A DNA stretch of 64,000 bases. Origin: Hexactinellida sp. DTS-2022 (lineage: Eukaryota; Porifera; Hexactinellida). A program made the translations under genes and the position numbers. The stretch lies in the NCBI GenBank assembly GCA_028753945.1, contig JAPNXP010000007.1:992001-1056000 (forward strand). Reading direction: 5' to 3'. Within the stretch, counting starts at the first letter, position 1; each line of letters starts with the position of its first letter. This document shows positions 1 through 64,000 of this stretch, piece by piece. The notes below the pieces were generated by a model. That model ran no database searches and was not told where the DNA came from. It saw only the letters and a program-made list of their open reading frames with translations.

Positions 1-2578
1 TATGCTGACTGACAGGAGAAGCAAACAGATCGATATCTGTCAAATCCTCTATTTTACACCGTAATAGCTCTATGCTAATGCGAGTGGTATGACGGAGTAC
101 AGCGTTGTTAATGAGGTTCGTGTAGGCTAGGACTTTAGGACTCATAGGTTCCTGTAATTCCGGTTCAAATACAACAGCTAACTGGGATAGTGGATAGGTT
201 TGTATTTGCTCCATCAGAGACTCAAACTGCTCTATACTTACATGCTTGGTGTGTACATAGAGAATGTTAATATGCTCGACTAGTTTTAGTGACTGAGTGA
301 AGCAAGTCCACTCGTTAGGGGACACGGGTAGTACTTTCCCATTAAGATACAGCGACACAGATGTGGGAAGTATTAGCTTGATGGCTAGATGGATATAGCG
401 GGAATTCGTTTCAAAAATAATTGAGATTAATTGGAAGTATCTCTTAGTGAAGTCATAACAACCTGTGTATGGCAGTAATGGATTATAACTCTTAGTAAAG
501 TTTTCTAATAGTGAGTAACCGAGGTCAAACCTTAACTGGTGGTACATGGGAATATCTTGAGTTGTGTCAGGAAGCAACTTTCTACACAGAATGGTTAGCA
601 AAGCAGCTGACTTATTAGCTAGGAGACCACAGAGGAAACGCACAACCATTCGAAATACCGAGAAGTGCTCGTTACTGTCGGCTATGTAGCGTGCACTCAT
701 GCACTGCTTTGTCCACGAGGTTGATGTTAGGAAGATGGCTGATGTGAATTCTTGCATTGTTAGATGTGCAAATGCCCACACCTTTGTAACAGTGCCTACT
801 GAGTCTTTCGTGTAGAATTCGTGTGCCAGGCCTAAGCAATGGCATTCTACTTCTGCATTGTCAATTGTCATTGGGACTCTTTCGGTGGAGGTCAGTTCGC
901 GACTGCCCACACCTATCATTGCGATTCGCCCTATGGCGTAGAGGCAATTCAGGACGCTTTCGTTGAACAATTCAATCTTTTTAACTTTTGACTGTTCCTT
1001 TAGGGCCATCCTGTCTAACTGTCTCCTGATCAGGTAGCAGGTTAGTTCTCTGTAGAGGTGTGTCAAGGTTTGTATCTTTACGGTGTCATCTTTCAGTAGG
1101 GCCGCGAACAGGGAGGCATTCACTGGAATTAGAGACAGCTGGTTCATCTCATCGTATCGGTGCAGGAGACGCTTGCATTCTTTCAACTTATCCAGCTTTG
1201 TAATTTGCTTTTGGAAATACTTGTCTCTGTTTTCAGGTGAAAACCCCAGGACTTGGTAGAATCGGTCTACTTTGATTCCTTGACGCGAACTAATGTCTGT
1301 CCAGGCCCCTGGTCTCGTGGTGGCTATGATGGTGGACTGACGCAGTGCTTCTCTTGATAGCAGCGAGTATAGCAGAGACTTGTCAAACGGTATCTTCTTG
1401 GTGAACTCATCGAGTCCATCTATGATGAGCAACAGACCCTCCCCATCCGATTTGGCGATGTGCTTGGCAAGCTCTTTGGTCCAATCAGATGTCGCTGGCA
1501 ATCCCAAGCACAGCCATTCTTGGACAAATTCAGACGTGACTGATTTGCCTTCTTCTACGCGGCTGGTTTCCATAGAATGCCAATTGGTGTTGCGACAAGG
1601 GATAGCAATGGAATAGGAAATTTGTTTCAGTTCAGCCTCTGCGAATCTTAACGCTATCCTCTTGGAAAGGAAGGTTTTCCCACATCCGGGGTTGCCAATT
1701 AAGCACCAAATCTCCGGTTTTTCTGCAGTATATGTTTTCAGTTCATTTTCAAAGTCCACCGGTTTTATTTCGATTTCCTTGTTAGCGATCTTCCTGAGAT
1801 AGGCAATCTCATTAAACGTTGTTTCATCTTCAAGTCTCACGGGACGAGGTTCCTCTTTAAGAATGGTCAGTTCTACGTACACACTCGTTAAGCTCACTTT
1901 ATCATCTTCTCCCAACATTTGAGTTACCATTGTGTACTCTAGGTTAAGGAACTGTCTCAGTTTATGTTCCCACTGTTTAATTTCTACACTTTGCTGTTTT
2001 AGTGCCCTTTTCATTTTCCCGATAAACTCATCTTCTGACATTCCAATGAACAGTAATTTATATTCTCTGATTTTGATAGCTACATTCGAACACTTTATTT
2101 TTGTAAGCACTTTTTCGAAATCATTCAGTTCTTTATTGATTAATTGACTGTCTAGGCAATCCCTCAATATGATTTCAAAATCGAATTTTCTTTGCAAACT
2201 ACCTTTGATGCCCATGGATATGCTTTGCCACTTTTTTTGCGATATTTCGTTTCTCAACAGTTGCAACAAGGTTTTCATTGATAAGGCTTCTTCGAATATA
2301 TCGGATCCCTGTGAAGGCTTTGACACACATAGTCTTGGAACTTTAATTGCAATTTCTAATAAGTCGGGACGATTCAAACTGGTCAATGACTGGTAAAATG
2401 AGTTGGGGTTGAAACTTTCCCAATTCAAAATGGCAAAAAGGAATGTTGTTCCATCACAGTCTTCATCGCATATTCCCGCGGGTACATTCAGTAGTAATCT
2501 TAACTTGGAAACGTCCTCAGTCGTTAGTTCACTCGATAACTCGTCGATGTATCCAATTTCAGAGATTGTTTGATCCAT
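1..2578 (-). CDS. NACHT-domain NLR-like protein, 5' part (runs off left edge)
   Basis: An open frame starts at an ATG at 2578 and has no stop before the window edge (859 codons visible). Residues about 15-80 have the alternating-hydrophobic pattern of a death-fold domain and end in an NRPDLLEIA-like segment that recalls DED domains; this part is tentative. Residues about 293-302 read IGNPGCGKT (Walker A) and about 382-391 read LLLIIDGLDE (Walker B with the GxDE typical of NACHT). An ATTRPGAW sensor-like segment follows. Further on, WAFAHLTMQEF matches the conserved end of the NACHT-associated winged helix. This is the STAND ATPase layout of cytosolic innate-immune receptors, in which nucleotide exchange drives oligomerisation. 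The C-terminal sensor (LRR or other) lies outside the window. No intron is seen in the visible part. Confidence 0.88.
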   Translation of the reverse strand, partial: MDQTISEIGYIDELSSELTTEDVSKLRLLLNVPAGICDEDCDGTTFLFAILNWESFNPNSFYQSLTSLNRPDLLEIAIKVPRLCVSKPSQGSDIFEEALSMKTLLQLLRNEISQKKWQSISMGIKGSLQRKFDFEIILRDCLDSQLINKELNDFEKVLTKIKCSNVAIKIREYKLLFIGMSEDEFIGKMKRALKQQSVEIKQWEHKLRQFLNLEYTMVTQMLGEDDKVSLTSVYVELTILKEEPRPVRLEDETTFNEIAYLRKIANKEIEIKPVDFENELKTYTAEKPEIWCLIGNPGCGKTFLSKRIALRFAEAELKQISYSIAIPCRNTNWHSMETSRVEEGKSVTSEFVQEWLCLGLPATSDWTKELAKHIAKSDGEGLLLIIDGLDEFTKKIPFDKSLLYSLLSREALRQSTIIATTRPGAWTDISSRQGIKVDRFYQVLGFSPENRDKYFQKQITKLDKLKECKRLLHRYDEMNQLSLIPVNASLFAALLKDDTVKIQTLTHLYRELTCYLIRRQLDRMALKEQSKVKKIELFNESVLNCLYAIGRIAMIGVGSRELTSTERVPMTIDNAEVECHCLGLAHEFYTKDSVGTVTKVWAFAHLTMQEFTSAIFLTSTSWTKQCMSARYIADSNEHFSVFRMVVRFLCGLLANKSAALLTILCRKLLPDTTQDIPMYHQLRFDLGYSLLENFTKSYNPLLPYTGCYDFTKRYFQLISIIFETNSRYIHLAIKLILPTSVSLYLNGKVLPVSPNEWTCFTQSLKLVEHINILYVHTKHVSIEQFESLMEQIQTYPLSQLAVVFEPELQEPMSPKVLAYTNLINNAVLRHTTRISIELLRCKIEDLTDIDLFASPVSQH

Positions 2579-2640
2579 TCCGTTAGATCCTAAGGAGAAA
2601 TGTAATATTAATACATTATTAATTTATTATAATGTTCAGC

Positions 2641-3784
2641 CATAGCATTCTATACTCTAAGGCAGGGGTTCTTAACCTTTTTAATTTCATTTTCCCTTTT
2701 GGCCTGTTCACTCTACCCGATTTCCCCCATCATTTGTATAAGGAAAAAAGTAGCCTCAAACATACAATTTATTAGCTTTCTGCTGGTTGAAAATTTAGCA
2801 AACAATAGTGCACAACATCAATATGATTGGTGATCAGTACTTTTGTTATGACCTATGTAGATAAAATATATGGTTTGTATTATTTTATTTAAGTTTTAAT
2901 ATTATTATTAATTTTGTCGAAATTGATTTCCCCCTTATATTCCCGAAATTTCCCCCCGGTTAAGAACCACTGCTCTAAGGCAATGCCGCGGTTGAATGGA
3001 CTTGGACCATGGATGAACTAGTATAGTCAACTAAATGTTATGGGCAATATGCCAAATTGGCCATTTTGCATAATGCCCAGGCAATATGCAAAATGCTGGT
3101 TTTGTAGCAATTTGCATAATGCCATGATTCCAACCAGACAATTTGCAAAAATGTCCAGCAATTTGCATAATGTCCAGCAATATGCATAATGTCCAGCAAT
3201 TTGCATAATGTCCAGACAATTTGCAAAATGTCCAGCAATATGCAAAGTAACTTTCACATAGTGATAGATTTTTTGAGAATTGTTTAATGTTGTTTGTATG
3301 AACTTAATTGAAAACAATTAAATGTCTACTAAGAGGGGACCCATCTGAAATTGTTGTATTTTACTATCCGGCTAAATTGAATTTATATTAATAATACAGA
3401 ATGTAACAAGTATGAACTGCATATTGCCAATTTGATGTGACAGTATTATGCAAATTGTCTGGACATTATGCATATTGCTGGACATTATGCAAATTGTCTG
3501 GTTGGTATGATGGCATTATGCAAATTGCTGGACATTATGCAAATTGTCTGGTTGGTATGATGGCATTATGCAAATTGCTGGACACTATGCAAATTGTCTG
3601 GTTGATATGATGGCAATATGCAAATTGCTACAAAAACCAGCATTTTGCACTTTGCCTGGGCATTATGCAAAATGGCCAATTTGGCATATTGCCCATAACA
3701 TTTAGTTGACTATACTAGTTCATCCATGGTCCAAGTCCATTCAACCGCGGCATTGCCTTAGGCTTAGAGTATAGAATGCTATGG
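2641..3784. mobile_element. Long foldback element with internal tandem repeats
   Basis: Inverted arms at 2641-2662 plus 2973-3118 and at about 3635-3784 share CATAGCATTCTATACTCTAA and a following stretch that includes GGACTTGGACCATGGATGAA. Inside, about 3120-3245 and 3440-3610 are tandem arrays of a ~19-bp motif around CCAGCAATTTGCATAATG, in opposite orientation in the two halves, so the whole element could fold into one hairpin. The left arm is interrupted by a hAT MITE. No coding capacity. The exact outer target duplication could not be decided. Confidence 0.8.
2663..2972. mobile_element. hAT-type MITE, 310 bp, nested in foldback
   Basis: The termini are CAGGGGTTCTTAACC and its complement GGTTAAGAACCACTG, with one mismatch. 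They are flanked by a perfect 8-bp target duplication CTCTAAGG at 2655-2662 and 2973-2980. TIRs starting CAGGGGTT with 8-bp duplications are typical of hAT elements. Non-coding. Removing it restores most of the left arm of the surrounding foldback, so it is the younger insertion. Confidence 0.92.
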
Positions 3785-3990
3785 TTTAGCCTACAGCAAC
3801 ACAACATTAAATAAAATTCTATCAGCGAAATAAAATTGGCAAATTGGACAGACGAAATTAAATTTTGTTCAGTTTTCTATATCGTACTTTAAATTAGTGG
3901 TGCTCCCGCAAATTTATATAGAATCGGACCTGGCCGACCCTGGCCTTGAGTGCTGATTTTGTGATTTATAGAACTTAGAGTATAGACAAA

Positions 3991-4013
3991 TCTATATTAT
4001 TAAAACTCGATTG

Positions 4014-4068
<55 letters not shown>
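3991..4068 (+). repeat. Helitron-like terminus followed by (TG)n microsatellite
   Basis: The sequence TCTATATTATTAAAACTCG, then ATTG, leads directly into about 50 bp of pure TG repeat. The same terminus occurs in reverse at about 57815-57846, followed there by a degenerate GTTT run. A TC start with an AT-rich lead resembles 5' ends of Helitrons, but no 3' hairpin/CTRR end was tied to it, so the class is tentative. Confidence 0.5.
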
Positions 4069-4070
<2 letters not shown>

Positions 4071-4124
4071 ACAAGAACAAGAAATAGACCCGCAATTAAC
4101 ATTGAGATAGAAAACTAACTTTCA

Positions 4125-4820
4125 AATGTTATAATAGGTAAACAAGTACGTATGCTGATCACGAATTTCGCAATTTAAAATTTATAATATGAATATTTAT
4201 TGTTGTTTACAAAAATTTGTAAACAAATTAATGAAAATTCAAAATGAACCTATGGGTATTATAGGGAAACAAGTATGTTGAACACGAATTTTGCGTTTAT
4301 AAATTCCTAATATGAATATTTGTTGTTGTTGTTTACACAAAATAGATAAACAAATTATTGAAAATTCAAAATCAACCTAGAAGTTAGCTTTCAACCCAAG
4401 AAAATTCGAAGCAATTCGGTAATTTACGTACTCTTTAAATATAACAAGCCTTTTGGTCTCGGTCGCTTTGCGACTGATCGGTGCTATGCACCTCAAGTTA
4501 ACAACCGCTCTGCGGCCTTACTCCTCACCCTTTCTGTCATGGTAAATGGTAGAAAGGATGTTATATACATCCCTTTATAAGATTTGCATAGTTTTACCCG
4601 GTTTTTATATTCTAAATTTACATATGCGAAATTCTTTTTCAGTATACTTGTTTACCTATAATACCCGTTGAAAACAAACTTCTAGGTTGATTTGAATACT
4701 CATTAATTTGTATACATTTTTGTTAACAACAACAATAAATATTCATATCCGAAATTTTTGAATGCTAAATTCGTTTCAGCATACTTGTTTACCTATAATA
4801 CGAGCCATTTTTTTCCTGAA
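4125..4820. repeat. Inverted copies of a dispersed repeat (GTAAACAAGTATGCTG family)
   Basis: Forward copies of a ~130-bp segment beginning TATAATAGGTAAACAAGTA and containing CACGAATTT and TTGTTGTTTAC lie at about 4128-4400. Reverse copies lie at about 4640-4800. Between them (4440-4535) is a GC-richer hairpin-prone stretch including GGTCTCGGTCGCTTTGCGAC. Related copies occur at 24510-24660, 48400-48700 and 57710-57846, and the core motif also occurs inside the 1.4-kb array units. Probably non-autonomous Helitron-type material. Confidence 0.55.
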
Positions 4821-4829
4821 TATTTTTAA

Positions 4830-6870
4830 GACGCCAAAGAATAGCATTTTGGGAATTATTTAATGGTTCCCAGCGACCTTATGCATATCATAGTTGCCAA
4901 AAACAAAGTATTTACAACTCCAGTTATCAACTAATGCATATTAATTTTATCATACAAGTGTCATTTCTATAGATCCGGAACATATTCGAAGCAATACGGT
5001 AAATCCCGTAAATGTTATTTCCTGGTCGGTTAACAGGCATGAACTTTTGGTATTAAGTTGGAATTATCAAAAATTGTAAAAAGAATTTTTGATTATGTCA
5101 TCAGTCAGCACCGGAGTTGACCATGGGTCGATGGTCACGGCTCTGTGACCTCTGACCCATGACCGATATGGAATTTCGATGTTAAGTATACCAAAATTAA
5201 TTGATTGACTAGCATCATACATATATGTATTGCATATTGGTGTTACAGAATGTTTAGAACATGTTTCCCAACATGGGGTCTATGGACCCAGGTTGGGAAC
5301 CACTGAATTAAACAAACGCCTACAAAATTAACTAGATCAATTACGTACTTTATTATTTGTATTTCAATTTTAAATTAATGTTACAAGAAATTGGCTAAAA
5401 GGTCTTTGTGTTAGGGATTGTATATTTATGTTCAAAACTATAATTTAAAATTGGGAAAAAATTGTAATTGATATTCTAGAATCTAGATAGTAGAATAACT
5501 TACTATATTAATTGTGGTATTTGTGGCTAATTAGTGGAGACGCTATAGACACAGTTGTACTGTTATACAATTGTTATTAATGAACTGGTTAACAACTCAG
5601 TTGTGCATGACGATAATAGAGTAAGATTGTTGGAAGTTAAAACGCTGAAGAATCAAATTTGTTGCTAAAAGGAATTATTAGTAATTTAACTTTCAACTAA
5701 CGATTATCAGAGTTTGCTAGGCAATGATTTCATTCTTAAAATTTGGATATTTTCTCAATTTGTAAAATGGAATTGCTTGCGTTTAAATCATATAACCATG
5801 TGGACTAGGAACACCATTTTCAGATGATAGCTCGTACATGATTACATTAATTAATTATTATATGCTACTTTCTTATACTTATACTTGTCATTGTTAGAAT
5901 AATATTTTTAGTTGTGCTTCTTCTAGTAAAAAACTTTATAGTAGGGTCCTACTATAGTTTTATACTATAATTTAAATGTTATTTTATGTAGTTTGTGTGA
6001 TAAAAATCAATTTAAAATAATTGTACAGTCCTTTCACTACCTACCCAGTTTGCAACAAATTATCCTAATTAAGCTCTACAGCTGTACCCTTATAAGTTAT
6101 AACAAACAAACAATTGCTGTCTCACTACCAACATCACCCCTGACTTTAGGAAACAGTCTGTTCCATACATACGAATAATATTCTATTTATTATACACATA
6201 TAGTAATATATTGAGTAGCTTGTTGGTATAATTAATTAACTCACTTCAAATTCTGGCGTAAAGACTCCTTGAAATGAAGATAACTCTCAGATTGATAAAT
6301 AATAATTGTTAGATTCATGAAATTATGCCTATAGCTAAATCAATTATATTTATATAAGATTGAGTCTATTTGATATCCATAATATCCATGAAGTGTCCCT
6401 AAAGCTAATTCCTCCGTAACCCTAGCTACCATGAATAGATTTATCTGACTTATAGTTATTTACTATAGAACAATGGATTTTGTACAATGGTTTTTGCGTA
6501 TTTTGCGCGTATATTGTTTGATTTACTTTGAAGATATAAGTCCCAATAAAACTAGTCAATAAATTTAGTAATATATCATCCAAATGCCCATTTTCCCTAT
6601 CTCTGAATCTAAAGTTTATTCAGGATTTTCTTGGTTGGCACTATATAATATGGTAAATTTACTGACCCTAAAGGTGTAAGCCATAAAGCACGATCGGTAT
6701 AATTCAATGATCGGCATTATTTGAAGGAGGTACAATTTGTACGGAACCCAAACAGGGGTTTATTTAGGAATTTCTGGGCCCGAAAATCTGGCAAAATGCG
6801 TTCCAAAAATTGAGGAGCCCTTAATGGTATGGTGAATTGTCTGGAGAGATTCTAAAGTGGCATATCTCAG
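4830..6870. other. Intergenic stretch without recognisable genes
   Basis: AT-rich sequence with scattered short repeats. 5100-5170 contains a small inverted motif around GACCCATGACC. 6660-6790 is a rearranged fragment of the hAT family that is complete at 48951-49270. No ORF here has a plausible domain or splice structure. Confidence 0.6.
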
Positions 6871-6872
6871 TA

Positions 6873-7201
6873 CAGTACACCCTCGCTAATCCGAACAGAG
6901 GTGTTCCGATTCAAAAATCTTCTGTTCCGATTAGTGAATTCGTTCGGATTAGTGAAGTAATGCATTTTCTATGGGAATCTATAAATGAGAATCTCGATAA
7001 TCCGAACCAAACTTGTACAAACATTGTTATTCCGCACTAAACATCTAGTTTACTCCTTAAAATACTTACCTGAGACTTATCTTTATACTTCCATTGTAAT
7101 TTACGATTTTTCTCACATTTATTAGAACCATATTTTGGTTTCTCCTGTTCGGATTAGCGAGGGTTCGGATTATCGGGGTTCGGATTAGCGAAGGTGTACT
7201 G
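6873..7201. mobile_element. Tigger/pogo-type MITE, 329 bp
   Basis: TIRs read CAGTACACCCTCGCTAATCC and, at the other end, its near-complement ending AGCGAAGGTGTACTG. The element is flanked by TA on both sides. The pattern CAGT..CCTCG..TNCGAA with TA duplication is that of Tigger/pogo (Tc1-mariner superfamily) elements. Non-coding. Confidence 0.85.
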
Positions 7202-7254
7202 TACAGCTATACTCATATAATCATATATGTCACAACATCAAAATTTGGAATCTT

Positions 7255-8340
7255 CTCCTATACCGTAACATTTATTTGTGATTTAGGCGTATTAGAATTG
7301 GATCAGACCAGGATTAGGAGCGTATTTATAAATGTCTGTATAATACACTGTTCAAGCCGTGTTGGCACTTAATTTGGTGCCAGGTCTCTGACAATATTTT
7401 TTGGCCATAGAAATTCCTGGATAAATCCCTGTTTGGGTACCGTACATATTTATCCCCTCCTTCAAATAATGCCGCATCATTGAATTATATCGATTATGTA
7501 TTATGGCTGACACCTTTAAGGTGCCATAAAATTTCACTTCTATAAAAAAAAGTGCCGCCCAAGAAAAATCCCTGCACAACATATATACCTAACTTACCCA
7601 GTGACTTGTTTGTTGTTTATACGTATTTGATTGTTACAATGTTTGTGTTTATATTTACTCTTGTGTTTTTTCAATGATACAACAAGGTTATATGATAGTT
7701 TATTCCTTCGAAACTTTTCATAGGGTCTTCCTTAATTAATTAAGTTAAAACTCTATGGAATTGAATTGAGTGGAATTTGTACGACACTAACTTATTGGAT
7801 TTTATACAATAAGCTAATTTACAGTGCAACCTCGATTATCCGAAATAGATGTGACAGTCAAACAAGTTCGGATAAATTGATAAATAATGAATATATGGAA
7901 CATTGGGACCAGCCAGGATTTAATCCAGACGTGTATTTTTGAAAGGAAACTTTTCTAGGCGCGGGAATTGAGAGATATTCCCATAGACGTAACACTAATT
8001 ATCGATTTTAGGCGCGTGTCTCATAACTCAGCACTTTTCCGGTTTCTATGGAATTGGCTGATGCAAAACAATATATAGCAAACCACCCCGACCCTTACCC
8101 GGTCATCTTGATATGCCCCATCATCTGTAATTATATTTATACAGCCATTTGTAAATACGCTCCTAATCCTGTTCTGATCTAATTTCATACGCCTAAATCA
8201 CAAATTAATGTTAGGAGAGGATTCCAAATTTTCCAAAAATCATGCTCCCAAAGGAGCGTCTCGCGCTCCTGGATAATTCCTTGCCCATCATAGCAAACAG
8301 TAACATCTAATAATTCTTTATTATAGCGAGCCATTTCATA
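7255..8340. repeat. Overlapping degraded transposon fragments
   Basis: 7340-7590 is a truncated copy of the hAT family that is complete at 48951-49270 (shared GGCACTTAATTTGGTGCC-like and TGCCGCATCATTGAATTAT segments). 7822-7910 is the left half of the Tigger-type family that is complete at 55686-55827. 8140-8330 matches 56645-56820 (shared GAGCGTCTCGCGCTCCTGG). No gene is visible. Confidence 0.65.
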
Positions 8341-8833
8341 GAAACCTTGGCTAAATGTTTTGGGGCTGAATAAAAGCTCGTTTAGATAGGGTGGGAGTCA
8401 CTGGGAGATAAACCTATTATTGAATTAATATATTTATAACCCGGTTTTTCCAATACCCATGAGTTTACCACCTATAATTTGCAACATATTGTGCCCAAAC
8501 ATCATTTTCCATCAGAAACCAAGTTTATTTTCCCCTAAGGTAAAGTATGAAATCCCGAACAAAATACTACAAGTGTCTCGCAAATGATAAAAGTGTTTAT
8601 CAATAGCACTAGAAATTACTATTGATTCAGTCAGTTGGTGAACCTTACATTCCCTGGCCACCACCTGACTTTTTTTGGTGGCTATAGTATAGAATAAACA
8701 ACGGCCGGTTTAACAAACCACTGATGTTTGACAAACTTCTGATGCCGTAAAACAACACTAATATTATTAACAAATAATGCAACGAAAAATATAATCTACA
8801 CAAAGTCAAATAATCCACAATTATGGTGAATTA

Positions 8834-9565
8834 GTTAATGCCTATATAGCTGGGTTGCCAATCCAATCCAATCGAGAAGATTTTCGATTGCCGATTGCTG
8901 CATTTTTCATCGATTGGATTATCGGTTGGATTGCTGCATTTTTCATCGATTGGATTGTCGATTGGATTGTCGATTGGATTGGTTCGATTTGTATCGATTG
9001 GATTGCAATCGATGAATTTTCATCGATTTTTTTCGATTGTTTGTATTCTTAATTTATAAATAATGCCAAAATTTAAAATGCTCAATTGCTCGTCAATTAA
9101 ACCCAATAATATATGTTTTAAGTTTGAAAATATGATGAAACATAACTTTTTTTGATATAATACTGAGGGGTAAACGATCGAAAAAAATCGGAGAAACAAT
9201 CCAAAAAAATCGATGATATTTTGGATTGTCGATTGCGATTGGATTGTCATCCGAATAATCGATTGTCCAAATTTGGATTGCCGATTGTCCAAATTTGGCT
9301 CGATTGGATTGGATTGTCGATTGGATTGGCAACCCTGCTATATAGTTAGTACTAACTAGTAGCACGGGGGCGAAAGAGAGCTTTAAGCATTACGTGATTG
9401 ATTAAAAATATTTCTTGAATGACTAATCAGAATTTTCTATAATATCTCGAATTCTCAAAAATTCTGATTAGTCATTCAAGAAATATTTTTAATCAATCAC
9501 GTAATTGCTTAAAGCTCTCTGTCGCCCCCGTGCTACTAGTTAGTACTAACTATATAGGCATTAAC
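8834..9565. mobile_element. Foldback element split by a hAT insertion
   Basis: The outer arms begin GTTAATGCCTATATAG at 8834 and end with the complement at 9565. Between 9338 and 9565 the sequence is a near-perfect inverted repeat with arms of about 90 bp (TTAGTACTAACTAGTAGCAC and TCTTGAATGACTAATCAGAA are mirrored). The left arm is interrupted after CTATATAG by the hAT element at 8850-9337. Confidence 0.82.
8850..9337. mobile_element. hAT-type MITE, 488 bp (CAGGGTTGCC family)
   Basis: The right terminus is GGCAACCCTG; the left is CTGGGTTGCC, a one-base variant. The 8-bp target duplication CTATATAG is at 8842-8849 and 9338-9345. The interior is rich in repeated GATTGGATT/ATCGATTGG motifs and is homologous throughout to 60911-61359, which has its own different 8-bp duplication, confirming both boundaries. 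Confidence 0.93.
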
Positions 9566-9776
9566 ATCGCATTGATAACTACCCAAATTTCTCAAGTAAC
9601 TTTGTTTATAGAAAAATTTCAATTAATGTTAAATTAAATGATTTGTCATTTAGTTCCATATTCACATACCTGACTGTAACTCGGAATGTATATGAGCTAG
9701 AGAGTCAAACTTTGTTTTGAATGATAGCGAATAAAGAGAGTAAATAGATTACAAGCTAAGGAAGATATTAAGTTTT

Positions 9777-9900
9777 TACTGTGCCGACTATACTATAGTA
9801 TAGTGGCCCAGTATTGGTCTTAGTGCTTTGGTTTTTTTACTGTGCCGACTATACTATAGTATAGTGGCCCAGTTCTAATCTTACTGCCTTGGATTTTGTT
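9777..9900. repeat. Palindromic VNTR, 2 copies
   Basis: Two copies of a ~62-bp unit made of a T-run, ACTGTGCCGAC, the perfect 18-bp palindrome ACTATACTATAGTATAGT, GGCCCAGT and a variable GGTCTTAGTGCCTTGG-like tail. They lie directly before a CTCCGTGTCG segment, as in the two other clusters. Confidence 0.85.
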
Positions 9901-9902
9901 TT

Positions 9903-11135
9903 CTCCGTGTCGCTTCCCCAGGCTAAACCATAAGTGCTAGAGCTCTGAGATTTTCAGGATAGGTGTCTGGTTGTTGATTAATGTGCACTTCGTGGCCTGA
10001 TTTTTCAATTTCGACTTGGGAAAATTTTCAACGGGACTTTTAGCTTTTTTTGTCCCACAAGAAAATAAATGCAATAACAAAAAAAATTTGAATCATTAGT
10101 ATCAGAAAAGTATTTTGCAACTGATAGCTCTTCACGATTTTTTTAATCCGTCCTCATTTTCCTGAGAATTAGGCTCAAAGTTGCCACAATTCACCCTTAA
10201 CTTTCTAAAATCGTAAATTCATTAATATTCATTATACAATTATTTCGTGATTTCGATGAAGATCTACTATTTATGAATATTCAATTAGATTCAGTGTTAT
10301 TTCGATTCAAGTTATTGTTGATATTATAATCACAATAAAGAATTCTAGTATATATGAATAATTAATTTACATTCAATAGCTATTACTATACAAATCAATT
10401 TCTGATATCATAGTTACAATAAAGTATTATATTGTAAATGAATACGTAATTCAATTTGATTCAATAGCTGCTACTATATAAATCGATTTCTAATACTTAG
10501 TTGTATTAAAGTTTTCTCCTATATGAAAATTCAATTTCACTCAACAGTTATTCAATTTCAGAACGAATTCTGATATTCAAACAATGGATTAATGAGATGG
10601 AATATCTATTTGTATAAATATTTGTCTATGAGTGTGCTTGGTGCCCGAAATGTATTAGAGTGTAAGGGGGGTTTATAAGTTATAACGCATAAATAATGGA
10701 AATATAAACTTAATCCCATATGTCATTCTAAGTAAACAAGTATGCTGATTTCTATTTCAAAACGATAACATATATAAACAATGGATAATTGAGATGGAAT
10801 TTCTAGTTTATGACTATTCGTTTGTGTGCTTGTTTGGTGCCCGAATTGTATGAGAGTGATAGGGGGGAGTCTAAAACGCATTTATAATGGAAACTCAAGA
10901 TGGTTCAAGATAGAAAGAAGCATGAAATTTATCAAACGTTCCTTTGTCCCGTAACAAATTGATAAATGAGTCTAAACACCATGTGATGTTCATGTCATTG
11001 CGAAAAAAATCAAAAATTGCAGCCTGTGTCGACAGCATGTTCCATTTGAGGCACTACCAATAGACCAAGACCAAAATATAGTGCCACCAAAGGAACATGC
11101 GTCGGCACAGGCTGCAATTTTGGATTTTAAGATAA
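9903..11135. repeat. Diverged copy of the long array unit
   Basis: Starts CTCCGTGTCGC and follows the same order as the long units at 16.2-24.5 kb, down to the foldback segment at about 11005-11132 (GCATGTTCCATTTGAGGCAC mirrored by GTGCCACCAAAGGAACATGC). It is diverged and rearranged compared with the main array, so it is probably an older copy. Confidence 0.75.
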
Positions 11136-11290
11136 ATTCCATCTTCATAGATACGATTTAGTTGATCACAAGATATTATAATTCTAATCTTACTGTAGAT
11201 ACAGCAATTTATTCCTTAATTTAATACTCAAATAAAAATACAATAATTTATACCTAACTTTTATAAATAATTAGACCAATCAAATTAGAT

Positions 11291-11412
11291 ACGAATTGTC
11301 GTGGTACCAATTGTCGTGGTACGAATTGTCGTGGTACGAATTGTCGCTGGTATGAATTGTCTGGTACGAATTGTCGTGGTATGAATTGTCGTGGTACGAA
11401 TTGTCGGTATCC
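11291..11412. repeat. 15-bp minisatellite
   Basis: About eight imperfect copies of GTACGAATTGTCGTG in direct tandem; some copies have TATG in place of TACG or a one-base indel. It lies about 200 bp beyond the 3' end of the neighbouring NHL gene. No coding frame is maintained. Confidence 0.85.
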
Positions 11413-11606
11413 GATTAATAATTAATATTAAAATTCTTATAAATCAAATACCAAAGAGGTGAGATTAAATGGCTTTAGATTCCTTAAGTAAGCATACCTT
11501 AATGGTTAAATGGTTTTTATGGATGAGCAAACATGAGTTACAGATTTTATTAATTAGCAACTATTGACTAGAAGCAAATAAACACATTGAATAGCAGCAA
11601 TTAAGC

Positions 11607-12854
11607 TCAAAATATTTTTAGTCCAAATTTGTTGTTTTGGGATACACAAATAAGTTTGTTGTTGTTGATTGCTATGCCAGTAGGGCAGTGAAACAATCCA
11701 GCTTCATGTCCTTCTTTCCCTATGGTGTGTAGTAGGTCTCCTTCGGGAGAGAATACCTTGATATTGTGTCTGTTATAGTCGCTAATGACGATGTTATTGC
11801 GTCCGTCAAAACAGAAGAATAATGGGCGTTTCACTTGCATTCCTATTCCTCTGGCAACTAGGGAGCGGGACTTCTCTCCAGATAGTGTAAACACGTGGAT
11901 ACAGGGATTGTCTTTACAGCTTAATACAAACATTTCATTCTTTGTGAACTTAACATCAACAGGTTCTGTCATAGTTTGATGTCGTAGCGAGCCTTGGAAA
12001 GCTAGATCTAGTGACAGGATTTGGATTCTGTTGTTGGATTGATCTGCCACGTAGAGGCGTTGATTGGGAGAGATGGCGAGTTGTCTCGGACAATTGAATT
12101 CTTCATTTCCAGATCCTCTCTTCCCTACTCGCTTTACCATTTTGAGATCTGGAAGCTTAAATAGGAAGATAGCTTGTTGTGTTATGTCGGTGACATAAAT
12201 GCTATCCTGATGGATCAATATGCCCCATGGCCTTATCAGGTATTGATGGCTGAATTTGTTGAGATAGTCTCCTGTCTCAGAGAATATTTGGATTCTTTTG
12301 TTGCTCATTTCCGCCACATAAATGTGTCCGGATTCCGTATCGATTGAGACACCTCTTGGACTGTTAAACTCTCCAGAAGCTCTTCCTAATTTCCCAACAG
12401 CAACAATGGGCTGTTGGAATGTGGCATAGTTTGGCATCGCTGGCACAGGAGGGATGGGAGGAGTCTCGAGTTGTAGAATCTCTCCCAGACGGGAGATACG
12501 TTCCTCTAGGTCCCGTGTGTCGCAGAAGTAGCTCACTTCTCGAGGTGGTGCTGCCACTTGCATTTCTGCCATTTTGGCTTGCAAATCTGTGACTATTTTC
12601 TCCTGAAAGGAATGCAGCAAATTGTGAGTCATTTGGCCTTCCAAAAATGCGCGGGTTTCGGTTATTTGTTGTTGCATTTGTTGTCGCGCCACCCGATTGG
12701 CTCTCATTTCCTCCCGTCTGTCCCTTAAGTCGGTCAACAGCTGGTGCCTTCTCTGCTCGAGAGAGCGTATCAACCTGTCTATCGATTCATTGATTTGTAT
12801 CGACACGGGGTCTACGATTGGCACCGAGATTAGCTCAGGTATTTGAGTCGCCAT
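11607..12854 (-). CDS. Coiled-coil/NHL-repeat protein (TRIM-NHL-like without RING)
   Basis: An intact single-exon gene of 415 aa with ATG at 12854. Residues about 20-110 are charged and heptad-like (many E, R, Q), consistent with a coiled coil. Residues about 150-415 hold roughly six NHL-type blades; recognisable are FNSPRGVSIDTESGHIYVAE with NKRIQIF, FNCPRQLAISPNQRLYVADQ with NNRIQIL, and FHCPTGIAINN near the end. NHL repeats form a beta-propeller that binds protein or RNA. TRIM-NHL proteins usually carry an N-terminal RING and B-boxes; neither cysteine pattern is present, so ligase activity is not supported. The incomplete gene at 63418 has the same architecture, which suggests an expanded local family. 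Confidence 0.92.
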   Translation of the reverse strand: MATQIPELISVPIVDPVSIQINESIDRLIRSLEQRRHQLLTDLRDRREEMRANRVARQQMQQQITETRAFLEGQMTHNLLHSFQEKIVTDLQAKMAEMQVAAPPREVSYFCDTRDLEERISRLGEILQLETPPIPPVPAMPNYATFQQPIVAVGKLGRASGEFNSPRGVSIDTESGHIYVAEMSNKRIQIFSETGDYLNKFSHQYLIRPWGILIHQDSIYVTDITQQAIFLFKLPDLKMVKRVGKRGSGNEEFNCPRQLAISPNQRLYVADQSNNRIQILSLDLAFQGSLRHQTMTEPVDVKFTKNEMFVLSCKDNPCIHVFTLSGEKSRSLVARGIGMQVKRPLFFCFDGRNNIVISDYNRHNIKVFSPEGDLLHTIGKEGHEAGLFHCPTGIAINNNKLICVSQNNKFGLKIF

Positions 12855-13273
12855 TTGTGTATATTTGAATATTTATTTGAGTATGTTTGTTAGTTTGTTT
12901 GTTTCAATTTAATCTTAATTTATACTTCTATTCAATAAATACTCTCATTTCTGAGTAACACAGTTAATATTAGTTGTGTTTGTAAGACAATACTTTACTC
13001 TGAACTTATTATTGCATATTTAGATTAGTGGCTGTATTAATTGTGGTTGTTGTTTCAATGAAATAATTAATTTCTGCAATTCCATCAAATTCCTTAGAAC
13101 CACTAAACTAAATTATTCGACTCTTTAAGGAATATTTACTTTTCAATAATAAGAGATTTTGGTTCGTTGAATATATTTAAGTTCTTCTAGGTTTACTTAA
13201 CATATCATTTTATGTAAACGTCCATTTTGAAGCATCTACTAATGTTATTATCCTGCTAGAAGCTTGAATATAC

Positions 13274-13546
13274 TCCACTCCCGCTATAACGAAGTGCTCG
13301 GGACCGTAGTTTTATTTCGTTATAACCGGAGTTCGTTATAAGCGGATTTCGTTATAACCGGAGTAAAATCAATAGCTTAGAGGCTATATGGGATTTAAAT
13401 CACTTCGTTATATGCGGAATTTCGTTATATCCATTTCGTTGTAACCGAAAGTCAATAATGAAATAAGATAGAAGAATTTCCGGACCATTGAATGACTTCG
13501 TTATAAGCAGGTACTTCGTTATATCCGACTTGGTTATAACGGGAGT
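13274..13546. mobile_element. Tigger-like MITE (ACTCCCGTTATAACG family)
   Basis: The termini are ACTCCCGCTATAACGAAG and, in reverse, GGTTATAACGGGAGTT. The interior repeats TTCGTTATAACCGGAGT motifs. Homologous over its length to 44053-44285. Non-coding. Confidence 0.8.
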
Positions 13547-14033
13547 TATCTGTACGTTATATTGGATATAGTGATAATTTTGCTGCTTTAGGTGTCCCCC
13601 CGAGCAAATCCCATACAAATATTATTGGTTATAACTTATAATGATATCATTATTGGATATAGTGATAATTTGTGCACAGATTATACAAGAATATTTGATT
13701 TTTGACCTTCCTTGGGCCCATAATTTCATATTTTACAGTTTGATAACGAATTTGATTATACTTATGAAAATCTAAGTATTGACAATGAATACAGTCATAT
13801 ATTGCTTTAGTGATATTATATATTGGATATAGTGATTATTTAGCCAAAAATCTCATTTCCATACCATTATCACTATATCCTTTATGACTGTATTCGCTTT
13901 TTAACAATTATAAACACCTTATAAGAATCAACAGAATTCATTTAACATTACAGTAGATATTCTATAGTTTTATATTTCCCGTTTATAATAGCCAACATTC
14001 TAGGGAATTAATTTGAATCGATTTAGACTAAAA

Positions 14034-14228
14034 TATACCCTCGATAATCCGAACGGGAGACAAATAATTTATTCCTAATTAAAGTGGGGAAAAATCTTAA
14101 ATATAGCTATAGCTAGTATATAATATTACTTTGTAAATATAACTAATATGTATCAGACAAGTATTTTAAGTATAAATGTTTGTTCGGATTAAAAAGGCTT
14201 GGATAAGTCGGATTATCGAGGTTCTCAT
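14034..14228. mobile_element. Tigger-like MITE, degraded
   Basis: CCCTCGATAATCCGAACGG on the left is mirrored by CGGATTATCGAGG on the right. The interior is AT-rich. The extreme ends have decayed, so the boundaries are approximate. Confidence 0.65.
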
Positions 14229-14459
14229 TTATAGATGCCTAAATAGAAAATGTATTACTGCACTAATCCAATCGAATTCATAATAGGAACAGAAAATTTT
14301 TAATCAGAGAACACCTATGTTCGGATTAGTAATATTCGCCATTACTTTGTTTCTAACAACTATTATCAAATACAGTGGATGTTATAAGAAGATCGTCGGG
14401 AACTGCATATAATGTTTTTATAACCAGCATAATTATATAGAGTATATGGCAATCGTTTT

Positions 14460-14665
14460 CCAGTAGAATGTTCGTATAACCGATATCTACTGTATAACCA
14501 GTGTTCTTATAACGTGTTCTTATATCCGATATGTTCTTATATCCAGTGTTCTTATATCCGATATCTACTGTATTACTATACTATTGGTGTTCTTATATCC
14601 GGTATGTTCTTAAACCGGTGTTCTTATAACCAGTGTTCTTATATCCGATATCTACTGTACAATCA
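14460..14665. repeat. Minisatellite of GTTCTTATATCCGATATCTAC units
   Basis: Irregular tandem copies of TGTTCTTATATCCGATATC with TACTGTAT-type spacers. The GATATC centre gives each unit partial dyad symmetry. Probably derived by repeated internal duplication of a Tigger-like MITE. Not coding. Confidence 0.7.
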
Positions 14666-14675
14666 GTATCCATTA

Positions 14676-14843
14676 CAGGGCCGTAGCCACCACAATCAAA
14701 GTGGTCAGGTTAACTTGACCAACCTGACCGAGTCGTCAGGTTAATTTGACTAACCTGACCGAGTGGTGCCATATTGGGAAAATTCAACAACCAAAAGTGG
14801 TCAGGTTGAAACCTGACCAACCTGACCAGTGGCTACGGCCCTG
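14676..14843. mobile_element. Palindromic MITE with CAGGGCCGTAGCCAC termini
   Basis: 168 bp. The left end CAGGGCCGTAGCCAC and the right end GTGGCTACGGCCCTG are exact complements. CATTA directly precedes the left end and follows the right end (14671-14675 and 14844-14848), a possible 5-bp target duplication. The interior is repeated TCAGGTTAACTTGACCAACC-like blocks. The TIR style is hAT-like, but 5 bp is short for that superfamily. Confidence 0.82.
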
Positions 14844-14964
14844 CATTAACAGCTAAAACACACATAAACAGTTAAATAGCTAGCCAAACGGATAACTAAC
14901 TACACATACACCAAATGCCAAACAATCATTGGTTATTGCATACGAACAACATCTGTAATTCATT

Positions 14965-15167
14965 CTAAGACTGTGCATACATTCGAGTCCATTGTCTGGC
15001 GGTTGCAATTGCTTTTGTCTCATTAGTTTTCCAGGCAGCCGCTACGTCGTTAGCCAATGGATCGTCAGGGTTCGGAGCGGATAATAGGTCCTGTACTGTA
15101 AGCAGTACTGTTCGTATTGTTAGAGCTGGAGTCCATTTGTCCTTTAGTGTATCCAGGCAAATGCGAC
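14965..15167 (-). CDS. UBE2N: Ubiquitin-conjugating enzyme E2 N (Ubc13), terminal exon only
   Basis: The exon follows an AG acceptor at 15169-15168 and ends at a TAG at 14965-14967. It encodes [48 protein letters not shown] and [12 protein letters not shown]. This is the conserved last exon of UBE2N and includes the active-site cysteine (in RICLD). Ubc13 with a UEV partner makes K63-linked ubiquitin chains for DNA-damage tolerance and NF-kB-type signalling. The frame is intact. The upstream exons (start codon to the LGR junction) should lie at higher coordinates, but none is recognisable in 15.2-25 kb, which is Tigger fragments and repeat array. Either one very long intron has filled with the array, or this is a separated fragment. 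Confidence 0.9.
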
Positions 15168-15227
15168 CTATAAATAGCAGTGATAAACTTATAGACTCTG
15201 TTAATAGGAACACGGATAAAGGAAATA

Positions 15228-15612
15228 TCGGTTAAGGAGTACAATGTTTAATTCCCCTAGCCTATACAAAGGCATGCAAGTTACTCTGGATAATACGAAC
15301 AAATTTAGACAGTGTTCTTATTAACAAATTATAAATAGATTACTATATAGTCAACGCAAACATGAGAAAAATCTAAAATAACAGCTGTGCCGACAGCATA
15401 TCATTTGGATGTCATTTGGAGTCGAATGTTGTGCGTAAATTGGCAATGTAAACTAAGGATAATACAGTAGACTCTCGATAATATGGATAAAGGGAAATAT
15501 CGGATGAGTACAAGGTTATTTTCCTAGCCTATATAAAGGCATGCAAGTGACTCTTGTTAATACGAATTCTGGGTAATAAGAATATATTTAGACAGTGTTC
15601 TTATTAAGAAGA
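15228..15612. mobile_element. Two Tigger-type MITE copies (partial and complete)
   Basis: 15465-15612 has CAGTAGACTCTCGATAATA at the left and a reverse GTTCTTATTAAGAAGACTACTGTA end. 15228-15325 shares the CCCTAGCCTATACAAAGGCATGCAAGT-type interior with no clean ends. The partial copy reaches to within about 60 bp of the UBE2N exon acceptor. Confidence 0.65.
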
Positions 15613-15627
15613 CTACTGTAGTTATAA

Positions 15628-15760
15628 ATAGATAAAAAATCTAAGATTACAGCTGTGCCAACATCATGTCCAATGGAGGCACTATATTTTGGTGGTTGGT
15701 TGATTAATAGTGCCTCCAAAAGAAAATGCTGTCGGCACAGCTGTAATTTTAGATTTTTTA
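15628..15760. mobile_element. Small foldback element (TTACAGCTGTGCCGACAGC family)
   Basis: The arms AAAAAATCTAAGATTACAGC and its complement flank TGTGCC..CATGT..GGAGGCACTAT and the mirrored sequence, with a short spacer TTTTGGTGGTTGGTTGATTA. Same family as 40985-41116 and as the hairpin inside each long array unit. Confidence 0.82.
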
Positions 15761-16190
15761 CTGTGCCGACTATACTATAGTATAGTGGCCCAGTTCTAAT
15801 CTTACTGCCTTGGATGTTTTTACTGTGCCGACTATACTATAGTATAGTGGCCCAGTTCTAATCTTACTGCCTTGGATTTTTACTGTGCCGACTATACTAT
15901 AGTATAGTGGCCCAGTATTGGTCTTAGTGCTTTGGTTGTTTTTTTACTGTGCCGACTATACTATAGTATAGTGGCCCAGTATTGGTCTTAGTGCCTTGGA
16001 TTTTTTCACTGTGCCGACTATACTATAGTATAGTGGCCCAGTATTGGTCTTAGTGCCTTGGATTTTTTACTGTGCCGACTATACTATAGTATAGTGGCCC
16101 AGTATTGGTCTTAGTGCCTTGGATTTTTTACTGTGCCGACTATACTATAGTATAGTGGCCCAGTATTGGTCTTAGTGCTTTGGTTTGTTT
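15760..16190. repeat. Palindromic VNTR, 7 copies
   Basis: Seven tandem copies with period 60-65 bp. Each has a variable T-run, ACTGTGCCGAC, the perfect 18-bp palindrome ACTATACTATAGTATAGT and GGCCCAGT. The tail exists in two versions: TATTGGTCTTAGTGCCTTGG and TCTAATCTTACTGCCTTGG. Variation in the length of the T-run accounts for most period differences. Confidence 0.92.
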
Positions 16191-16194
16191 TTTT

Positions 16195-17810
16195 CTCCGT
16201 GTCGCCTCCCCAGGCTAAACCATAAGTGCTAGAGCTCTGAGATTTTCAGGATAGGTGTCTGGTTGTTGATTAATGTGCACTTCGTGGCCTGATTTTTCAA
16301 TTTCGACTTGAGAAATTTTTTAACGGGACTTTTAGCTTTTTTTGTCCCACAAGAAAATAAATGCAATAACAAATTTCTTTTTTTAATCATTAGTATCAGA
16401 AAAGTATTTTGCAACTGATAGCTCTTCACGATTTTTTTAATCCGTCCTCATTTTCCTGAGAATTAGGCTCAAAGTTGCCACAATTCACCCTTAACTTTCT
16501 AAAATCGTAAATTCATTAATATTCAATTATGCAATTATTTCGTGGTTTCGATGAAGATCTACTATTTATGAATAATTCAATTAGATTCAGTGTTATTTCG
16601 ATTCAAGTTATTGTTGATATTATAATTACAATAAAGAATTATAGTACGTATATGAATAATTAATTTACATTCAATAGCTATTACTATACAAATCAATTTC
16701 TGATATCATAGTTACAATAAAGTATTATATTGTAAATGAATAATCCAATTTGATTCAATAGCTGCTACTATATAAATCGATTTCTAATACATAGTCGTAT
16801 TAAAGTTTTCTCCTATATGAAAATTCAATTTCACTCAACAGTTATTCAATTTCAGAACTATTTATGATATTCAAACAATGGATTAATGAGATGGAATTTC
16901 TATTTGTTTAAATATTTGTCTATGTGTGTGCTTGGTGCCCGAAATGTATTGGAGTGTAAGGGGGGGTTTATAACGCATTTATTTCAGTTGTAATAATTAT
17001 ATTGATTTAACTTGTGAGATCGAATAGGCTTCGATTTTCTAATTGAAAATTATGATTATATATTCCATAAAACGACAAATTATGTGAATACATTTCCTTC
17101 TTCAAGAACACTCTTAAACAATATTAATATACTGCATGTAATTAATTATAATTAACTCAGTCTATAATTGACATAATATTATATAGATGCTTCCAATTTG
17201 TTTATTAGGGAACATGGAGTGTGCGGAATTGAAATTTGGCCCAAATTAATTTTACTTAGTAAATTCAAATTGGTGTTAAATTATTAATAATTTAATTAAT
17301 ATTTATACTAATTAGCTAAATATCATTAATCTCAGAGATGATGCAAGATAGAAACAAACTTACAATTTATCAATTGATCCTTATGGCACATAACACCTCT
17401 ACAAATGTGTCTTGACACCTTGAGGTGATGATGACATCGTAAAAAAATTAGTTTTCACAATTTTGTGAAATATATAATTCGAATGGGTTGGTTGGTGGTG
17501 GGTGATCACCCAACACGCACATAGAAAATGCTGAGTCATCACCTATTATTTTCCACTGAAACTTGAATATCTTTGAGATGAAGTGAGCTAAAATGAAACT
17601 TCCAACTCACTAAGGGTCGTTACATTCCGAAACACCTATCTGAATTACTCTAACACCTTCATAGTGATGATGACATGTCGAAAAAAATCCAAAATTGCAC
17701 CTGTGCAGCAGCATGTTCCATTGGAGGCACTATTAATAAACCACCACAAAAATATAGTGCCACCAGAGGAACATGCGTCGGCACAGGCTGCAATTTTGGA
17801 TTTTTTTTTT
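16195..17810. repeat. Long array unit, type B (~1.62 kb)
   Basis: Begins CTCCGTGTCGCCTCCCC. The first ~780 bp are homologous to the type A units; the middle (about 16980-17480) is specific to type B and includes GTGGGTGATCACCCAACACG. It ends in the foldback segment around 17680-17805 (GCATGTTCCATTGGAGGCAC, mirrored). A second type B middle and end is at 38220-39055. Confidence 0.85.
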
Positions 17811-17812
17811 TT

Positions 17813-18019
17813 ACTGTGCCGACTATACTATAGTATAGTGGCCCAGTATTGGTCTTAGTGCCTTGGATGTTTTTTTGTTTTTTTACTGTGCCGACTATAC
17901 TATAGTATAGTGGCCCAGTTCTAATCTCACTGCCTTGGATGTTTTTACTGTGCCGACTATACTATAGTATAGTGGCCCAGTATTGGTCTTAGTGCTTTGG
18001 TTTGTTTGTTTTTTTTTTT
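17813..18019. repeat. Palindromic VNTR, 3 copies
   Basis: Three further copies of the ~62-bp unit with the ACTATACTATAGTATAGT palindrome and both tail versions, then a T-run leading into the next CTCCGTGTCG. Confidence 0.88.
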
Positions 18020-21000
18020 CTCCGTGTCGCCTCCCCAGGCTAAACCATAAGTGCTAGAGCTCTGAGATTTTCAGAATAGGTGTCTGGTTGTTGATTAATG
18101 TGCACTTCGTGGCCTGATTTTTCAATTTCGACTTGAGAAAATTTTTAACGGGACTTTTAGCTTTTTTTGTCCCACAAGAAAATAAATGCATTAACAAGAA
18201 ATTTTTTAGAATCATTAGTATCAGAAAAGTATTTTGCAACTGATAGCTCTTCACGATCTTTTTACTCCGTCCTCATTTTCCTGAGAATTAGGCTCAAAGT
18301 TGCCACAATTCACCCTTAACTTTCTAAAATCGTAAATTCATTAATATTCAATTATGCAATTATTTCGTGGTTTCGATGAATAACTATATTTATGAATAAT
18401 TCAATTGATTCAGTGTTATTTCGATTCAAGTTATTGTTGATATTATAATCACAATAAAGAATTCTAGTATATATGAATAACTAATTTACATTCAATAGCT
18501 ATTACTATACAAATTTATTTCTGATATCATAGTTACAATAATTTATTCTATTTATATGAATAATTCAATTTGATTCATTAGTATATAAATCGATTTCTAA
18601 TACAATAGTTGTATTAAAGTTTTCTCCTATATGAAAATTCAATTTCACTCAACAGTTATTCAATTTCAGAACGATTTCTGATATTCAAACAATGGATTAA
18701 TGAGATGGGATATCTATTTGTATAAATATTTGTCTATTTGTGTGCTTGGTGCCCGAAATGTATTAGAGTGTAAGGGGGGGGGGGGGGGGGGTTATAAATC
18801 ATTTACGTATAATGGAAATATAAACTTAATCCCATATGTCATTCAAAGTAAGCGAGTATGCTGATTTCAATTTTAAAACGATGACTGATATACAAACAAT
18901 GGATTAATGAAATGGAATATCTATTAAATGACTATTCGTCTGTGTGCGTGTTTGGTGGTCGAATTGTATTAGAGTGATAGGGGGTTATAATAGGAATATA
19001 AACTAGATCCCTTTTGTCATTCTAAGTAAACAAGTATGCTGATTTCCAATTTTAAACAGTATATTAATATTCAATGGATTAAAGCAATTTAAATTAAATT
19101 GGAAATTTGTTTACTTAACTCAACTCAACTCACATTGCTAAAATAATTAACTATTTATATCATTTATTATCTATACATAATGAATGAATGACATTAAACC
19201 CAAGATGGTTCAAGATAGAAATAATTTAAAATCAACAATGGTTCCTTTATCCCGTACAACTTGTTAAATGAGACTAAACACTATGAGGCGTTCATGACAT
19301 GGCGAAAAAAATCCAAAATTGCAGCTGTGCCGACAGCGTGTTCCTTTGGAGGCACTATCAATAAACCACCACCAAAATATAGTGCCACAAAAGGAACATG
19401 CGTCGGCACAGCTGCAATTTTGGATTTTTTTTTTCTCCGTGTCGCCTCCCCAGGCTAAACCATAAGTGCTAGAGCTCTGAGATTTTCAGAATAGGTGTCT
19501 GGTTGTTGATTAATGTGCACTTCGTGGCCTGATTTTTCAATTTCGACTTGTGAAAATTTTTAACGGGACTTTTAGCTTTTTTTGTCCCACAAGAAAATAA
19601 ATGCAATAACAAGAAAATTTTTAGAATCATTAGTATCAGAAAAGTATTTTGCAACTGATAGCTCTTCACGATCTTTTTAATCCGTCCTCATTTTCCTGAG
19701 AATTAGGCTCAAAGTTGCCACAATTGACCCTTAACTTTCTAAAATCGTAAATTCATTAATATTCAATTATGCAATTATTTCGTGGTTTCGATGAATAACT
19801 ACTATTTAATATTTATGAATAATTCAATTAGATTCAGTGTTATTTCGATTCAAGTTATTGTTGATATTATAATCACAATAAAGAATTCTAGTATATATGA
19901 ATAACTAATTTACATTCAATAGCTATTACTATACAAATCTATTTCTGATATCATAGTTACAATAATTTATTCTATTTATATGAATAATTCAATTTGATTC
20001 ATTAGTATATAAATCGATTTCTAATACAATAGTTGTATTAAAGTTTTCTCCTATATGAAAATTCAATTTCACTCAACAGTTATTCAATTTAAGAACGATT
20101 TCTGATATTCAAACAATGGATTAATGAGATGGGATATCTATTTGTATAAATATTTGTCTATTTGTGTGCTTGGTGCCCGAAATGTATTAGAGTGTAAGGG
20201 GGGGGGTTTATAAAGCATTTACGTATAATGGAAATATAAACTTAATCCCATATGTCATTCAAAGTAAGCGAGTATGCTGATTTCAATTTTAAAACGATGA
20301 CTGATATACAAACAATGGATTAATGAAATGGAATATCTATTAAATGACTATTCGTCTGTGTGCGTGTTTGGTGGTCGAATTGTATTAGAGTGATAGGGGG
20401 TTATAATAGGAATATAAACTAGATCCCTTTTGTCATTCTAAGTAAACAAGTATGCTGATTTCCAATTTTAAACAGTATATTAATATTCAATGGATTAAAG
20501 CAAATTAAATTAAATTGGAAATTTGTTTACTTAACTCAACTCAACTCACATTGCTAAAATAATTAACTATTTATATCATTTATTATCTATACATAATGAA
20601 TGAATGGCATTAAACCCAAGATGGTTCAAGATAGAAATAATTTAAAATCAACAATGGTTCCTTTGTCCCGTACAACTTGTTAAATGAGACTAAACACTAT
20701 GAGGTGTTCATGACATGGCGAAAAAAATCCAAAATTGCAGCTGTGCCACAAGCGTGTTCCTTTGGAGGCACTATCAATAAACCACCACCAAAATATAGTG
20801 CCACAAAAGGAACATGCGTCGGCACAGCTGCAATTTTGGATTTTTTTTTTTTTTTTTTTTTTCTCCGTGTCGCCTCCCCAGGCTAAACCATAAGTGCTAG
20901 AGCTCTGAGATTTTCAGAATAGGTGTCTGGTTGTTGATTAATGTGCACTTCGTGGCCTGATTTTTCAATTTCGACTTGTGAAATTTTTTAACGGGACTTT

Positions 21001-24000
21001 TAGCTTTTTTTGTCCCACAAGAAAATAAATGCAATAACAAAAAAATTTTTAGAATCATTAGTATCAGAAAAGTATTTTGCAACTGATAGCTCTTCACGAT
21101 CTTTTTAATCCGTCCTCATTTTCCTGAGAATTAGGCTCAAAGTTGCCACAATTGACCCTTAACTTTCTAAAATCGTAAATTCATTAATATTCAATTATGC
21201 AATTATTTCGTGGTTTCGATGAATAACTACTATTTAATATTTATGAATAATTCAATTAGATTCAGTGTTATTTCGATTCAAGTTATTGTTGATATTATAA
21301 TCACAATAAAGAATTCTAGTATATATGAATAACTAATTTACATTCAATAGCTATTACTATACAAATCTATTTCTGATATCATAGTTCCAATAATTTATTC
21401 TATTTATATGAATAATTCAATTTGATTCATTAGTATATAAATCGATTTCTAATACAATAGTTGTATTAAAGTTTTCTCCTATATGAAAATTCAATTTCAC
21501 TCAACAGTTATTCAATTTCAGAACGATTTCTGATATTCAAACAATGGATTAATGAGATGGGATATCTATTTGTATAAATATTTGTCTATTTGTGTGCTTG
21601 GTGCCCGAAATGTATTAGAGTGTAAGGGGGGGGGGTTTATAAAGCATTTACGTATAATGGAAATATAAACTTAATCCCATATGTCATTCAAAGTAAGCGA
21701 GTATGCTGATTTCAATTTTAAAACGATGACTGATATACAAACAATGGATTAATGAAATGGAATATCTATTAAATGACTATTCGTCTGTGTGCGTGTTTGG
21801 TGGTCGAATTGTATTAGAGTGATAGGGGGTTATAATAGGAATATAAACTAGATCCCTTTTGTCATTCTAAGTAAACAAGTATGCTGATTTCCAATTTTAA
21901 ACAGTATATTAATATTCAATGGATTAAAGCAAATTAAATTAAATTGGAAATTTGTTTACTCAACTCAACTCAACTCACATTGCTAAAATAATTAACTATT
22001 TATATCATTTATTATCTATACATAATGAATGAATGGCATTAAACCCAAGATGGTTCAAGATAGAAATAATTTAAAATCAACAATGGTTCCTTTGTCCCGT
22101 ACAACTTGTTAATGAGACTAAACACTATGAGGTGTTCATGACATGGCGAAAAAAATCCAAAATTGCAGCTGTGCCACAAGCGTGTTCCTTTGGAGGCACT
22201 ATCAATAAACCACCACCAAAATATAGTGCCACAAAAGGAACATGCGTCGGCACAGCTGCAATTTTGGATTTTTTTTTTTTCTCCGTGTCGCCTCCCCAGG
22301 CTAAACCATAAGTGCTAGAGCTCTGAGATTTTCAGGATAGGTGTCTGGTTGTTGATTAATGTGCACTTCGTGGCCTGATTTTTCAATTTCGACTTGGGAA
22401 AATTTTTAACGGGACTTTTAGCTTTTTTTGTCCCTTAAGAAAATAAAAGCAATAACAAGAAATCTTTTTGAATCATTAGTATCAGAAAAGTATTTTGCAA
22501 CTGATAGCTCTTCACGATTTTTTTAATCCGTCCTCATTTTCCTGAGAATTAGGCTCAAAGTTGCCACAATTGACCCTTAACTTTCTAAAATCGTAAATTC
22601 ATTAATATTCAATTATGCAATTATTTCGTGGTTTCGATGAATAACTACTATTTAATATTTATGAATAATTCAATTAGATTCAGTGTTATTTCGATTCAAG
22701 TTATTGTTGATATTATAATCACAATAAAGAATTCTAGTATATATGAATAACTAATTTACATTCAATAGCTATTACTATACAAATCTATTTCTGATATCAT
22801 AGTTACAATAATTTATTCTATTTATATGAATAATTCAATTTGATTCATTAGTATATAAATCGATTTCTAATACAATAGTTGTATTAAAGTTTTCTCCTAT
22901 ATGAAAATTCAATTTCACTCAACAGTTATTCAATTTCAGAACGATTTCTGATATTCAAACAATGGATTAATGAGATGGGATATCTATTTGTATAAATATT
23001 TGTCTATTTGTGTGCTTGGTGCCCGAAATGTATTAGAGTGTAAGGGGGGGGGTTTATAAAGCATTTACGTATAATGGAAATATAAACTTAATCCCATATG
23101 TCATTCAAAGTAAGCGAGTATGCTGATTTCAATTTTAAAACGATGACTGATATACAAACAATGGATTAATGAAATGGAATATCTATTAAATGACTATTCG
23201 TCTGTGTGCGTGTTTGGTGGTCGAATTGTATTAGAGTGATAGGGGGTTATAATAGGAATATAAACTAGATCCCTTTTGTCATTCTAAGTAAACAAGTATG
23301 CTGATTTCCAATTTTAAACAGTATATTAATATTTAATGGATTAAAGCAAATTAAATTAAATTGGAAATTTGTTTACTTAACTCAACTCAACTCACATTGC
23401 TAAAATAATTAACTATTTATATCATTTATTATCTATACATAATGAATGAATGGCATTAAACCCAAGATGGTTCAAGATAGAAATAATTTAAAATCAACAA
23501 TGGTTCCTTTGTCCCGTACAACTTGTTAAATGAGACTAAACACTATGAGGTGTTCATGACATGGCGAAAAAAATCCAAAATTGCAGCTGTGCCACAAGCG
23601 TGTTCCTTTGGAGGCACTATCAATAAACCACCACCAAAATATAGTGCCACAAAAGGAACATGCGTCGGCACAGCTGCAATTTTGGATTTTATTTTTTTTC
23701 TCCGTGTCGCCTCCCCAGGCTAAACCATAAGTGCTAGAGCTATGAGATTTTCAGGATAGGTGTCTGGTTGTTGATTAATGTGCACTTCGTGGCCTGATTT
23801 TTCAATTTCGACTTGGGAAAATTTTTAACGGGACTTTTAGCTTTTTTTGTCCCACAAGAAAATAAATGCAATAACAAGAAATTTTTTAGAATCATTAGTA
23901 TCAGAAAAGTATTTTGAAACTGATAGCTCTTCACGATTTTATTAATCCGTCCTCATTTTCCTGAGAATTGGGCTCAAAGTTGCCACAATTCACCCTTAAC

Positions 24001-24540
24001 TTTATAAAATTGTAAACTCATTAATATTCAATTATGCAATAATTTCGTGGTTTCGATGAAGATCTACTATTTATGAATAATTCAATTGATTCAGTGTTAT
24101 TTCGATTCAAGTTATTGTTGATATTATAATCACAATAAAGAATTCTAGTATATATGAATAATTAATTTACATTCAATAGCTATTACTATACAAATCAATT
24201 TCTGATATCATAGTTACAATAAAGTATTATATTGTAAATGAATAATTCAATTTGATTCAATAGCTGCTACTATATAAATCGATTTCTAATACATAGTTGT
24301 ATTAAAGTTTTCTCCTATATGAAAATTCAATTTCACTCAACAGTTATTCAATTTCAGAACGATTTCTGATATTCAAACAATGGATTAATGAGATGGAATA
24401 TCTATTTATATAAATATTCGTCTGTGTCTGTTGGTGCCCGAAATGTATTGAGTGATAGGGGAGTTTATACCGCATTTATAATGGGAATATAAACTTAATC
24501 CCTTTTGTCATTCTAAGTAAACAAGTATGCTGATTTTCAA
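18020..24540. repeat. Tandem array of ~1.42-kb units (type A), about 4.6 copies
   Basis: Unit starts (CTCCGTGTCGC) fall at 18020, 19435, 20863, 22281 and 23700, giving spacings of 1415, 1428, 1418 and 1419 bp. Copies are nearly identical, differing mainly in T-run and G-run lengths. Each holds a T-run, a region with a reverse-strand 66-codon frame, AT-rich sequence, TGTAAGGGGGG-type G-runs, two GTAAGCGAGTATGCTGATTT or GTAAACAAGTATGCTGATTT motifs, and a terminal foldback (TGCCACAAGCGTGTTCCTTT mirrored by GGAACATGCGTCGGCACAGC). The last copy decays after about 24540. The near-identity argues for recent amplification or homogenisation. No protein family was recognised. Confidence 0.93.
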
Positions 24541-24735
24541 TTTTCGAAACTATATGTATTATGTTTCATATTGTTGACGTTTACAAATAGGTAAACAAAT
24601 TGCTTCGATTCAGAATGAACCTATTTATCTTAAGATTGTTATAATGGGTAAAGAACTATGTTGATAACTAGTAATTTATTGTGTACGGATATTGTGTATG
24701 TTAACATTTATTGTTGTTGTTCATAAAACCCATAG

Positions 24736-24915
24736 ATGCAATATTATACGATTATACCTTATACTTTCGGGGAGCGTATAATAGACCTTATATACGTAAA
24801 AATCGTTATACGTTATACGTCGTATGATGATTATACGTTATGTATGATGGCATTATACGTTCATCTATCGTATAATGGTACCATATATACGTTATACGTT
24901 ATGTATAATGCAACT
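24736..24915. repeat. Self-complementary TTATACGT-rich minisatellite
   Basis: Irregular repeats of TTATACGTTATACGT and CGTATAAT. Because ACGTATAA/TTATACGT is its own complement, many alternative hairpins are possible. An 84-codon frame runs across it, but its sequence is only repeat translation. Confidence 0.7.
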
Positions 24916-25324
24916 ATGATAAAAACTTGTCAAAATTACAAATTGATTAAAATTTATTTGTACATGGAGGGCAAAGGGTATTACAGATAATGCATATACT
25001 GAAGACTTTGTCAACTGGGAATTGATTAATAATTATTGCATATGCATGTAGTGTTGCAGTTGAAAATTTCGTGGTTTAGATCTAATATATATTAATAATT
25101 CACTAAGGTTCAATAGCTATTGCTATATACATCGATTTCTAATAGATCCAGCGCGAAACGGACGAGACCAAAGGGCTCTCACGAATTGTACCTGTCATGA
25201 AATTTATGTATACTAGTTGAAATTTAGATTCATTTATTAGATGAGTCGTACTTTCGAGTATTTGCGCAATATTCCTATTTTTAGTAATTGCATTATGTTG
25301 TTCAGCAATAGTTACTACCAACTT

Positions 25325-25442
25325 GTATAAATACTCTTGGAAGTATTTGGTTAAGCTATTCTAACTATTTTATTCAACTTCTACTTCTACTTTTTTATTG
25401 CTTGCTATTTCTTCTAATCAGTTCATCTTCTACATTTGAAAG
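25325..25442 (+). promoter_or_regulatory. Candidate Helentron promoter and 5' leader
   Basis: A TATAAATA box lies at 25325-25332. About 110 bp downstream a consensus donor GAAAG|GTAAGC falls at 25442/25443. The next good acceptor on this strand is TTCTAG at 26255-26260, immediately before the first ATG of the Helentron ORF. This suggests a non-coding first exon from about 25355 to 25442. Inferred from splice signals only. Confidence 0.45.
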
Positions 25443-25529
25443 GTAAGCACATACACTTTTCTTATACCTTGTTAATTAATATTTAATTTTTAGATCGGAT
25501 ATTTAATAAATAGATTTACTATATAGTAC

Positions 25530-26127
25530 CGTGACCTACGTTATAATAAGGCCTGTTCACTAGTGTTAAATTTTGGACCATGGATGTCGTTTTACCCTCG
25601 TCTGGCTAGGAATGTAAAATTGAAACTGAAAGTTAATTGAATTTCAATTGAAAGTGAAAGTGAAAGTGGGGTTTTTCTATTTATACCTTTTACCCCAAGC
25701 CAGCCGAGGGTTAATTAAGTCCATTGATTCTTTTTAGAATAAATGTTATAGTAAGAGATAATTAACCAAGTAGTAATCCAGAAGAAGTAAAATATTATTG
25801 GGCTTAATAGCAAGCACATTTAAGTAAATGAATGTTGCAATAGTACAAAATATTAAAGAAAACATGAAAGTGAATATAAGTTTTTAGCAAATAAACATTT
25901 GAAGAACAATAACAACTAATTGGGTTTAACTTTCTTTATTTTTCGAGAATTTTCTTCATGAACCGACTGCAAAGTTTGCAAGGCATTCATATTTTTTGTT
26001 CTGGATTACTACTTGGTTAATTATCTCTGACTATAACATTTATTGTCAAAGAATCAATGGGCTTAAACGACATCCATGGTCCAAAATTTAACACTAGTGA
26101 ACAGGCCTTATTATAACGTAGGTCACG
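25530..26127. mobile_element. Foldback element in the presumed Helentron 5' intron
   Basis: TIRs of about 60 bp start CGTGACCTACGTTATAATAA and also contain CTAGTGTTAAATTTTGGACC. ATAGTAC lies directly before the left end and directly after the right end, a probable 7-bp target duplication. The interior is AT-rich and non-coding. Confidence 0.85.
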
Positions 26128-26133
26128 ATAGTA

Positions 26134-26233
26134 CAGGTAAACCTCCCAAAGCGGCACCCATCGGGAGAATGATTTTGTGCCGCTTCTCGGAGGTTGCCGC
26201 TACTCGGAGGTGCCGCTTTGGGAGGTTTTACTG
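26134..26233. mobile_element. 100-bp MITE, TA-flanked
   Basis: The left end CAGGTAAACCTCCCAAAGCG is mirrored by CGCTTTGGGAGGTTTTACTG, with TA on both sides. It abuts the foldback element and ends about 27 bp before the first coding exon of the Helentron. Confidence 0.85.
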
Positions 26234-26262
26234 TACTTACTTTTTAAAATTTAATTCTAGAA

Positions 26263-29200
26263 ATGATATCTCTTGAACTATGGAGATCGAGGATTGGTGG
26301 CTGGGCTGGAAAATCCAGAACAGATTTGCCTGATGAGGATACCCAGTCTTTCCAGGCCAGTTCAACAGAGGAACACCTACTACTGGCGATATCATGCTAC
26401 TTGATAGCTGTTATTGTCCAGATATTATTGATGATTGGTGGTGTGGAATTGAATCCTGGCCCGTTAGGCAAGAGGTATAATTCGCCAACTACTGATAATA
26501 CTTCACCGGAAGATTCGGAACTAGGTAAGTAATGTATTTAGATAATTATGACTTTAGAGTTGTAGCTATAAAATATGTCTACTTGGTTTAAACATAGTAG
26601 TTGATAGATTTAATTATTATTAACAATTTAATACAATCATAGAAACTATGGATGTTTCAGAAATTGACCCACTAGTGATTGACTCTCGAGAGTTAAATAA
26701 AATGGAGACACAAGTATGTTTACAGGGAGATCATGCACTACCTGAATCTACGTGTTCTCAAGGGACTCAACATACTCCCATTTCTTCGCAGAACGTACCC
26801 ATCGCCTTGCTTGAGCTTTCAAGTCAATGCTCTTCTGACAGTGGCACTCCTGATAAGACACCTATCTCTACTCCTAAGATTAAGAAAAGGAAAGGCCATA
26901 GAGCTATAAGAGATAGGAAGAAAAAGGCTATTAAAAGGCGGAGATTGGATTCAGAATATTGTGATGCTGAAAATGAACATAGACTCCATGCTTTTAAAGA
27001 AAGTATTGAAAACCCTGAGATACGTGCTAAACATAATCACGATCAACTCAAGAATGTAACAAGGAGGCTAAACGATCCAATTAAGCGGGAGAAACATAAT
27101 GAACGCCAGTATGCTCTTATTACAGAGAAACTTAAGGATCCAGCTGAGAGGGCGAAACATAATGAACGCCAGTATGCTCTTATTACAGAGAAACGTAAGG
27201 ATCCAGCTGAGAGGGCGAAACATAATGAACGCCAGTATGCTCTTATTACAGAGAAACGTAAGGATCCAGCTGAGAGGGCGAAACATAATGAACGCCAGCT
27301 GAAGCTTGTTACCGAGAAACGGATAGACTCTAAAGAGAAAATGAAACACAACCTAGCTGAGATAAATAGATATAGTACTATGCGAGGTGCACTTAAGTCG
27401 GTTATTCTAAAATATCTATCTGAGATAGCTGAAGGCCCCACTTTTGTTTGTTCTTGCTGTGGATGTCTCCATTTCAGGAAAACAGTTGTGATTCTTAAGA
27501 GAGAAAAACTTGTTTCAACGAATGTGTGCAAAGATGATTTCGTCAAACAGGTAATTATATTATATTCCATTGGTATTATTATCAATATCTTTTAATATAA
27601 TAAGATTTAATTAGAAATTATTTATACATTAAGTAGGTATTAAATAAATTTTCGGTTAATCTTATTAATTTTAGAGAATACTTATCCACCGATCATCGGC
27701 GTTTGTATTAAAAAAGCTCGCTACTTTCTACCGATGATGTTTTTTATCAACATAAAAAAACAATCGGTAGAAAGTAGCGAGCTTTTTTAATACAAACGCC
27801 GATGATCGGTGGATAAGTATTCTCATAATTTTAATATCTATAATTATTTCTATTAGGTTTTTCTCTATGAGACAGTCAACATTGAGTATGTGTGTAAGAC
27901 CTGTCTCATTTATATCAAAGATGGCAGAGTACCTAAGATAGCGTTATGCCGTGGCTTAACTTTTCCCGAGATCCCTCCTGAGCTATCTGGTCTGACTGTG
28001 ATAGAACAGAGACTGGTATCTCCCAGACACGAGTTCATGAACATCAGATCTCTGGGCAGGGAGAGACAGCACGGACTGCATGGCATGGTTGTTAATGTTC
28101 CCATAGACGTAGATAAGACTGTTAATCAGTTACCTAGGACATTCTTACAGTCCCAAACCATTCAGTTACAATTGTTTCGTAAGTTATCGTTCGCGAAACC
28201 TTATTTATACGAAACGATAAGACCGAATGTAGTGTTAGAAGCAGCTCTCTATCTCTCTACCACTGAGCTCTTCAAGCTAGAGAAGGTAGTAGTTTCAGAG
28301 AACTGGGTTAATTCTGTTCCACGAACTGGTTCTGGTACTGGTAATGTTAATTTTATTGTTAACCCGAATGACGAGCCTTCTGATATAGTTGTAGATGAAG
28401 AGGAACAGGGTTCTGAGACCGTTCCTGGTATCGAGGAGCTCTTCGATAACCTTGAGGAGTTGTTGAAGGAGATTGACGATTGGGATGAGACCAAGGATGA
28501 TCTCCCCATTAACCCTGGTTCTCTAGACACACTGCTGCTGTCTAATGAGAACCTGCTAATGAAATTGGCTCCTGGAGAAGGGAGGAAGCCTCTGTACTTA
28601 ACCACGGATAAGTTTATAGAGGAACTAGCTTACCCTTGTGTGTTTGCTGGTCAATGCAGAGACTTACCTGAGGACCTGTCTATCCTCAAGAAATCAAAGT
28701 CTGACATTTTGAGGTTAGTTATATAGTTTTATAATGCGTACTCATAATCTCAATCTTTTACTATAAAGGTTATTTTCCTACTGAACCATGGATATTTATG
28801 AAAGTAAATTATTGTATATATCCATGGTCCAATAATAGATTAACTATTTCAATTACATTTAGCTAAGTTCCAAATTACTTCCCTCTTTAGATATGATAGG
28901 AGATGTAGCACTAACATCCCTCTGCTGCTTCTTAAGTACAAACTGGTGGAGACAGCTAGTCTTAACAGTGCTATCAGTATTTGTATGAGAAAAACAAAGT
29001 CTACAGACGGACAGGCTATAACTGTGTCTGATGTTCTCAATGACGACAATCTGGAGAGAATGGTTGAGGACGATGAGGCTTTTAAGTTCTTAAAGCAAGT
29101 CCGGTCTACCCCCGCATTCTGGCAACAGAAACAGAGAGAACTGATGTCTATGATAAGACAGCTGGGATGTCCCACGTTCTTTCTAACTCTGTCTGCTGCT

Positions 29201-32200
29201 GAGACTAAATGGCTAGAGCTACTCAGGATACTGAAACAGATCCTAGATGACGTTAAGCTGTCTGTTGAAGAGGTTCTGGAATTCCAGTGGAGCGAGAGAG
29301 CAGATCTGATAAGGAGAGATCCTGTCACTTGTGCTAGGTACTTTGATCATCGCTCCAAGGAGCTATTTAAGGTGCTTCGATCAGAGGTTAGTCCCCTTGG
29401 TAAATTGACTGATTACTATTTGAGAATAGAATTTCAACAAAGAGGGTCCCCACATGTGCATTCGTTACTATGGGTACAAGATGCCCCTAAGTATGACCAC
29501 ACTCCGTTAAATGAAGTAATTGAATTTATTGATCGTACTATCTCAGTTAAATTGCCAGATGAGACTAGTATAATAACTGAGGATGATATTAAGTTACAGC
29601 GACATAAGCACACGAATACGTGTTATAAGAAAAAGTCGTTTCGTCGTTGTAGGTTTGGTATTCCGTACCCTCCAATGGTATCAACTAAAATTCTAGAACC
29701 ATTGGAGTTTGCTGCCAGTACGGCTACCAGAGAGGAGATAGCTGCTAATGCAGCTCTTAAGGAAACTGCTAAGAAAATATATGCTCTAATTGACACCTAT
29801 GATAAGAGCGATACTGACTTAAGTAGTATAACGATACAGGATTTCTTTAATGAACTCTATGTTACCGAAGAGCAATACATAACTGCATTGAGATCTTGTA
29901 TAAATAGATCTACTATATTTCTGAAACGAAATTTGAATGAGATACGAATCAATGCTCATAATAAGACTATATTGCATCTCTGGAAAGCTAATATGGATCT
30001 CCAATACATATTGGATCCATATGCTTGTGCTGTTTACGTTATTTCGTATATCGGAAAGTCCCAGCGTGGGATGTCTAAGTTATTGAGAGATGCCTTGATG
30101 CATCTAAAAGCAGGCAATGCCACTATTAAAGAGAGACTGAGGGGAATTGCTTACAAATTTCAGAGCTGTAGCGAGGTATCAGCTCAGGAGGTTTCTTACC
30201 ATCTCCTCAGTCTCCCTCTCTCTAAGTGCAGTAGAGCTAATGTCTACATTAACACCAATCCTGCAAATAAACGGGTTAGGATACTCAAGTCCAAACCCAT
30301 TCTAATGGGTATGGAACAGGATTCTGTAGATATACTTCTGTCAGGTCTAATTGAGCACTACATGCAACGACCTGACGAGTTAGAGGAAACATGCCTAGCA
30401 GAGTTTGCCGCTTGGTATGAATTCCAATCTAGTAAGCGAATATGTAAAACTAATCCCGACTTTGAGGAGGAAAATATGGAAGACGAGGCAGCGTCCCTGG
30501 TCGATAATCCGAGACTATTTCCTCTCAAAGATACAGGTTTTATGAGACTTCGTCGTAAAGCTAAAATTATCCGATTTAGAAGGTATAGTATTATACAGGA
30601 CGAAGTTAACTTTTATAGAGAACAGTTGATGCTGTTTGTATCTTGGAGAACTGACACTAATGATACTGACAATATCGACTTTAAGTCTATGTATGCTACC
30701 CATCTTAATCTGATTACTCAGAATAGGGAACTGTTTGAAAGTAGAGACCAATCCTCAATTGACGAGGCTATTAATATCCTTGAGGACTTGGACCCTGATG
30801 AGTTAAACTTTGATGGGATTGCTAATGAGGAAATAATGAACAATGAGAGTGCAGTGGTTATTGAGGATACTGACTTCCAGGTAGACAATCCAGGGAACGA
30901 CAATCCCTGGACTGTAGATCCCAATAGTGACCCCAGAACTAAATCTGTAGGAGGATTCTTCAATATTCCTAACATGAATACTGAGGAGGTATTCCTTCAG
31001 ATGTGTCGCAGCTTGAACAAGGTTCAGCGTACTGTATTCCTCCACACTCTGCACTGCTTTAAGACTATGAAGCAGCTGCCTATGTATCTCTATATAGGAG
31101 GAGGTGCTGGTGTTGGTAAGAGTACGGTGGTACGAGTCTTATACGAAGGTTTGGTAAGATTTATGAATTCACTACCTGGCACTAAGCCTGATGCTATTAA
31201 GGTACTGCTAACAGCTCCTACAGGTAAAGCTGCTTTTAATATCCGTGGTATGACACTACATTCTGCATTTGCTTTACCTGTAACGGAGTTTAACGGCGAA
31301 ATGCCCAACTTATCTTCTGATGTTTGTAACACATTAAGAAGTAAGCTGAGCTGTTTGAAAGTTGTTATAATAGATGAAATATCCATGGTTGGTAGTAAAA
31401 TAATGTCTCAGGTTAATAACCGACTAAAAGCTATTATGGATAATTCACTGGACTTTGGTGGTGTCTCCATCATCTGTGTTGGAGATTTCCATCAGTTACG
31501 TCCGGTTATGGATAGCTATGTATTTCAAATTTCAGTCTCCAGTGCCAATAATTACGACGGACTGGTTGGTCCGTACCTTTGGGAAAAATTCTCATATATA
31601 GAACTGACGGAAATAATGAGACAAAAAGATGATCAGAAGTTTGCATTAGCATTGAACAATTTTGCTAACTGTTGTTTAACTGAGGATGATATAAATCTAT
31701 TTACTAGTAGAATTATTGCGAAAGATTCTTATGAGAATCTTCCCATAAAATCTATCCATCTGTTTAGTACTAACGCCAGTGTTAATGCTCATAACGAAAT
31801 TGTTCTCAATGCATTAACCACTGAAGGTTTTAGATTTATAGCTATTGATTCTTTAGTAGGAGACAATGCTGGAGGTATAACTGACAATCTGAGTAACCTT
31901 ATTAAACACCTAAAGGTATGTGACACCCAGGGACTACCCTATGAGCTCTTCTTGAAGCTGGGCGCTAGATACCTCATGACAGTGAATAACGACATACAAG
32001 ATGGTCTGGTTAATGGAGCTACTGGCCTCTTGAAGAAACTGGTGTATGGTACCAAGAGCGATTCTCTGGAACGAGTTCCCTGTATCCTCTGGATCGAGTT
32101 TGACGATCCTACAGTAGGAAAGGATAAACGAGCAAAGTCTCAGCATCGTTATCTTAGAGATAGCGCAATTCCAAGGAACTGGACTCCTATTGGATTGGAA

Positions 32201-33973
32201 ACACGACGTTTCCAGAGAGGGAAAGGCGTGAGTTCCTATAAGATAGTTAGGAAGCAGTTTCCTTTCATAGTAGCTGAAGCTCTTACAATTCATAAGAGTC
32301 AAGGCGATACTTACGATTGTGTTGTAGTCCATATAGAAGTACGTATGCTACGTAATGCGTTATACACCGCGCTCAGTAGGGCTAAATCTGCATCTGGTCT
32401 GTTTGTAGTTGGTAATCTAAAACTAACTAATAAGTTATCTGAAAAAGATCCTGTCCACTTAGAACTTAAGCGGTTAAGAGAACACTGTGCTATTATCTTG
32501 TCTATTCCACTAACTAGTCCAGACATCTATGTACACAATGTTCGTTCATTGAACAAACACTGGGAAGATTTGACCGTAAATCCATTCATAGTACAATCCC
32601 AAGTGTTAATCTTGCAGGAGACAATGACTTTAGCCTCTGATAACTTTAATATCCCTGGTCATACTCTCATTGGTAGAATTGATAGTAGTGCTAGACTTCC
32701 TGGTTCTGGTACACACATATACTCCCGAAATACAGCTGTGTGTAAGTTTTTAGTTGCACACTCAAGCTGTCATAATGGCGCTAGGATTGAGATATTGATT
32801 ATCCAGTTCTATGATCCCATGATAATCGATAAGCCTGTCGTGGTAATGTCTATATACCGATCACCACAATCCCCAATGAAGGAATTTTACTCGGAACTTG
32901 ATCAGGCTCTATGTAAAATTGATAACTCTGATCCCTTGATAATTACTGGGGACTTCAATATAGATTTATTTGCCCGCTCTCCTGAGAGAGATACCTTGAT
33001 AAAGTATTTTTCAAATAAAGGGATAATGCAATCTTTGTCTGGAGTATCCACTAACTATGGATCTCAGCTGGATTGTGTATTCACTAAAAACTTGATCTGT
33101 TCATCTGGTTTTTATGAATCATACTTTAGTGATCATAAGCCAATGTTGATTTCTCTTGGAACTGGTGTTAGTGACTGTAGTAATGTGGATAATAAACCAA
33201 TTATATCACATGCTACTAGTCAACATGATATTATTGATATTGACGAAATATCAAATGATAATACAACCAAGGATATTCAGGATGTAATTGTTAGTCATGT
33301 ACACATCCCTACTCCTGTGCTGCCTCCCGTAAATACATATGACAATGCTAATTCATTCACATTTGCGATGAGACAGTCATTAGCAGCATGCATTAATCTA
33401 CAGAGAATACCTTTAAGACCGACTAACTATACTGGGTCTAGAGTCTCAGCTACTGGTTATTATGATTTTATGCGTACAAATGTAAGAGATCGGTTTAATT
33501 TCAGGATAGTTCCTGTAATAAGTGATGGGAATTGTTTCTTTAGAACACTGTCTCACATAATTTTCGGTGATGAAAGTGAGCATCATAATATCCGTGGTTC
33601 TCTAATAGACACATTTGAACAAAGTCCTTATGTTGCTGCTTTCTGTGGCATCCAACGCTATAATGCAGTTGCTATTCAGCAACACTTGAGTAATATGAAG
33701 CGTAATTACTCTTGGGGAACTGTGAATGAACTTATTATCTTTGGAATCTTAGCTGGTATTAATGTTAGTTACATTAATGCTGTTGATACAGACCCTTCTA
33801 AGTGGGTAATGACTGATGTGTCTACTGAGAATACTCTCGGTAAACCAAATGATCCAATATATGGAGGGAGACACCTTGTTGTGTTGTTTCATAGTATTAA
33901 TTTTTCTGGTTCTTGTAGTAACCATTATGATGTAGTATATCCTTTGAATAATGCTGCTAGTAGTTCTTATTAG
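26263..33973 (+). CDS. Autonomous Helentron Rep/helicase/endonuclease/OTU polyprotein
   Basis: Four exons join in phase: 26263-26524, 26643-27550, 27857-28713 and 28891-33973, with GT/AG at each junction, giving about 2,369 aa. Exon 1 ends in a hydrophobic stretch (about residues 47-64) followed by GGVELNPGP, a 2A-like motif. Exon 2 carries about four 21-aa repeats (NERQYALITEKRKDPAERAK type) and CxCCxC. Exon 3 begins with another CxxC and has the PEIPPELSGLT-type region usual upstream of Helitron Rep. Exon 4 contains GSPHVHSLLW (HUH, His864/His866), two tyrosines at about 1058 and 1062 in AVYVISYIGK (Rep Y2), a PIF1/RecD helicase (GGGAGVGKST at about 1412; VVIIDEISMVG at about 1502), an AP-type endonuclease (about 1885-2105, with ITGDFNID and SDHKPM) and an OTU protease (about 2202-2360, with DGNCFFR and NHYDVV). 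This order defines Helentrons, which move as rolling-circle transposons. No frame break was found, so it may be active. Confidence 0.93.
27674..27824. mobile_element. MITE in Helentron intron 2
   Basis: The arms GAGAATACTTATCCACCGAT and its complement give a long hairpin (also CATCGGCGTTTGTATTAAAA and GCTCGCTACTTTCTACCGAT). It lies wholly between the donor at 27551 and the acceptor at 27856. A homologous copy is at 54989-55133. Confidence 0.88.
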
Positions 33974-34089
33974 GTGGAGATTTCCCTAATGATACTATAC
34001 TTATTTTGCATGTGTAAGTAAGTGTGTAGAAAGACCAGGTGTCGAAAGACCGGGCTTGGTAAGTGTATGTAGAATGACCTGGCTTGTCA

Positions 34090-34705
34090 AGGGTAGTCAC
34101 ACTTTAATTAGTGTCCAACCTAAGTCTTCGAGACAACTTGCAGGATCAAGTGTGTAACACTTTAAATAGTGTTATACTGCAGTACGTAGCCACCGTTATC
34201 AGCAAATCCCTGATAGTAAGCAGTGGCTTAGATAGGGATTTCCTGGTGACCAGGGACCTCATAATGAGTTTCGAATTAGATAGTTTATTAGGTATGTACT
34301 TTGGTAATTCCGCTTTACATACGTGGCTACGTGTGGCTGCACTGAGTCATAGATTCACAGTGTAGAATGGCCTGGCTTGATACCAAGCGGGTAACTTGGC
34401 TAAACACTAAGTTATGCCTGAGCCATATAACATCTCTGTAAAGTACAAAAGATCTGTATCTGGTTGCAAGTGGTTAGCACTTTAATGATGTTTTCCCGTG
34501 TCTGCGTACTTTACAGAACAAGTGTGTTACACTTACATTCTTACAACTGGCGAAAATATTACCTAATACATATGCATACGTAGGTATGTTAAATTACAAA
34601 CTACATCCAGTTGGCAGGTTGATAAGTGTTTCACTGAGTCTTAACACCAGAGGCTTGTAGTATTGTGAGTTGACTACAAGTGTAACACTTTAGGTGTTAC
34701 GTAGA
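34090..34705 (+). other. Hairpin-rich 3' region of the Helentron
   Basis: Directly after the stop, several short stem-loops share a CACTTTA core: 34099-34114 (ACACT/AGTGT), 34154-34177 (GTAACACT/AGTGTTAT) and 34682-34700 (GTAACAC/GTGTTAC). AGAATGACCTGGCTTG and AGAATGGCCTGGCTTGATAC are also repeated (34070 and 34364 areas). No ORF here is convincing. Repeated subterminal hairpins are common in rolling-circle transposons, but a role is inferred only. Confidence 0.5.
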
Positions 34706-34835
34706 GTCTTATAACACACTTACTTTTATTGCAGTTTTGTTCCATTTTTTAATTTACTATTATTTTCCTTTCTTTATACGTATGTATATGCTAATAATAT
34801 AAATGTTTGTGTTTGTGTGCGTATGTCTTGTATTC

Positions 34836-34895
34836 TTCTAGGTATAGTTCTATTCCGAACTACTGATGAGACTTATGGAGAGTCGAAACCTAGAA
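34836..34895 (+). ncRNA. Type III hammerhead ribozyme
   Basis: All hammerhead rules are met. Stem III: 836-843 (TTCTAGGT) pairs with 888-895 (ACCTAGAA), 8 bp, open-ended. H17 is A844, so cleavage is predicted after 844 (a GUA triplet). Stem I: 845-850 pairs with 857-862 (6 bp) around loop 851-856 TATTCC. Catalytic box CTGATGA is at 863-869. Stem II: GACT 870-873 pairs with AGTC 881-884 around loop TATGGAG. GAA is at 885-887, followed by A15.1 (888) pairing with U16.1 (843). TCC in loop 1 and GGA in loop 2 could form the tertiary contact that speeds cleavage. It is on the Helentron sense strand, about 860 nt after the stop codon. Numbers are offsets from 34000. Confidence 0.92.
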
Positions 34896-35589
34896 TTTTC
34901 CATATAATTATAACATAAAATGTACTTAACGACTATGTGATATCATTAATTACTTCCACATGAAATCAATTGAACTGATTTAAATTTAACCGACGATCCC
35001 TTCCTCCATGCGTCAAAATGTAGTAAAAATTTCCGACTTCTTTATTCATACTTACTTAGTTTGTTGAGGTTATAGTAAATACACAGTTTGTACCATTTTG
35101 AGATTTTACTATTGTTTTAGAATCCTTTTAAGCATTAGAATCGAAAAAAAGTTAAATAATCGATAATAATCAATAATTTATAAGGTTTGATTTACTTAAA
35201 AGGATTATGAAATTGTACTTAATTTAACATTACATGATAGTAAACTAAGCACTCACTAAAATACTATTATTATTAGTATTTACCACCAATAATAAAGTGG
35301 TAGTGAATAATTATTTCAATAATTCGGACTTAGAGTTTAGCTATGTGATTAAAAAATGGTCTCTTCACATAAGTTTGGTTCACATGATTTTAATTTGAAC
35401 AATGATGCTTGAATTTGGTTACAATGTAATTACAACATAGTGTGGTTATAATACTGATACTGAATTTAGGATTGTGTTGTCTTATAATATGATGCAACAA
35501 TTTCGCAATAATTATGTGATGCCAAATGGAAATAACTACTTTATAATAAGTAAATTTGAACAAATTAACTTTTCGTTTATCATTAGATT

Positions 35590-35790
35590 CTATGGATATT
35601 TCCTATTTCAGAAATTGACCCAACATCCTTTCAAAATGAATTAACTTAACTAAATAAAGGACATACAAGTATGTTTACTGGGAAATCAAGAAGCTACTGA
35701 ATTAATCTACGTATTCTCAAGGGACTCAACATACTCCCATTTCTTCGCAGAATGTACCCATCGCCTTGCTGAGGTTTCAAGACAGTGGAT
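35590..35790 (+). pseudogene. Degraded copy of Helentron exon 2 start
   Basis: The stretch from CTATGGATATTTCC through TTTCAGAAATTGACCCA to CATACTCCCATTTCTTCGCAGAA and ACCCATCGCCTTGCT matches 26645-26822 of the intact gene, with substitutions, deletions and in-frame stops. It shows that a second, now decayed, Helentron copy or an internal rearrangement once lay here. Confidence 0.85.
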
Positions 35791-35799
35791 GAAGTAAAA

Positions 35800-37429
35800 G
35801 TATTAAATCTAAATATATTGTTTCAACTTGTAATAATTAGATTTATTTAACTTGTTAAATCTTACTCTATTGATTCAACTCGCGATAATTATATTGATTT
35901 AACTTACAAATTCCGGCTGGCTTCTATTTAATTGTAGTATTAGTATACAATGGATTAAATAAAATAAAATATTATAAGGTATTTGTAGACTTAATTAACT
36001 CAACTCACCGTGGATAACATTGCTAAAATAATTAACTAATAATATAATGTATAATTATGTATTATCAATACATAATGAATGAATGGCATTAAACTCAAGA
36101 TGGTCAACATAGAATATATAAACTTCAAATTCAACAATCATTCCTTTGTCCCGTAACAACTTGTTAAATGAGTCTAAACACCATGTGTCGTTCATGACAT
36201 GACGAAAAAAAATCCAAAATTGCACCTGTGCAGACAGCATGTTCCATTGGCGGCACTATTAATACACGACCATCAAAATATAGTGCCACCAAAGGAACAT
36301 GCGTCGGCACAGGCTGCAATTTTGGATTTTCAATTATGCAATTATTTCGTGGTTTCGATGAATAACTACTATTTAATATTTATGAATAATTCAATTAGAT
36401 TCAGTGTTATTTCGATTCAAGTTATTGTTGATATTATAATCACAATAAAGAATTCTAGTATATATGAATAACTAATTTACATTCAATAGCTATTACTATA
36501 CAAATCTATTTCTGATATCATAGTTACAATAATTTATTCTATTTATATGAATAATTCAATTTGATTCATTAGTATATAAATCGATTTCTAATACAATAGT
36601 TGTATTAAAGTTTTCTCCTATATGAAAATTCAATTTCACTCAACAGTTATTCAATTTAAGAACGATTTCTGATATTCAAACAATGGATTAATGAGATGGG
36701 ATATCTATTTGTATAAATATTTGTCTATTTGTGTGCTTGGTGCCCGAAATGTATTAGAGTGTAAGGGGGGGGGTTTATAAAGCATTTACGTATAATGGAA
36801 ATATAAACTTAATCCCATATGTCATTCAAAGTAAGCGAGTATGCTGATTTCAATTTTAAAACGATGACTGATATACAAACAATGGATTAATGAAATGGAA
36901 TATCTATTAAATGACTATTCGTCTGTGTGCGTGTTTGGTGGTCGAATTGTATTAGAGTGATAGGGGGTTATAATAGGAATATAAACTAGATCCCTTTTGT
37001 CATTCTAAGTAAACAAGTATGCTGATTTCCAATTTTAAACAGTATATTAATATTCAATGGATTAAAGCAAATTAAATTAAATTGGAAATTTGTTTACTTA
37101 ACTCAACTCAACTCACATTGCTAAAATAATTAACTATTTATATCATTTATTATCTATACATAATGAATGAATGGCATTAAACCCAAGATGGTTCAAGATA
37201 GAAATAATTTAAAATCAACAATGGTTCCTTTGTCCCGTACAACTTGTTAAATGAGACTAAACACTATGAGGTGTTCATGACATGGCGAAAAAAATCCAAA
37301 ATTGCAGCTGTGCCACAAGCGTGTTCCTTTGGAGGCACTATCAATAAACCACCACCAAAATATAGTGCCACAAAAGGAACATGCGTCGGCACAGCTGCAA
37401 TTTTGGATTTTTTTTTTTTTTTTTTTTTT
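35800..37429. repeat. Array units resume: partial unit plus type A tail
   Basis: 35800-36330 resembles the last part of a unit and ends in the foldback (36200-36330). It then joins CAATTATGCAATTATTTCGTGG directly, so the ~330-bp segment from the T-run/CTCCGTGTCG to CATTAATATT is absent at this junction. 36330-37429 is nearly identical to the type A units at 18-24 kb. Confidence 0.88.
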
Positions 37430-39055
37430 CTCCGTGTCGCCTCCCCAGGCTAAACCATAAGTGCTAGAGCTCTGAGATTTTCAGAATAGGTGTCTGGTTG
37501 TTGATTAATGTGCACTTCGTGGCCTGATTTTTCAATTTCGACTTGTGAAATTTTTTAACGGGACTTTTAGCTTTTTTTGTCCCACAAGAAAATAAATGCA
37601 ATAACAAGAAAATTTTTAGAATCATTAGTATCAGAAAAGTATTTTGCAACTGATAGCTCTTCACGATCTTTTTAATCCGTCCTCATTTTCCTGAGAATTA
37701 GGCTCAAAGTTGCCACAATTGACCCTTAACTTTCTAAAATCGTAAATTCATTAATATTCAATTATGCAATTATTTCGTGGTTTCGATGAATAACTACTAT
37801 TTAATATTTATGAATAATTCAATTAGATTCAGTGTTATTTCGATTCAAGTTATTGTTGATATTATAATCACAATAAAGAATTCTAGTATATATGAATAAC
37901 TAATTTACATTCAATAGCTATTACTATACAAATCTATTTCTGATATCATAGTTACAATAAAGTATTATATTGTAAATGAATACGTAATTCAATTTGATTC
38001 AATAGCTGCTACTATATAAATCGATTTCTAATACTTAGTTGTATTAAAGTTTTCTCCTATATGAAAATTCAATTTCACTCAACAGTTATTCAATTTCAGA
38101 ACGATTTCTGATATTCAAACAATGGATTAATGAGATGGAATATCTATTTGTATAAATATTTGTCTATGTGTGTGCTTGGTGCCCGAAATGTATTAGAGTG
38201 TAAGGGGGGTTTATAACGCATTTATTTCAAGTTGTAATAATTATATTGATTCAACTTGTGAGATCGAGTAGGCTTCGATTTTCTAATTGAAAATTATGAT
38301 TATATATTCCATAACAACGACAAATTATGTGAATATATTTCTTTCTTCAAGAATACTCTTAATCAATATTAATATACTGATGTAATTAATTATAATTAAT
38401 TAACTCAGACTATAATTGACATAATATTATATAGATGCTTCCAATTTGTTTATTAGGGATCATCGAGTGTGCGGAATTGAAATTTGGTTTCAACTTAATT
38501 TTACTTAGTAAATAGGTGTTAAATTATCAACAATATTAATAAATATTTATACTAATTAGCTAAATATTATTAATCTCAGAGATGATGCAAGATAGAAACA
38601 AACTTACAATTTATCAATTGATCCTTATGCCACATAACACCTATACAAATGTGTCTTGACACCTTGAGGTGATGATGACATCGTAAAAAAATTAGTTTTC
38701 ACAATTTTGTGAAATATATAATTCGAATGGGTTGGTTGGTGGTGGGTGATCACCCAACACGCACATAAAAAATGCTGAGTCATCACCTATTATTTTCTAC
38801 TGAAACTTGAATATCTTTGAAATGAAGTGAGCTAAAATGAAACTTCCAACTCACTAAGGGTCGTTACAATCCGAATCACTTATCTGAATTAATTTAACAC
38901 CTAAATAGTGATAATGACATTTCGAAAAAAAATCCAAAATTGCACCTTTGCGGACAGCATGTTCCATTGGAGGCACTATTAATAAACCACCACCAAAATA
39001 TAGTGCCACCAAAGGAACATGCGTAGGCACAGGCTGCAATTTTGGATTTTTTAAT
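37430..39055. repeat. Mosaic type A/type B unit
   Basis: The first ~530 bp match type A. From about 37960 (AAAGTATTATATTGTAAATG) it switches to the version seen at 10420 and 16740. 38220-39055 then follows the type B middle (GTGGGTGATCACCCAACACG) and the type B foldback end. The switch point indicates recombination or gene conversion between unit types. Confidence 0.85.
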
Positions 39056-39205
39056 TCCAGAAGGAACTTAGCCTTAACACAAGGATGTTAGTTTGTTGGT
39101 TTATTTATCCAGAGTTGTTTGAAGAACTGACCCAGTATTGATAAACATAGCATTCTATTAGAATAATTCGTTATCTGTTTAGAATTAATAATTAATTAAA
39201 AAGAA

Positions 39206-40112
39206 ATGGCTTTGGCTGTTCTAAAAAAGAAATTGCTTGATAAAGACGGAAATCCTTTGGCTGTCACAGGTAAGTATAGTTCAACTTTCCCATTGCATTC
39301 CTATGCGATCGAAGGTAACTTGGCAGAAGTTAAGAAATACATTGACGCGGGAGTTAATATTAACTGCAGAGACAAACAGGGAAGGACTCCTTTGCATGAA
39401 GCTTGCTGTGTAATACAATTTTCTAACTTTGTAAAGTCTGGGACTGTTCTAAACTTAGTTAAGTTATTTATAGAGAGTGGGGCAAACCCGCTAGCTGTTG
39501 ATCACGTGGGAGATACCCCACTCCATTGTGTGGCCAGACATAAGAGGAATAGGGACCTTGCTTCCTATCTCGTCACTGAGGTATAGTATACAGTAGACTC
39601 GTTAGTAGGATAAGGAATACAAGGTTTAAATACAAGTGCAAGTGACTCAGCTCCGGTTAATACGAATTTCAGGAAAATACGAACAAATTTCGTCGGTCCC
39701 CTGTTTGTATTAACGAGTGTCTACTGTAGTAATAATAAAAGTTATCAATATTTGTGTATTGTAATATTTCTTTTATTTTCAGTGTAAAGTAACGCTTACT
39801 TGTTTGAACAAGTTCGGCCAGACTCCATTAGATGTAGCAAAGGAATCCAGCCATTCCCTGCTCGCTCATCTCAAAATCGATTCTAAGTCTCTAACTGCTA
39901 CAAACCCGCACGTTAATGCTCTACCTGAAGTACTCCAGTTCTTACTCTTATACGAGAATATATCCAACAAATCGCTACGGGAGTTAGCTCGCGAGAAAAT
40001 ACTGCTTAGTTTATTCCCGTATAGCAACAATAAACTGGATCTGCTGCCTCTTCCGAAACACCTTAAATGCTATTTGGGAGGAATACCATTCATTCAGTGG
40101 ATGAATTCATAG
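39206..40112 (+). CDS. Ankyrin-repeat/SOCS-box protein (ASB-like)
   Basis: Two exons, 39206-39580 and 39783-40112, join in phase 0 (CACTGAG|GTATAG, TTTTCAG|TGT) to give 234 aa. Three ankyrin-type repeats are visible: STFPLHSYAIEGNLAEVKKY, then GRTPLHEACC..NLVKLFIESGANP, then GDTPLHCVARHK, with a fourth partial one at GQTPLDVAKESS. The C-terminal 40 residues (SLRELAREKILLSLFP then LDLLPLPKHLKCYL) have the SOCS-box pattern with the LPLPxxLxxYL signature. Such proteins are substrate adaptors of Cullin-5/Elongin B-C ubiquitin ligases, with the ankyrin face choosing the target. It is shorter than most vertebrate ASBs. The intron is occupied almost entirely by a Tigger-type MITE. Confidence 0.88.
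39590..39729. mobile_element. Tigger-type MITE inside the ASB-like intron
   Basis: The left end ACAGTAGACTCGTTAGTA is mirrored by TTAACGAGTGTCTACTGTAG. The element fills about 140 of the 202 intron bases and begins about 9 bp after the donor. Confidence 0.8.
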
Positions 40113-40292
40113 AGCCATGCGTGTATTTATTTTAGAAGTTCATTTTATGTCTTAAAAGTGTAAATATATATTATTTTTATTATTTATAAATCGAGATATG
40201 AACTACAGTAGACCAGTTCATTAAAACGATTGTCTAACAGTATAACTGTCTATAGAGTCACCACTTAACTAGCCACAATTAATATAGGAAGT

Positions 40293-40491
40293 CAGGGTTC
40301 TCGCTAGGCCTCTATCAAAAGGTACATGCCCTTCTTGAAAGCTATTGTACCCTTTATTCACATGTTGTGAGTGGGCATGATGTACCCTTTGAGTCAATAT
40401 TATTATTTGAAGGTTTCATTAAATCATTGACATTAAGTAATATCTCAACTCTCATGTACCCTTACAACGAAAAATCCTGGCGAGAACCCTG
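40293..40491. mobile_element. hAT-type MITE, 199 bp (CAGGGTTCTCGC family)
   Basis: The termini are CAGGGTTCTCGCTAGG and CCTGGCGAGAACCCTG. A perfect 8-bp target duplication TAGGAAGT lies at 40285-40292 and 40492-40499. Non-coding. Confidence 0.93.
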
Positions 40492-40984
40492 TAGGAAGTT
40501 ATTCTACTATCTAGATTCTAGAATATCAATTACCGAATAAATTTACAAAATTTTAAATTTACGTTGTTTCTGCCTAAATTGATTTATTGATTTAATTATA
40601 TTTAGGGCCGGATTAAGCTGGTGAGCGGCCCCTCGTGATTGTGTTCATACAAAACAAATTTATTTACACTATAATTCCTTTATTTATTATAAAAGAAATA
40701 AACCTAAACATTTATAATACATTAACATTTGGATAAACAGCAGGTACAGCCGTATTGTAAATAGATAAAGTCCTAAAATTACACGACTATAGATAATATT
40801 GGCCAAGTATTTAACTAATTAAAAGTATGTATATAGATAATTAATAATTTCTACATATTTAATGAATGCCATTACTCTCAAAGATGGTTTAAGAAAAAGC
40901 AAACTTCCAATGTATCAATCGTTCTTTGTCGCTCGTGACCACTTGACAAATGGGTGTTAATTGACATAATGAGGTGTTGATGGC

Positions 40985-41116
40985 ATGACGAAAAATCTAA
41001 AATTACAGCTGTGCCGACAGCATGTTCTTTGGAGACACTATCAATCAACCAACAACCAAAATATAGTGGCCTCCAAAGGAACATGCTGTTGGCACAGCTG
41101 TAATTTTAGATTTTTT
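40985..41116. mobile_element. Small foldback element (TTACAGCTGTGCCGACAGC family)
   Basis: The arms AAATCTAAAATTACAGCTGT and its complement, continuing through GCCGACAGCATGTTC and its mirror, enclose a short CAACCAACAACCAAAATATA spacer. It is a solo version of the hairpin that ends each long array unit. Confidence 0.85.
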
Positions 41117-41139
41117 ATTTGATACAACTTGTATCATTG

Positions 41140-41632
41140 GTATGTCACAAAATCGGTCCGGTCGGACCAAAACAACACGGACTAAATATTTCAGACATTT
41201 TTGGTCCAGGTTTATATAATTTTGTTCAATAGGGTAATATTGTGACGAGAGCAATATTTCCAGGGTTGTTAATCACCTGCTTTTTTTGCCTTTTTTCTCT
41301 CCTCCCGCCCTTCCGCTAAAAATTTCAAACTCCCGTGTTTTGGGAATTGTTTCTGTATTTATATAGCGGGCTTTTTTGTAAAATTAGTCAAGACACGAGT
41401 ACAAAGTTTGTTCTACTCATTACTTATATTATAATTTAGGTTTCTTTTATCCACTTATTATTCTTGTTTTTAATTCTGTATTAATATAAACTCGAGTTAG
41501 GAAGAAACTTTTTTGCCTGGGGACCCAATGTAAACCCGGACCAAAAATGTCTGTAATATTAAGTCCGTGTTGTTTTTTGGTCCGACCGGACCATAAACAA
41601 CATGCAACACGGACCGAATATATCGTGACAGG
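41140..41632. mobile_element. Foldback element with CGGTCCGGTCGGACC arms
   Basis: The arm at 41140-41216 (CGGTCCGGTCGGACCAAAAC then AACACGGACT) is mirrored at about 41530-41632 (AGTCCGTGTTGTT then TTGGTCCGACCGGACC). The right arm has an extra ~28 bp that repeats AACACGGACCGAATA. The interior is non-coding. It ends about 200 bp before AHSA1. Confidence 0.75.
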
Positions 41633-41832
41633 TTTTCCCATCAATTCCATTATAGCAGTATATTGACAAGAAACCTTAGTAATATATATGTGTCTTTTAT
41701 CTGAATTGGCGTTTAATTAATTAAAATAGCCTGCAGGGTAAACTGGAATCTTAATTACACCAAGATATTAAATTATATAATACTTAGATTTTCAAACAGA
41801 TTATTCATAGCATCAGTTGATTGGTTGTCTGT

Positions 41833-42840
41833 ATGGCTCGATGGGACGAGCGAGACCCTCGTTGGATCGTAGAGGAGCGAGAGGACGCTAAGAATGTTAA
41901 CAATTGGCACTGGACAGAGCGTGACGTCACGGAGTGGTCGAAAGGCAAACTCAGAAATCTCTTCTCTTCGCTACAACTCGGTACACCAGGAGAATGTGTG
42001 GTCTCCATAATAGGAGTGACCAGTGTAACGGGCGAGGCGTCAATCAATAACAGAAAAGGTAAGCTACTCTTCTTCTTTGAATGGACAATAAAGCTAGAGT
42101 ATAAAGTGGAGTCTGGAGATGATGAGGCAACAGGTTACGTTATTATAAACGGAATTTCTGACGAGAATTCGTCTGAGGAGATTGAACTGGAGTTCGAGAA
42201 GAAAGTTGATTCCAGTCAGCTGATTGACACCGCAAGAGATATATTTCTTCACAGAGAGAGACACAGGTTAGTCCAGCTCGCTGAGCAGTATAGGGAGTCC
42301 CTACGCACTGATGCCACGTCGGGAATGCAGTACACACCCAAAGATGACAACTCAATCTCAACACCGGAAATGAAACCGAAAGCGAAAGCTAATTCTCAGA
42401 CTACAAAACAAGCGCCAGTTTCTCATGGCACAATAACTATTTCTTTGCAGGAAACTTTCTTAGCTTCAACCATGGATATATACAAGTGTTTCACAGACGC
42501 TAATTTGATGCTTGCTTACACACAGAGACCGTCTGAGGCTGACCCTATAGTGGGGGGTAAGTTCTCAATGCTAGGCGGGATTATTAGCGGGAAATATTGT
42601 AAGTTGTTGGAAGGAGAATTGATTGAGAAGGAATGGCGTATGGATGATTGGCCGGTTGGGTGTGTGTCGAATCTTCAACTGAAGTTTGTGAACTCAGCTG
42701 ACGGTTGTCAGGTTCAATTGGAGCAAAGGAATGTTCCGTTATCGATGGCAGAGCGCACAAAACAGGGTTGGGAACAACAGATTTTCCAGCGGATAAAAAT
42801 GACATTTGGTTACGGCGTGAGTCCTAATATGGCTCTGTAG
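41833..42840 (+). CDS. AHSA1: Activator of HSP90 ATPase (AHA1 homologue)
   Basis: An intact 335-aa intronless frame. The ATG at 41833 gives MARWDERDPRWIVEER, which aligns with the conserved AHSA1 start; an in-frame TTG 12 nt upstream is not needed. The N-terminal domain (about 12-150) carries NNWHWTERD at 23-31 and NNRKGKLLFFFEW at about 70-82, the surface that binds the HSP90 middle domain. A low-complexity linker of charged and Ser/Thr residues follows. The C-terminal SRPBCC/AHSA1 domain (about 205-335) contains KCFTDANLMLAYTQRP and ends in a KEWRMDDWP..GCVSNLQL core. AHA1 is a cytosolic co-chaperone that stimulates HSP90 ATP hydrolysis. Length matches the animal family (about 338 aa). Most animal genes are multi-exon, so the lack of introns could reflect retroposition followed by fixation, but no poly(A) remnant was seen. 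Confidence 0.95.
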   Translation: MARWDERDPRWIVEEREDAKNVNNWHWTERDVTEWSKGKLRNLFSSLQLGTPGECVVSIIGVTSVTGEASINNRKGKLLFFFEWTIKLEYKVESGDDEATGYVIINGISDENSSEEIELEFEKKVDSSQLIDTARDIFLHRERHRLVQLAEQYRESLRTDATSGMQYTPKDDNSISTPEMKPKAKANSQTTKQAPVSHGTITISLQETFLASTMDIYKCFTDANLMLAYTQRPSEADPIVGGKFSMLGGIISGKYCKLLEGELIEKEWRMDDWPVGCVSNLQLKFVNSADGCQVQLEQRNVPLSMAERTKQGWEQQIFQRIKMTFGYGVSPNMAL

Positions 42841-43042
42841 CTTTGAAAGAGATTTGATATTTGACATTATTTAGTTCTGAACATTAGGATTAATAGTGTT
42901 AACTATCTCCTAGGCAATTATGACATCAAGTTTTATTCATGTTCATTTAACTAATCATATACTTAATGTATTAGAATCATGATTAGTATATTATTACCGA
43001 TTTACTATAGGGAGAATCTAAAGTGTAAAATTTGGAAATACA

Positions 43043-43160
43043 TAGAATCTCGTTAGTACGAACACCAGGGCCCGTCAAAATGTATTCGCCTTATCCGGAA
43101 TTCGTATTAAGCAGAATTCAGTAATATCCTTATTCGTACATAATGAGGTTCTACTGTACT
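43043..43160. mobile_element. Tigger-type MITE (CGTTAGTACGAACACCA family)
   Basis: Left CATAGAATCTCGTTAGTACG; right AATGAGGTTCTACTGTAC. The interior has the TTCGCCTTATCCGGAATTCG segment shared with the copies at 56612 and 59993. Confidence 0.8.
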
Positions 43161-43711
43161 TTATCCGTCTGGGGAATGCGTATATAAAATTCGTTATAAG
43201 CGGGATCGGGGTTCAATGGATATATTTTGAGAAATTCCGATTTAAGGAAAAATTACCACATTCTTTCAAAGATATTAATGAATAAATTACTTACCTCTCA
43301 AAAAAAGAGCGAAAACATTCTTTAGCTTTAACTGTTCACTTATTATATTGCTCAACAAATTATTCATTTTTTAATGTTTTATCAACTAAGTTATAGAGGC
43401 CCAGATGAGGTTCATTGACTGACATTCCATGTTTTTTTTTGAAATACGTTGCACTTTACTAACAATTATGGAGTTATTTATTATTGAAACTGTAGATAAT
43501 TAGCCAATAAATCATTAGATCCATCTTCAGTATCATCACTTTATGCTTTACTTTATGCTCTCTTGGATGTGTTACGTAACGTTTGAACTGTCCCATAACT
43601 AACTATATAAGAGTGTGGCTATTGACACCACCTGCAAACGGCCTAAATACGTATACTAGTTACAAACGATCTTATCATTAAAGTTATCAATATAAATAGA
43701 TTCATGCAAAC

Positions 43712-44028
43712 CAGGGGTTTATCTAGCGGCTTCTAGCCCTTTATCTAGGTATGGCCGGCACTTTTAGGTGCCAGCTAGGTATCGGCTGAGGTTCAAAAGT
43801 GCTTGCAGTGTGATTTCATTTAGGTGCCGGGTTGGCACATAATTCGGTGCCAGGTGTCTGGCCAGATTTATCGTTCTATCGCTGTTTGTGTTCCTTAAAA
43901 TTTACCCCCTGAAAATAATGGCGCATCATTGAATTATACCGATTATGTATTATGGCTAACACCTTTAGGGTGTCATAATAATTTTACATAATAAAGCACC
44001 GGCCAAGAAAATCCTTGATAAACCCCTG
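43712..44028. mobile_element. hAT-type MITE (CAGGGGTTTATC family), older copy
   Basis: The termini are CAGGGGTTTATCTAGCG and TTGATAAACCCCTG. The interior matches 48951-49270 (GCCGGCACTTTTAGGTGCC, TGGCACATAATTCGGTGCC, GCGCATCATTGAATTATACC). The flanking 8-mers ATGCAAAC and ATATAAAG no longer match well, so this copy is older. Confidence 0.85.
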
Positions 44029-44052
44029 ATATAAAGTTTCTGTATAAGGACA

Positions 44053-44285
44053 CAGTCAACTCCCGTTATAACGAAGTGCTCGTGACCGTAGTTTCAGTTC
44101 GTTATAACCGGAGTAAAATCAATAGCTTATAGGCTATATGGGTAATACATGACTTCGTTATAAGCGGAATTTCGTTATATCCATTTCTTTGTAAACAAAG
44201 TTTTAATAATGCAATATGATATAAGGATTTCCGGACCATTGAACGACTAAGTTATATCCGACTTGGTTATAACGGGAGTTGACTA
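44053..44285. mobile_element. Tigger-like MITE in the eS1 upstream region
   Basis: TIRs CAGTCAACTCCCGTTATAAC and GTTATAACGGGAGTTGACTA. Homologous to 13274-13546. It ends only about 36 bp before the eS1 start codon. A TATTAG acceptor at 44305-44310 suggests that it lies in a 5'-UTR intron. Confidence 0.85.
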
Positions 44286-44320
44286 TATGACTACTCTCTC
44301 CCTATATTAGCGCAGGAGAC

Positions 44321-46766
44321 ATGACTGTAGGTAAGAACAAGCGTCTGACTCGCGGCAGAGGGGGAAAGGGAGTTAAGAAGAAGGTTATGGATCCGTTTGT
44401 ACGAAAGGATTGGTATGACGTCAAAGCGCCTGCCACATTTGAGGTGCGAAAAATCGGTAAGACGCCCGTAAACAAATCAGCTGGTACTAAGCTGTCCAGT
44501 GACGCGCTTAAGGGAAGAGTGTTTGAGGTCTCTCTCGGCGATCTGTCCACTGCTAACAGCGAAAATGTGTTCCGGAAATTCAAGCTTATTTCTGAGGAGG
44601 TGAGTCTGCATTATAAGCATTGATAATTTATTTCCTAAAAAACTCGGTATAACGTATTGCTTCGAATAAGCGCCGGGGCAGTAAAAATGGCATTTGTATG
44701 ATAAAATTAAAACACATTAGTTATAACTTACATTGATTTTGTCAATTTCAGTATGAATACTGTCGCTGGGAACCATTCTAATCCACCAAAATATTATATT
44801 CTAAATTTTCAAAAAATTCAGGATAAATTTGGTCCACAAAAAATAAGCGCTTATTCCAAGCAATACGGTTTATGTCAGATAAATATTGGAGTTTTATTTC
44901 AGGCAAATTTGGCGACCGAATTGCAACAGTATTTTTCAGGAGCATACTGTTTGTATTTGGATTTTAGCTGCGCGAATGCTGGCTACAAAGCTAACTTTTT
45001 GAACCTAAAAAATTAAGGCGCTAAGAAATCTAGACCTGAAATATTCTAACTTTGGTGAATTCGGCCCCCCAGATTGTAGAGCACATATACAGTCGAAACT
45101 GGGTTATTGTAATTAATCTGTTTTTTCTAACTAACTATTTATTCTAAATGTCTAAGGAATTCCAATTTTGTTTTATTTTCAATCGGTTTATTCTAACTAT
45201 CGGATTTTCTTAGTTTATTTCCATGCAAAGAATTGGTTATAAAAACCCGGTTTCGACTGTATATCTACAGGTTGATGATAAGACAGTTCTTACAAACTTC
45301 CACGGGATGACACTGACAAGTGACAAGTTGAAATCCATGGTTAAGAAGAACCAAACTATGATAGAAGCTTTCACAGATGTGAAGACGACTGACGGCTACA
45401 CCCTGAGACTGTTCTGCATAGGATTCACAAACAAACCGGATCACCAAGCCAAGAAGACCTGCTATGCCAAGACTTCCAAGTGTAAAGCTATTCGCAGAAA
45501 GATGGTTGAGATCATGACCAAAGAGGTAATTATAAGAAATAACTTATATATATACCGTCTATTTCTAGACCAGGTTTTTTTTTTTTTCAAAATGGCTGTT
45601 AACAGCAGATTAACCACCCCTGAATTTATGCATACTTTAATATTTGTATTACAGTAGAACCTCGTTATTGTGAACACCAGGAGACCGCCAAAACGTGTTC
45701 GCTTTATTCGGAATTTGTATTAACCGGTGTCATTGTATTGAAAATGGTACTGAAATAGTGTTCGCATTAACCAAAGTTTCGTATTAACCGTATTCGTAAT
45801 AACGATTTTCTATTGTATTTGTTTTGCGCTCCTATTTTACTCCAAACATTTTCTTAGAATTATTTATCAAATTATTGTTTTGCGTGTTTTTGCTCTTTGA
45901 ATTTGTTGGATTCTTGCTTTGATACCATAAAAACCGAAAATTATTAGTCAACAAATGACAGTTATCGTCCGAATATCAATTTGACATTTTCTCAGTTGCA
46001 AAATGAAATACCTCATCAAGTGATCATACATTGTATGAATGTGCATTGCTTCTTGCTATGTTAACAGAGGCAACCGCGCTATTAATTGAGGTTATTAATA
46101 CTTTGGTTATCTCTAGTAACTATAACTGAAATGAAAATTGTATTTAATATACCATGGATAGTCTCAAATGAATTTAAAACAAGATAAGTATACGTCTGAT
46201 GCACGTTAGTGATTACTAATATTTCCCAAATTACCACTTCAGGTGTGCTATATAATTATCACAAGTATATATTTTGCTATCAGATTGAAAGCCAATTAAC
46301 ACAAACCTATGCGTTCTCCTTACCCGGGATTCGTGTTATCCAGTCACTGAGTGTTATTTATATTGAAAGGCTTTGAATGGGACTGAAATATTATTCGTAT
46401 TAACCGGAATTCCTATGACGTGTTTTTAGACGAGGTTCTACTGTAATCATGAGAAAGTTAATTCCAAAAAAAAGTTAATTTCATGAACTTTAATTTCATT
46501 CATTCATTTAGATCAGCAGTGTAGATCTGAAACAGGTTATTCACAAGCTGATTCCAGACTCCATCGCTAGAGACATTACGAAGGCTTGCGGCGCTCTATT
46601 CCCTATGAAAGACGTCGCTATTCGTAAAGTTAAAGTTCTGAAGAAACCTAAATTTGATATAACTAAGCTAATGGATATGTATGGAGATTCTGGGAAAACT
46701 GGTCCGGTGTCCGGAGAGGCGATTACTAAGGAAAGCTACGAGCCTCCCTTGCAGGAATCAGTTTAG
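44321..46766 (+). CDS. RPS3A: 40S ribosomal protein eS1 (S3a)
   Basis: Three coding exons, 44321-44599, 45271-45525 and 46512-46766, all phase 0 with GT/AG sites, give 262 aa (human 264). Exon 1 starts [17 protein letters not shown] and has [17 protein letters not shown] and [13 protein letters not shown]. Exon 2 has [14 protein letters not shown] and [17 protein letters not shown]. Exon 3 has [33 protein letters not shown] and ends [10 protein letters not shown]. All are hallmark eS1 segments. The protein sits at the platform of the small ribosomal subunit near the mRNA exit. Both introns are colonised by MITEs, one ending a few bases from the exon 2 acceptor. Confidence 0.97.
45091..45264. 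mobile_element. MITE in eS1 intron 1 (CAGTCGAAACTGGGTTAT family)
   Basis: CAGTCGAAACTGGGTTATTG is mirrored by TATAAAAACCCGGTTTCGACTG, flanked by TA. The interior has CTAACTAACTATTTATTCTA. Homologous to 59578-59766. The right end is within 10 bp of the exon 2 acceptor, so the element supplies part of the polypyrimidine/branch region. Confidence 0.88.
45652..45816. mobile_element. Tigger-type MITE in eS1 intron 2
   Basis: Left CAGTAGAACCTCGTTATTGT; right reversed GTAATAACGATTTTCTATTG. A second partial copy of the same family with a good right end (GACGAGGTTCTACTGTA) lies at about 46305-46446 in the same intron. Confidence 0.82.
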
Positions 46767-47061
46767 TGACTTTACTATTGTTATAGGTATCTAGGTAATT
46801 ATATATGTGTTAGTTTAGTGAATAGATGCGATTTGTAGAAATTGTATTGAAAATTAGTTCGTATTTAATAATCACTCTTCGCTAAACAAACGTACAATTT
46901 GTTAATCTCAGTTTTTTTCAAAAAAAGATTTTTTAGTCTTACTATAATTACAGTTGTTTAGTGCCCCTTCGAAATTCTATTAGATATAAGGAAATTTCTG
47001 AAATTAATTGTCCTGTAACAAATATTCGAAGCAAATAAATTATATAACACTCTACATCGGA

Positions 47062-47362
47062 GAGAGACATTTGTGTACAACTTTGGTACGACATTTATGT
47101 ACAGTGATTTTTATGTACAGCGACATTTGTGTACATATATTTTGTGTACTCGGCCTCTTGTGTACAGGACAGTCAACCTGGTAAGGTGAAGAGGTTTACG
47201 GTTAAAATACAAGCAAATATAACTTTACTAAATACACTAAATTTGTTACTTTTTTTAAAGTTTATCTAAGAAAAACATTCAGGGTCTTTATGTTCATAAT
47301 ATAGACTCTAATAAGCGAACTCAACCCAAACAAACCTAAGTTGTACACAAATGTCTCTGTAG
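47062..47362. mobile_element. MITE with GAGACATTTGTGTACAACT termini
   Basis: GAGAGACATTTGTGTACAAC on the left is mirrored by GTTGTACACAAATGTCTCTG. The left half has several direct copies of ACATTTGTGTACA. Non-coding. It lies between eS1 and the next gene. Remnants of a Tigger-like family with TATTATGAAC motifs continue to about 47760. Confidence 0.75.
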
Positions 47363-47814
47363 ACAACTGTCGTATATTATTAAAAATATTATTAATTAAC
47401 ATTGATTATTTTCAATTATTAGTTGCTTTTTAGTTTCTATTTCTAGGAATTTATAGCTTATTCAATAGGATTAGAATATTCTATACTAAATTCCTTTATG
47501 TTGTAATACGCATTCTGAGAATAATGTTAGTTCATTCATACACTTTTCAGAAATTTTGCTTAAACTGGTTTCTTATTTCAAGGTCATACAATCAGGCCTG
47601 CTTTAAATAAAAACTTTTTATTATGAACAAGCCCTATGGTCCCAATTAACAACTTATATAGGGTTTGTATTAAGTTGAGTTCGCTTATTATTAAGTTTCT
47701 CTATTATGAACACAGTTTTAGGCCCCTTGAATGTTCATAATACAAGAACCTGACTGTATTTATACTTAATGTGTATGTCTGTATTCTTGGCTTAGTATAA
47801 TATTATTACAATTA

Positions 47815-50800
47815 ATGGAGACAGTACAATTGGATGCTAGAATACTAGCGAAAGCAGATTTAATGAAGATCTCCAAGATTGAAGTTACTGATTTCGAACG
47901 GAAAATAAAAGACTTTAATAATGTTAGTGAGTTATTATCTTTTGTTTGTATTCATTGTACTTGATTGTACCAAAAGTAATAACATTAACTATGTTAGTCT
48001 AAATCAGGAATGGATCGCAATAATTAATTGATAAGGTATCTCTAGACAAAAATAGTATATAACGCATATTCAGTATGTACGGTCATGTCTGCTTATCGTG
48101 AACAATTTTCGTTTGCTTAATAATGAAAATATCCTATCTTCCCAATTTAACAACATAAAGTGTTTGTACGTGTATTACATATGTTAAGATAATTTATTAT
48201 TGTCTCTATAATCAATAATATTCTTGGTCCCTTGAAAATTGATTTATATTATTATTATTATTTATACTATAATATTCTGACACATCCCAGATTATTCAGT
48301 AGCATAGTTCAATTCTCTCAAAACTTTAATTGATGTATTTATATGATTGAATCTTTACTTTAGTTTTTAAATTTGTATTGTATTTAATAATCTAAGTTTA
48401 CTATATACGAGCCCTTCGGTCTCGGTCGCTTTGCGACAGATCGGTGCAACGCACCTCAAGTTAACGGCCGCGGCCTTACTCCTCACTAAACAATTGATTA
48501 CATAGTTAGTAATATTTGTCATAGTTATATACTACTTATAATACCCGTTGAAAGCTAACTTCTAGGTTGATTTTGAATTTCATTAATTTGTTTACCTGTT
48601 TTGTGTAAACAACAACAAATATTCATATTATAAATTTATAAATGCGAAATTCGTGTTCAGCATACTTGTTTACCTATTATAATATTTGTTACCAATTATA
48701 ACATTTGAAAGTTAGTTAGTGCACTGTTATCAACTTATTATATAAGGATGGGGTCTGTACATAATATTAACAAACTGCTCGTCCGCGCTACGCGCGTTCT
48801 TACAACTTGCACTCGGGCATGCGGCCCTCCCTTGTATACAAACACATGCCTTTTCAAATATAATGCCGGTTGTATTTAATTACATACTCCAATAGCCGTA
48901 ATGCAAATTGAGTAATGTATGTGCATGATGAGCTCAAACTGAATCTAGGCCAGGGGTTTATCTAGGCGCCTGGCCGGCACTTTTAGTGCCGACCAGGCAT
49001 CAGTTGAGGTAAAAAAGTGCGTGTATTGCGATTCGATTTAGGTACCGGGTTTGGCACTTAAATGGGTACCGGGTGTATTGCCAGATTTTCTGGTCCAGAA
49101 ATTCTTGGATAAACAACTCTTTGTGCACCGTAGCAATTTTTCCTCCTTAAAATAATGCCGCATCATTGAATTATACTGGTTATGTATTATGGCTAATACC
49201 TTTAGGTTGTCGGAAAAATTTATATCTCCATAATAAAGTGCCAGCCACGAAAATCCTAGATAAACCCCTGATCTAGGCGCCTATAAAAAATGTCGGTTAT
49301 GTAACGAAAAATTAACAAAAATTATATAACCCTCCCTACATCACGCTTTTGCCATTTCTTTATAAAAAAAGGCAGGCTATAACACTTACCCCTTGAGCAT
49401 TACTTAATATCAAAGGCCATATATATACACATCAATTATATTACGGGGAATCATATGGGTAATATTTAGGTAATCACGCTAGTGACCCACATAACAGTAA
49501 TAATATTGTTTCAGAGTAGGGTTGTGCCCCCCTAAGCTGTCTATTTATATCCGACGTGAGCCCTAATCATAGGTATATATGTACGTATAAGGACAGAACA
49601 ATTAAATTGGGAAATACTAATCAGCGCCGGTACTGTTGAATATTTATGCTAATTTGAACTGATAATTTTCAGATATTAGAGCTTGTCTGTGTATAATAAT
49701 ATACTAACTCCAAATAGAAAATTAATTATCACTAAGGAACTGTACAACTCTGTGGACCCCTGACTTTGGGATGTGGAGAAGTTATTGAATTGATTGATAA
49801 TAATTGGAAATTCAATAGACACAATGGAATGTTAGAAATGTATGGGTAGACAGAGGGAACACAATAACTGATTGGATGAATGAACTTCCTCTCGACCAAT
49901 TAAATTACAGTCTCAGATAGGCATTCTATAATGCACACTTAACAATTGGTAGACACTAAAATCCTTTTATACGAATTGAATGCTAGCTGCTAATCCATCT
50001 GGAAAACCCTCGAATTTAATAGGCTAAAGTTTTGTCACCTTTACAGAGGGAAGATGTGAATATTTTTCTTAGATATCTGAAATTGTTCCTAGAAACATTA
50101 TTCACTACACCTCTGCCAAATTTCAAGTCTGTAGCTCTTACCAGTTCCTCAATCAATCAATTCCGAACAAAGAAATCATTGTGATTATATAAGATTATTG
50201 TTTAGTATTCTTATAAATTTCCTAGAGCTTGAAATTTGAATTATTTTGTGCGAAATTATCTGGAAATCAAGTTCTATGGAATTTAGTGGAATCTAGTGTA
50301 TGAATTTAGTGACACCGTGTTCTGATAAGTAATTCTAAGCTGTAAGGTACTTATTGAAACAAAATATGCGCATTTTCTTATCAATGCCAACCTTCGGTTT
50401 ATTGAGTGTTCTTGCAAACTTCAGTGTGGAGGAGATCTGAGAAATATGATTTTCAATTTGATAGTTGGAAATAACTGACTCGTGAGATAAACTAAGTTAG
50501 GAGATGATGTCATAATAATCTTAACATTATTCTTACATCATCTCCAAATGAATTCTGACCCACTACATTTAAAGTAATTTAACCTTTTTTGAAATAAATT
50601 AAGAAAAGCTTGGAGTACAAAAGACAGGCTTGCGTGGATATGGATATCCATGGATGGTTATCGAGTTTTTTCATCTCCATGGATATTGTGGATATCCATT
50701 TTAAATTTAACTTCGAAAACATTTCAAACCAGGGTTCTAAAAAATTAGTGTGAAAATTAAATAGGCTTAGTTTGTTGTTGTTGTCCTACTCCCAATTGGT

Positions 50801-53800
50801 TTACACACCTATTTTATTTCATTTAATAAAATTATTTACTAGCCTTATTATTCTAAATGAAATTGATTTTGACCTTTAGTAACGTCAAAAAGGTAAAAAA
50901 TAGTAACCGAATAAATTTTTCTTTCACATTTGGAAACCTTGCATGTCAAAGTATATTTGGGAATGCTAATACAAGAAATGTGGACTTTGTTATATTTCCT
51001 GAGATTGACCTGTCTATCTCCTTAATTTTTTCACGTCACTCCTGAATCTTTACTTGCCATGATTTTTTTTTGGCTTTTTCGTTTATCCTACTTGCTATAC
51101 TTTTAGCTCATTAATTAACCATAGAAGAGACAATGAAATTCCAAAAATTAGTCGCGATGGACTCTTTAAAAAGCTAGGATTTGTTATCGAACCCAATAAT
51201 CTAGCAGAAGCCATCAATAATGACCCAGAAAGAGATGTTTTGAGGCTGATAGCGATATTGACGTACTTTGATTAACATTCAGTTGATAAATGATAAATAT
51301 ACATAAATTATAGGACCTAAATCTTCTGAATATTTTGTTGATATTAGGTGGTAGAAATAAATCAATATTTAATGGGTTTCATGAATATCCATGGATATCC
51401 ACAAAGAATTGTCTGGTTATGGATATGAATGCGATTTTTCATCTCCACGGCAAGCCTGACAAAATAGGAACTCAATAACCTATTTGCATTAGTACTTTTA
51501 TAAATACAGACTTGCTATAATACAGGTACACAGTCAGTAAATTGAATTTAACGTTCGCTGTCGACAGATTAAAGATATGCAACAAAGGAGAATATCTGTT
51601 TCTTTGTTACTGTTTATCTTACTTAGCTTGCAATGCGAGCTTTGTTACGGAAACTTTAAATCGTTTCTCGGCTTATTAGCTTCTCCCTTCTGTTTTGGCT
51701 GTTTCGCAACCACTGTTTGTTGTTGTTGTTGTTGTTATTATTGTATAATCAATGAGCCCGAAAGTGTTCAAACTGTTGCAAGGCCTATTGCACATGAAAA
51801 TCCCCCAGCCCCAGTGAGGACTAGATCTAATTCCACTCCTGAACAAGTAACTAATGTAGTCTATGTATTTGTTCCAGTAGACACAAATACAAGTGCAGTT
51901 AATACCAGTGGTAACGAGGTCTTTCCAGTTACCCCATACCCTAATCTCAGCCTACCTCCTACCTATGCTGAAGCTCTCGAACGTCATACTCAAGGAGATA
52001 TTTAATCATATACGTATTGACATCTTAGTGTATACTTGATGGTAGTTTATTCTTTTTGTATATTATTGTGTTTCTAATTATACTACTTGCTATCCCTCGT
52101 AATATAATTAACTTTGCATAATACAATAGGCTTTCGTTAATACAACGCGGATAAGGCGAAATTTTGGTTAAGGAGGTTTAATCCTATACAAATGCATGCA
52201 ATTGACTAATCTCCAAACGAACAAATTTCGGCGTTCTCTTGGTGTTCATATTAACGGAATTTTGCTGTAAATTTCCTCAAGTTTCACAATCAAAAAACTG
52301 CCTACGATGATAGGATTAGGTATGTGCATCTGTGTATGTAGAAATTCCAAAAGAAGTACGATTATTGATTTCAAACCTGAAACAGTTAATTTTTTGTTAA
52401 AATTGAAAAGTCTCAGGCAACACAAACTGTCGGAGAATGGGAAGACTCAATCAATAAATATTTGTTCTGAAAATAAAGTTTACAGCTGCTATCTCAAACG
52501 AATTTCTCATATTTTTACAACTGTGAAACTTAAGAGGCAATTTAATTTACAGTAGACTCTCGTTAATACGAACACCAGGAGAAGGCCGAAATTTGTACGT
52601 ATGGGCATTAGTCACTTGCATGCATTTGTATAGGATAGGGAAAATTAAACATTGTACTCCTTAACCGATATTTCGCTTAACCCGAATTTGTATTAACGAA
52701 TACTATATTATGAAAGGTTCATTTTACGAGGGATAGCAAGTAGTATAATTAGAAACACAATAATATACAAAAAGAATAAACTTGCATCAAGTATACACTA
52801 AGATGTCAATACGTATATGATTAAGTATCTCCTTGAGTATGACGTTCGAGAGCTTCAGCATAGGTAGGAGGTAGGCTGAGATTAGGGTATGGGGTAACTG
52901 GAAAGACCTCGTTACCACTGGTATTAACTGCACTTGTATTTGTGTCTACTGGAACAAATACATAGACTACATTAGTTACTTGTTCAGGAGTCGAATTGGT
53001 TGCATTTTTAGCTACTCGTTGAGGTCTGGAATTGCGTATATTAGCGTTTTTAGCTGCTCTTTGAGGTCTGGAATTAGATCTAGTCCTAGTCCTCACAGGG
53101 GATGGGGGATTAGCACGTGCAATAGGCCTTGCAACAGTTGGAACTCTTTCGGACTCTGTGATTATGTCATAACAACACCGACAACAACAACAAATAAGCA
53201 TTGAGATAAAACAGCACAAACAGAAGGGAGGTATTAAGCCGAGAAACGAATTAGAGTTTCCGCAACATAGCTTGCATTGCAAGCTAAGTACGAAGAGTAG
53301 TAACAAAGAAACAGATATACTCCTTTGTCCCATGTAGGCTAGCTAACTATACTTCTTAAATCTGTCGAAATCGCAAGTTAAATTCAATTTACTTTGTTTG
53401 TGAAGAGGTACAATACCTGTATAGCAAGTCTGTATAACTTATAACAGTACTAATGCAAATATTTTATTGAGTTTCTCTTTTGTACTCCAAGCTTTTTTGA
53501 ATTTTTTCAAAAAAAGATTAAATTACTATTATTGTAATAAGTCAGAATTCATTTAGAGATGATGTAAGAATAATGTTTAGATGATTATGACATCATCTCC
53601 AAACTTAATTTATTCTCAACGGGTCAGTTAGTCCCAACTATCAAATTCAAAATCTTTTATCTTAGATCTCTTGATTTCAAGAACACACAATAAACCGAAA
53701 GTTTGTAATCATAAGAGAATGCGCATATTTTGTTTAAATAAGTTCTTTAGTGCAGTTTACAATTATTACGATGTCACTAAATTACATAAGATATTAATAA

Positions 53801-56800
53801 TTCAATAGTTTTCTGAACGAATTATTAGGATTATAATGACACACTGTATAGGATTTTATCAAATCTTCTTAACCTAATACGTACTTTTGGGACAGATTAA
53901 TTGGTAGAATTAGCGGATAGTATTTAGACCTCCTTACTTTATTTTCCATAGAAGAAATTGACAGAACAAATTTAGAAACTTTAGTATGAAGATGATGAAT
54001 AAATAAAACATTATTTCGAAATTATTCTACATCATCTCCAAAAGAATTGTGATTATTACCAATTAATAATTTAGTTATCATTGGTGAATAGGTCGCAGCA
54101 CAGGAACAATTCAAATTATATTTCCTGAGTTTTAATCCAAAGCATGAATGTTAACTAACATGAATGAATATCACATAATTATTAATTACGGTGCACATAT
54201 AAATTTGGAATTTGGTAGCTACAACTAGCTGGCCGGCAAGAATCTAAGTTCAGATACTTATTCAACTGCAAATATAGCATGAAAATGTTTCAGCAAATAT
54301 ATTAATTCTTTAAATTCACATATACCTTTGTACTTCATCATCTTTGGTTATATTGTTGTTGTTGTTGTTGTTGTTATGTGATGAAAGACACTCCACCAAC
54401 ATTGAGTCTGGTCCAAGGCCTGCTAAATCTGCTATTCCCCGGTCCCTACGATAACTGGAATGAATGTAGCTCTCAAATTGTAATTAACACTCGGGATTCG
54501 AGTTACAAATCCCTAATCTTGTTTTCCTCCTAGATGCACATTGTATTATCTATTAACCTATTAGTGTATAATCGATTTTTATTATTTTTGTATATTGTTT
54601 GTGTTGCTATTTACTTTAATTTTAATCATAAACATTAATGAGAGGTGTAAAATGACTCAACACATAATTTAATATAGCTACACTTAACTAAGGCCTCTGT
54701 ACCATTTGAACTACTGTACAAATTTGCATTGAGATGCTTGTATTAATTAATGACCTAATGCTTATTACAGAGGTTTACTGAAGGCCTTCAGTAAACCTCT
54801 GTAATAAGTATCTTCGAAGGACCTTGGGAGGTCTTCTTAGTGTGCATGATACTGCGAACAGGGCTGTTGAATATTCTGGCTTAAGAGGCCAGTGTATTCG
54901 TCATTGATGTAAGCCGGGAAATTTTTAAGAAATTTCTGGAAATATTTGTCCGACAATAATTGTGTTATAAGAGCAGTTTTTTTATGAGTTTACTTATCCA
55001 CCGATCATCGGCGTTTTTATTAAAAAACCTCGCTACTTTCTACCGATTGTTTTTTTAATGTTTATACAAAAACCATCGGTAGAAACTAGCCAGGTTATTT
55101 AATACAAACGCCGATGATCGGTGGATAAGTAAATTCTTTTTTATTTTTATCACTTGGTTTCTTGAAGTTAAGATTTGTTTTCAATATTTTGTTGATTTTG
55201 CATGTTATACAAGTGACTCGTTATTACGAACATTACTTAATTTTTATTTTGAATACAAATTAAACTTATCAGGCTAGTATAATTATACAGTTTACCCATA
55301 CTTGCCAACTCTCAGGATATTTATCCGGGATTGGGTCTATAATCTTGGGATGTAGAGATTTCGACATTTTCATTAATAAATATATATAACTATTCAATAC
55401 TACTTTTCATGCTTCCACAGAAATACCTGTAAAATTCAGTAATAGATTTACATTTATATTGATTTTAAGTACTTTTAGAAATTTGAACTATTAATACAAT
55501 ACAAATAATGTTATTCTTCAAGAAAATATTTCGGAAAGTGTAATAGAAACTATAGTATATCCATTTTTAGTTATCTTGCAATTAAAATCCATAAAGTTAA
55601 GAGGTTATTGTGTATGTATAATTTTATACCGTATTAACAGCTTCAGTTATTAATAGAACTGATGATGAGTAAATAAACATACATACAGTGCAACCTCGAT
55701 TAGCTGAACTGTTCTATTATCCGAATATACATTGCTGGTCCCAATGTTAATCAATAATTAGTTCATCCTTAAATAACCCGAACATGTTTGCCTGTCTCAA
55801 CGAGTTCGGATATTCGAAGTTACACTGTACATTTGTATAAATTTGATGTCTTATTTATTAATATTGCATGTCTCTAGGTGTATATACTGAAATCTATGTG
55901 GTTAGGGGAACCAACTAAGCTAATCCTGAGGTCTTATTACCAGCTATGGGAGTACCAGGTTTGTCATATTTATCTACTAACAATTATAGTTGCTATTTAA
56001 TTATCTACTGTCAATTATAGTTGATATTTAATTATTTAATGTACGTTAAAATCTTCAGAAAGTGAACACTCTGGAGACCAGCCTAAATGTTAACTTTTCA
56101 TGATTTATCATGGTGTGTGTTTAAAGCAATGGGAATAATTTGGGACCTAGAAAAGTGTTCATATTTTGTGGAGTTGTTCATTTCTTGAAGGTGTTCGCTT
56201 TTGGAGGTTTTACTGTAGTCACAATGAAATGTCCATACTGCTAATTTTTTTGGAAATAAAACTAGGAACTACATACTTTCCCTGTTGAGTATTTGGGATA
56301 TGACGTAGATGTAACATACCTTGAAATTTTATTAACTGTGTACAAGTTGTATACCTATGTACGTATGTGTATAGTTATATTGTATTATTTGTTTAGTGTT
56401 TGCTAGAGAGGCACATTAAGAACAGACCCGACATGAAGGAAGTCCTCCCTCCTCTGCCAGGTAATTGATACCTTATATTACATTTCTATTTTCTGAGTAA
56501 CGATCTTAGAACTTGAGTCCTCGAGTCAATTGACTCGTGAAAAACACTGCTAATTCAATTTGAAAATAACTGAAATTTTAATTACAATTATCGGCGAATT
56601 TTGTTATATGCGTACAGTAGAACCTCGTTAGTACGAACCAGTGTATTATACAGCCATTTGTAAATACACCAATCTTGGTCTGACCCGATTTCATGCGCCT
56701 AAACCACAAATTAATGTTTAGGAATAGGAGAATATCCCAAATTTTCACTCTCCTAATTAAAATTTCCCAAAAAATCATACTCCCATAAGAGCGTCTCGCG

Positions 56801-59800
56801 CTCCTGGATAATTCCTTGGTATGAACACCATGGTACCGTTAAAATGCGTTCGCCTTATCCGGAATTCGTATTAACCAATATCATTTGTATTGAAAAGGCT
56901 TGAAGGGGACTGAAATAGTGTTCGTATTAACCGTGTTCGTACTAACGAGGTTTTTATTATTTCTTTAAGTTGTAACTTTAGGAATTATTATATTCAAGTG
57001 CAGGCAACCTCACTTAACTGTACACTTTGGGCTATATTTGGGATTTAAGCTTTGTTTTTTAAAAGCCATAAACTTGAACAACAAGCACTCGTGAATACAA
57101 CTGTCCTCTATTCTATTGGGAATATTTAATTACACAATAAGGAGGCGTAACCTTTAACTGAACTCTTAAGTTTAGTTTCAATATAGTGTAATACAAACTT
57201 ATTATTTTGTAGAATTTACTAGGAAAAATATAATAATATTCCATCAGCAAAACACGTGATAATATAACGGGGATTCCCAAACAAAATTCATTTTACAATT
57301 AAAAAGGGAGATTACCTAGTATTATGACTGCTGAATATATTAGCATGGAATTAGTAATTAGGTTTATTTTGGTTGTTAGCACTATTGAATCATAATTATT
57401 TGTAGAGTCAGGTTACGTGAACCCCAGGGGGTTAAATATGTGATAAACAAAACAGGATCAAATTAAACAAGAAAATGGGAGAGTTTTTGTCTCTCTTTCT
57501 CAGTTTTGAAAAAAAAACTGTCAAATTTGAATTCCAGAGAAATTACTAAATTGTTTCTAGCTATGTAAGGTTAATTTGGTTAGTTTGTTAATATTTTCTT
57601 CTCATATACTATCTGAATTATATTTAATACTATGGGATTGTCTCACTAAACAATTGATCGCATTCTAATTGATTGATACCTTTGTGCACACTTAAACTTA
57701 TTTTCAAAATAAGCATACTTGTTTACCTATAATTCCCGTTGGAAGCTAGTTTATATCTGCATTTTCTATTCCCCCATCACTTTAATCTTTAATACAATTC
57801 GGTCAAACAAACAAACACACAACAATCGAGTTTTAATAATATAGATTATATTAATAAGCTATAAGTTATCCAAACAAATTCTTAACCAGAAATAAAATTG
57901 TGATTTTTAGATATTCCTGAAGGTTTAAATTAAGAGCATCCTTATATGTAGACCGTCTAGAAATAGACGGTCTATAAAAGCCCATACAAATAAGCCAAAA
58001 ATTTGTAGACCGTCTATAAATTCTGTAGACCACTTGCCCTGCTTTTTATGGGTAATACTAATGTATAGGGAATAAAACCTGGTCTATTTCTAGACGGTCT
58101 ACATATAAGATATCTCTTAAATTAAATATTTAGAAAAATTTTGTTTATTAGAATACTATGTAATATACCAAGTATACCAAGTTCCACTTATTTCTGATGA
58201 TTATTTTCTTATAGGACAAGTTATTTATCGGGACAAACACTTTATTCTATTCAATATAAATTATTACACAAACAACGGACATTTACTTTAAAAAACATGA
58301 AAAAATTAATTAATTATTATTCAATCATCTTAACAGATAATTTTAAATTAACCTATCTCTCTTATGAAAGTTATAAAAGGCTTGAATTAAACTAATGAAG
58401 TGGCGGTATTAATATTTTTCGTACCTTTTTTAACATATTTTTTTAATTTTTTTTCAAGAAAAATATTATTGTAATGAATTGGCGGTATTAATATTTTCAT
58501 GCCTTTTTTAAATACAAAAATATATCTAGCTCTTAATTAATAATATTTATTCAATTCATTTATTCAAATCTGAACAATCAATAACAACAAAAATATTTTC
58601 AACATGAGCAACAAAATATACAAGTATCTCATCTCTGCTACTACTTAATACTCCTCATGCAGAAGACGATCCACTTCAGTATTATTAGAAATATAGCGAA
58701 TACATCAGAGCTGCGGAGACTGTCATACTCCCCATTCCATCTGAATCCATTCTCTTCATCTCCATTCCATCTGAATCCATTCTCTTCATCTCCAGTGTAC
58801 TCTTCTGCTCCTACATTTGTAATCGATCGCTTTCGTTGATTTTCCCTTCGCGGGGATTTCATACGAATTGGTTCATCATTAATTGCTTTTTTGTCTAAAA
58901 TATATTCGAATACATCCGAACTCCTTTTCCCTGCTGATTCCAAATTGACCACTAGTGTGTCTATGTTGATGTTATTTATTGAAGACATCTCTCAGTTTGA
59001 AATCGTTGTTTATTAGGAGGTACCTTTTTAGGTATAAATCCCTTCAGTTCTATTTATACTACTCATCATGTTATTTACAGGTCAGTAAGAACTTACAGTA
59101 TTGATACTATGGGGTCAAGTGATTATGTAATAGTTTGTACCTGTAATTTACAGTAATCTATTTTACCTACAATATTTTAAATTTTTGCACTATTTCTAAC
59201 TCTAAGCAATACTCTTTTTGGAAATTTAATGTTCAGAAACTTCCAACCATCATCTTAAGAGTGATACAACATGCAACCCTATTTTCTATTGCGTTATTTA
59301 ATTGAATTAGTTAGCGTTAGCATTTGTAGATTACTCTGAACCCATAGCATGCAGTAAGTGCTATTTCCTAAATTTACATAAATTATTTGTTTGTGTATTT
59401 TGTTTATTAAACTGCCTTGAATAAATGATGTATGTGTCGTAATAATTTTAACAAGAGTTTATTACTATTCATATGTAAATCTACTCTTGGTATATTTTGT
59501 GTTCAATTTATTTGTATTTATTTATTAAAGAATTTATTAATTAATCACAAAATGAGTGACATTGATATGCTATCTAGTACAGTCGAATCAGGTTTTTTTC
59601 TAAAACTGGGTTATTCTAACTAATCGGTTTTCCTAACTAACTATTTATTCTAAATATGTAAGAAATTCCAATTTAGTTTTATTTCCATCGATTTATTCTA
59701 ACTATCGGATTTTTTCTTACTTTATTTCCATGCAAATAATTGTTTAGAAAAAAACAGTTCTGCTGTATATATCAAATATTAATATTACATATTTATTTAT

Positions 59801-62800
59801 TAACATTTTTCCTTTAGTTATTGAGGATACAGATCACATGAATATTATTGAGCATTATTTAATGGTAAGTTACAGGTCAATGGTTCTGACTAAAATTTTA
59901 GGTTTTTAATATGTGTGTTTCAATTTATAATTTAAATTACTGAGTATAAACTGACTAATTTTACTAATTGTGTAACATACTCTTTTAAGAGACAGTAGAA
60001 CCTCGTTAGCACGAACACCAAGGGACCATCAAAATCCGTTCGCCTTATCCGGAATTAATATTAACCAAAACAATTTGTATTGAAAAGCCTTTGAAGAGGA
60101 CTGTTCATATTAGCCGTGTTCGTAGTAACGAGGTTCGACTGTATGTAGTTTATGTTCCTATTAGTATTACTTATACTTAGCATCATAGACTTACATTATC
60201 AATTTCTACAAGAATATTACCTTTTGAACCCACAATAAGATTGATTTTAACAGTATTAATTAAGGAATTTACAAATATCGACCGGAAACAATATATCTCT
60301 TCGTTTCATTCTATTTTTATTAAGTTATTATGATTTGGATCCTGTTTCATATCGATCAACTCCTTAGATATTTAAACTTACGTAGTACGTTATTAATTTG
60401 GGGATTTTAACTTTACTAGAAAGTTTTTCAGATAAAAATACAATCTTTGTACTCACAACTTGTTTGTATTTACTTATACTTTATTATCTTTAATATATAG
60501 TAGATTCTCGTAATACGAACACCAGGTGACCGTCGAAAATTGTACGTTTCGTATTAACCGGATTCATTTACAGCACTTGTATAGATTATATTAGGGGAAT
60601 TAAACTTTGTTCACCTTAACCGATATTCGTACTAACGAGAGTCTATTATCGTGTTATAATTAACATTAAATGTTCCATTCTATTTAGAGTTTGGTAATAA
60701 TGGTGCGTAACGGCTCTTCAATGTCTGCTATTATTAAAAACCTGTTCCTACCATGGAGCTCTGATGAACTGATTAAAGAGTGAGTTTGGATCTTTGTCAA
60801 GAGTTACATTGTTAATAATAAACTTATCATTAATATAGTTAGTTAAGCTAGTTTAATTATTACCAATCTTTTGGATTTTCGAGAAAAAAAATTGTTTATA
60901 ATATTTACAGCAGGGTTGCCAATCCAATCCAATCGAGAAGATTTTCGATTGCCGATTGCTGCATTTTTCATCGATTGGATTATCGATTGGATTGGTTCGA
61001 TTTTTATCAATTGGATTGCAATCGATGAATTTTCATCGATTTTTTCGATTGTTTGTTTTTTCAATTTCTAAATAATGCCAAAATTTAAAATGCTCAATTG
61101 CTCGTCAATTAAACCCAATAATATATGTTTTAAGTTTGAACATACGATGAAACATAACTCTTTTTGATATAATACTGAGGAGTAATCGATCGAAAAAAAT
61201 CGGAGAAACAATCCAAAAAAATCGATGATATTTTGGATTGTCGATTGCGATTGGATTGTCATCCGAATAATCGATTGTCGAAATTTGGATTGCCGATTGT
61301 CCAAATTTGGCTCGATTGGATTGGATTGTCGATTGGATTGGATTGGATTGGCAACCCTGATTTACAGGTATTATGCTCTCTTAGCTTTTTAGAGTTAGTA
61401 CAGTATCAACTTTTCTAAATTGTGACACATTGTCTAATTTCAGAAAAAGTGATACCTGTAAAATGTATCACATTTTCAAATAGACGTTCTTCTTATATAC
61501 AAGAAAATGTCAAGCGATTATTTCCGATGTAATTAGTCCCTCTAAATCTGGTAAAAATCAATCACGATCTCAAAAATTTCCTTTTCATTCACTCCGCTTA
61601 ACTTGGGACTATTCTAAAGATCCCCAATATATTACCCATACTAATATTTATTCGGTTATCCAAATTTCACGGAGTTTACTACAGTTTCTATATCCTTGTC
61701 CGTGTTAATAGATAGACATATTAATAGTTATGATAAATAGAACATATTACTTCGATTTGTGAGTCTTTAACAATTTATTCTGTAGAGAGTATCTTTCTAA
61801 CAGCTCAAGATCACCGACGAAGTCAGATAGAGAAGTAGTCGGAATACAAAGTTAGTCTTTTTTTATTAAATTACTTAATTGTGCACTGATATTCTACAGG
61901 AATATTTGAGTTGAGCCATTAATAGAATTAAAATCTAGGGCTGAAACGAATATACCGAATATTCGAATATTCGTTCGTTTCGAAACGAATATTCGTTTGG
62001 ACAAATATTAGATTGAAACGGATATTCGTTGACTACTTTTGGACAACAACATGACTTTTTTTAGCTTGGAATGATAGTAAATATAAATTCCTATCTAAAC
62101 TAGCTGATTATTAACTAACTTGTGTCTAATACACTTTTTAACTATTATTAAACCATTGTAACACTAACAAACACCTATTTCCCTATGTATTTTGTGTCTT
62201 GAATTTGATTTAATGCTTAGTCATCCAAACGAACGAATATTCGTTCGTTTAGAAAAAAAATTGTTCATTACATTTCGAATATTCGTTTCAGCCCTATTAA
62301 AATCCAATCCTGTTATATCAAAATGGTATGAAATCTGATATATTAGATTAATAAAATATCCAAACGAAACGTCTTATTAATTCAAACTCTGCTTACTCAT
62401 CGATTTTAGTTAGAGGTCAAAGATACCCGTATCTAATAGGGAAATTCTCCTATTTTTGTAAATTATGCATTCAAACAATTTTTTGTTTACTATTCATTCC
62501 TCATTATAAAGTAATACAAAACAGCATTCAGCGTTGAAAATAATTACAGTAGAACCGCATAATCCGACCCTCTATAATCCGGAATTCAGCAGAACCGACA
62601 CTTTATCCTTATCCCAATGAGCGTCGGAGTATGCATAATCCGACAATTTGGCAAACGGACATTTTTTCCCTATCCCAACGGGTGTCGGATTAGACAGGTT
62701 CTACTGTACAATTAATTAATTCTCCTTGTTTGTACTTTCGAGAGTGCTAGGTACTTTAAAATATTAATCTCAAGGATGGATTCGGTTAACCGGCTAACCG

Positions 62801-63268
62801 GTTAACCGTTGCTGACATCGGTTAACGGTTAGAGATTTTATTGACCAGTTAGCCGGTCTGTTGAATATAAACAGATTTATTGGGAAATTAATGTATAAAG
62901 TATTAAATTTTTTTGAATTCTATCAGAATATGAGTCCTAAATCCATTTCTCATCACCACTTAATAAATTTTCTTAGACAACATTGATTTAAATTTACCTA
63001 AAGCACGAAATATATCAGTTAATATACTTTATACTTTATACAGCTGAGTCTTATTCTGTAGTATAATCAAATTTTTATAAAGGATTTATTGTATTGAGTA
63101 GGATGGGCGGTTAACCGGTTAACCGTGGCGAGAGATCGAATTGTAACCGTAGCATCAGTTCGGTTAACCAACCCCATCCTTGAAATATCTATGTTTCCTT
63201 CAAAGGCATCAATGAACTCTTGCATCTAATTATTATCTGCTGACCGTTTGTACATTTCAGGTTTCTAA
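47815..63268 (+). CDS. Unrecognised eight-exon gene, 186-aa product
   Basis: Exons at 47815-47926, 54388-54479, 55878-55958, 56397-56460, 59818-59864, 60688-60779, 61786-61850 and 63261-63268 all have GT/AG sites and compatible phases (561 nt, 187 codons with stop). The start is METVQLDARILAKADLMKIS; exon 2 has LSLVQGLLNLLFPGPYDNWN; exons 3-4 give LKSMWLGEPTKLILRSYYQL and LERHIKNRPDMKEVLPPLP; the tail is SRSPTKSDREVVGIQSF. Exon 1 could use GTTAGT at 47923, but GTGAGT at 47927 is stronger and keeps the phase with exon 2. AATAAA follows the stop at about 63278. The product looks soluble and mostly helical. No family was recognised. The fit of eight independent phases is the main evidence; the link between exons 1 and 2 across 6.5 kb is the weakest. 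Its introns hold three other genes. Confidence 0.68.
48400..48700. repeat. Dispersed repeat copy (GTTTACCTATTATAA / GGTCTCGGTCGC family)
   Basis: The order GGTCTCGGTCGCTTTGCGAC, CTTACTCCTCAC, then the reverse copy of the GTAAACAAGTATGCTGAACA segment repeats what is seen at 4445-4800. Helitron-type non-autonomous material is likely but not proven. 48780-48830 adds a CCGCGCTACGCGCG hairpin of the kind found near Helitron 3' ends. Confidence 0.5.
48951..49270. mobile_element. hAT-type MITE, 320 bp (CAGGGGTTTATC family)
   Basis: The termini are CAGGGGTTTATCTAGG and CCTAGATAAACCCCTG. A perfect 8-bp target duplication ATCTAGGC lies at 48943-48950 and 49271-49278. This is the best-preserved copy of a family also seen at 43712 and as fragments at 6.7-7.6 kb. 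Confidence 0.93.
49279..50299. other. Intronic stretch without recognisable features
   Basis: AT-rich sequence inside intron 1 of the eight-exon gene, left of the inverted duplication. No repeat family or ORF with support was identified. Confidence 0.5.
50625..51458. mobile_element. hAT-type element, 834 bp, in left arm of the inverted duplication
   Basis: The termini are CAGGCTTGCGTGGATATGG and, in reverse, CACGGCAAGCCTG. The flanking 8-mers ACAAAAGA (50617-50624) and ACAAAATA (51459-51466) differ at one base. It is absent from the right arm, so it inserted after the duplication. Subterminal GGATATCCATGGATGG repeats are present. 51120-51274 contains a 50-codon open stretch ending in TAA that reads PKISRDGLFKKLGFVIEPNN; it may be a transposase or captured-gene remnant. 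Confidence 0.85.
51499..51506 (+). promoter_or_regulatory. TATA box for the left inverted-pair gene
   Basis: TATAAATA lies 71 bp upstream of the ATG at 51577. The mirrored position in the right arm reads TTATAAGTTATAC and no longer has a canonical TATA, so the two copies may differ in promoter strength. Confidence 0.55.
51577..52005 (+). CDS. Small Cys-rich single-pass membrane protein with PPxY motif (copy 1)
   Basis: 142 aa, single exon. Residues 1-25 (SVSLLLFILLSLQ core) look like a signal peptide ending near CYG. A second hydrophobic stretch at about 32-58 contains a CCCCCCYYC run typical of palmitoylated or Cys-rich membrane segments. The cytosolic tail carries TRSNSTPEQ, VVYVFVPVDTN and the terminal LPPTYAEAL, a PPxY ligand for WW domains of Nedd4-type ubiquitin ligases. 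Signal peptide, Cys-rich membrane segment and PPxY tail resemble the WBP1/VOPP1/Shisa type of adaptor; membership is not claimed. It faces its paralogue at 52821-53333 tail to tail, and both lie inside an intron of the eight-exon gene. Confidence 0.8.
   Translation: MQQRRISVSLLLFILLSLQCELCYGNFKSFLGLLASPFCFGCFATTVCCCCCCYYCIINEPESVQTVARPIAHENPPAPVRTRSNSTPEQVTNVVYVFVPVDTNTSAVNTSGNEVFPVTPYPNLSLPPTYAEALERHTQGDI
52126..52270. mobile_element. Tigger-type MITE in the spacer, left copy
   Basis: Left GGCTTTCGTTAATACAACGC; right GTTCATATTAACGGAATTTTGCTGTA. Interior AATGCATGCAATTGACT. Ends degraded. Confidence 0.65.
52550..52705. mobile_element. Tigger-type MITE in the spacer, right copy
   Basis: Left CAGTAGACTCTCGTTAATAC; right GTATTAACGAATACTATA. 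Interior GTCACTTGCATGCATTTGTA is the reverse of the matching segment in the copy at 52126-52270, so the spacer itself is partly symmetrical. Confidence 0.78.
52821..53333 (-). CDS. Small Cys-rich single-pass membrane protein with PPxY motif (copy 2)
   Basis: 170 aa, ATG at 53333, single exon. Same plan as copy 1: signal peptide (SVSLLLLFVLSLQ), Cys-rich membrane segment (LCCFISMLICCCCRCC), basic Ser/Arg-rich linker and terminal LPPTYAEAL PPxY motif. The linker is 28 residues longer, with two tandem copies of NSRPQRxAKNA that copy 1 lacks. The last ~60 residues are nearly identical to copy 1 while the N-terminal halves have diverged, in line with conversion across the inverted repeat. Likely a membrane adaptor for WW-domain proteins; no family is asserted. 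Confidence 0.8.
   Translation of the reverse strand: MGQRSISVSLLLLFVLSLQCKLCCGNSNSFLGLIPPFCLCCFISMLICCCCRCCYDIITESERVPTVARPIARANPPSPVRTRTRSNSRPQRAAKNANIRNSRPQRVAKNATNSTPEQVTNVVYVFVPVDTNTSAVNTSGNEVFPVTPYPNLSLPPTYAEALERHTQGDT
53786..54387. other. Intronic flank of the inverted duplication
   Basis: AT-rich, with another AAGATGATGAATAAAT/CATCATCTCC pair around 53990-54040 related to the arm sequence, and a (GTT)n microsatellite at 54351-54376 just before exon 2 of the host gene. No gene is seen. Confidence 0.5.
54761..54808. repeat. Perfect 48-bp palindrome
   Basis: Two 24-base arms (CTTATTACAGAGGTTTACTG then AAGG, and the exact complement) meet with no spacer. It is probably a collapsed MITE, since CAGAGGTTTACTG resembles the CAG..GGTTTTACTG termini of the 100-bp element at 26134. 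Confidence 0.92.
54989..55133. mobile_element. MITE homologous to the Helentron-intron MITE
   Basis: TTTACTTATCCACCGATCAT is mirrored by ATGATCGGTGGATAAGTAAA. The interior has the same CGCTACTTTCTACCGAT and ATCGGTAGAAA arms as 27674-27824. Confidence 0.88.
55686..55827. mobile_element. Tigger-type MITE (CAGTGCAACCTCGATTA family)
   Basis: CAGTGCAACCTCGATTAGCT is mirrored by GATATTCGAAGTTACACTG, with TA on both sides. The interior TTGCTGGTCCCAATGTT matches the half copy at 7822-7910. Confidence 0.87.
56612..56956. mobile_element. Tigger-type MITE with nested insertion
   Basis: Left CAGTAGAACCTCGTTAGTAC; right reversed GTTCGTACTAACGAGG. It is split by about 180 bp (56640-56819) of the repeat that also occurs at 8140-8330 (GAGCGTCTCGCGCTCCTGG). 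The host sequence resumes with GAACACCATGGTACCGTT. Confidence 0.78.
57710..57846 (-). repeat. Helitron-like terminus, reverse orientation
   Basis: The reverse strand reads TCTATATTATTAAAACTCGA followed by a GTTT-rich run, CCGAATTGTATTAAAG, GATGGGGGAA and then GTAAACAAGTATGCTTA. The same order (GTTT run, CGAATTGTATTAGAGTGAT, GGGGG, AAACTAG, GTAAACAAGTATGCTGA) occurs inside each 1.42-kb array unit, linking that array to this element family. Confidence 0.55.
57948..58112. mobile_element. Palindromic MITE (TAGACCGTCTAGAAATAGAC family)
   Basis: The termini CTTATATGTAGACCGTCTAG and its complement enclose further inverted GTAGACCGTCTATAAA copies. A fragment of the same sequence (ACCGTCTATTTCTAGAC) sits in eS1 intron 2 at about 45557. 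Confidence 0.8.
58641..58988 (-). CDS. Small protein with tandem GDEENGFRWN repeat and C-terminal membrane segment
   Basis: 115 aa, single exon. TATAAATA on the minus strand at 59058-59051 and AATAAA at 58564-58559 support a short transcription unit. The N-terminal half is polar, with a basic patch (KSPRRENQRKR); two tandem copies of GDEENGFRWN follow at about 67-86. Residues about 96-110 (FAIFLIILKWIVFCM) could span a membrane, leaving a very short tail, as in tail-anchored proteins. It is nested antisense within an intron of the eight-exon gene. No family was recognised. Confidence 0.55.
   Translation of the reverse strand: MSSINNINIDTLVVNLESAGKRSSDVFEYILDKKAINDEPIRMKSPRRENQRKRSITNVGAEEYTGDEENGFRWNGDEENGFRWNGEYDSLRSSDVFAIFLIILKWIVFCMRSIK
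59578..59766. mobile_element. MITE (CAGTCGAAACTGG family), second copy
   Basis: CAGTCGAATCAGGTTTTTTT is mirrored by AAAAAACAGTTCTGCTGTA. The interior CTAACTAACTATTTATTCTA is shared with the element in eS1 intron 1. It lies about 50 bp before exon 5 of the eight-exon gene. Confidence 0.82.
59993..60141. mobile_element. Tigger-type MITE
   Basis: CAGTAGAACCTCGTTAGCAC is mirrored by GTAGTAACGAGGTTCGACTG and followed by TA; the base pair before the left end is GA rather than TA. Same family as 43043 and 56612. Confidence 0.87.
60497..60647. mobile_element. Tigger-type MITE, ends decayed
   Basis: TAGTAGATTCTCGTAATACG is mirrored by CGTACTAACGAGAGTCTATTA. It lies about 40 bp upstream of exon 6 of the eight-exon gene. 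Confidence 0.78.
60911..61359. mobile_element. hAT-type MITE, 449 bp (CAGGGTTGCC family)
   Basis: The termini are CAGGGTTGCCAATCC and GGATTGGCAACCCTG. A perfect 8-bp target duplication ATTTACAG lies at 60903-60910 and 61360-61367. It is collinear with 8850-9337 apart from small indels in the ATCGATTGG repeats. Confidence 0.95.
61935..62295. mobile_element. hAT-type MITE (AGGGCTGAAACGAATAT family)
   Basis: AGGGCTGAAACGAATAT is mirrored by ATATTCGTTTCAGCCCT. The flanks ATTAAAAT at 61927-61934 and 62296-62303 form an 8-bp duplication. The interior is dominated by CGAATATTCG palindromes. Confidence 0.88.
62547..62706. mobile_element. Tigger-type MITE (CAGTAGAACCGCATAATCCG family)
   Basis: The left CAGTAGAACCGCATAATCCG and right CGGATTAGACAGGTTCTACTG are near-complements, with TA on both sides. 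Confidence 0.88.
62774..63183. mobile_element. hAT-like element (CAAGGATGG, GGTTAACCGG repeats)
   Basis: CAAGGATGGATTCGGTTAAC is mirrored by GTTAACCAACCCCATCCTTG. The flanking sequences ATTAATCT and AAATATCT agree only partly. The subterminal regions consist of GGTTAACCGG palindromes. Confidence 0.75.
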
Positions 63269-63417
63269 ATTTAACCAATAAATAGTTTGTCTATGACAAG
63301 AATGCAAGTTATCATTCCATTTGATGTTGATGTATAGCGAATTCTACCACAAGTATACATATATTGAATGTTGGATTCATTATTTACTATTTCGCTACTT
63401 TCCAACATACAAATTTC

Positions 63418-64000
63418 ATGGCTGAATATGAATCGTTTGATTCTTTTGATCCTGGTGAGGAAGATATCGATATATTCTCGTCGATTGAAACGGAAATTCA
63501 CTTAGTTTTCACTGACTTATTAGAATCCGTGGCTAGGAGGAGGGACCTGTTATTAGAGAAACTGAATCAGATACGGATTAGCTATGAGGAGAGAGCGAGA
63601 ATTCGAAGAGAGGAGATGGAAGATCTCATCGCTCTGAAAGACAGAATTCAACAAGGAAATAGATCTTCTCTCTTGTTATCCTATAAAGTTAAGATTTCCT
63701 TTCTTGAAAAAATCGAGAATGTAGTTGGACAGTTCGGCCACCCTCTCTGTCTGCCTGTTCCTGTATTCAACTGCGAGTGCAGTGGTCTCCTTGCGAAAAT
63801 CGCGAAATTAGGATGTGTCGCTGATGTAGGGAATATGTACATTCAGAAGAACTGTCTCTACCGATCGATTGGTAGGGCTGGCTCTGGAAAGAAAGAGTTT
63901 AATAATCCGAGAAGTATCTATTTATCTGAAAAAAGAAATGAACTCTTTATCGTTGACGCCGGAAATACGAGAATAAAGATTCTAACTCTGCCTCGTTTGG
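63418..64000 (+). CDS. Coiled-coil/NHL-repeat protein, 5' part (runs off right edge)
   Basis: The ATG at 63418 opens a frame of 194 codons that continues past the edge. The N terminus is acidic (FDPGEEDID). Residues about 25-110 are charged and heptad-like (ARRRDLLLEKLNQIR, RRREEMEDLIALKDRI), consistent with a coiled coil. From about residue 155 the pattern RSIGRAGSGKKEFNNPRSIY then ELFIVDAGNTRIKIL is a first NHL blade. The order matches the complete gene at 11607-12854, including the absence of RING and B-box, so the two are probably members of one expanded family in opposite orientation at either end of the window. Confidence 0.87.
   Translation, partial: MAEYESFDSFDPGEEDIDIFSSIETEIHLVFTDLLESVARRRDLLLEKLNQIRISYEERARIRREEMEDLIALKDRIQQGNRSSLLLSYKVKISFLEKIENVVGQFGHPLCLPVPVFNCECSGLLAKIAKLGCVADVGNMYIQKNCLYRSIGRAGSGKKEFNNPRSIYLSEKRNELFIVDAGNTRIKILTLPRL

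Follow-up and report, generated by a model that had tools for sequence, protein, structure and literature searches.

The window, by which we mean the whole stretch of 64,000 nucleotides analysed, contains a type III hammerhead ribozyme motif downstream of a Helentron gene and on the same strand (Table 1). The main exon frame of the gene has matches to Helitron_like_N (1.4e-28), PIF1 (4.8e-24) and Exo_endo_phos_2 (1.1e-7), and thus encodes a Rep/helicase protein with an AP-endonuclease, the combination by which a Helentron is recognised. These same-strand domains support the claim of the earlier note that a Helentron lies upstream. The main frame is preceded by three shorter ones, all of them open. 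The two nearer frames and the main frame are partly collinear with the 2,442-aa Helentron protein of contig L209, considered below. Since the frames are open and partly collinear with this protein, the gene looks intact, with short introns whose splice sites were placed by eye. The first frame ends in GVELNPGP, which we take to be a 2A-like peptide motif, and is followed by a GTAAGT splice donor upstream of the other Helentron exons.

Table 1. Features of the Helentron gene, its 3' flank and the hammerhead motif
Feature	Positions	Strand	Basis or remark
First coding frame, ending in GVELNPGP	26248-26532	+	only its position places it in the gene
Exon frame with 63-bp coding repeats	26624-27595	+	weakly similar to the Helentron protein of L209 (E 0.006)
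Exon frame with DUF6570, upstream in the same gene	27857-28726	+	open frame, partly collinear with the L209 protein
Main exon frame of the Helentron	28844-33973	+	Helitron_like_N/Rep, PIF1 helicase, endonuclease/exonuclease/phosphatase; OTU-like C-terminal stretch by eye
Structured part of the 3' flank, with arms 34016-34035 and 34706-34725	34016-34725	+	folding; plus and minus strand give similar z
Type III hammerhead ribozyme, whole motif	34836-34895	+	sequence, fold, covariance models, random-strand control, descriptor
Stem III, 5' strand, TTCTAGGT	34836-34843	+	pairs with 34888-34895
H17 = A, predicted cleavage 34844/34845	34844	+	site deduced by hammerhead numbering
Stem-loop I, 6 bp, loop TATTCC	34845-34862	+	sequence and fold
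Core box CTGATGA	34863-34869	+	sequence, descriptor
Stem-loop II, 4 bp, loop TATGGAG	34870-34884	+	GGA could pair with UCC of loop I
Core box GAA	34885-34887	+	sequence
Stem III, 3' strand, ACCTAGAA	34888-34895	+	pairs with 34836-34843
First AATAAA past the stop codon	35291-35296	+	downstream of the ribozyme
Partial repeat (79%) of the Helentron ORF1 exon start (26655-26829)	35606-35787	+	repeat search in the window

The Helentron segment is flanked by approximately 1.4-kb satellite repeats with inner 84-bp repeats (16184-24555 and 35818-39052). The left similarity is clear up to 24555, with short matches to 25147, and the right one starts with short matches from 35818 and is clear from 35938, so that the ribozyme lies within the segment between the two flanks. 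Inverted-repeat (MITE-like) insertions were observed at 25524-26133, 27663-27836 and 54980-55131. The first two seem to be intronic in the Helentron gene; the third is a further copy of the second. Tandem repeats with a unit length of 61 to 72 bp, containing the palindrome ACTATACTATAGTATAGT, occur at 9773-9897, 15752-16191 and 17801-18019. Other genes of the window encode eS1, Aha1/AHSA1 and ankyrin repeats, and there is a weak SOCS-box match (E 0.0014) below its cut-off; these genes point to a eukaryotic host, probably an animal.

The motif, read directly from the plus strand, has the order TTCTAGGT A TAGTTC TATTCC GAACTA CTGATGA GACT TATGGAG AGTC GAA ACCTAGAA. The core CUGAUGA, GAA, the A15.1-U16.1 pair and a cleavage triplet of the NUH type, here GUA with H17 = A34844, are all present, as type III requires. 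In both the sequence and the predicted fold helices I and II are closed by loops and helix III is open. Stem III consists of 8 bp, the A15.1-U16.1 pair included, stem I of TAGTTC (34845-34850) paired with GAACTA (34857-34862), and stem II of GACT (34870-34873) paired with AGTC (34881-34884), that is, 4 bp, or 5 counting one G.U. Direct reading thus bears out what had been claimed previously, namely the presence of every conserved hammerhead position and perfect stems of 8, 6 and 4 bp. The isolated motif folds into the hammerhead shape at -17.7 kcal/mol (z -2.45), with one of 200 shuffled sequences folding as well. The complementary loops, also claimed previously, are present: UCC of loop I and GGA of loop II can form three pairs, or four with U.G. 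However, at least three such pairs are found in 29% of random loop pairs of 6 and 7 nt, and in five of the 32 type III descriptor matches (the window motif and 31 from viral contigs). Contact between loops I and II is suggestive only.

The covariance search proposed in the earlier note gave a match of Rfam RF00008 (Hammerhead_3) to an 80-nt piece with 35.1 bits (E 1.1e-6), below the gathering score of 48.5 bits, which is a curation cut-off and no defining trait. At the gathering threshold Rfam listed nothing in the whole window, and the E-value mode applied to 501 nt missed the hammerhead site, although the 80-nt piece detects it. As a control for the score, eight viral contigs chosen for type III motifs were analysed. 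Nine RF00008 matches were found in seven of them (none in L069), with scores of 30.2-44.6 bits; one of the nine (L084, 232-280) is type I by descriptor. As all these matches are below 48.5 bits, a score of 35.1 bits is ordinary for the class, and the gathering cut-off is not taken as excluding a hammerhead. A second covariance model, R2, was built from 15 type III motifs with the window row left out. It assigns the window motif 43.3 bits (E 6.5e-9, a rough value from a short calibration) over 87,254 bases, and the second-best site has 13.2 bits; the model with the window row included gives 53.2 bits, which is circular. The scores of RF00008 and R2 support the type III assignment made earlier.

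A looser descriptor with stems of 5/4/4 bp matches once in the window; a Markov-1 random strand of 295.2 Mb gave no match. That the motif is an inactive chance sequence, as its single copy and an Rfam score under the curated cut-off might suggest, is hardly credible against the E-value of the independent model R2 and the empty random strand, and this explanation was rejected. The motif looks like a real type III hammerhead and is probably active. With one core mismatch allowed, the descriptor finds no second, degenerate hammerhead elsewhere in the window, nor in contigs L209 and L210, and makes a single implausible type I call inside the coding frame of contig L002. The exact stem I pattern has no matches in the viral contigs.

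With the type III hammerheads of RF00008 (viroid-like satellites, plant LTR retrozymes, phages) the window motif shares the core, the open stem III, the 6-bp stem I with its 6-nt loop and the 4-bp stem II; typical stem and loop sizes were taken from the type III passages of PMC7936874. Unlike the usual members, it has a loop II of 7 nt rather than 4 and a possible Watson-Crick contact of the loops, and, unlike in those systems, it is situated behind a DNA transposon gene, as a single copy in the window, with no repeat or circle. The hammerheads of animal genomes and delta-like RNAs, as presented in those passages, are also of type III with possible pairing of loops I and II. However, in the toad and termite hammerheads helix I is longer and contains an internal loop, and stem II has 6 bp, whereas the window motif is short; no Helentron is mentioned alongside them in those passages. 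The possible UCC/GGA pairing is similar to that of pseudoknot hammerheads as outlined in the relevant part of Perreault et al. 2011 (PMC3088659), but the loops here provide only three pairs (four with U.G), a number reached by chance in 29% of cases. Hammerheads of Penelope-like elements, Terminons and metazoan retrozymes are likewise tied to mobile elements, whose RNA they are thought to process. Those, however, are described as type I and reside on retroelements, whereas a Helentron moves as DNA. The window gene has the Rep, helicase, AP-endonuclease and OTU-like domains given for Helentrons in the corresponding section of PMC4067079. That section describes no ribozyme; the window copy has one behind its gene, and its ends are without a clear boundary.

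The ribozyme is sense to the Helentron gene, and its first base lies 863 nt beyond the end of the stop codon (33973), in agreement with the sense orientation and the distance of about 860 nt claimed earlier. Neither AATAAA nor ATTAAA occurs between the stop codon and the ribozyme. The stretch 34016-34725 can fold into a large branched structure with z -6.33 on the plus strand and -6.16 on the minus strand. It contains repeated short motifs TGTAGAAAGACC and CAAGTGTGTAACACTTT and long-range inverted arms. Its interpretation as a strand-specific RNA domain was downgraded, given the similar z of the minus strand, the controls (eight from the window; one coding control reaches z -5.05) and the unremarkable 300-nt windows inside the stretch (z -2.3 to -0.9). 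No exact satellite/element junction showing a TT insertion or an empty site was located in the flanks. No candidate subterminal inverted repeats or 3' hairpin stand out in these AT-rich flanks. Given the 3' end without a clear boundary and the second Helentron-derived fragment at 35606-35787, the ribozyme may belong to another element.

In fold predictions in which at least 400 nt of RNA precede the motif and none follows it, the probability of stems II and III is 0.90-0.96; with 200 nt upstream the values are 0.68-0.72. Addition of 60-200 nt of downstream RNA reduces them to 0.02-0.18. With flanks, the enforced ribozyme is up to 6.7 kcal/mol less stable than competing folds, compared to a baseline of approximately 2 without any flank. 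As the stems form with upstream RNA alone and poorly once downstream RNA is added, cutting during transcription is plausible, and later refolding with downstream RNA could protect the transcript.

We tentatively propose, rating the chances slightly below even, that the motif is a sense hammerhead in the 3'-UTR of the Helentron gene, which cuts read-through RNA and sets the end or amount of the mRNA. Helentron RNA read beyond the stop codon would fold into the hammerhead once position 34895 has been made and would self-cleave after A34844, ahead of U34845. Of the two products, the upstream message would lack a poly(A) tail and end in a 2',3'-cyclic phosphate, and the downstream RNA would begin with a 5'-OH. 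The cut would determine where the Helentron mRNA ends or how much of it there is. Here we infer the activity of the motif, transcription through it and its effect on the mRNA. The proposal is consistent with the complete core, the three perfect stems, the R2 score and the RF00008 score within the control range; with the same-strand Helentron domains and partly collinear open exons; with the lack of AATAAA and ATTAAA ahead of the ribozyme and the satellites on both sides; and with the folding of stems II and III behind upstream RNA. On the other hand, there is one copy only, contigs L209 and L210 have no hammerhead, the same stems are poorly formed in folds with downstream RNA, and the Helentron 3' end has no clear subterminal inverted repeats and is followed by a second fragment. 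In a stronger form of the proposal, which seems unlikely, a type III hammerhead would be a functional component of the 3' region in this lineage's Helentrons. Lying behind a structured stretch (here 34016-34725), it would cut the nascent RNA, leave it without poly(A) and so limit or shape transposase expression.

Other Helentrons were sought with a degenerate DNA pattern for EFQQRGxPHxH, which matched two genome contigs, versus none of the viral contigs. Both matches, in L209 (G001:C11) and L002, are Helentron genes. Their contigs are assigned to bacterial MAGs (Poribacteria, Photobacterium) and are probably contaminants of eukaryotic origin. Apart from the window, only L209, which is the complete contig of the first MAG match, offers a Helentron whose 3' flank can be read; no hammerhead was found by covariance models or descriptor in the 1,787 nt that follow its stop. 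In L002 the stop is followed by 88 nt, too few for a test of the 3' flank. L210, a 3,635-bp contig with a Helitron-like fragment only, has no hammerhead. Neither of the MAGs that contain L001 and L002 gave an RF00008 match (0 of 2); this negative is weak, as 150 of 1104 and 150 of 400 first-look candidates were scored. Rfam in E-value mode found none in L209 and L002, and the same mode had missed the window's own motif.

The hammerhead pattern is carried by at least 120 contigs. None of the 120 listed has Helentron relatives at E 1e-3, and the control matches were as expected. Peptide patterns from the Helentron gave no matches in viral contigs. The tblastn search of the Helentron protein against phage records matched 464 records, and the 20 matches listed cover the helicase part only. 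Alignment of three proteins against viral contigs yielded 235 relatives, and for the best 80 of these the matches listed are confined to query residues 632-1206; for this reason these relatives were not used. Helitron_like_N was found in one of 84 genomes of the phylum of G001, namely G001 itself. In all, L209, L210 and the 120 listed hammerhead-pattern contigs provided no second Helentron with a hammerhead, so that the association has a single copy behind it.

A passenger origin is rated almost as high as the cutting of Helentron RNA: a separate small element (retrozyme-like, another hammerhead-bearing repeat, or a single-copy genomic type III motif like those of flies and termites) could have landed behind the Helentron and have nothing to do with its biology. 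According to the relevant sections of PMC6431247 and PMC7936874, the known hammerheads of eukaryotic genomes reside mostly in retrozymes, Penelope-like elements and Terminons; the termite type III motifs treated in the latter stand alone, and a passage of PMC7761336 mentions insect elements with type III hammerheads as work in preparation. The absence of a hammerhead from the Helentron of L209 points the same way, as does the structured RNA of about 830 nt before the cut (34016-34844), comparable to the plant retrozyme circle of 600-1000 nt described in part of PMC6155905. However, neither another hammerhead nor a long terminal repeat nor a tandem copy of the motif was found in the window, and inspection by eye revealed no target-site duplication or tail. 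A retrozyme has two hammerheads, or tandem repeats or LTRs, that bound a short circle; the 64 kb contain one hammerhead and no repeat of it. As for Penelope-like elements and Terminons, which combine a reverse transcriptase with a ribozyme in terminal repeats, no RVT model was matched in the 16 frames scanned, out of 51 frames of at least 85 aa, and the ribozyme is of type III as opposed to their minimal type I.

The repeat of the ORF1 exon start, some 710 nt downstream in the same orientation, allows the motif to be read as the 5' leader or junction of a second, truncated Helentron in tandem, with its ORF1 start at 35606-35787. Head-to-tail arrays fit rolling-circle transposition, and a gapped local alignment may extend the similarity weakly up to 26394/35356. 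But upstream of 35606 BLAST detects nothing significantly similar to the 5' part of the first copy (other matches have E 0.77), and no hammerhead occurs near the 5' end of that copy, making such a tandem rather improbable. Very improbable is a palindromic 3'-end DNA of the Helentron, a subterminal repeat with a 3' hairpin that only resembles a ribozyme. In mite HINEs, as described in the pertinent section of PMC4067079, a subterminal repeat lies 38-60 bp and a palindrome 8-35 bp from the 3' end, and hairpins I and II would fit these two locations with the T run 34896-34899 as the end of the element. However, there is no matching 5' subterminal repeat, and a hairpin needs no conserved core bases, yet all are present. 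This explanation was rejected on finding no second copy of stem-loop I in the window at up to three mismatches.

If the Helentron-cutting proposal is considered against the literature, the ribozyme class is already known. That type III is best known from plants, as the earlier note had it, holds, and the passages on animals in PMC7761336 and PMC6155905 give mostly type I. But type III hammerheads are reported in the cited part of PMC7936874 for termite and dipteran genomes (including Drosophila pseudoobscura) and for two delta-like RNAs (toad named); therefore the window motif is not the first animal type III. The other statement, that no link to rolling-circle transposons is established, agrees with our search: in the literature covered, no link was found between a hammerhead or other self-cleaving ribozyme and a Helitron, Helentron or rolling-circle transposon. 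The relevant passage of PMC4918198 contrasts Helitrons with circular RNAs; PMC6431247, in the sections concerned, has hammerheads under Terminons and Helitrons separately; in the portion of PMC8969392 at hand the ribozyme term occurs in a reference title; and the hammerhead passage of PMC12477314 concerns Terminons. The main text of PMC3414825 does not mention Helitrons, and that of PMC7492417, a paper about oyster Helentrons, mentions no hammerhead or ribozyme. The context, a type III hammerhead behind a Helentron, is thus unreported within the literature searched.

Genomic hammerheads with a proposed role are mostly on retroelements, which need processed RNA. If the ribozyme does belong to a transposon moving as DNA, it would have a different use, such as trimming of the transposase message, and such transposons would be a possible source of type III hammerheads for retrozymes or viroid-like RNAs. 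If the stronger form of the proposal were true, this would be the first self-cleaving ribozyme of such a DNA transposon within the literature searched. As it stands, the motif is one more well-formed type III hammerhead, probably from an animal.

Several viral contigs contain at least three hammerhead calls each (L010, L029, L039, L053, L064, L078, L084, L103, L118). There are seven calls in L118, L029 and L064 have calls in common, and in L010 type I is mixed with type III having a 13-bp stem III.
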